A stretch of DNA of 27,946 nt from a virus: the IMG/VR virus record IMGVR_UViG_3300037584_005313, positions 1 to 27,946 of that record. The stretch is one strand, 5' to 3'. Made by a program: the position numbers and the translations under genes. The number at the start of each line of letters is the position of its first letter. Position 1 is the first letter of the stretch. This document shows, one piece after another, positions 1 through 27,946 of the stretch. Below the pieces are notes generated by a model. It was not told the DNA's origin and did no database searches. It saw only the letters and a program-made list of their open reading frames with translations.

Positions 1-240
1 GCTCTAAGCCGTCTAATCGCTTACAGAAACAATGAATCACTTGAGAGGTTCAACCCAAAACCACCAAGTTATGAAATGGATGGTGGTGGTGTATTTAGAA
101 CCGCCGAATATGACGATTTCATAGAATCACTTGGCTACGATGATAGAATGGTTGATGCGATTGGCGAATGGAATGATTTAGAGGATTGGCAACGAGAGGC
201 CGCTATCGAGGCTGGATATTCTGAGGATGATTGGGTATGA
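1..240 (+). CDS. C-terminal part of an unrecognised acidic protein (cut by window edge)
   Basis: An open frame runs from the first base to a TGA at 238-240, giving 79 residues with no start in view. The peptide is acidic and aromatic (for example FIESLGYDD and a terminal SEDDWV). Its composition matches the bodies of the tagged proteins that follow. The stop overlaps the next start as ATGA at 237-240, the same coupling used through the whole array, so it is probably the last visible piece of another array member. I do not recognise the domain. Whether it carries the N-terminal tag cannot be seen. Confidence 0.75.
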   Translation, partial: ALSRLIAYRNNESLERFNPKPPSYEMDGGGVFRTAEYDDFIESLGYDDRMVDAIGEWNDLEDWQREAAIEAGYSEDDWV

Positions 241-830
241 CCGCCTTTGAAACCGCTTGGCAATTGATGAAAGCCCCCATGTATCATGGAACCAGTCGAA
301 AACTCGCTGATAAAATTATGCAAGAGGGTTTGAAGCCAAACTCTCGATTTAATTACTTGACAAACCATCATTACCGAAAATTGTTGTTTGGCGACGATTA
401 TGAACGCAACCCTCAAAGTCAAGAATATACCGATGCTGAAATGTTTGAGGCAATGGAAAAGGATAAAGAAATGAGAAGAAAAGGGATTTCTTATGCCTAT
501 CACGATAAAATGCCCCGCAATAAAGACAATGAAACAATTGGCGGGCGAGAATGGGCCATTCAAGAAGCACTTGAATTTGCTAATTCGGGAGATGTTGATG
601 TTGATGATTTGACAAACCCTGCCGTAGTATTGGAGATTGATGACTTCGACCAATTGGGTTGGGGCGTTAAGCCGCCACATTACGATTTACCGCCGGATGT
701 TGCCTTAACCGACCAGCATATTCCCCCTGAAAATATCCGTGTATTGGATGAAACCGATATGCAACGCTTTGAAGACACCGTAACTCGATGGTGGAAATTG
801 TTGGAACAGGAGTGGGCCGATAATGAGTAA
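237..830 (+). CDS. Tagged ADP-ribosyltransferase-fold protein
   Basis: The 197-residue protein starts at ATG 237, which overlaps the upstream stop and places the tag MTAFETAWQLMKAP at residues 1-14. A Y-H-G-T-S motif (H17) follows with no linker, then a helix with an x-EGLKP turn. This is the usual opening of small ADP-ribosyltransferase/RNA 2'-phosphotransferase-like folds, where the histidine binds NAD. Near the C-terminus, HIPPENIRVLD matches the I-x-P-x-x-I strand typical of such proteins. The middle tyrosine and the final catalytic Glu/Gln of the H-Y-E triad cannot be assigned confidently, so activity and target (protein, nucleic acid or small molecule) are unknown. The fold is inferred from motifs only. 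Confidence 0.85.
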   Translation: MTAFETAWQLMKAPMYHGTSRKLADKIMQEGLKPNSRFNYLTNHHYRKLLFGDDYERNPQSQEYTDAEMFEAMEKDKEMRRKGISYAYHDKMPRNKDNETIGGREWAIQEALEFANSGDVDVDDLTNPAVVLEIDDFDQLGWGVKPPHYDLPPDVALTDQHIPPENIRVLDETDMQRFEDTVTRWWKLLEQEWADNE

Positions 831-1377
831 AGCCTTTGAAACCGCTTGGGACTTAATGAAAGCCCCGTTGGATGTGGGTTCGATAGATTACGATTTTAAG
901 AATGTCGAAGAGATAAATCCTTACTCTACAAAGAATCCGACCGAATCAAAGCCAATTGCCTACTTCGATGACCCTAAAAGTGGAGAGCGATTACCTATTT
1001 TTTCAACAAAGGCTGGTAGCAATCAATATATCCAAATTGGAGATAAGAATAATCCAAGGTCAAGAGCAGACATAGACACAGGCGGCGTGATAATTGGAGA
1101 GCGAGACACTCACGCCAACCTTCACCCTCATGTGAGTGAAGAATACCGACAAAGGGGTTACGCAACCGCTATGTATGACCTTGTGGCACACCTTTTACAG
1201 CAATCGGACTTTAAAGGCAAATTATACCCGTTTCATGTTCAATCCCCTGCGGCAAAAGCAATGTGGGAAAATTTACAATTAGGCAGTCGTATGCCCCCTC
1301 ATTCAGACCTTCATACCGACAATTACCATATTGTCACACATTATCCTGAAAGTATTTATTGGAGGCCAACCGTATGA
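823..1377 (+). CDS. Tagged GNAT-family acetyltransferase
   Basis: The 184-residue protein overlaps the previous gene by 8 bases and begins with a variant tag, MSKAFETAWDLMKAP. The second half carries the GNAT core. A strand (IGERDTHANLHPHV) leads into EEYRQRGYATAMYD, the acetyl-CoA pyrophosphate-binding R/Q-x-x-G-x-A loop and helix. It is followed by KLYPFHVQSPAAKAMWENL, the late strand and helix in which GNAT proteins usually have S-x-x-A-x-x-x-W/Y. The body is clearly paralogous to the one at 6692 (shared GYAxAxYD...LYP...AKxMW pattern). GNAT enzymes transfer acetyl groups to amines of proteins, antibiotics or tRNA; the substrate here is unknown. The ~80 residues between tag and core are unassigned. 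Confidence 0.88.
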   Translation: MSKAFETAWDLMKAPLDVGSIDYDFKNVEEINPYSTKNPTESKPIAYFDDPKSGERLPIFSTKAGSNQYIQIGDKNNPRSRADIDTGGVIIGERDTHANLHPHVSEEYRQRGYATAMYDLVAHLLQQSDFKGKLYPFHVQSPAAKAMWENLQLGSRMPPHSDLHTDNYHIVTHYPESIYWRPTV

Positions 1378-1934
1378 CGGCCTTCGACACCGCTTGGGAC
1401 TTGCTCAAAATGCCCTATCACGGAACAAACGAAGAGGCCGCTAAGAAGATTCTCCGACACGGAACAAGAGCGTTTAGGGATAAACGACCTACATTTAGAG
1501 GGCCAGCCCAATTCTGGATGACAAACGACCCAAAGGAGGCTTTGCGACATGCACGAAAAATGGGAGTAAGACCTAAAAATGAAGGTTTTGCTGATGATGA
1601 TTACAGGCAATCGGGTTTCAGCCGACCTGTGGTTCTCCATATTTCCGATGAAGGCGTAGATAGTGTGCCACATAATAGGCGAAAAGCGTTTGGTGATGTG
1701 GATTACATAACGCACAAACACCCACACCGCATAGATCCTAAGCACATTTCAGTATTTGATCAAGGCCCAAAACCTAAGATAAGACCCCCCTTTGATTGGG
1801 GGGAAGATTATGGAGTAAGTCTGTCGCCGGAGAAAAAGAAAGAGGGCAGGGAATCTGATATAGCAAGGCGAGATGAAATAGATGATTACCGGATGAGCGT
1901 GTGGAATTGGAGGCCAGATTATGATGACTCCTGA
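1374..1934 (+). CDS. Tagged ADP-ribosyltransferase-fold protein
   Basis: The 186-residue protein starts at ATG 1374, overlapping the upstream TGA as ATGA, with GGAGG at 1361-1365 eight bases before it. The tag MTAFDTAWDLLKMP leads straight into Y-H-G-T (H16) and EEAAKKILRHG, the ART-like opening. FWMTNDPKEALRHAR resembles the second conserved strand and helix (x-S/T-x-D-x-x-x-A-x-x-x-A). HRIDPKHISVFDQ gives the I-x-P-x-x-I C-terminal strand. These match the genes at 237 and 4693, so three paralogous bodies lie within 5 kb. The last third is basic and charged (SPEKKKEGRESDIARR) and has no recognised domain. Enzyme activity is inferred from fold motifs and has no direct support. Confidence 0.86.
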   Translation: MTAFDTAWDLLKMPYHGTNEEAAKKILRHGTRAFRDKRPTFRGPAQFWMTNDPKEALRHARKMGVRPKNEGFADDDYRQSGFSRPVVLHISDEGVDSVPHNRRKAFGDVDYITHKHPHRIDPKHISVFDQGPKPKIRPPFDWGEDYGVSLSPEKKKEGRESDIARRDEIDDYRMSVWNWRPDYDDS

Positions 1935-2892
1935 ATTGACCGCCTTTGACACCGCTTGGGGCTTTGTAAAAGCCGATCAAGACTTTTATGTGGGCGGGCG
2001 CAATATACCCACCCGCGACGAGATGACACCAATGACTCTTGAACAACATGACCGATATATGGACTTGAGCCGTAAATTGGCATGGCTGTATAACGACCCT
2101 GTGCCTGAATCATTGGCGGAGGCAAGAGAACAAGACAGTGAAAGAATCCGTTCAAATGCGGCATGGGCTTACAACATTGGCGGTCAAGCCAACACCGATT
2201 ATGGAGTGGAGGATGCTGTTGATTGGATGGGCCGCCCAAAGTATTACTCACCATATTATGATGATGACGGCAATTGGATTACAGACCACCCGATAAAGGA
2301 TTACGACAAACCAAAACGAGGGCCGGGTAGAGTCTTGTATAACCTGCCAGTCGCATACAAAAATGTAAGAGATGAGGCTAATAAAAAATGGGAAAGTAGT
2401 GACGAGGGCAAAGAGGCAATGGAGAGGTATAAAAAATTGCCGCCACGACGAAAGTATGGGCGTTTTGCGAAACCACGACCTAAAGCACCGCCAGTAAGCG
2501 ATTTGGATATAATAGAAAGAATCATTGAACTAATTAACCATGAGGTCGGACACACTACGCAACAAGCCGAAGAAGAAGATTGGCAAAAAGAGGATGAGAA
2601 AAAATACAATTATTCCGGTGGGCGAGGCGGATTTGAAAATTTCAATCGAAACCAATTGATGCAAGAATCGCTTGCTTCGATTTATGAAGACCCCCATGAT
2701 TTGAATTGGAGAAAGAGGGTAGCCGAATATGGAGGAACTTTGACGGATAACCACCAATTGATGCGTGAACTTTCATACGGCATGGCTAAATTCTTTGATG
2801 AAAACCCCGATGCGTATAGGAGTCCTGAAAAGGTGCGTGAATACGAAGAGTGGAGGGATGGTGTTTTGGCGCGACAAGACAACAAGGATTAA
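1921..2892 (+). CDS. Tagged zincin-type metallopeptidase candidate
   Basis: The 323-residue protein begins at ATG 1921 behind GGAGG (1909-1913) and overlaps the previous gene by 14 bases. The tag TAFDTAWGFVKA sits at residues 6-17, after a short MMTPEL extension. H207-E208-V-G-H211 is a clear HExxH zinc motif in a helix (IIELINHEVGHTTQQ). About 38 residues later, E249 in LMQESLASIYED is a good third zinc ligand, the gluzincin arrangement. Known HExxH+E proteins are zinc-dependent endopeptidases; the substrate is not predictable. The N-terminal half (YMDLSRKLAWLYND) and the proline/lysine-rich linker before the active site have no recognised domain. It could be an injected protease or a virion maturation or cell-envelope enzyme. 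Confidence 0.85.
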   Translation: MMTPELTAFDTAWGFVKADQDFYVGGRNIPTRDEMTPMTLEQHDRYMDLSRKLAWLYNDPVPESLAEAREQDSERIRSNAAWAYNIGGQANTDYGVEDAVDWMGRPKYYSPYYDDDGNWITDHPIKDYDKPKRGPGRVLYNLPVAYKNVRDEANKKWESSDEGKEAMERYKKLPPRRKYGRFAKPRPKAPPVSDLDIIERIIELINHEVGHTTQQAEEEDWQKEDEKKYNYSGGRGGFENFNRNQLMQESLASIYEDPHDLNWRKRVAEYGGTLTDNHQLMRELSYGMAKFFDENPDAYRSPEKVREYEEWRDGVLARQDNKD

Positions 2893-2898
2893 GTTAAG
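2890..2898 (+). promoter_or_regulatory. Possible TATA-like element before the gene at 2917
   Basis: TTAAGTTAA lies 19-27 bases before ATG 2917 in one of the few gaps of the array. The gene at 2917 has no Shine-Dalgarno sequence just upstream, unlike its neighbours, so a leaderless archaeal-type start is plausible. The element is short and overlaps the stop of the preceding gene. Weak support. Confidence 0.25.
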
Positions 2899-2916
2899 CA
2901 ATGCCCTGCGTCAAAC

Positions 2917-3315
2917 ATGCCCCAATTTAGAGTAGAACTTTCACAGACTATTTTCTGGACTAAAACAGTCGGAGCGTATGATGAAGAAGAAGCAATAGAG
3001 ATGGCAAAAGCAGATGCTTCTTTAGAAGACGCTAATGATGGTAGCCAATTACGGGTTGATGAAGTTGAAATGCTCGATGACCCCTCTTTCTTTTTAAGAT
3101 CTGATGAGAAGTCGGATGAAAAAATGGCTCCGCTACTTGCAGGTGCAGGCAGGGTTGCTATGGGTGCGGCCAAGAATCCTAAAGTTCAAAGTGCAGTGGG
3201 TAATGCTGTTGGCGGGATGATTGCAGGCAAAAAAGACCCCAACAATCCAAATCAAGCCAACAAAGGACATAAAATGGCAGTGGATACTGTTTGGCAATTG
3301 ATGAAAAACGAATGA
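2917..3315 (+). CDS. Small protein with glycine/alanine segment and a C-terminal copy of the tag
   Basis: The 132-residue protein starts at ATG 2917, 24 bases after the previous stop. Residues 1-60 look like a compact alpha/beta domain (PQFRVELSQTIFW, then a helix EEEAIEMAKAD). Residues ~70-105 form a Gly/Ala-rich possibly amphipathic or membrane-associating stretch (GAGRVAMGAAKNP, GNAVGGMIAGKK). The last 13 residues, MAVDTVWQLMKNE, match the array tag but sit at the C-terminus. An internal ATG at 3274 with AAAGGA (3262-3267) in front could also start a tag-only peptide. This may be a genuine C-terminal tag, or the stranded head of the next gene. No enzymatic motif is visible. Confidence 0.75.
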   Translation: MPQFRVELSQTIFWTKTVGAYDEEEAIEMAKADASLEDANDGSQLRVDEVEMLDDPSFFLRSDEKSDEKMAPLLAGAGRVAMGAAKNPKVQSAVGNAVGGMIAGKKDPNNPNQANKGHKMAVDTVWQLMKNE

Positions 3316-3325
3316 GGGTTTTGCA

Positions 3326-4696
3326 TTGGGTCGCCGTATTGACTTTACTGGGATTCCTATTGCGAAACCCCGCAATATGTTCTTTGGCGACTTGTTGGAG
3401 GAAATACCGAGGACAGAAGAGGAAAGTCTTCAAGCCGATATGGGCGGGGATGCGTGTTGCATCAATGCGAAAAATAAGTGGATTGAGGGATTGCGTGATA
3501 TTTTTGGTGAACAACCCAGTGATGTGCATGATGAAATTTACCAAATGTATGAAGAAATGTCATGCGAAGAATTCCGTGATGCCATTGAACAATTTGCAGG
3601 GGGCCGACCGGGTAGATTTTATAATTCAAATGTGAAAAGAGGTGGGGGATTAGGCCCAACCTCCGAACATTACCTCGGCAAGCGCATTCTTGAAGAATGG
3701 GATATGTGTGAAGCAAAATCCACTTTTGGAGATAACATGGACTTTTATGCCTCCGAGGATGCGTTTGAAGCGGCTTGGGATCACCTCGCTAAAGGTTTTC
3801 AAGACCTAATCGACCAAGGCGAGGTTCATTTGCATGGCATTCGATTCATGGATCCAGATGGCTTTGATGACGATACAAATACTGCTTTAATTGATTACGC
3901 TTTAGGTAAAAGAGGGCGATACGGCGATGAGCGTTTCAAATACAACATAATGCTACCCACCGATCTCGCATTAGATCTCCTTGGAAAACCAACGGGAATA
4001 AAAAATCGTATGCGGGCATCTCAAGACCGACACTGGCGACAGCGTAAAGAAAAGTTTGACGATGCGGTTGATACAATGATGATGGCTTTTGGTTCTGGCC
4101 GTTGGGACAGGGGCGGCAAACCTGAACTGCCCTTTTATCCAATGATAATAGGTTCGAATTTAGGCGGTCGATCCGGTTTGCCAAATGAATCAAAAAACAT
4201 ACCTCAACGAGAGATTTATGCAAATTATCGCGACCAAATGTTGCCAGTAGTCCAACAAGCCTTAGAATCAACGACTGATAAATTGGTTCCCGTAGCAGGT
4301 TCGATGATAAACACTTTGCGACGGCCAAACCTTTCTTTGGGCGTGGTTCCCGGTTTTGAAGGTAATGAATTAGGAATGGCCGCTAAATTACTCGCTATGC
4401 AAGATGTTGGAGGATTAAGCGGCAGTGCGACTCCTGAAGCAACATCTATGAATCGGAAAATGGCTCGGTATTTAGGGCCAAGGGCTGAATCGTTTGTTGA
4501 ACCAGACCGGCGGGGTTTCTCTTCTAATCACGCCGAATTCAAATTGAAGGACACCGAACCGCTTGTCACTGGCAATTTGCGTAGCACCAAGGACATTAAC
4601 CAATTGGCCCGCACCATTACCAGCAATCCCGATTATTTCAAAGACGAAGAGAACGCCCCTTGGCTTCAAGCGTTTGGAGAGAGGTGGCAGGCATGA
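3326..4696 (+). CDS. Unrecognised 456-residue protein with an internal tag-like motif
   Basis: The reading frame opens after a stop at 3302-3304 and the only start-like codon near its head is TTG 3326, behind GAGGG (3314-3318). ATG 3377 is an alternative. The protein is acidic, with a Cys pair near residue 45 (DACCINAKNKW) and the helix-rich EIYQMYEEMSCEEF. DAFEAAWDHLAKG at residues 145-157 resembles the array tag and especially the start of the protein at 21408 (F-x-A-A-W-x4-K-G). The C-terminal half (KYNIMLPTDLALDLLGKP; PVAGSMINTLRRPNL) is not recognised. Upstream, in the preceding frame, lies an orphan tag followed at once by a stop, so this gene may have lost its original tagged start to a +1 shift. 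Confidence 0.75.
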   Translation: MGRRIDFTGIPIAKPRNMFFGDLLEEIPRTEEESLQADMGGDACCINAKNKWIEGLRDIFGEQPSDVHDEIYQMYEEMSCEEFRDAIEQFAGGRPGRFYNSNVKRGGGLGPTSEHYLGKRILEEWDMCEAKSTFGDNMDFYASEDAFEAAWDHLAKGFQDLIDQGEVHLHGIRFMDPDGFDDDTNTALIDYALGKRGRYGDERFKYNIMLPTDLALDLLGKPTGIKNRMRASQDRHWRQRKEKFDDAVDTMMMAFGSGRWDRGGKPELPFYPMIIGSNLGGRSGLPNESKNIPQREIYANYRDQMLPVVQQALESTTDKLVPVAGSMINTLRRPNLSLGVVPGFEGNELGMAAKLLAMQDVGGLSGSATPEATSMNRKMARYLGPRAESFVEPDRRGFSSNHAEFKLKDTEPLVTGNLRSTKDINQLARTITSNPDYFKDEENAPWLQAFGERWQA

Positions 4697-5205
4697 GCGC
4701 ATTTGATACCGCTTGGGCTTTGATGAAAATGCCCTATTTTCACGGCACATCATCAAAATACGACGAGGACATCAAAGAACAAGGCATTGATCCAAGCAAC
4801 AACATGAGTTTGCTTGAACAACATTCTCTTGATGACTTAAACGCATGGCTTGAAGAACATGATTTAGATTTTGATGATTTTGATCCCGATGAAGATTGGA
4901 TTTGGTTTTCTAAGGATAATCCAAGAGCGACTATGGCTTATGCCCTTTCTTCAAATAATAACGCTGGCGCGAGTCGGCATTCCCCAATTATTTATGAAGT
5001 GGATGATGATATTGATGTTGTTGAGGACTTGATGAATGACGGTAATTTTAGAGGTTCTTATCGGACAAACCAAGAAATTAGTCCAAGCAAAATAAAGGAA
5101 TGGCTTCGATTTAGGCCGATGGAACACCTTGAGTCGTATGACAAATATAGAGATGAATTGCGAGAAGCGATAAAGCAAAAAGCAAAATTGGAGGGGTATG
5201 AATGA
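4693..5205 (+). CDS. Tagged ADP-ribosyltransferase-fold protein
   Basis: The 170-residue protein starts at ATG 4693 (ATGA overlap) with the tag MSAFDTAWALMKMP. H17-G-T-S follows at once, then a helix ending in EQGIDP. W69-I-W-F-S-K-D-N-P-R-A-T-M-A-Y83 gives the second ART-type strand and helix, where a tyrosine often stacks on nicotinamide. EISPSKIKEW gives the I-x-P-x-x-I strand. It is the best ART-like candidate of the array. A strongly acidic insert (EEHDLDFDDFDPDEDW, residues ~54-69) separates the first two motifs. Target and activity are unknown; the related KptA/Tpt1 fold, which removes 2'-phosphates from RNA with NAD, is an alternative to mono-ADP-ribosylation. Confidence 0.87.
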   Translation: MSAFDTAWALMKMPYFHGTSSKYDEDIKEQGIDPSNNMSLLEQHSLDDLNAWLEEHDLDFDDFDPDEDWIWFSKDNPRATMAYALSSNNNAGASRHSPIIYEVDDDIDVVEDLMNDGNFRGSYRTNQEISPSKIKEWLRFRPMEHLESYDKYRDELREAIKQKAKLEGYE

Positions 5206-5591
5206 CCGCATTTGATACCGCTTGGGAATTGATGAAGTCCATTGATGATGATTCAAATGATGATGAATTTATTGACAATTCAAAATTTAATAACCCCGTC
5301 GCCCAAATTGTAGAAGAACTTTCGATGGGCCTTGGGGCAGATGTTTTGGAATGCTTTTCATGCGGCCATACGGGTGCAACAACAGATTTTGTAGGTTGGC
5401 ATCAAGGGCGTGGGCGTAAATGTCCGAACTGTGGATCGTATTCAGTCCATGACCCCGAAGGGCCAGCCGTAGGTGATAACTACAAGCACAAGGATGAAAC
5501 GCCTGAACAAGAAACAGCGAGGCGCAATGCGTATTATGAGCGCATTCATTGGGAAAACGAAGAAAGAAAGAAGCCGGAGGGAGGACAATGA
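5202..5591 (+). CDS. Tagged zinc-ribbon protein
   Basis: The 129-residue protein starts at ATG 5202 (ATGA overlap, with GGAGGGG about six bases upstream). The tag MTAFDTAWELMK is followed by an acidic linker (SIDDDSNDDEF) and a helix AQIVEELSMGLG. Cysteines C51-x2-C54 and C74-x2-C77 form a classic two-knuckle zinc ribbon (ECFSCGHTG and RKCPNCGS). Such ribbons bind nucleic acid or mediate protein contacts in transcription proteins. The C-terminal tail is charged and predicted helical (ETARRNAYYERIHWENEERK). With no catalytic residues visible, it could be a transcription-modifying or DNA-binding cargo protein. Confidence 0.85.
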   Translation: MTAFDTAWELMKSIDDDSNDDEFIDNSKFNNPVAQIVEELSMGLGADVLECFSCGHTGATTDFVGWHQGRGRKCPNCGSYSVHDPEGPAVGDNYKHKDETPEQETARRNAYYERIHWENEERKKPEGGQ

Positions 5592-6013
5592 CCGCCTTCG
5601 ACCGAGCGTGGGCTTTGCTCAAAAACGAATGGAAGTTATTTCCTAAAAAAGACAATGAAATGAACCAAATTGACGGAGAAAGACCCGCAGGGTATAGCAT
5701 GGTGGATTTGAAAAATTTAGGGGCAACGACTTCTCATGTGAATTTACCATTCGTTGAACAACTTGGCAGTGAACAAGAAATCGCAGAAAAGGTTCTGGAA
5801 ACTACTGCACACGAAGATACACATGAGGCTATGGCGAAAATAGGTGAATTTTATGACAATCCAGCGAAAGACGAGTATGCACCGCACATAACCGAAGCAA
5901 TCATGGCAACAAGAGATAAAGGACAATTCGCCATGCCTGTCACTCAATTGGCTCGGATGTTGATGCGTTTTCATCCACAAGTAAGAAGGGGGTCTTATGA
6001 TGACCGCCTTTGA
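5588..6013 (+). CDS. Tagged small HExxH metallopeptidase candidate
   Basis: The 141-residue protein starts at ATG 5588, overlapping the upstream TGA, with GGAGGGAGG directly before it. The tag MTAFDRAWALLKNEW is the first in the array to have R at position 6. H75-E-D-T-H79 lies in a helix (KVLETTAHEDTHEAMAKIG), and E103 in HITEAIMA, 24 residues further, could complete a gluzincin site. At this length it is a minimal zincin domain. It has little resemblance to the peptidase-like gene at 1921 outside the motif, so the array seems to hold two distinct HExxH proteins. A short HExxH can occur by chance, but its placement in a helix with a downstream Glu supports the call. Confidence 0.84.
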   Translation: MTAFDRAWALLKNEWKLFPKKDNEMNQIDGERPAGYSMVDLKNLGATTSHVNLPFVEQLGSEQEIAEKVLETTAHEDTHEAMAKIGEFYDNPAKDEYAPHITEAIMATRDKGQFAMPVTQLARMLMRFHPQVRRGSYDDRL

Positions 6014-6695
6014 CCGAGCATGGGATTTGATAAAAATGCCTTTTGTCAATCGAGGGTTAAAGGCGGATAAATTGTATCAAGGTAGAAGACATGGGGAAAA
6101 AGACACTGGCTTTTGGACTCCCCATAAAGACAAAGCGGTTGCATACGCTCTTTTCGGTCGAAGAGATGATTACGATGATGAACCTTGGGTCGATCCTAAT
6201 GTTCACATTCCCGAATTGTATTCAGTTAATGCGCCTCAAGAAAGAATAAACTTGCCATTGGATATGGATTATGTTGGTCTTGGAGATGCTTCGGGCGCGG
6301 TGGATCGAAGAAGGGTCGCTTTTGAAGACAAAGAAAACATACTCCCCTCGTTCAATCCAGTTAAAATGCCAAATGAAGAAATGGCTCGGATTATCGAAAG
6401 AATTGTAACACGAAACAAAAACGATGATGGAGATTTTATGGCAGGCGGCGAAATCCCTAAAAAAGAATTTGAACGCATATTTGACATGAAAGACGCTTTT
6501 AGAAATTGGGAGGGGATGTATGTTGATAACGATTACAAAGAGGACATGGAGGATTCTGAATTGTATGACTCTCTTTCAATACAATATGACGAAGGGAATG
6601 AAATAGATTGGGATTCGCTTGCCACTACGCTCGGCAATGTTAAAGGCGGGGATTTGAGGCCATTCATTTCTCGTTTGCGGAGGGGAGATGAATGA
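6000..6695 (+). CDS. Tagged protein with possible ART-like N-terminal domain
   Basis: ATG occurs at 5997 and 6000. The second gives the exact tag MTAFDRAWDLIKMP and the better spacing from AAGGGGG (5986-5992). The frame overlaps the previous gene by up to 17 bases. The protein has 231 residues. KLYQGRRHGEKDTGFWTPHKDKAVAYALFG (described in parts: KLYQG, then GFWTPHKDKAVAYA) resembles the first and second motifs of ADP-ribosyltransferase-like folds, with Gln in place of the usual His or Arg. ELYSVNAPQERINL may be the following strand. The C-terminal ~120 residues are acidic and helical (EEMARIIERIVTRN) and not recognised. ART membership is weaker here than for 237, 1374 and 4693. Confidence 0.84.
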   Translation: MTAFDRAWDLIKMPFVNRGLKADKLYQGRRHGEKDTGFWTPHKDKAVAYALFGRRDDYDDEPWVDPNVHIPELYSVNAPQERINLPLDMDYVGLGDASGAVDRRRVAFEDKENILPSFNPVKMPNEEMARIIERIVTRNKNDDGDFMAGGEIPKKEFERIFDMKDAFRNWEGMYVDNDYKEDMEDSELYDSLSIQYDEGNEIDWDSLATTLGNVKGGDLRPFISRLRRGDE

Positions 6696-7243
6696 CCGCC
6701 TTCGACCGAGCATGGGCTTTGGTGAAGATGCCTATTGTTCCCGGCTCATTGTATTCAACTGAACCCCGCCAAGATGTATCACAGAAGCCCAATCGTTCAT
6801 GGAGAGCGTTATTTCAAGATCCTGAAACAAATGAAATTGAACCTATGCTCATTGATTACATTGAGCGATTAAATATGTTTGGTGATAAAATGCGGTCTTA
6901 TAAAGGTCAAATAGGCGAAGGAATAGAACGAGGCAAATTGAGTTACTACGGTGATGATGATAGGTTCGTTAATGATGATGGAGAATTGTATTCACCAGAA
7001 CCCGACCACCGCAAGTCAATAACAAGTATAGGTTGGGTAGGGGATAATATCGCATATCCCGATTGGACTGAAACAAGAGAGGGGTTAAGGGGGAGGGGTT
7101 ATGCCCCTGCCCTCTATGATGCGATTGCATATTTGATGCGTGAAAATCAAAACACCCGCTTGTATCCTTCAACTGAACAAATTCAATCAGCCAAAAATAT
7201 GTGGAGAAATAATGAAACATGGCCTGTGAGGGATGACCTATGA
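6692..7243 (+). CDS. Tagged GNAT-family acetyltransferase
   Basis: The 183-residue protein starts at ATG 6692 (ATGA overlap, GGAGGGGAG upstream) with the tag MTAFDRAWALVKMP. The C-terminal half holds a GNAT core: strand ITSIGWVGDNIAY, then REGLRGRGYAPALYDAIAYL with the R-G-R-G-Y-A acetyl-CoA loop, then RLYPSTEQIQSAKNMWRNN. The same pattern is found at 823, so the two are paralogues sharing tag and body. The residues between tag and core (RSWRALFQDPETNEIEPML) are unassigned but may supply the first strands of the fold. Acetylation target unknown. Confidence 0.87.
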   Translation: MTAFDRAWALVKMPIVPGSLYSTEPRQDVSQKPNRSWRALFQDPETNEIEPMLIDYIERLNMFGDKMRSYKGQIGEGIERGKLSYYGDDDRFVNDDGELYSPEPDHRKSITSIGWVGDNIAYPDWTETREGLRGRGYAPALYDAIAYLMRENQNTRLYPSTEQIQSAKNMWRNNETWPVRDDL

Positions 7244-7659
7244 CCGCCTTTGAACGAGCATGGAATCTGTTGAAAATGCACACAGGGCATCGCCGTTTCT
7301 TCTCTAAAAAGGAGATACAAGAGATTGCCGAGATGAACAGACATTTGGCTTCAATGAATGATGATGGGCCGCTTGACCCAGACCCAAGCGTAAATTTTCC
7401 TTCTCAATGCAAACAATGTCAAAATGAAATCAACAACATTGTTGAAGGCATTCCGAATCATTGTAGCCGTTGCATTCATCCTTTTGTAGATGAGCGAATA
7501 ACTGATGCAATGGAGATGGCAGGTTTATTCGGAGATGGTAAGCCATTTAATTTACAAGACGCAATACGGCAAGACAAAAACGAAATCAACCCTTTTGATG
7601 GTTCAGCAACCGAAGTGGATTTTAGGGCGTATGAAGAAAGGATGCGTGATTTTGAATGA
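7240..7659 (+). CDS. Tagged small zinc-finger protein
   Basis: The 139-residue protein starts at ATG 7240 (ATGA overlap) with the tag MTAFERAWNLLKMH. A basic helix follows (RRFFSKKEIQEIAEMNRHL). C57-x2-C60 and C75-x2-C78 form a four-cysteine zinc site (QCKQCQ and HCSRCIHPF), similar to the zinc-binding knuckles of DksA/TraR-type or ribbon proteins. The rest is acidic (GDGKPFNLQDAIRQDKNE). No catalytic motif is present. Its tag DNA is identical over 24 bases to that of the next gene at 7656. Confidence 0.84.
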   Translation: MTAFERAWNLLKMHTGHRRFFSKKEIQEIAEMNRHLASMNDDGPLDPDPSVNFPSQCKQCQNEINNIVEGIPNHCSRCIHPFVDERITDAMEMAGLFGDGKPFNLQDAIRQDKNEINPFDGSATEVDFRAYEERMRDFE

Positions 7660-8135
7660 CCGCCTTTGAACGAGCATGGGATGTGTTGAAAATGCCAGCG
7701 CGTGATAGAAGGTATGCTGTGACTAATGAGGATGTCGAGCGAATCCAAGCCTTAACTGCTCAAGGCATGAGCCAAGCGGGGATTGCTCGATTGTTAAATG
7801 AAGAAGGCAAGCCAGTGAGCGTCGGCATAGTCCATTATTGGGCCAATGAAGCATCACGGTTAAAACAACGAGAAAAGAACTCCAAGCGAAGGTATGAACC
7901 CGGTTCTGTTGAAAACGCAATGCGGATAGAGAGAGATCAACAAAAGCGAAAAGAAAATTGGGAGGCCGACCCAGATATGAAATTGCGCCATGCAATTCAA
8001 TCAGCAATTGGTGAAACGCGCTCAAATAGAAAAACGGTTGCGGGAATGTCTATGGAGGATGCGGAAAACAAAATCCGTAGTAAAGAATTGACACGGCCAA
8101 ATGCCAAAATACCCGAAAAGGAGGATGGCCGATGA
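7656..8135 (+). CDS. Tagged helix-turn-helix DNA-binding protein
   Basis: The 159-residue protein starts at ATG 7656 (ATGA overlap) with the tag MTAFERAWDVLKMP. Residues ~24-68 form an HTH of resolvase/homeodomain-like type: VERIQALTAQGMSQAGIARL, then NEEGKPVSVGIVHYWAN as the recognition region. The remainder is basic and helical (REKNSKRRYEP; RDQQKRKENW) with a possible second small domain (HAIQSAIGETRSNRKTV). This is a credible sequence-specific DNA-binding protein, possibly a regulator of host or early viral genes if it is delivered with the genome. No catalytic serine or DDE residues are seen, so a recombinase is unlikely. Confidence 0.86.
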   Translation: MTAFERAWDVLKMPARDRRYAVTNEDVERIQALTAQGMSQAGIARLLNEEGKPVSVGIVHYWANEASRLKQREKNSKRRYEPGSVENAMRIERDQQKRKENWEADPDMKLRHAIQSAIGETRSNRKTVAGMSMEDAENKIRSKELTRPNAKIPEKEDGR

Positions 8136-8701
8136 CCGCATTTGACCGAGCGTGGGATGTGGTGAAAGCCCCGCTTTATGATTGGGAGTCGTATGATCCA
8201 AGAACAAATACGGTTGAATGGGATATGCCGATTACGGAGGAAATAGAACAAAATGAATTTAACCATTTATATCCAGACATAATGCGAACACCTTTACAGG
8301 GTTCACATGAAAATGCCAACTATGGGGGCATGGGTGAAACCTTTTGGGTTTCTAAAGACAATATGGCAAGAGGTTCAGCCCAAACCAATTATGACACTGG
8401 CATGATTCGTATTCATCATTTTGAAGTCGCTACTCCAAAAAGAGGTCAAGGTAATGCTGAAAAATACTTGAGAGAGATGATTGAGGAATTGTCAAACCGA
8501 TTAGAGGATGAAGGGCTTGAACCTCATGCTCATGCAACAAGAGCGATTGATGACTCAAAAGAATTTTGGAATAAAATGGTTGATAGGGGGGCGTTAAACA
8601 GTGCATCAGAAAGAGCAAATGTCCGAGTGTCTCCTGATGGTGAGTATTTCAAAACAAGAATTGGTAGTGATGAAATGAAACCTGTGTGGTGGTCTGAATG
8701 A
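8132..8701 (+). CDS. Tagged GNAT-like acetyltransferase
   Basis: The 189-residue protein starts at ATG 8132 (ATGA overlap, AAAAGGAGG upstream) with the tag MTAFDRAWDVVKAP. The core is IRIHHFEVATPKRGQGNAEKYLREMIEEL, described as strand IRIHHFEVA and the acetyl-CoA loop K-R-G-Q-G-N-A with its helix. After it comes HAHATRAIDDSKEFWNKM, the late GNAT strand and helix. It is only distantly like the other two GNATs of the array (823, 6692), so it was probably captured separately. Substrate unknown. The first 90 residues after the tag (FNHLYPDIMRTPLQGSHENA) are not assigned. Confidence 0.86.
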   Translation: MTAFDRAWDVVKAPLYDWESYDPRTNTVEWDMPITEEIEQNEFNHLYPDIMRTPLQGSHENANYGGMGETFWVSKDNMARGSAQTNYDTGMIRIHHFEVATPKRGQGNAEKYLREMIEELSNRLEDEGLEPHAHATRAIDDSKEFWNKMVDRGALNSASERANVRVSPDGEYFKTRIGSDEMKPVWWSE

Positions 8702-9930
8702 CCGCCTTTGACCGAGCATGGCGCATTCTTAAAATGGGCCAGCATTCTTCACACCAAATCGCCCGTTATCCTATTGAGAACAAGGATGATGCAATTTCCT
8801 ATTTGCATTGGTTGGAAAATTCGCCTTATGGGTATCATTACGATGATGATCCAGCAGAAGGAATGGTTGATGCCGAACTTGGTGGTTTGCCTTGGCCTGA
8901 TGGTTTGGGTGAACTGATGGGAAAACGACATAAAGAGATGTGGCAACAAATCAACCCTTGGGAGATTTTAGAGCAAGGAGATATTGAAAAGGCATCATTT
9001 GATGAACAGGCTTACAATAATTTCAAACGGCTAATGGCTAAAAATCCAGATGTTGAAGATGGTTTTGAAGAGGGTGGTGTCCGTTTGCTCGATAACGGAG
9101 ATTTTGTTGATCTTAGCGACGGTTCAAGGTATCGCTACAATGAAGAAACAGAAGACGAAGAATACATTGGTAAAGTGCCAGTCGAAATCGGCAGGGGAAT
9201 AGAACATAAAGTCTATTCAATCCCTCAAACCCAAATGAGAGAGGGTGCTTATGTTGCCAAAGTGCCTTTGTCGCGAGATGGCCGACCAGACCGTGTTAAT
9301 CGGAATGAAGTATATGACGGCCCAGAAGGTGTCACCCGTTCACCAATCGAAGCATATTGGAGTAAAGTATTGGGCCGTTCTCAACCAGTATTGCCTTATT
9401 CTCTTTTCAACTCAAAAGGTTCTTTGGATTTAGTGCAACGGGATATGCGAGAGTATAACCCTTACATTGAGCCGATGTCATTACAAATGGCGCATTTGCT
9501 TGGGCTTGAAGATGTTCCTTCAGATGCCGAGGACTTCTTAGAAGAGTATGATGAAGTGCTTGAGGACACTGGCGAACCACCTAAATTAGATACATTTGGG
9601 GGATTGGTGGGGTATGGGGATTCTTTTGGTGATGAATTAAACGACCGGTATGCGGGCAATGTATCAGAAGAAGGGTTGATATTTGATTATGGTTCTAAAA
9701 CGCCATTTGTAGAGGATACAAGAGGCGGCATGATACCTAAAGAACAAATCGAGCGCATTCTTCAAGATGCAATACATGAGCAAAAGAATGTGCCAAAACG
9801 CTATTTCGGTTATCAATCGGATCTCGACCAAACAATTCGGCAGTTAATCTCCGAATTAGAAGAATCATCTAAGAAGGGCCGTTTTATTGGTTCGTCAATA
9901 TCATTCCCTGAAATCCGTCGAGATATGTAA
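8698..9930 (+). CDS. Tagged, degenerate protein-kinase-like protein
   Basis: The 410-residue protein starts at ATG 8698 (ATGA overlap) with the tag MTAFDRAWRILKMG, and ends the array. Several kinase-fold signals appear in order: a glycine-rich loop candidate I164-G-R-G-I-E-H-K-V-Y, a VAIK-type lysine K188 in AYVAKVPL, a catalytic-loop candidate D316-R-Y-A-G-N321 with the usual five-residue D-to-N spacing, and D330-Y-G as the DFG equivalent. The short N-to-D distance and divergent loop suggest a reduced viral kinase or a pseudokinase. Residues 15-150 form an unassigned acidic helical domain. T7 gp0.7 is a known precedent for phage kinases acting on host transcription and RNA-processing proteins. 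The kinase call is inference from motif order only. Confidence 0.85.
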   Translation: MTAFDRAWRILKMGQHSSHQIARYPIENKDDAISYLHWLENSPYGYHYDDDPAEGMVDAELGGLPWPDGLGELMGKRHKEMWQQINPWEILEQGDIEKASFDEQAYNNFKRLMAKNPDVEDGFEEGGVRLLDNGDFVDLSDGSRYRYNEETEDEEYIGKVPVEIGRGIEHKVYSIPQTQMREGAYVAKVPLSRDGRPDRVNRNEVYDGPEGVTRSPIEAYWSKVLGRSQPVLPYSLFNSKGSLDLVQRDMREYNPYIEPMSLQMAHLLGLEDVPSDAEDFLEEYDEVLEDTGEPPKLDTFGGLVGYGDSFGDELNDRYAGNVSEEGLIFDYGSKTPFVEDTRGGMIPKEQIERILQDAIHEQKNVPKRYFGYQSDLDQTIRQLISELEESSKKGRFIGSSISFPEIRRDM

Positions 9931-9941
9931 TTTAGGTAAGG

Positions 9942-9951
9942 TTTATTTTTT
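9942..9951 (+). promoter_or_regulatory. TATA-like box for a leaderless start at 9971
   Basis: TTTATTTTTT lies 20-29 bases before ATG 9971 in the gap after the tag array. No Shine-Dalgarno sequence precedes that ATG. The spacing fits an archaeal TATA box with transcription starting at or next to the start codon. Confidence 0.45.
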
Positions 9952-9970
9952 ACACCGCCCTCCGCTTATC

Positions 9971-10129
9971 ATGGTCGGACTTTTGACGCTTTTTGGAATT
10001 GCTTTTATCGCTGGATTTTTATTTGTATGGCTAATGCCAATGGATGACGATACACCTTTTCTTGTATTTGCCAGTCAAGAGGAATTAGACCAAATGTGCT
10101 GGTCTGGTTTGCGAAACCCTAAAGAATAG
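9971..10129 (+). CDS. Small single-pass membrane protein
   Basis: The 52-residue protein starts at ATG 9971, chosen over upstream in-frame codons because it opens directly into a hydrophobic helix (GLLTLFGIAFIAGFLFVWLM) and follows a TATA-like box at leaderless spacing. The C-terminal ~27 residues are soluble and acidic (DDDTPFLVFASQEELD). It is untagged, unlike the preceding 8 kb of genes. Function unknown; holin-like or membrane-anchor roles are possible, with no specific evidence. Confidence 0.65.
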   Translation: MVGLLTLFGIAFIAGFLFVWLMPMDDDTPFLVFASQEELDQMCWSGLRNPKE

Positions 10130-10148
10130 ATGTATCGCCGCCCGACCA

Positions 10149-10373
10149 ATGCTTGCGGGCCACTTCACCTATGAACGGTCTTGGGATTCAATCTATGAGA
10201 TGATTGAAAAGGCCGAATCTAAGAAAAATAAACACTTAACTATATTACAGTCCGAGGTTTTGTCGAGAAAAGAAAAAATACATCATATCCGTCAAATTAA
10301 AGGATTAGAGGGCGTTGTCAAAGCCCTTCGATGGAGTATGGGCGATAAGGACATTGACTCGCCTCTTCAATGA
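10149..10373 (+). CDS. Small charged helical protein, unrecognised
   Basis: The 74-residue protein starts at ATG 10149, 19 bases after the previous stop. It is predicted almost entirely helical and charged (YEMIEKAESKKNKHL; SEVLSRKEKIHHIRQIKGLE), suggesting a short coiled coil. No tag, membrane segment or motif is visible. It may be co-transcribed with the gene at 9971. Function unknown. Confidence 0.6.
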   Translation: MLAGHFTYERSWDSIYEMIEKAESKKNKHLTILQSEVLSRKEKIHHIRQIKGLEGVVKALRWSMGDKDIDSPLQ

Positions 10374-10407
10374 AAACTTAGAATAGTGCGGGCATCATCG
10401 TCGGGTT

Positions 10408-11733
10408 ATGTCCGGCGAACATGCTTTTGATGAAGCATGGGAAATTGCTAAGGCAAAAACCAAAGCGGCCTATGATAAAGAGTTATGGAATAGGGCAAAT
10501 GCAAGAAACATAGCCGATGTGTTCATAGAAAATTATGGTGAGAATCAAAAACCTCTCCGTGATGATGTTGCCGCAATGATAGAATATGCCGGTGCTGGTG
10601 GTTCAGAAGAAGGATACCGCAGGGCAGGCATAGAAACTCTTTCGTCTGTTGATAATTGGAAAGAGGCTTTGCTTGCTAATGCGGCGTTTAATACAGATAT
10701 GGATACTGAACATACGGTTCTTGATTTGATGGGCGAAGAAGAAGGAATGCCTCATGCTCGCGCTAAACGCTATGCTGATTTGGCCGATGGCAAACACATT
10801 CTTTACCACGCTTCACCGTTTTGTCAAGAATTGTCTGGTGCGCGTTCATCCAAAAAGAAAAATCAAGTAGCGTCAATGCAACACATGGGCGGAATACAAG
10901 ATACGGCTAATGAGTTAAGAAGGCTTGTTGGCAAAGACAATGTAAGCGTAGTAGTAGAGCAATCGCCCAATGTCAAAAAACCATTCTTAAGCCCAAAAGA
11001 CGAAAATTTGGCGGCTCAAAGGAGAGGCGAATGGAATGCACCGGATAAGTGGTTTAGAACCGCAATGGGTATGCCTAATTTGGCCGCCGCCGACTTTGGC
11101 GCACCTCAAACCCGACGGAGAGCATTCTTTGGAACTGGTTGGGATTCACCAAAACCAACAACCAAAAAACGCTCGATTGATGACCTTATGCCTTGGTTGA
11201 AAGACGATTGGGAGGATGCAAGCGAGGCGAGAGCCGACCGAATCAATTTGTTATCGTCTAAAGGCCAATTAGGTTCAGAGGCTCGCGACTTTTTAATGAA
11301 TACACCAACCCTTGCTGATGGAGGAACATGGATGCCGGGTAATCGTGGTGCGACTTGGCCTGAAGGATTGACAAGGGATAAAAAAACATGGGCGGAACCG
11401 GTAAATGTCGGTGGTAGAATGGTTCGGCCCGAAGGCGGCAAAATCTCTCGCTCTTTGTATCACTTGAAGCCTTTAGATGAAACGGGATGGTCGCAAACAC
11501 ATCACCCACTGGCTCTTACGGATTCTCGATTTATGACTGTTCCCGAACGCCTTTTGTATAATACGATGGATCCTCGTCGCGATATGTCGATGGTTGGCGA
11601 CATGAATAATCCTCAAGACAAGAACATTGGCACTATGCTTGGCAATGTTGTTGCCCCCGTCGTCACAGAAGCAGTCGGCAATCAAATTTTGAATCGCTTA
11701 AATAACAGCCTACGCCGATGGACTGGTCGATGA
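10408..11733 (+). CDS. Tagged DNA (cytosine-5) methyltransferase
   Basis: The 441-residue protein starts at ATG 10408 with a divergent tag, HAFDEAWEIAKAKTK (residues 5-19). C5-methyltransferase motifs follow in order: motif I Y-A-G-A-G-G (60-65, S-adenosylmethionine binding), motif IV SPFCQELSGA with catalytic C139, motif VI Glu E184 (VVVEQSPNV in place of the usual ENV), motif VIII Q234-T-R-R-R, a target-recognition region of ~150 residues, a motif IX-like FMTVPERLLYNTMD, and motif X G412-N-V-V-A-P. PFCQ replaces the usual PPCQ. The enzyme should methylate cytosine in a short DNA sequence, most likely to protect viral DNA from restriction or to mark it. No restriction endonuclease gene is adjacent, so it is an orphan methyltransferase. 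Confidence 0.9.
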   Translation: MSGEHAFDEAWEIAKAKTKAAYDKELWNRANARNIADVFIENYGENQKPLRDDVAAMIEYAGAGGSEEGYRRAGIETLSSVDNWKEALLANAAFNTDMDTEHTVLDLMGEEEGMPHARAKRYADLADGKHILYHASPFCQELSGARSSKKKNQVASMQHMGGIQDTANELRRLVGKDNVSVVVEQSPNVKKPFLSPKDENLAAQRRGEWNAPDKWFRTAMGMPNLAAADFGAPQTRRRAFFGTGWDSPKPTTKKRSIDDLMPWLKDDWEDASEARADRINLLSSKGQLGSEARDFLMNTPTLADGGTWMPGNRGATWPEGLTRDKKTWAEPVNVGGRMVRPEGGKISRSLYHLKPLDETGWSQTHHPLALTDSRFMTVPERLLYNTMDPRRDMSMVGDMNNPQDKNIGTMLGNVVAPVVTEAVGNQILNRLNNSLRRWTGR

Positions 11734-11740
11734 AAAGGGT

Positions 11741-11827
11741 GGGGCCGTATAGGTAAAACATACGGAGAAATGTTGAGTTAGACACACTTTATGATAGCGA
11801 AGAATAGTGGAAAAAAACCTCGGCCCC
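11741..11827. other. Non-coding stretch with potential RNA secondary structure
   Basis: The interval 11734-11861 has no convincing gene. GGGGCCG (11741-11747) is exactly complementary to CGGCCCC (11821-11827) and would close a ~87-base structure. CCGTAT (11745-11750) and ATACGG (11760-11765) form a competing 6-base-pair hairpin with a 9-base loop, sharing three bases with the long stem. It could be a structured RNA, a terminator-like element after the methyltransferase, or chance pairing. There is no T-tract after the hairpin and no T-loop, so it is not a tRNA. Confidence 0.25.
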
Positions 11828-11844
11828 GATTTCCGGTTGTATCA

Positions 11845-11856
11845 CTTATATAAAAA
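11845..11856. promoter_or_regulatory. Strong TATA-like / T-rich element between convergent genes
   Basis: CTTATATAAAAA on the plus strand reads TTTTTATATAAG on the minus strand. On plus it would be a good archaeal TATA box firing at about 11875, antisense to the leftward gene. On minus it lies just past the stop of that gene (11862) and its T-run could terminate the leftward transcript. The orientation cannot be settled from sequence. Confidence 0.35.
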
Positions 11857-11861
11857 CGCTC

Positions 11862-12335
11862 TCATGTTTGATGGCGCATGTGTGCTTGAGTAGAACCAGA
11901 TTCGCTAATGTAATCGTTAATCAAATCATTTAACAAATATGAATTAGGATGCAAGGGATCTCCATTTGCTTGAGTCCATTGTTGAATCCAAGAAACATCG
12001 GATGAAAATATACGGACAAAGACAGTATTATGATGCTGTTGTATTTGATTGCTCGACCATGTGCTTTCAGATTGTAATGTTTGTTCCGCCGTCGCCATCA
12101 ATTGAACCCACGACGCTTCTTCGGTTGAAAGACTTGATGATGGGTAAAGGGGGTGTTGCATGTAAGAGAGTAAAGCAATTGCTGTTTCTTGGTCGAAATC
12201 ACGCGCTCTTGAATGTTCGCCTGCTTCTCTTTCGACCCACGCAGTTAAAGCAGTAGGGTTATCCGTTGAAGCGGATAATGCGGCCTTATAAGAGCGCATA
12301 ATTGAGGTTGCTGTTCGCATATTTGGGGTCGGCAT
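11862..12335 (-). CDS. Unrecognised leftward 157-residue protein
   Basis: This is the only convincing minus-strand gene in the window. The protein starts at ATG 12335 (minus strand) about 27 bases from a TATA-like sequence at 12357-12368. It is helical and polar (RTATSIMRSYKAALSAS; FDQETAIALLSYMQ; STEEASWVQLMATAEQTLQ), with several tryptophans and no cysteine cluster, membrane segment or known motif. Opposite strand and lone position suggest a regulator or an independently expressed early or lysogeny-type gene, but this is context only. Overlapping plus-strand frames are shorter and less protein-like. Confidence 0.6.
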   Translation of the reverse strand: MPTPNMRTATSIMRSYKAALSASTDNPTALTAWVEREAGEHSRARDFDQETAIALLSYMQHPLYPSSSLSTEEASWVQLMATAEQTLQSESTWSSNQIQQHHNTVFVRIFSSDVSWIQQWTQANGDPLHPNSYLLNDLINDYISESGSTQAHMRHQT

Positions 12336-12356
12336 TGCATCAGCACATGTGCCACT

Positions 12357-12368
12357 ACTTCTTAATCA
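12357..12368. promoter_or_regulatory. Candidate divergent promoter with a shared TTAA core
   Basis: The sequence ACTTCTTAATCA reads as a TATA-like box in both directions. Its centre is about 27 bases from the leftward ATG (12335) and about 30 bases from the rightward ATG (12392). That fits leaderless transcription of the leftward gene and short-leader or leaderless transcription of the ribbon-helix-helix gene. The RHH protein encoded alongside is an obvious candidate to bind here. Confidence 0.4.
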
Positions 12369-12391
12369 CAACGCTCATAAGGGTGTTATGT

Positions 12392-12559
12392 ATGACAGGT
12401 GTTATGGGGCATCATGTATCAGTCGTAATGCGAGACGATCTTTTCGCAAAAATGGAAGAGGAAAGAGGTAGAGAATCAAAATCTTCTTTTGTTAATCACA
12501 TAATCGACTTATATTTTAATACGAAGAAACTGAAAAAGGTGAATGAAGATGAACAGTGA
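12392..12559 (+). CDS. Ribbon-helix-helix (CopG/Arc-type) DNA-binding protein
   Basis: The 55-residue protein begins at ATG 12392; ATG 12404 is an alternative. HHVSVVMRDDLFAKMEEERG matches the RHH pattern of a DNA-contacting beta strand (V-S-V-x-M) followed by helix 1. Then SKSSFVNHIIDLYF gives the S-x-F-V-x-x-x-I-x-x-Y/F second helix. RHH proteins act as dimers that insert paired strands into the major groove, commonly repressing their own promoter. It is the first gene of the rightward late unit and sits beside a divergent promoter, so control of that promoter is the likely role. It overlaps the next gene by 17 bases. Confidence 0.82.
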   Translation: MTGVMGHHVSVVMRDDLFAKMEEERGRESKSSFVNHIIDLYFNTKKLKKVNEDEQ

Positions 12560-13013
12560 AGAAAAACAACAAATGGGGATGTATCAAATTCCTCCCCATC
12601 TAAGCGGAGACAATAACAGAATTGATGTTAATTTAATTGCCATGCTATTATGGCAGGCATTATTAGTTGCGGTGGGAGTGACAATTTCACATTTAGGATG
12701 GTATTTGCCAGACGCAACACCGGCTCAAATGGGTCTTCAATATGGGTTAATTACTTTTGGTTTTCTATGCGCTTCAATGGTTTTGTTTCATGTAGGCGGC
12801 GTAAGAGATTCTTTGGCAATGCGGGCCGAATTCACTCGCGAAAATCAAAACGAAAAGTGGATGCGTTCTCAAATGCGGCTACAACAACGCCGCGCCCAAA
12901 AACAACAGTATTGGGCTAATGGGGGCCAAAAGCCTCCACAGTCATTCGCTCAATTTGGATACATACCTAATGAGCAACAACAAACAAATGAAGAAAGCAA
13001 AAAGCAAGGGTGA
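12543..13013 (+). CDS. Two-helix membrane protein with basic/Gln-rich tail
   Basis: The 156-residue protein starts at ATG 12543 (a second ATG follows at 12549). After a polar N-terminus come two hydrophobic segments, LIAMLLWQALLVAVGVTISH (roughly residues 31-50) and YGLITFGFLCASMVLFHVGG (roughly 65-85). The remaining half is soluble, basic and Gln-rich (RSQMRLQQRRAQKQQYW). Two-pass topology with a large positively charged tail suggests a membrane anchor that recruits other proteins or nucleic acid. It precedes another small membrane protein and a GTPase, so these may form one complex. No known family recognised. Confidence 0.8.
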   Translation: MKMNSEEKQQMGMYQIPPHLSGDNNRIDVNLIAMLLWQALLVAVGVTISHLGWYLPDATPAQMGLQYGLITFGFLCASMVLFHVGGVRDSLAMRAEFTRENQNEKWMRSQMRLQQRRAQKQQYWANGGQKPPQSFAQFGYIPNEQQQTNEESKKQG

Positions 13014-13020
13014 GGGTTAA

Positions 13021-13245
13021 ATGTGGCCTTTTACGACCCAAAACGAAAGGCAAGCCGAGGCTATGTCGCAAATACTTGCTGAAAACGCATATGACCGAAA
13101 AATGGAGAGGGTTGCTGGATGGGTTCGCACTTTTGTTGCCTTATTTGGAGGCATTGCGCTTACATTTGCAGTATTGATTGGATTGGAGGCATTAGGCGCA
13201 ACCCCCTCCGAAATATGGAGATGGATGAGAGATTTGGTTGGGTGA
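13021..13245 (+). CDS. Small single-pass membrane protein
   Basis: The 74-residue protein starts at ATG 13021 behind GGTGAGGG. A helical polar N-terminus (RQAEAMSQILAENAYDRKME) is followed by one hydrophobic stretch (RTFVALFGGIALTFAVLIGL, about residues 38-57) and a short amphipathic tail (SEIWRWMRDLVG). It lies between a two-helix membrane protein and a Ras-like GTPase with only a few bases between genes. It could be a membrane partner of the GTPase, a virion membrane-interacting protein or a holin; none can be chosen from sequence. Confidence 0.75.
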   Translation: MWPFTTQNERQAEAMSQILAENAYDRKMERVAGWVRTFVALFGGIALTFAVLIGLEALGATPSEIWRWMRDLVG

Positions 13246-13249
13246 ATGA

Positions 13250-13981
13250 ATGTCGGCCCTTGTAGCGGGCCACATGTTTATGGCTGGATTTTCAGCCGTT
13301 CATTCGCTCTACCGAATTTTAAAACCTTATCGCGTGGGCATTTACGGGCCGAGTATGACGGGAAAAACAACCCTCGACCAGTATTTGACAGTTCCCGGAG
13401 ATATAGACCCCATACCTGATGCTTTCCGCACGACACATGCCAAATCCTATGATGCGCTCGGTCACTCTATGCCAAAGGTTTCAAGAAAACAAATACGATG
13501 GCAAAGCGAGAAAAAGATTGTATCTACAACAGATATAGCGGGCCAGTCTCAATTTCGCAATATGTGGGTTGAAGATATGTTTGGGCGGAATGTAGAATTA
13601 GTGATTTACATGATAGACCACCGTTCATTGTCTTCATTACAATTTACTTTGGATTCTGTCTCTGGTTTCAATTACTTAATTGACAACATTACGAAAAAAT
13701 CAGTTACTAAACAAATCAGCCGACACGCAAAGCGTAAATCGAAAAAATATACGCCAAAAGTATTTTGTTTGATGATTAACAAAATGGATGTTTGGTGGGA
13801 TCCATTGGCAATTAAACTATTAGAACATAATTTGTTGCGTGAGCATCCAATTGCTTTACCGTATAGGGATGGCTTAAAGAGATTAAGAAAAGCAGGTATT
13901 CGTGCTGAAGTCTTGGCTGTATCGGCTCAACATGGCATCAATGTAGGGAAAGTATTTACCAATTTAATTGCCGACTTTTGA
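13250..13981 (+). CDS. Ras/Arf-like small GTPase
   Basis: The 243-residue protein starts at ATG 13250, four bases after the previous stop, with GGTGA upstream. It carries the GTPase signature in order: G1 G33-P-S-M-T-G-K-T40 (phosphate loop), G3 D95-I-A-G-Q99 with a Ras-type catalytic Gln, G4 N177-K-M-D180 (guanine specificity) and G5 V224-S-A. The region between G4 and G3 includes a hydrophobic strand VELVIYMIDH. The first ~24 residues (ALVAGHMFMAGFSAVHSLY) are hydrophobic enough to be a membrane-associating helix, in keeping with the two membrane proteins upstream. Archaeal small GTPases act as regulatory switches (MglA-like, Arf-like). A GTPase inside a viral late operon is unusual. Confidence 0.88.
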   Translation: MSALVAGHMFMAGFSAVHSLYRILKPYRVGIYGPSMTGKTTLDQYLTVPGDIDPIPDAFRTTHAKSYDALGHSMPKVSRKQIRWQSEKKIVSTTDIAGQSQFRNMWVEDMFGRNVELVIYMIDHRSLSSLQFTLDSVSGFNYLIDNITKKSVTKQISRHAKRKSKKYTPKVFCLMINKMDVWWDPLAIKLLEHNLLREHPIALPYRDGLKRLRKAGIRAEVLAVSAQHGINVGKVFTNLIADF

Positions 13982-14002
13982 TTCTGGGGAGGGTTTAAGA
14001 GT

Positions 14003-14953
14003 ATGACAGTTATGGCAGGGTTGATGGCGTTTAACGGTTTCTTGGGAGGCGGCAATGTCTCTTTGAGTAATGTAACTGACGAACAATTACGGGCATTGTC
14101 GTTAAACACAGGCATTGCATTTGAATTGTTAAAGTCTCAACAACGGGCTGAAATGGCAAGTGCTGGTTCTCAAGGGTTAGATGATGAAGCAGTCATTCCG
14201 ACCGTCGAATTAAAATTAAAGTCAAATCCTAAAAACCCAAAAAAGGCTCGCAAAAAGAATATTAAAATACTGCGTAAAGCATTGCGGCCCCCAAATTATA
14301 ATCTTGGATTGTTCAAAATTTACAGATACAATGCCCCGCATGAGTGTGCTTGTTGCGGCGTTGATATTCGCAGATTTCTTGAAGGAGATAATGCCTATGC
14401 ACACATTGTAGATGAAAAAACTGGCCTTTCTTTAGCCGACATTTATTGGTTTAACGAGGACACTGGAAAGACGGTTAAGCCACATGCAAGAACACACGCT
14501 GATCATGGTGATGAAATGAACAGCACATATTGTCCCGCCCATTTACATATATTTCATACGCTAAGGTCATTGCTGGATGAACAAGAATTTTCCGAGGATG
14601 GCTTTGCTTCAAGAAAAGTAAGTAAAGGAACCAAATTTATGAAAGTCACCGGAATGGGGGCATTGACAAGAGGGTTCAAATCAACCGATAACAGAAGCAC
14701 TCCTGAATCTATTCTAAAATACGAACAATTTTTCAAAATGATTCACACCGATGCCGAACATAGCAAGGGCATTAAAATTATGCAATACGAAAACCCCATT
14801 AGCGGTATAGTTGATTTCGTCACAGTTTCATTCGATTTGAGGATTTTACAAACAGAACAAAATTTGATGCAAAGTAATTTTGTAGCAAATCAAAGTTTGA
14901 CCGCAAATCAAATGAATATGAACGAACTGCCCCAAACAGGGCAACAGCAATAA
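14003..14953 (+). CDS. Cys/His-rich zinc-binding protein, unrecognised
   Basis: The 316-residue protein starts at ATG 14003, nine bases after GGGGAGGG. The N-terminus has a glycine-rich hydrophobic stretch (MAGLMAFNGFLGGGNVSL), then a basic segment (NPKNPKKARKKNIKILRK). The middle contains a Cys/His cluster, HECACCGVDI and later THADHG and YCPAHLHIFH, which likely binds one or two zinc ions. The C-terminus is Gln/Asn-rich (NQSLTANQMNMNELPQ). It is a probable structural or assembly protein of the virion, judged from its place between the GTPase and other Gln-rich late proteins. An HNH-type nuclease was considered because of the Cys/His cluster, but the order of residues does not fit well. Confidence 0.82.
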   Translation: MTVMAGLMAFNGFLGGGNVSLSNVTDEQLRALSLNTGIAFELLKSQQRAEMASAGSQGLDDEAVIPTVELKLKSNPKNPKKARKKNIKILRKALRPPNYNLGLFKIYRYNAPHECACCGVDIRRFLEGDNAYAHIVDEKTGLSLADIYWFNEDTGKTVKPHARTHADHGDEMNSTYCPAHLHIFHTLRSLLDEQEFSEDGFASRKVSKGTKFMKVTGMGALTRGFKSTDNRSTPESILKYEQFFKMIHTDAEHSKGIKIMQYENPISGIVDFVTVSFDLRILQTEQNLMQSNFVANQSLTANQMNMNELPQTGQQQ

Positions 14954-14965
14954 TGAGTGATATAT

Positions 14966-15556
14966 ATGGGATGGTTTAGCAAGGATACAACACCGACGCA
15001 ACAATTCGGAACGCCGCAACAAACGCAAATGAATGGTTATAATGGTATGCAAGGTATGGGCGCAATGGGAATGATGCAACAACAACAAAACCCAATGATG
15101 CAACAAATGGCAAATGATCCGATTATTGCTTTAGCCCGTATGCTTGAATTACATGACCCAATGGCTGTGTTCTTGGCATCTCATAATTTGCCGACTCTTA
15201 TTGAATTGATGGGCGAGGTTGTCCGTCTTTCTTTGAAGGAGTTTCTAAGCCAAGCAACATTCACTTTAGACAAGGATACTGGTGCATTAACTCTCGATAC
15301 GGCTAAATTGCCTTCGCAACTTTCAACGCTTTCGCCAGAAAACCTTGCTTTGACAATGAATAGAGTCCAGCAATCGGCACAGATGACAATTCAACAGAAT
15401 GCTCAACAAAAACAAATGTTGCTCAATGCTCATCAAATGACAGGTGGAATGAATGGAACTCAACCCGGATTCTTCGGTAGTCTTTTAGGTTCGGCACTTG
15501 GTAATCAAATGCAAAACGGTAATGCGGCAAAATTAGGTGCAGGTTTGGTGCTTTAA
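14966..15556 (+). CDS. Met/Gln-rich late protein, unrecognised
   Basis: The 196-residue protein starts at ATG 14966 (GTG 14957 in the same frame is possible). The first 50 residues are a low-complexity Met/Gln/Gly segment (MQGMGAMGMMQQQQNPMM). A compact helical domain follows (DPIIALARMLELHDPMAVFL; TLIELMGEVVRLSLKEFL). The tail is Gln-rich, then Gly/Leu-rich (GFFGSLLGSALGN). Low-complexity heads of this sort suit virion or scaffold proteins that form multivalent contacts. Function unknown. Confidence 0.78.
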   Translation: MGWFSKDTTPTQQFGTPQQTQMNGYNGMQGMGAMGMMQQQQNPMMQQMANDPIIALARMLELHDPMAVFLASHNLPTLIELMGEVVRLSLKEFLSQATFTLDKDTGALTLDTAKLPSQLSTLSPENLALTMNRVQQSAQMTIQQNAQQKQMLLNAHQMTGGMNGTQPGFFGSLLGSALGNQMQNGNAAKLGAGLVL

Positions 15557-15557
15557 A

Positions 15558-15803
15558 ATGAGTGAAGAAAGAGAAGAAAACGGACAATTTAATCCATACG
15601 ACATGTCGGTTCAATTTATTTCACCAAACAAAATGTTGGTGGAATCGGCAACAATGATTTTTATTATTTCATTTTTCTTATGTTGCTTCACAGTTTTGGT
15701 GGCAAGAGGCAGTAGTATGGGTAGTAATGAGTTGCTCGCTGGTGTTTTTGGCTTGATGCTCACTTTTACAATTGCTGTTCGTCAATACGCATCCTTTCGG
15801 TAG
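15558..15803 (+). CDS. Small two-pass membrane protein
   Basis: The 81-residue protein starts at ATG 15558, one base after the upstream stop. Two hydrophobic helices are visible: MIFIISFFLCCFTVLVARG and LLAGVFGLMLTFTIAV, joined by a short Ser/Gly/Asn loop. The N-terminal 30 residues are charged and soluble. A two-helix protein of this size in a viral late operon could be a holin or a virion membrane component. There is no adjacent endolysin, so the holin idea is weak. Confidence 0.75.
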   Translation: MSEEREENGQFNPYDMSVQFISPNKMLVESATMIFIISFFLCCFTVLVARGSSMGSNELLAGVFGLMLTFTIAVRQYASFR

Positions 15804-15843
15804 TGCCTCCTTTGGTTCGGGAGGCGGGCGATTTACGCCCCGT

Positions 15844-16044
15844 ATGCCTTTAGTTCATAGTCCATTATTGACTCGTTTCGATCAAGACGGGGATGGGGAT
15901 TTTGATATGGATGATGTTAAAGCGTTGCTAAAAAAGAAAAAAAGGACATGTAAAGCCTTGACAAAAAGCGGGAATCCTTGTCGCCTTTCGCCTTTGAAGG
16001 GCGAAGAATACTGTAATACTCATAAGAAGGATAAAAAGCAGTAA
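15844..16044 (+). CDS. EF-hand plus zinc-knuckle mini-protein
   Basis: ATG 15844 gives 66 residues; the frame is open further upstream, to TTG 15772, so the start is uncertain. D13-Q-D-G-D-G-D-F-D-M-D-D24 is a textbook EF-hand/dockerin calcium loop (D-x-D-x-D-G-x5-[DE] pattern) followed by its helix. After a lysine run, C36-x9-C46-x10-C57-x2-H60 (RTCKALTKSGNPCR ... YCNTH) forms a C3H zinc knuckle found in many small viral and bacterial proteins. Calcium-binding plus a nucleic-acid-type zinc knuckle in such a short protein suggests a virion or adhesion role. Function unknown. Confidence 0.72.
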   Translation: MPLVHSPLLTRFDQDGDGDFDMDDVKALLKKKKRTCKALTKSGNPCRLSPLKGEEYCNTHKKDKKQ

Positions 16045-16060
16045 AGGACTCCCTCATTAT

Positions 16061-16768
16061 GTGGGGGGTCGGCAGACGAGAAAGAATTGTTCGTTCTGCG
16101 GGCATCCTGATAGAGACACTTTAGAGGAAAACATCAATTCAGGTGTCTATTCCTCCGAGGAATTAGACCGTGAACAAGGTTGGGCGGAGGGAACAACTCA
16201 TCGACATATGAGGCGGCATTCAAGTGAATATCATAACAACAGCAATTCAAATTGCCCTTTATGCACTCACCCAGAAAGAAGCATCATAGAGGAATCTATT
16301 CTAAATCAAACAGCAGGCATTGATGACTTTGCCGAAGAACTGGATATTCCTTCAAGCCTAATTTCAACGCATATGAACAATCACCGAACAGCATTGATTC
16401 AAAAAGAGGTAAAGGTCGAAGTTATGCCCAAAGCAATCCGTTCAGCCCACGATTCATTAAATAGGATTGAATCAAACATGAACCGTTTAGACCGTTTATT
16501 TGTATTGGTTTTAGATAAATTAGAAAATGACATAGCCGATGAAGATGAGATTTTTGAATTGAAGGAATTAGATACTGCAATAAAATTGCATAAAGAAGTC
16601 CGTGAAACATTGAAGGATTTGGCCGTTTGGATGGAAAAGACCGAAAATGTGGATAAGCAACAATCCGTTTCAATCATTGAAGTGCTTCAACAAGTCTTTT
16701 CAGAAAAAGCACCTGAAGAATGGAGAGAAATGAGATCGGCACTGGCTAAAGCGGGGGTTCTTGAATGA
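16061..16768 (+). CDS. Tandem C2H2-like zinc/HTH protein, candidate small terminase or regulator
   Basis: GTG 16061 starts 235 residues. Two copies of a 55-residue unit lie in tandem: C10-x2-C13-H-P-x-R, 36 residues on H49-x3-H53, then C65-x2-C68-T-H-P-E-R, 36 residues on H104-x3-H108. Within each, a helix-turn-helix-like stretch (IDDFAEELDIPSSLISTHM in copy 2) separates the Cys pair from the His pair. This C..C-H-P-x-R...H-x3-H design occurs in phage DNA-binding proteins. The second half is a long helical, coiled-coil-like region (LDRLFVLVLDKLENDIADED; DTAIKLHKEVRETLKDLA). DNA binding plus an oligomerising helix is what a small terminase needs, but the large subunit lies 7.5 kb downstream. 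The role is inferred. Confidence 0.82.
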   Translation: MGGRQTRKNCSFCGHPDRDTLEENINSGVYSSEELDREQGWAEGTTHRHMRRHSSEYHNNSNSNCPLCTHPERSIIEESILNQTAGIDDFAEELDIPSSLISTHMNNHRTALIQKEVKVEVMPKAIRSAHDSLNRIESNMNRLDRLFVLVLDKLENDIADEDEIFELKELDTAIKLHKEVRETLKDLAVWMEKTENVDKQQSVSIIEVLQQVFSEKAPEEWREMRSALAKAGVLE

Positions 16769-17202
16769 GGGGCGCAAAAGGTAAAACCATTCACCAACTT
16801 ATGTTGAAGGATACCGAATACTCGGACATCCTTCACGAATTTGGAATAAAAAGTATAGAAGACGCAATACAATTTTGCGATGCTTTAGACTTTGTAATTA
16901 AGGCATGGTCTAAAGCAATGATTTCATTTGATGTCGAAGGAACAGAAGGCGTTGAACAAGAAGCCTATGGTGCTTTGATGATGCTTCGTATGTATTTCAA
17001 TAATCTAAAATCTCCTAATGATTTAGAAAATTATTTAGAAGTAATCAAAGCGTTTAATCACTTTTCACTTACAATGAATCCTTTATCCAAGTCATACGCT
17101 CAAACACCTGTGTTGTCTTGCTGGTATGCTTCTTTGCCATTGATTCTTCAACGCGCTTACACTATGTTGCGTAAAAAAGCAAGGAGTGATTTGAATTGGT
17201 AA
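16765..17202 (+). CDS. Unrecognised helical protein
   Basis: The 145-residue protein starts at ATG 16765, overlapping the previous stop as ATGA. It is mostly helical and moderately hydrophobic (EDAIQFCDALDFVIKAWSKA; GALMMLRMYFNNLK; WYASLPLILQRAYTMLRKKA), consistent with a globular alpha-helical domain. No zinc ligands, membrane span or catalytic motif is seen. Tight coupling to the tandem zinc/HTH protein suggests a partner of that protein. Function unknown. Confidence 0.8.
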   Translation: MRGAKGKTIHQLMLKDTEYSDILHEFGIKSIEDAIQFCDALDFVIKAWSKAMISFDVEGTEGVEQEAYGALMMLRMYFNNLKSPNDLENYLEVIKAFNHFSLTMNPLSKSYAQTPVLSCWYASLPLILQRAYTMLRKKARSDLNW

Positions 17203-18650
17203 TTAGCAATCCGAGAGATTCTGGGCTTTGGACTCCAAGAACCCAAGAATTTACAGGCGGCTTTAATGGTCGAGAAATGGTTGATTATGACATTAACCCT
17301 AATGAGGACAATGATGGTTTGTCTCATCACACCCTCCAAACGCCGGAGGATGAAGAAAGTATTCGTCAAATGTCGCCAAAGGAACGAAGAGAGAAGGCTT
17401 TGAGAGAATTGGCGGCTTCAATCCCGCACATCTCTCTAAAACCTCAAGAGATTGATGATGTCCTTGAAAGAACACCTCAAATGTCTGGAATGCAACATTT
17501 GTTGGAGTCCGGCTTAGGAGTCGATATGGGGCAAATGGCAAATGGCGGTTCTCTTTCAGCAGGTGCAAACGCAGGGCCAATTAGAAGTCCAACGGGCCAA
17601 ATCAGTTATCAATCCGATATTGGCAAGGCAATCAAAGACGGCAAATGTTCTAAATGCGGAACAATGGTTATGATGCCTGATGATCCAAATGACTTTTGTA
17701 TGCTTTGTAAATATGGAATAAAACCAAAAAAGACTCCAAAATCTATTCGTTTCAAGCCATTTGATGAAGTCGATATGAACACAGGAGGCGATTTTGGAGA
17801 TACTTCAAACATTGACTATTTCACTGCCAGCGAGGATGAGTATGTTCCTTTGACCGATATTATCAAAGGCAAACGCAAATACAAAGGCCGCCGATATTCC
17901 GATGACGAAGAATCAGACGAAGACGAAAAGAAGTCAAAGAAAAAGCGCAAGCGAACCAATAAGCGCAAAGGTAAGCGTAAATCATTAGGTGGCGGTTCAA
18001 GAGAACCAAAGTCAAAATCAAAGCGTCGAGCAAAGTCTTCTGAAAGAAACCTAAGCCGTTCATCAAAGGCTCAAGCATTTCATCCAAATGTGCATAGCCA
18101 TGCCATGCGTTCTATTGGTTCGGGCCGTTCTGAACAATTACCTCTACGCCTGCGCGACCCTGTGGCCTATCAAAGAAAATTGGCTTATGAAAAGAACCGA
18201 AGAATGATGGGGGCTATGCCTCGCGGTTTGTCGCACCACGCCGATACACGCGGAATTAGTAGTAGAGGAACAGTAATAGGCCAAGGGACAAAATTACCTA
18301 AAGTGCCAAAAATGGGTCAAAATACATCATCGGGGGCAAGGAGAGATAGACTCATGGCTGGCGGCGTTGGAGATCCTTTGGGAACAGCCGACCCCTTGTT
18401 TGCTAAAGCCAACAAATTGAAAATAACTCAAGCCGACATCTCTAATCTCAAAGCACTATTGCGAGATTTGAAAAGAAAAATTGACAAATTGACAAAATCT
18501 CCGCCTGTGCTTGAAGAAAAAGCAAAGAAGGGAGAATCGGCGGAATCGGTTGGAACAGACCCAAATGGCGGAACTAAATTAAATGATGAAGAACGAGCCG
18601 CTTATCGTTTTGGTGACACTACTCAAAATATGATGACTGGAAAGCGGTGA
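17196..18650 (+). CDS. Large basic zinc-ribbon protein, probable virion or nucleoprotein component
   Basis: TTG 17196 is the start: AAGGAG at 17181-17186 precedes it, and no ATG lies near the head of the frame. The 484-residue protein has a polar N-terminus, a zinc ribbon (KCSKCGTMV ... DFCMLCK, about residues 149-170), an acidic stretch (SDDEESDEDEKK) and then a very basic stretch (KKSKKKRKRTNKRKGKRKS, about residues 247-265) that continues Arg/Ser-rich for 40 residues. A C-terminal coiled coil follows (ISNLKALLRDLKRKIDKL). The histone-tail-like basic region could bind or condense DNA. It is likely a structural or DNA-associated virion protein. It overlaps the previous gene by 7 bases. Confidence 0.82.
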   Translation: MVISNPRDSGLWTPRTQEFTGGFNGREMVDYDINPNEDNDGLSHHTLQTPEDEESIRQMSPKERREKALRELAASIPHISLKPQEIDDVLERTPQMSGMQHLLESGLGVDMGQMANGGSLSAGANAGPIRSPTGQISYQSDIGKAIKDGKCSKCGTMVMMPDDPNDFCMLCKYGIKPKKTPKSIRFKPFDEVDMNTGGDFGDTSNIDYFTASEDEYVPLTDIIKGKRKYKGRRYSDDEESDEDEKKSKKKRKRTNKRKGKRKSLGGGSREPKSKSKRRAKSSERNLSRSSKAQAFHPNVHSHAMRSIGSGRSEQLPLRLRDPVAYQRKLAYEKNRRMMGAMPRGLSHHADTRGISSRGTVIGQGTKLPKVPKMGQNTSSGARRDRLMAGGVGDPLGTADPLFAKANKLKITQADISNLKALLRDLKRKIDKLTKSPPVLEEKAKKGESAESVGTDPNGGTKLNDEERAAYRFGDTTQNMMTGKR

Positions 18651-18654
18651 TTCT

Positions 18655-20466
18655 ATGTATTCCGTTTTCAATACAGACCGATACATCATTCGCAAAAATT
18701 ATCATTTGGTCGATATTAAAACACTGATTGATGCGGTGATGTCATCAAATAATCCAGCCGAAGCAGGTCAAATTCTTTCTCAAGCCCCTCACCCTTTAGA
18801 GCATGACGACATCACAGGTGTTGAAGCGGATGCGGCGAAGTATGCTTACGATCATGGATTAGCACCAGATGAAGTGCGAAGGGCGTTTCACGAAGGCCCG
18901 CAAAATCCAATGTATCAAAAAGCGTTTGAGCATTTAGTGACATTGGGTGCGCCCCATATCAATAAGGCAATTGGAATGACAAATCAAATGAAAGGGTCAT
19001 ACATCCCCCCTGCATTTGATAGTGAAGGCAGGGTGACTCAAAGGTGGCGCGAAGGCGGCATTTCAGTGCGCGACCAAAACAACAAGGTTCCTGTTTTCGA
19101 CACTACGGGCAAACTGATTACCCAAATCCGTTCATCATACACTGGCCAACCCGAAGCATTTTCAAGACCATATCATGAAGGATTGGATTTGATGCGGCAA
19201 CAGCAAGGAATCAAAGTAAAGACCAGCGACGAAATCAAACCATCGTTGGTTCATAGAAACACAGTCAATATACAAGACGGGCGAATGCTTTCAAGGTTTT
19301 TCAACACCATTAAACAAGGTATCAGTGCAGACCCAAATGCCGACCCATACGAATTAGCGCGTGGGGCATTAAGACAAGACAATCGTTTTACTGTTCATTC
19401 GGGATTACAGCATAGTGAATTTGGCCCTGCTCGATATAGCCCTGAAACACTTGAACAACAACCTGTGATTCCTCAATCGCCTGCCGACAGTATGGATCAA
19501 TGGCTTGGCCCAACACGCGATGCAAAATGGGTGAAGCATTTAGGGAATAACAATTATTACAAACAAGGCGGGTCTAAAAAACAAATTAGTGATATGGTTG
19601 CACATCATGGAATGTCCGAGCAAGAAGCAAAAGACTTCTTTCAAAGAGTGTATTATAATGAAGACCGCTTAGACGGGGGATATAACAAAAGATTTAGAGA
19701 GGCTTTGCGAAATTGGCACATGAGAGATGGTGTCGCTCCAGAATGGATTGAACAAGCGCAAGTTCCTCAAGGCTCTCCATTATCGGCACAGCAACCTGAA
19801 GAACAAAAGCCGGTCGAAACTCAACCTCAACCTGCGCCACCTGCGGTAGTTGCACCTTCTATCCCCGAACCGCCAAGAGAGCCACCTGCCCCTGCCCCTC
19901 AAAGAAACGCACCCGTTGTATCTGCGCCGCCTGCTCAATTAACCCCTGCACCTCCTTCACCTCCCGTAGCAAACATCAATCCCAATCAAGCATTTGGCGG
20001 CCAAAATAACGCTGTCGGTATGCCACCAAGCCCATCTCAACAAGCAATACCGCCTCGACCCCAAATGCCAGTTCAAAATAACAACGCTTATCCCTCCCCC
20101 CCGCCTCCGAAGCAACAGGGGCGTATTGGGGCAATGTTAAACAATTTTATTGAACGCCTTGGATATGGTTATGAAACCTTACTACCCGGCATCAATAAAT
20201 CGGAGGATTTGAATGATGTTGAATTGGTTCGTGAGGCTCTTGAGAAGGTTCAAATCCAAATTGCGAAGTCCGAAGTTCATTCGCAACAAAACAATTTATC
20301 AATTCATTCCTATACAGATGTGAATAGGATTGCCGCCAGTATGAAAAGGCCGCCGTCTGATATAGTCACTATTGTAGAAAGCCGAGGCGATTGGCCTTCG
20401 CTTGCTAAATCATGGGGAATGAAACATTCCGATGTTCAAAAAATCAAGGTGATGTTTAATGAATGA
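18655..20466 (+). CDS. Large modular late protein with Pro/Gln-rich linker
   Basis: The 603-residue protein starts at ATG 18655, four bases after the previous stop, with GCGGTGA upstream. Residues 1-375 look globular (DPYELARGALRQDNRFTVH; GMSEQEAKDFFQRVYYNED). Residues ~380-490 are a proline/alanine/glutamine-rich flexible linker (QPQPAPPAVVAPSIPEPPRE). The C-terminal ~110 residues are again folded and may hold a helix-turn-helix-like end (RGDWPSLAKSWGMKHSDVQK). The domain-linker-domain layout fits a virion structural or scaffold protein. No family recognised. Confidence 0.82.
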   Translation: MYSVFNTDRYIIRKNYHLVDIKTLIDAVMSSNNPAEAGQILSQAPHPLEHDDITGVEADAAKYAYDHGLAPDEVRRAFHEGPQNPMYQKAFEHLVTLGAPHINKAIGMTNQMKGSYIPPAFDSEGRVTQRWREGGISVRDQNNKVPVFDTTGKLITQIRSSYTGQPEAFSRPYHEGLDLMRQQQGIKVKTSDEIKPSLVHRNTVNIQDGRMLSRFFNTIKQGISADPNADPYELARGALRQDNRFTVHSGLQHSEFGPARYSPETLEQQPVIPQSPADSMDQWLGPTRDAKWVKHLGNNNYYKQGGSKKQISDMVAHHGMSEQEAKDFFQRVYYNEDRLDGGYNKRFREALRNWHMRDGVAPEWIEQAQVPQGSPLSAQQPEEQKPVETQPQPAPPAVVAPSIPEPPREPPAPAPQRNAPVVSAPPAQLTPAPPSPPVANINPNQAFGGQNNAVGMPPSPSQQAIPPRPQMPVQNNNAYPSPPPPKQQGRIGAMLNNFIERLGYGYETLLPGINKSEDLNDVELVREALEKVQIQIAKSEVHSQQNNLSIHSYTDVNRIAASMKRPPSDIVTIVESRGDWPSLAKSWGMKHSDVQKIKVMFNE

Positions 20467-21421
20467 CCTTACGCTAAAAGCCCGACTTGCCGATGCCGAC
20501 CCAAATACAATTGAAAAATATGGGGCTAAAGGCGTTGGTGTGATGGGGAGAATAATGCCGAGAAGTTTTTCAAATCGGCGTTTTGGCTCGCAGGCGGTCG
20601 ATACAGCCGAAGCAAGATACAATCAAGCCGCCAATAGCCGGTTAAGAAACAAGCAACAATTAAATCGCCAAAAATTACAACAAAGGCAAGCGGCGGGTAG
20701 CGGCCAAGTAGCAAATTTTGAGGCGCAAAAAACGCCTGTTGGCCGAGAAACCAAAGAAGAAATGTCAGATCGAGTCAATTTGGAAAACCAACAAAATGCA
20801 CTAAGAGTCGCAAATCAAACTTCAGGTGAAACAGCCCAAAAAACACCCGTTGTTCCTATGGGCCAACAATCTCCCGGCGCAAACGGTAGCACCGAGGTTC
20901 CCGACCAACAAACAACAGAAAATACGCTCGACGCAAATGGAAATATTATCGAAAGCACCCAGACGGTTTCAAATGAAGAACCAAAGCCCGAAGAAGAGGG
21001 TGTTGTCCCTCAAGTGCCTGAAGCACCTCAAGCACCTCAAGCACCGCAAGCACCGCAAGCACCAGCACCGCAAGCACCAGCACCGCAAAATCAAGGTATA
21101 GGTAGTCAAAATTTTTACTTGGGCGGAGGCGGCCAAGCACAGCAACAGCAACAGCAACAACAAATGACTCCAGAGCAACAAGCAAAAGCGGCTCAAGTCG
21201 CTAATGCAACACGACGAGCGAATACAAGCGGCGGTTTAGCAACAAATCCTTTGTTGGGCGTTGCGACAATGGGCCTTTCAAATATAGCAGGGGGGCTATA
21301 CAACGCATATCAAAGAAACCAAGGCAACAAACAACTTCAACAACTTTCAAAGATGTTGCTAATGCGTAAATCCATTGGCATGAGAAATACAACGGGGGCT
21401 TTGCGTCGTGGAAGAATTTGA
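20459..21421 (+). CDS. Low-complexity Gln/Ala/Pro-rich late protein
   Basis: The 320-residue protein starts at ATG 20459, overlapping the previous gene by 8 bases. Its N-terminus is basic and helical (NSRLRNKQQLNRQKLQQRQ). The middle is disordered, with (APQ)n repeats encoded by a 9-bp tandem repeat and a run of eight or so Gln encoded by CAGCAA units. The C-terminus is Gly/Ala-rich and hydrophobic (LGVATMGLSNIAGGLYNAY), then basic (MRKSIGMRNTTGALRRGRI). It looks like a scaffold or internal virion protein. The repeats make its length likely to vary between related genomes. Confidence 0.8.
   Translation: MNDLTLKARLADADPNTIEKYGAKGVGVMGRIMPRSFSNRRFGSQAVDTAEARYNQAANSRLRNKQQLNRQKLQQRQAAGSGQVANFEAQKTPVGRETKEEMSDRVNLENQQNALRVANQTSGETAQKTPVVPMGQQSPGANGSTEVPDQQTTENTLDANGNIIESTQTVSNEEPKPEEEGVVPQVPEAPQAPQAPQAPQAPAPQAPAPQNQGIGSQNFYLGGGGQAQQQQQQQQMTPEQQAKAAQVANATRRANTSGGLATNPLLGVATMGLSNIAGGLYNAYQRNQGNKQLQQLSKMLLMRKSIGMRNTTGALRRGRI
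21011..21085 (+). repeat. Imperfect 9-bp tandem repeat (CAAGCACCN) encoding Ala-Pro-Gln
   Basis: About eight units of CAAGCACC[GT], some shortened to GCACCG, run in frame and encode alternating APQ and AP. Slippage here would change protein length without a frameshift. Confidence 0.85.
21140..21163 (+). repeat. CAGCAA microsatellite encoding polyglutamine
   Basis: CAG and CAA codons alternate for 24 bases, then continue into further Gln-rich sequence. In frame within the gene at 20459. Confidence 0.8.
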
Positions 21422-24251
21422 TGCGGCTTGGGGCGAAGTCGAAAAAGGTCTTCGTGATTCATTTAGGGCTGGCCGTGAAAGAAAACGAGGGCAACGCCTT
21501 GAAAATACGGCGAGCAATGCTCAAAGGCAAATGGAAATGATTCGCCAACGACAAAGCCAAGCCCCTAAAGCCGCCGCCCCAAGTAGAAGAACAGCACCTC
21601 GGCGCACCGTTTCATCACCTCCAACTCCAACTCCAACTCCAACTCGCCCTGCGCCTCCAAGTGGAGGCCCAAAAAGAGCAACCGTATCAGCACCGCCAGA
21701 ACCTAAAACTGAAAGGCAAATGTGGGGCAGGCCCGAAGGAGCCGAAGCCATAGATGTTGAGGCCAGTATGGAGGGATTAACCCCAAATCCTCGACCTGCT
21801 GGTTCTGGTGAAATGGGCAATCAAGGTTTTAATTTTTTCAGTCCCGGTCGGCAAGAACAAGCCCCTGATTTGGGGCCAGTGCCAACACCCGCCGTTGTTC
21901 CCGAAAGAACACCTGAAAGAGACTTAGGCGACCGAAAAGGAAAGGTTTATCGTGGATACAACGATGCAAAACAAAGTTATCAAGCCGCAATTGACAGGGG
22001 CGATATTACCCCCGAAGAAGCAACGAGACAATTTGGTGAATACTCCGACTTTAGGAGTAAAGTCGGTGCTTTTGAAGAAACACCTTCTCTTGAAGAATCA
22101 AAAGCAAAATTGAGTGGCGGCGAACAAGCCATCCCCGTTCCTCAAAATACCGGTTCAACAACGAGCCAACAGCCAATTCAACAAATCCCTGCCGATCCCA
22201 TTGATACTGCTACCGAAAATGTAGAACAGGCAATTGACCTTTCTGATGGGGTCGATGACCCAACAAATAATGAAGCAATGCAAGCCGGTTGGGATGCAGT
22301 AGAACAAGAGATTGCGCCACCACCTGCGCCACCTGCACCTGCACCTATCGCTACCCCTGCTTCGCAAGAGCCTACAATTTCAAACACAGTCAATGACGGC
22401 TACAATCAAGCATTAAATCAACAATTTAGTGAAGCCAATAGAGATGTTCGCAATTTAACAGATGAATTTGGTGCTGAACCGGGCGAACCAGAACCGCCAA
22501 CCTCCGTTGCCGATACACCTGTTAAGGTAGAAGATACAGAACAGCGAACCTCCGTTGCCGATACTCCGGTTGAAGCACCAAAAGCCCCAAGTAAAGAAGA
22601 CGAGGCGAAAGCCTTGTTCTCAACAGTGCAAAACGAAAAGGCAAAAAGAAGTGGAGAAGAACCAACAGAAGAAGAAACAAGACTCGACCCCAATTCAAAG
22701 GCAGGTAAAGCCCAAGCCATGTTTCAAGAAGTCCAAGCCAAAAAGCGAAAGAAAATGCAAAATCCAACAGAAGGTTTGCCTAAAGCAAAATCATCAGCGA
22801 AAGAAACGGCGGCGGAGATTACAACAGGCGAGAAAGTATCACAAGCCGCAAAAAAGGATATTGCCAGTGGCGGCGTTCCTTACACGGAATACAGCAAACA
22901 CATACAAGGGGCTATGCAAGGCAACGAGGCTTCACTTGACTTCTTGAGAAACAATCCTGATGCAGTAAAGCAATTTAACCCAAAGGGTTTGCCGAAAAGA
23001 ATTCAAGACAGCATAGGCGGCGAAGCACCGGCAAAGAAAGCACCGGCTAAGAAAACCACCGCTAAGACCGTCGCCAGTGGCAAACAACCTAAAAATCCTA
23101 AAAAAAAAAGTGAACGCTCGTTGTTGAACCAGTATTTTGAGGAACGGGCGGTGAACACCGAACCCAAATATGGCACTTTTCGAGGTAAAAAACCGGGAAT
23201 TAAAAAATCACTAAGTCTATCGGACTTTGGGTTTCTTAGGCCGGTAGCCGAGGATATAGACTTCTTGACAGATAGAGAAGGTCGGCCAAGTATCGCTCAA
23301 GCATTAAATCCAAGCCATATGTCAATGGCTTTTGCTCGACCAGAAAAACTTTCATTGGATGACTTATTGGCGATTAAAGACCCCCCACTTTCCTTTGGCA
23401 GTGATAAGTTAATGAATAATAAGGGAATGCCTATAATGTTGAAACCGCCCGCACCGACTGGAAGCGATAGGTTCTTGCACTTCAATACAGGGCTAAGTGG
23501 AATGAAAGCCAATGCCGCAAAACACCCTCTTAATTCTTGGAATGTTGATGGAAAAACATACAAAGACGACGGCGATTTCAAAGCATTTTTAGCCGCAACT
23601 GGCCTAAAAAGTAGAAATAGAAACCCGTTTGGAACACTTAAATTGCCTAAGCCTCAATTTGGCCGACCAATTTTGTATCACGATCCAACGCGAACATCGG
23701 CTTTGCCTAAAGGTGGGTTGAAATTAGGGTATGAAATGAACATGACTGGGGTTCCCGGCGTAAATAGAGGTTTGCATCAAATTCATGTTCATGAGCCACT
23801 AATGGCAAACAAGACGAAAAGAAGACCAATGGCGAATCAATTGTTGGAGACTACTTTTGGGGATATAGGAGAAAATTTTGGAGTCAAAAATGTTGAAATG
23901 TCAATTAAAGAATTGGCATCGAGGATTAAATCAGCAACGGCAAAGGATTCTCCCGGCGGCGATATAGTAAATGTCAATGATACCGGAATGGATAAAGGAA
24001 TGTTAAGAGAGTTAATGCAATCATTACTTACTCAACCAGACCAAGACGAAACAGCAACTATTTCGGCAGGTAATACAGACAAAGCAGGGGGATACTCGGT
24101 TCCTTTGGGTGTGCAACTTCGTGGCAGTGATGCCCTTGATGGAGATAGTGAAAGGAATTTATTGACTTATTTACAAGCACCATACGGTATAAAAGAATAT
24201 AATGACAAAACCTCGGCATTGCCAAACCTCCCTCCAAATATGCTTGAGTGA
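21408..24251 (+). CDS. Large late protein starting with a tag-like motif (candidate scaffold, tape-measure or internal virion protein)
   Basis: GTG 21408 starts 947 residues, overlapping the previous gene by 14 bases. The first residues, MEEFDAAWGEVEKGLRDSF, resemble the array tag (E-F-D-A-A-W) and match the internal motif of the protein at 3326 still better. A second looser copy, NEAMQAGWDAVEQEI, lies near residue 288. Residues 20-500 are mostly disordered and Pro/Gln/Ala-rich, with a duplicated TSVADTPV and a histone-H1-like APAKKAPAKKTTAKT. The last ~380 residues seem folded (SLSDFGFLRPVAEDIDFL; YEMNMTGVPGVNRGLHQIHV). Being next to the terminase and sharing the tag, it may be the virion component that links the tagged cargo to the capsid. 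That is inference. Confidence 0.82.
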   Translation: MEEFDAAWGEVEKGLRDSFRAGRERKRGQRLENTASNAQRQMEMIRQRQSQAPKAAAPSRRTAPRRTVSSPPTPTPTPTRPAPPSGGPKRATVSAPPEPKTERQMWGRPEGAEAIDVEASMEGLTPNPRPAGSGEMGNQGFNFFSPGRQEQAPDLGPVPTPAVVPERTPERDLGDRKGKVYRGYNDAKQSYQAAIDRGDITPEEATRQFGEYSDFRSKVGAFEETPSLEESKAKLSGGEQAIPVPQNTGSTTSQQPIQQIPADPIDTATENVEQAIDLSDGVDDPTNNEAMQAGWDAVEQEIAPPPAPPAPAPIATPASQEPTISNTVNDGYNQALNQQFSEANRDVRNLTDEFGAEPGEPEPPTSVADTPVKVEDTEQRTSVADTPVEAPKAPSKEDEAKALFSTVQNEKAKRSGEEPTEEETRLDPNSKAGKAQAMFQEVQAKKRKKMQNPTEGLPKAKSSAKETAAEITTGEKVSQAAKKDIASGGVPYTEYSKHIQGAMQGNEASLDFLRNNPDAVKQFNPKGLPKRIQDSIGGEAPAKKAPAKKTTAKTVASGKQPKNPKKKSERSLLNQYFEERAVNTEPKYGTFRGKKPGIKKSLSLSDFGFLRPVAEDIDFLTDREGRPSIAQALNPSHMSMAFARPEKLSLDDLLAIKDPPLSFGSDKLMNNKGMPIMLKPPAPTGSDRFLHFNTGLSGMKANAAKHPLNSWNVDGKTYKDDGDFKAFLAATGLKSRNRNPFGTLKLPKPQFGRPILYHDPTRTSALPKGGLKLGYEMNMTGVPGVNRGLHQIHVHEPLMANKTKRRPMANQLLETTFGDIGENFGVKNVEMSIKELASRIKSATAKDSPGGDIVNVNDTGMDKGMLRELMQSLLTQPDQDETATISAGNTDKAGGYSVPLGVQLRGSDALDGDSERNLLTYLQAPYGIKEYNDKTSALPNLPPNMLE
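21621..21644 (+). repeat. Four perfect CCAACT units encoding Pro-Thr
   Basis: Four tandem copies of the hexamer CCAACT lie in frame in the disordered N-terminal part of the protein starting at 21408. They sit next to further Pro-rich sequence. Confidence 0.85.
22499..22571 (+). repeat. 48-bp-period direct duplication encoding TSVADTPV
   Basis: Copies at 22499-22523 and 22547-22571 share AACCTCCGTTGCCGATAC at their start and differ at only two bases over 25. The duplication is in frame in the disordered region of the large tagged late protein. Confidence 0.85.
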
Positions 24252-24256
24252 TTATT

Positions 24257-25669
24257 ATGTCTGGATTAAGCGATATTGCCGCTAAAGTCGATTTCGACAT
24301 GGGGCGTAGAGATTTCAAATTCTTTTTTGAAGACATTTGCGGTTTTCAGTTGGCTCATTTTCACAACGAATGGTATGATAATGCGGAAAAAAATACAAAA
24401 ACCTGCGTTATAGCCAGTCGTGATCATGGCAAATCTGTTTTTTTCCGTTGCTATTTGCTTTGGAAAATGGCTTACAATCCCGGCACCGAAGTTCTTTTCT
24501 TTTCGCACAGCCAACACCAATCTATCGATCACATGTCAAAAATGGATGAATTGATAATGACTACGCCTGCATTGGCTCATCTAAAGCCTGCTCGCGGGTG
24601 GGCGAAGCAACTATTCAAAATGACAAACAAATCCTCTATTCGAGCAATGTCCGTCGGTAAAGCGGTTCGTGGGGCGCACCCTCAAATCGTAGTTCTTGAT
24701 GACATTTTATCAAGCGAAGCACAAACTCAACTTAGTTCAATTTCAACATGGTTTTACACTGCATTGTTGCCTGTCCTCCACCACACGGCTCAACTTTGTA
24801 TTGTTGGAACACCTTTTTCCTATACAGATTTGTATTCCGAATTGAAAAAATTAGATGGTTATTGCGTTAATGAATATCCAGCAATTGATGAAAAAACTGG
24901 TAAGCCTCTTTGGGAGGAACGGTGGTCGCTTGATGCACTGAATACACGGCGCAGTGAAATGACTTCTATTGCATTTACAAGAGAATATCTATGCAAACCG
25001 ATTGCCAGCGAAGCGAGTTTATTCCCTGAAGAAGTCATAGAAAAAGCAAAGGATGAGACTTTGGCCTTGTCATATTATCCGATTGATGGCGGTGAATACT
25101 CCTATTACATCGGTTGGGATCCTGCAATTAGCGCAAACCGAAAAGCGGATTACACCTGTATGATGGTTGTTGCTATGGATGAAAATAGGAAAAAACACAT
25201 TGTTCATGTTCATCACGAAAAGGGCATGGATTTCAATTCTCAAATTGACAAAATCATTGAATTGAATGCTCGTTTTAGTCCAGTCATTATTGAATTGGAA
25301 ACAAACAACTTCGCAATGGCATTCAATCAAGTTCTAAATGAAATTAGCGACTTGCCGATAAAACCGTTTAATACAACTCGTATGAAAAAAGAAGCGTTGA
25401 TTCACACCCTGCAATTACACTTTGAACAACAGCATCTTTTCTTGCCCTACAAAGATGAAGGGGCGACTCGACGGCACATGAATGCTCTAATCAATGAGTT
25501 ATCTACATTTACTATGCTTGATAACGGGCGAATGGAAAGCCTTGGAGGGCATGATGACATGGTTATGGCTTTGGCATTGACGGTTCAAGCAACGAAAGAA
25601 TTTAGGGATAATATCATAATACTTGATGCCGAGTCTTGGCAAAAGAGGTTGGGGTGGGCTGATGCGTGA
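24257..25669 (+). CDS. terL: Large terminase subunit (DNA-packaging ATPase/nuclease)
   Basis: ATG 24257 gives 470 residues, a usual length; GTG 24248 in the same frame, overlapping the previous stop, is an alternative. The ATPase domain has a viral-type Walker A A53-S-R-D-H-G-K-S60 and Walker B I144-V-V-L-D-D149, then a coupling segment C-I-V-G-T-P-F. The RNase H-like nuclease domain shows G286-W-D288-P, an acidic strand VIIELETNN (E346) and G-H-D433-D434-M, supplying the metal-binding acids. The protein translocates viral DNA into the prohead at the portal vertex and cuts it at the end of packaging. It is followed by a LAGLIDADG-like protein and the portal. This is the firmest viral marker in the window. 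Confidence 0.96.
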   Translation: MSGLSDIAAKVDFDMGRRDFKFFFEDICGFQLAHFHNEWYDNAEKNTKTCVIASRDHGKSVFFRCYLLWKMAYNPGTEVLFFSHSQHQSIDHMSKMDELIMTTPALAHLKPARGWAKQLFKMTNKSSIRAMSVGKAVRGAHPQIVVLDDILSSEAQTQLSSISTWFYTALLPVLHHTAQLCIVGTPFSYTDLYSELKKLDGYCVNEYPAIDEKTGKPLWEERWSLDALNTRRSEMTSIAFTREYLCKPIASEASLFPEEVIEKAKDETLALSYYPIDGGEYSYYIGWDPAISANRKADYTCMMVVAMDENRKKHIVHVHHEKGMDFNSQIDKIIELNARFSPVIIELETNNFAMAFNQVLNEISDLPIKPFNTTRMKKEALIHTLQLHFEQQHLFLPYKDEGATRRHMNALINELSTFTMLDNGRMESLGGHDDMVMALALTVQATKEFRDNIIILDAESWQKRLGWADA

Positions 25670-26918
25670 ACGGATTGAATTTGTGTATGGCGTTGATTCT
25701 TGGGATGACGCAATAATGAAAATACTCCCTTCTCTCAACACTGCCGAATCTCCAGAAGTAAAGCAAAAGGAAAAAGAATTGGAGTTGGCTCAAAACAATG
25801 CTCAACAAAAAGTCGAAGCAGATTCGGCAAAGCAACAAGAGCAACAAGAAACGGCGGCTCAAGCCAAGACTGGCGCAAACATTCAAGGATTTAAAAATCC
25901 TAATAATCCTTCAAATCCAAATGAGCAACCCGGTGCTGAACTCGATGGCAAAGAAATAGGAAAAACATGGTTTTCCGATAACTTTGGCATGACAAGTAGC
26001 GAGATGGTTGGATTGTTATTGAAGGCTGAAAAGAAAGAGATGATTGAGATTATCACCCCTTTGATTCACCTTGAACGCCGGTCAATTCTAAAACACTTTA
26101 GCGGTGTAAATCCCGATTTAGTTTTGGAATTACCTTTGACTGATAGCGATTATGAAACACTTAATCGTAATGATACCCGTTTTGACATACCCTTTAGAAG
26201 ATTCATTAAGTCATGGTCGGATTCAACCGATGACGAGCAAAGAGAACTTGCTTACAGCGAATGGAGAAGCCGCATTGACAAATCAGAAAGGCTTTCATAT
26301 CGAGAACAAACCATATTGGGCGATGCCTCCGTATTGTTGGCAAAGAACGGCATACTTGACTCAAGAGGTATTGTTGAACGCGGGGTTTTAGCAAGCACTT
26401 CAGAACTGGCGGGTTTAATCAAAAGTCATGGGTTTTTGTATGACATTTACGCTGTTGGCAAAGGCTCAAAGTCCGACAAAAAATCATTGTATTATGATGT
26501 AGAAAGGGGGGGAGCGATAGTGAAGGATTATGGCCGGTTGATTGCTGGACTTTGGGAGGCCGGAGGAAAAACAGAATTAGATCCGAGAGGAACGCCAAGA
26601 ATAGTTTTGCCTTTTTCTTCAAACAATTCGGAGTCTTATGTTGATACTCTTAAAAGTGTCATGGGTGTCAGTGCTGTTAAAGCGGAGGGGTCTTCAATCG
26701 TTATCGAAGGTAATTTGGCAGTCAAAAAAGCCTGTGATTCAGCCTTTGAACATTTGAATGATAAGAAGGAGGATGCGATTGTAATTCAAAAAGCAATCGA
26801 AGGCGAAGAACAGGCAATACGCTTGTTCACATACAATCATTCATCTCCCCAAAAACAAACAATTTTGCTCAAGAAGTGGAACATCAGCGAAGAACAATTG
26901 AAGGCGGATGTGATTTAA
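25662..26918 (+). CDS. Protein with LAGLIDADG-like motifs between terminase and portal
   Basis: ATG 25662 starts 418 residues, overlapping the terminase gene by 8 bases. Residues 28-95 are a Gln/Glu/Asn-rich helical linker (KEKELELAQNNAQQKVEADS). The middle is helical and charged. Near the C-terminus, LAGLIKSHG (249-257) and IAGLWEAGG (294-302) resemble the LAGLIDADG helix of homing endonucleases. The second is followed by strand-rich sequence (PRIVLPFSSNNSESYVDTL; GSSIVIEGNLAVKKACDS) like that fold. The second acid of the motif is missing (Gly), so it may bind DNA without cutting. A packaging accessory or DNA-recognition role is plausible from its position. The motif could be coincidental. 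Confidence 0.85.
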   Translation: MRERIEFVYGVDSWDDAIMKILPSLNTAESPEVKQKEKELELAQNNAQQKVEADSAKQQEQQETAAQAKTGANIQGFKNPNNPSNPNEQPGAELDGKEIGKTWFSDNFGMTSSEMVGLLLKAEKKEMIEIITPLIHLERRSILKHFSGVNPDLVLELPLTDSDYETLNRNDTRFDIPFRRFIKSWSDSTDDEQRELAYSEWRSRIDKSERLSYREQTILGDASVLLAKNGILDSRGIVERGVLASTSELAGLIKSHGFLYDIYAVGKGSKSDKKSLYYDVERGGAIVKDYGRLIAGLWEAGGKTELDPRGTPRIVLPFSSNNSESYVDTLKSVMGVSAVKAEGSSIVIEGNLAVKKACDSAFEHLNDKKEDAIVIQKAIEGEEQAIRLFTYNHSSPQKQTILLKKWNISEEQLKADVI

Positions 26919-26919
26919 T

Positions 26920-27946
26920 TTGGCAGATAAAAAGCGCATTGAAAGACTCTTTTCTTCAATTGGAATGGATATGGAACGGCATAGCACACCGATGCCGACA
27001 ATGCCTTTGTTTCAAACGGGAATACAAGAACCTGCTTTGCTTCAAGGCATAACTATACCTGCGCTGTATGCGGCGGCGTATGAATGTCTGGTGCTTCGCT
27101 CAATTCTCAATCACCTTAATGTTGAAACATTCCGTAAAGGGTGGGGTTGGAAGCCAAAGTTTGTAGTGAAGTGCGTTCAATGCGCCGAAGAATTTCAACA
27201 GCAAGTAGAGACTTGTTCAAAGTGTGGTGGCGAAGTCCGTAAAGCAGATCGTTCTCAAATTGATTATGCCGATGCTTTATTCCGCACTAAAAATCGTATG
27301 CACCAAGACTTTATCGAAATACTCCGTGAAATTGAAATGGACTTAGATATTGTTGATGATGCTTACATTGTATTGACAAAAGAATACTTTATTGACCCTA
27401 AATCAAAGAAGCCAATGTTTTACCGAGTAAAAGAAATCAGTAGAGCCGACCCTATTTTTATGAGGATTTTAGCCGATAAGAGGGGTGTGCGTGGCGGTAG
27501 TCAATATACAAGCCTTGTAGATCGCTCATTTAGGACAAGTGATTCAAAGGCTAAATGCCCCAAAACAGGTATGCCAGTAGTGCCTATTCATTACATGAAT
27601 TTGGCAGGTGTTGGAAAAGGTCAAGTCTATACCGAGGGTGAAGTAATACACATTAGCAAATGGTCGCCTTCTAAATTGTATGGCCGTAGCCCCGTTGCTA
27701 CGATGTGGCGACAAGTGAACACTTTGATTTCAATGGATAATTATGTGTATTCAGCGTATCAAAAGAAAAGAATGCCGAGAGGCGTAATGGTGATTAAATC
27801 ATCAAATCTTGAAACCGTCGAAAGAACAGCAAGAAACATTCAAGAACATCTTGAGAGAGATCCAAATTATATTCCTACAATTGGTGTCGAAACCGAGTCT
27901 GGTCGAGGCGGTATTGAATATGTCCGAATGATGGATACCTTAGAAG
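26920..27946 (+). CDS. Portal protein, 5' part (cut by window edge)
   Basis: TTG 26920, one base after the upstream stop, begins MADKKRIERLFSS and leaves 342 residues in the window. GRSPVATMWRQVNTLISMDN, then YSAYQKKRMPRGVMVI, is the characteristic portal stretch (G-x-S-P, long helix, then M-P-R-G before a strand). DLDIVDDAYIVLTKEYF matches the preceding strand region. A four-cysteine zinc ribbon is inserted near the N-terminal third (C85-x2-C88, C99-x2-C102). The portal is the dodecameric ring at the capsid vertex through which the terminase pumps DNA. The neighbouring large terminase supports the call. The C-terminus is outside the window. Confidence 0.85.
   Translation, partial: MADKKRIERLFSSIGMDMERHSTPMPTMPLFQTGIQEPALLQGITIPALYAAAYECLVLRSILNHLNVETFRKGWGWKPKFVVKCVQCAEEFQQQVETCSKCGGEVRKADRSQIDYADALFRTKNRMHQDFIEILREIEMDLDIVDDAYIVLTKEYFIDPKSKKPMFYRVKEISRADPIFMRILADKRGVRGGSQYTSLVDRSFRTSDSKAKCPKTGMPVVPIHYMNLAGVGKGQVYTEGEVIHISKWSPSKLYGRSPVATMWRQVNTLISMDNYVYSAYQKKRMPRGVMVIKSSNLETVERTARNIQEHLERDPNYIPTIGVETESGRGGIEYVRMMDTLE

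Follow-up and report, generated by a model that had tools for sequence, protein, structure and literature searches.

In Haloferax, the small GTPase ArvA carries an N-terminal amphipathic helix, its deletion abolishes RNA-associated vesicle formation, and its operon includes a Zn-ribbon protein that has been proposed to act as a GAP (PMC10927574). The exit mechanism of most archaeal viruses is unknown (PMC4456609). Virus-encoded small GTPases are found in giant viruses of eukaryotes, as Ras/Rab-like genes (BFVD matches) annotated as eukaryotic-type Ras, Rab and Ran. Here we analysed a 27,946-base IMG/VR virus record, which in its full length we call the window, in which a small GTPase is encoded in a late operon directly behind two membrane proteins; unlike the giant-virus genes, this one belongs to the operon of a tailed virus and is universal there.

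All genes of the operon lie on the plus strand. The first (12404–12559), which did not figure in the original prediction for this locus, encodes a probable regulator, a ribbon-helix-helix-like protein of 51 aa (MGHHVSVVMRDDLFAKMEEERGRESKSSFVNHII...), and overlaps the next gene by 17 bases. It is followed by a 156-aa two-pass membrane protein with a Gln/Arg-rich C-terminal tail (12543–13013; TM segments at residues 31–49 and 69–87 by hydropathy), a 74-aa single-pass membrane protein (13021–13245; TM segment at 37–55) and the 243-aa GTPase (13250–13981), which has an Arf/Arl/Rag-like G domain and an N-terminal helix. These three genes each run from ATG to TGA in the same direction and lie 7 and 4 bases apart, so the original prediction had both the coordinates and the gaps of eight bases or fewer right, as it did the two-pass and single-pass membrane proteins just upstream of the GTPase. 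Downstream lie a putative zinc-binding protein of 316 aa (14003–14953; CxCCG ... CPxHLHxxH), the constant 3′ neighbour of the GTPase; a Met/Gln-rich protein of 199 aa (14957–15556) that is syntenic across all relatives compared; a small membrane protein (15537–15803, start probably at 15558) with one strong TM segment in the window and two in relatives; and, 5′ of the terminase, a 235-aa protein (16061–16768) whose sequence has two repeated motifs of zinc type and perhaps an HTH. From its syntenic position the last of these is a possible small terminase subunit, with HTH families matched by a distant homologue only. Hydropathy analysis places three small membrane proteins within one late module of the window. 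The marker of that module is the large terminase subunit (24248–25669; phrog_38, E 1.4e-73), and the tight co-directional synteny from the GTPase to the terminase bears out the earlier assignment to a late operon.

The ribbon-helix-helix-like call for the first gene rests on its motif, because the Pfam match is weak and comes from a single relative of the 51-aa protein, which reaches RHH_5 at E 0.021, below cut-off. In nearly all related loci, a short ORF closely similar to this gene lies just 5′ of that for the first membrane protein, and the presence of such a gene at the head of the operon suggests that the operon may be autoregulated. A 157-aa gene on the minus strand (11862–12335), the product of which has no Pfam match, diverges from the GTPase operon and is found in the same place in two relatives (L115, 11517–12029; L120, 9823–10341); the gap between this gene and the operon may contain a divergent promoter. 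In another relative (L155, 2109–2974), about 860 extra bases separate the GTPase gene from the 316-aa gene, an apparent insertion into an otherwise tight operon.

Since the sequence identity of the GTPase to MglA, Arf and Rab is below 20%, a tree with these families would not resolve, and we placed the protein by structure. In Pfam, the match to Ras sits exactly on the cut-off (21.6 bits, E 1.8e-4), and those to Roc, EF-Tu and Arf fall short of theirs. An AlphaFold2 model computed from 39 sequences (pLDDT 82.6, pTM 0.82) consists of a helix at residues 2–24 followed by the G domain, with low confidence at residues 1–5 and in part of the P-loop (37–41). At an E threshold of 0.001, Foldseek matched this model to 873 PDB chains (best E 2e-8), the matches listed being small GTPases. 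The nearest solved folds are those of the Arf/Arl proteins: VIA gave Z scores of 14.4 for Arl8b, 14.1 for Arl1 and 13.8 for Arf1, as compared to 13.3 for Loki RagO and 11.9 for Rab5, with Arl10B also among the leaders, the leading Arf/Arl rows at 14.4–13.1 and Rab at 11.9 or lower. In a PDB profile search, Arl8 and a GTP-binding protein (8oun, E 5.6e-6) are among the best matches. That 13250–13981 encodes a GTPase fold is practically certain; a chance ORF or an annotation artefact is ruled out by the fold match, the 88 distinct homologues and the dN/dS values given below. The predicted structure further indicates, with good confidence, that the protein belongs on the Arf/Arl/Rag side of the superfamily. 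The earlier designation 'Ras-like GTPase' holds as far as a small GTPase is concerned, but in predicted structure the protein is closest to Arf/Arl and Rag, not Ras.

The hallmarks of small GTPases are present, namely G1, the switch I Thr, DxxG, NKxD and a single small G domain. Invariance of the P-loop and G3 was scored in an alignment of 39 sequences, and the other motifs were counted over 88 distinct full-length homologues. In the P-loop GPSMTGKT (13346–13369), G33, G38, K39 and T40 are invariant, as are Asp95 and Gly98 of G3 (DIAGQ, 13532–13546), the Gln99 of which is variable. Both residues of the switch I RT pair (R60 and T61; Thr61 at 13430–13432) are invariant in 88/88 homologues, NKxD of G4 (NKMD in the window, 13778–13789) is likewise present in 88/88, and the stretch that follows the P-loop, up to and including switch I, varies unusually little. 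G5 (SAQ, 13922–13930) reads SAQ, SSQ or AAQ in one clade and mostly ATR, ATK or ATN in the other. Judged by these motifs, GTP binding by the viral protein is well supported. The position equivalent to Gln61, on the other hand, is Q in 56 homologues, E in 15, D in 14 and H in 3, and an IQ-TREE tree requires at least six changes of the Q state. Since the residue two positions before it is Gly in 62 homologues and Ala in 26, the Ras-type DIAGQ of the window, with Ala, is a minority form and the Arf-type DxGGQ is commoner. The G-motifs are thus intact in the window, DxAGQ included, as originally described, but DxAGQ is not conserved in the family; the accompanying statement that the protein 'should be an active switch' goes too far, given the repeated changes at the Gln61-equivalent. 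Ras-type hydrolysis across the family is not supported by the sequences and, because 32 of the 88 have D, E or H at this position, the protein possibly cycles in a manner unlike that of Arf.

The N-terminal helix (residues 2–24, 13253–13321) is hydrophobic to weakly amphipathic and, in the AlphaFold model, forms a candidate membrane-association segment. Its best 19-residue hydropathy of 1.2 lies below the TM threshold and its 18-residue hydrophobic moment is 0.46; in the model, a helix of this kind could plausibly touch the membrane peripherally. Residue 2 is Ser, and so the Gly2 required for myristoylation of Arf is absent, as it is from many Arl proteins. The C-terminus (...LIADF) has no Cys, and with that the CaaX lipidation signal of the Ras family is absent. 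Taking the model as it stands, we consider it reasonably probable that the GTPase associates with a membrane.

The comparison with described GTPases yields partial likeness in each case. The viral protein resembles Arf/Arl in having a helix N-terminal to the G domain and in the DxGGQ-type G3 that is common in the viral family. However, it is only ~16–19% identical to Arf/Arl, lacks Gly2, often has the Gln replaced (the window copy itself being DxAGQ), has an insertion before beta-5 (roughly residues 144–170) and is encoded in a viral late operon. Similarity to Rag/Gtr, including the Lokiarchaeal RagO, is seen in VIA (Z 12–13) and in weak Gtr1_RagA Pfam matches for 5 of 39 viral GTPases; unlike Rag/Gtr, the viral protein ends after the G domain, without a roadblock-type domain at the C-terminus. 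The roadblock family, to which the MglA partner MglB would lead, has no Pfam match among the neighbours of the viral GTPase, a weak negative given how far these neighbours have diverged. Among viral proteins, nearly all of the best 50 structural matches come from giant viruses of eukaryotes, and tblastn of the GTPase against 50,697 INPHARED records, which do not include the two reference magrovirus genomes and so make a weak test, returned no match; both results agree with the earlier statement that small GTPases are rare in tailed viruses.

The likeness to ArvA comprises the archaeal setting, the leading helix, a YGPxxxGKTTL P-loop and an operon with a zinc-type partner. Over the G domain, hhalign aligns ArvA with the viral GTPase at probability 96 (E 2.9e-9), a similarity of the kind expected between related G domains. 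In contrast to the viral D[ILVMF][AG]G, the 19 ArvA homologues that we gathered through OapB neighbours have DTPG at G3, and they match best with MMR_HSR1/Era/EngA-type families. Neither ArvB (PF09846, OapB, DUF2073) nor ArvC (DUF2072) has a Pfam match among the viral operon neighbours scanned. Despite the real profile similarity, the different G3 type and the different partners rule out membership of the viral protein in the ArvA family; by analogy, it may nevertheless work like ArvA without being a member. As for the zinc-type partner, the window copy of the 316-aa protein has no Pfam family and no match to a GAP family, and its fold has no clear match in the PDB (Foldseek best E 3.1; VIA best Z 4.4, for a winged-helix-like C-terminal part only). 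Lying directly 3′ of the GTPase gene, it is the natural candidate for a regulator or effector of the GTPase.

A profile search of IMG/VR with the GTPase recovered 54 loci. When loci were fetched via the first membrane protein, all 52 had the first and second membrane proteins, the GTPase and the 316-aa protein in this order, encoded on a single strand. When they were fetched via the 316-aa protein, the GTPase was upstream in 77 of 79, one of them a fragment at the contig end, and the remaining two contigs begin either inside the 316-aa gene or right where it starts. The original prediction named two findings that would refute it, absence of the GTPase from related viruses and its constant occurrence without the membrane genes, and neither was borne out. 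The GTPase is present in all 44 testable terminase loci: 21/21 in one clade (loci having at least 8.5 kb upstream) and 23/23 in the other (~10 kb upstream each), of which 12 were seen directly and the other 11, with the GTPase farther upstream, were matched by contig name from the GTPase-profile or 316-aa searches. The numbers 52, 77/79, 21/21 and 23/23 count loci rather than independent events, because several contigs are the same or near-identical.

Among relatives, the first membrane protein is 53–65% identical and the second, present in 52/52 loci, 55–73%. In the distant clade, the GTPase is ~36–38% identical to the window copy and both positions upstream of it are still occupied by membrane proteins, with sequences diverged almost beyond detection; the first membrane protein of the window is homologous to its distant-clade counterpart by hhalign (probability 94.6, E 6.9e-8). 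The three- or four-gene set is thus not peculiar to one contig. The GTPase is under strong purifying selection, with dN/dS of 0.014–0.048 in five pairs; two more pairs yielded no ratio because of saturated dS. Its constant place beside the terminase argues that it serves a late core function, and its presence in 21/21 and 23/23 terminase loci is what one would expect if this function were essential; that it is a core late gene is close to certain. The reading as an accessory gene is ruled out by the universal co-occurrence with the terminase and the membrane genes.

In a 96.6-kb relative, the genes past the terminase encode a portal, an S78 prohead protease and an SU10-type major capsid protein, and a Cpn60/TCP1-family chaperonin was found in 12 of the 16 related records searched, the chaperonin of L004 being annotated here as thermosome-like via an archaeal homologue at 50% identity. 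Thermosomes have been reported in clade 1 of a set of tailed viruses attributed to archaea of Marine Group II (PMC5332604). On these grounds the host is likely archaeal, probably a member of the Poseidoniales. The magroviruses, tailed viruses of Poseidoniales, are alike in being large marine contigs (up to 86–108 kb) with a thermosome as in clade 1 (PMC5332604), and beyond the thermosome the portal, S78 protease and SU10-type capsid protein of the relatives studied here count as further likeness. The GTPase is unmentioned in the surveyed literature on magroviruses and archaeal Caudoviricetes; Philosof 2017 and Prabhu 2025, which may hold a 'small GTP-binding protein' entry, lie outside that survey. 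A scan of genome contigs with two peptide patterns, a weak search, found no cellular relatives of the GTPase. The Arf-family matches in Woesearchaeota are long ORFs, mostly about 280–715 aa, and are probably translation-type and other large GTPases; they supplied no set of small GTPases for a tree.

Two membrane proteins that constantly adjoin the GTPase, taken together with its N-terminal helix, are our grounds for arguing a membrane step, and our preferred reading, held tentatively, is that the GTPase is a switch for a membrane-coupled late step. GTP binding would free or expose the N-terminal helix, and the GTP-bound protein would then be recruited to the host membrane beside the two small membrane proteins, which would act as its anchor or receptor, with the zinc protein as regulator (e.g. 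a GAP) or effector. Such a switch would organise a late membrane event, most likely the assembly of virions at the host membrane or their release through it. We infer a membrane-remodelling or egress role from the gene anatomy, and egress specifically strikes us as doubtful. Counting against a membrane switch are the sub-TM hydropathy and weak amphipathicity of the helix, the missing Gly2, the variable Gln and the lack of a GAP match among the searches above; moreover, the synteny of the GTPase and its neighbours reflects co-inheritance and does not imply interaction. As a whole, this picture would have an abundant family of archaeal tailed viruses assemble or leave the cell by means of an Arf-like GTPase that is recruited to the membrane, has membrane partners of its own and answers to a zinc regulator; we judge it rather unlikely on balance. 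If true, it would make switch-driven membrane remodelling a core module of Caudoviricetes. The universal late module of GTPase and membrane proteins provides a concrete three or four genes for studying how archaeal viruses exit. It would also add a viral branch to the Arf-like GTPases, and the nearest experimental archaeal analogue, ArvA, is one that drives membrane vesiculation.

The data separate a membrane switch poorly from the first three of the alternatives that follow. The GTPase shares its operon with the terminase and a zinc/HTH protein, and synteny is as tight downstream as upstream; together with the zinc protein and the possible small terminase subunit, it might act as a soluble checkpoint on the timing of head assembly or packaging, while the membrane proteins, though on the same transcript, do something separate. 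We think this fairly unlikely, since membrane genes still fill both positions in the clade in which their sequences are barely recognisable and since, to our knowledge, DNA packaging in other tailed viruses needs no GTPase of this sort. Small adjoining proteins with two and one TM segments in a late operon could also form a lysis module, in which both are holin-like permeabilisers and the GTPase is the timer that triggers them. There is room for such a module, as the way in which lytic viruses breach the membrane of archaea that have no cell wall is unknown (PMC4456609). Neither membrane protein, however, is similar to any holin family in Pfam and PHROG searches. Holins usually diverge fast, whereas the first membrane protein is unusually conserved at the identities given above, and we know of no GTPase that acts as timer for a holin; a lysis module is rather improbable in our estimate.

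The repeated replacement of the catalytic Gln and the unusual constancy of the region after the P-loop through switch I would also suit a structural or scaffold protein that binds nucleotide but hydrolyses little of it, its fold being maintained for contacts with partners and not for switching. Against this, none of the 88 homologues departs from the switch I Thr or from NKxD, G1 and the Asp and Gly of G3 are invariant in the 39-sequence alignment, and several active GTPases without the Gln use a residue of their GAP; we regard a scaffold as improbable. Finally, small GTPases are cellular regulators and as such open to tapping by viruses, be it by mimicry of a host small GTPase, for superinfection exclusion or as counter-defence. 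Host manipulation of this kind fits badly with a gene that is universal and syntenic in a late morphogenesis operon and not patchy, and the two-pattern scan, weak as it is, found no close cellular relative; we give it very little credence.

Outside the GTPase operon, 15 proteins of differing kinds, encoded at 231–9930, 10408–11733 and 21408–24251 of the window, share an N-terminal-proximal tag, (T)AFDxAWxLLKMP, that did not occur in residue shuffles of the window proteome. There are weak GNAT, HTH, zinc-ribbon and DNA-methyltransferase matches among the bodies of the tagged proteins. In relatives, seven tagged proteins are encoded in L115, two in L118 and two in L120, in the last case one with the tag near the N-terminus and one with it internal. 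The tag has the look of a signal for targeting or packaging, perhaps of proteins that travel inside the head; the capsid-targeting sequences of phage T4 offer a parallel.
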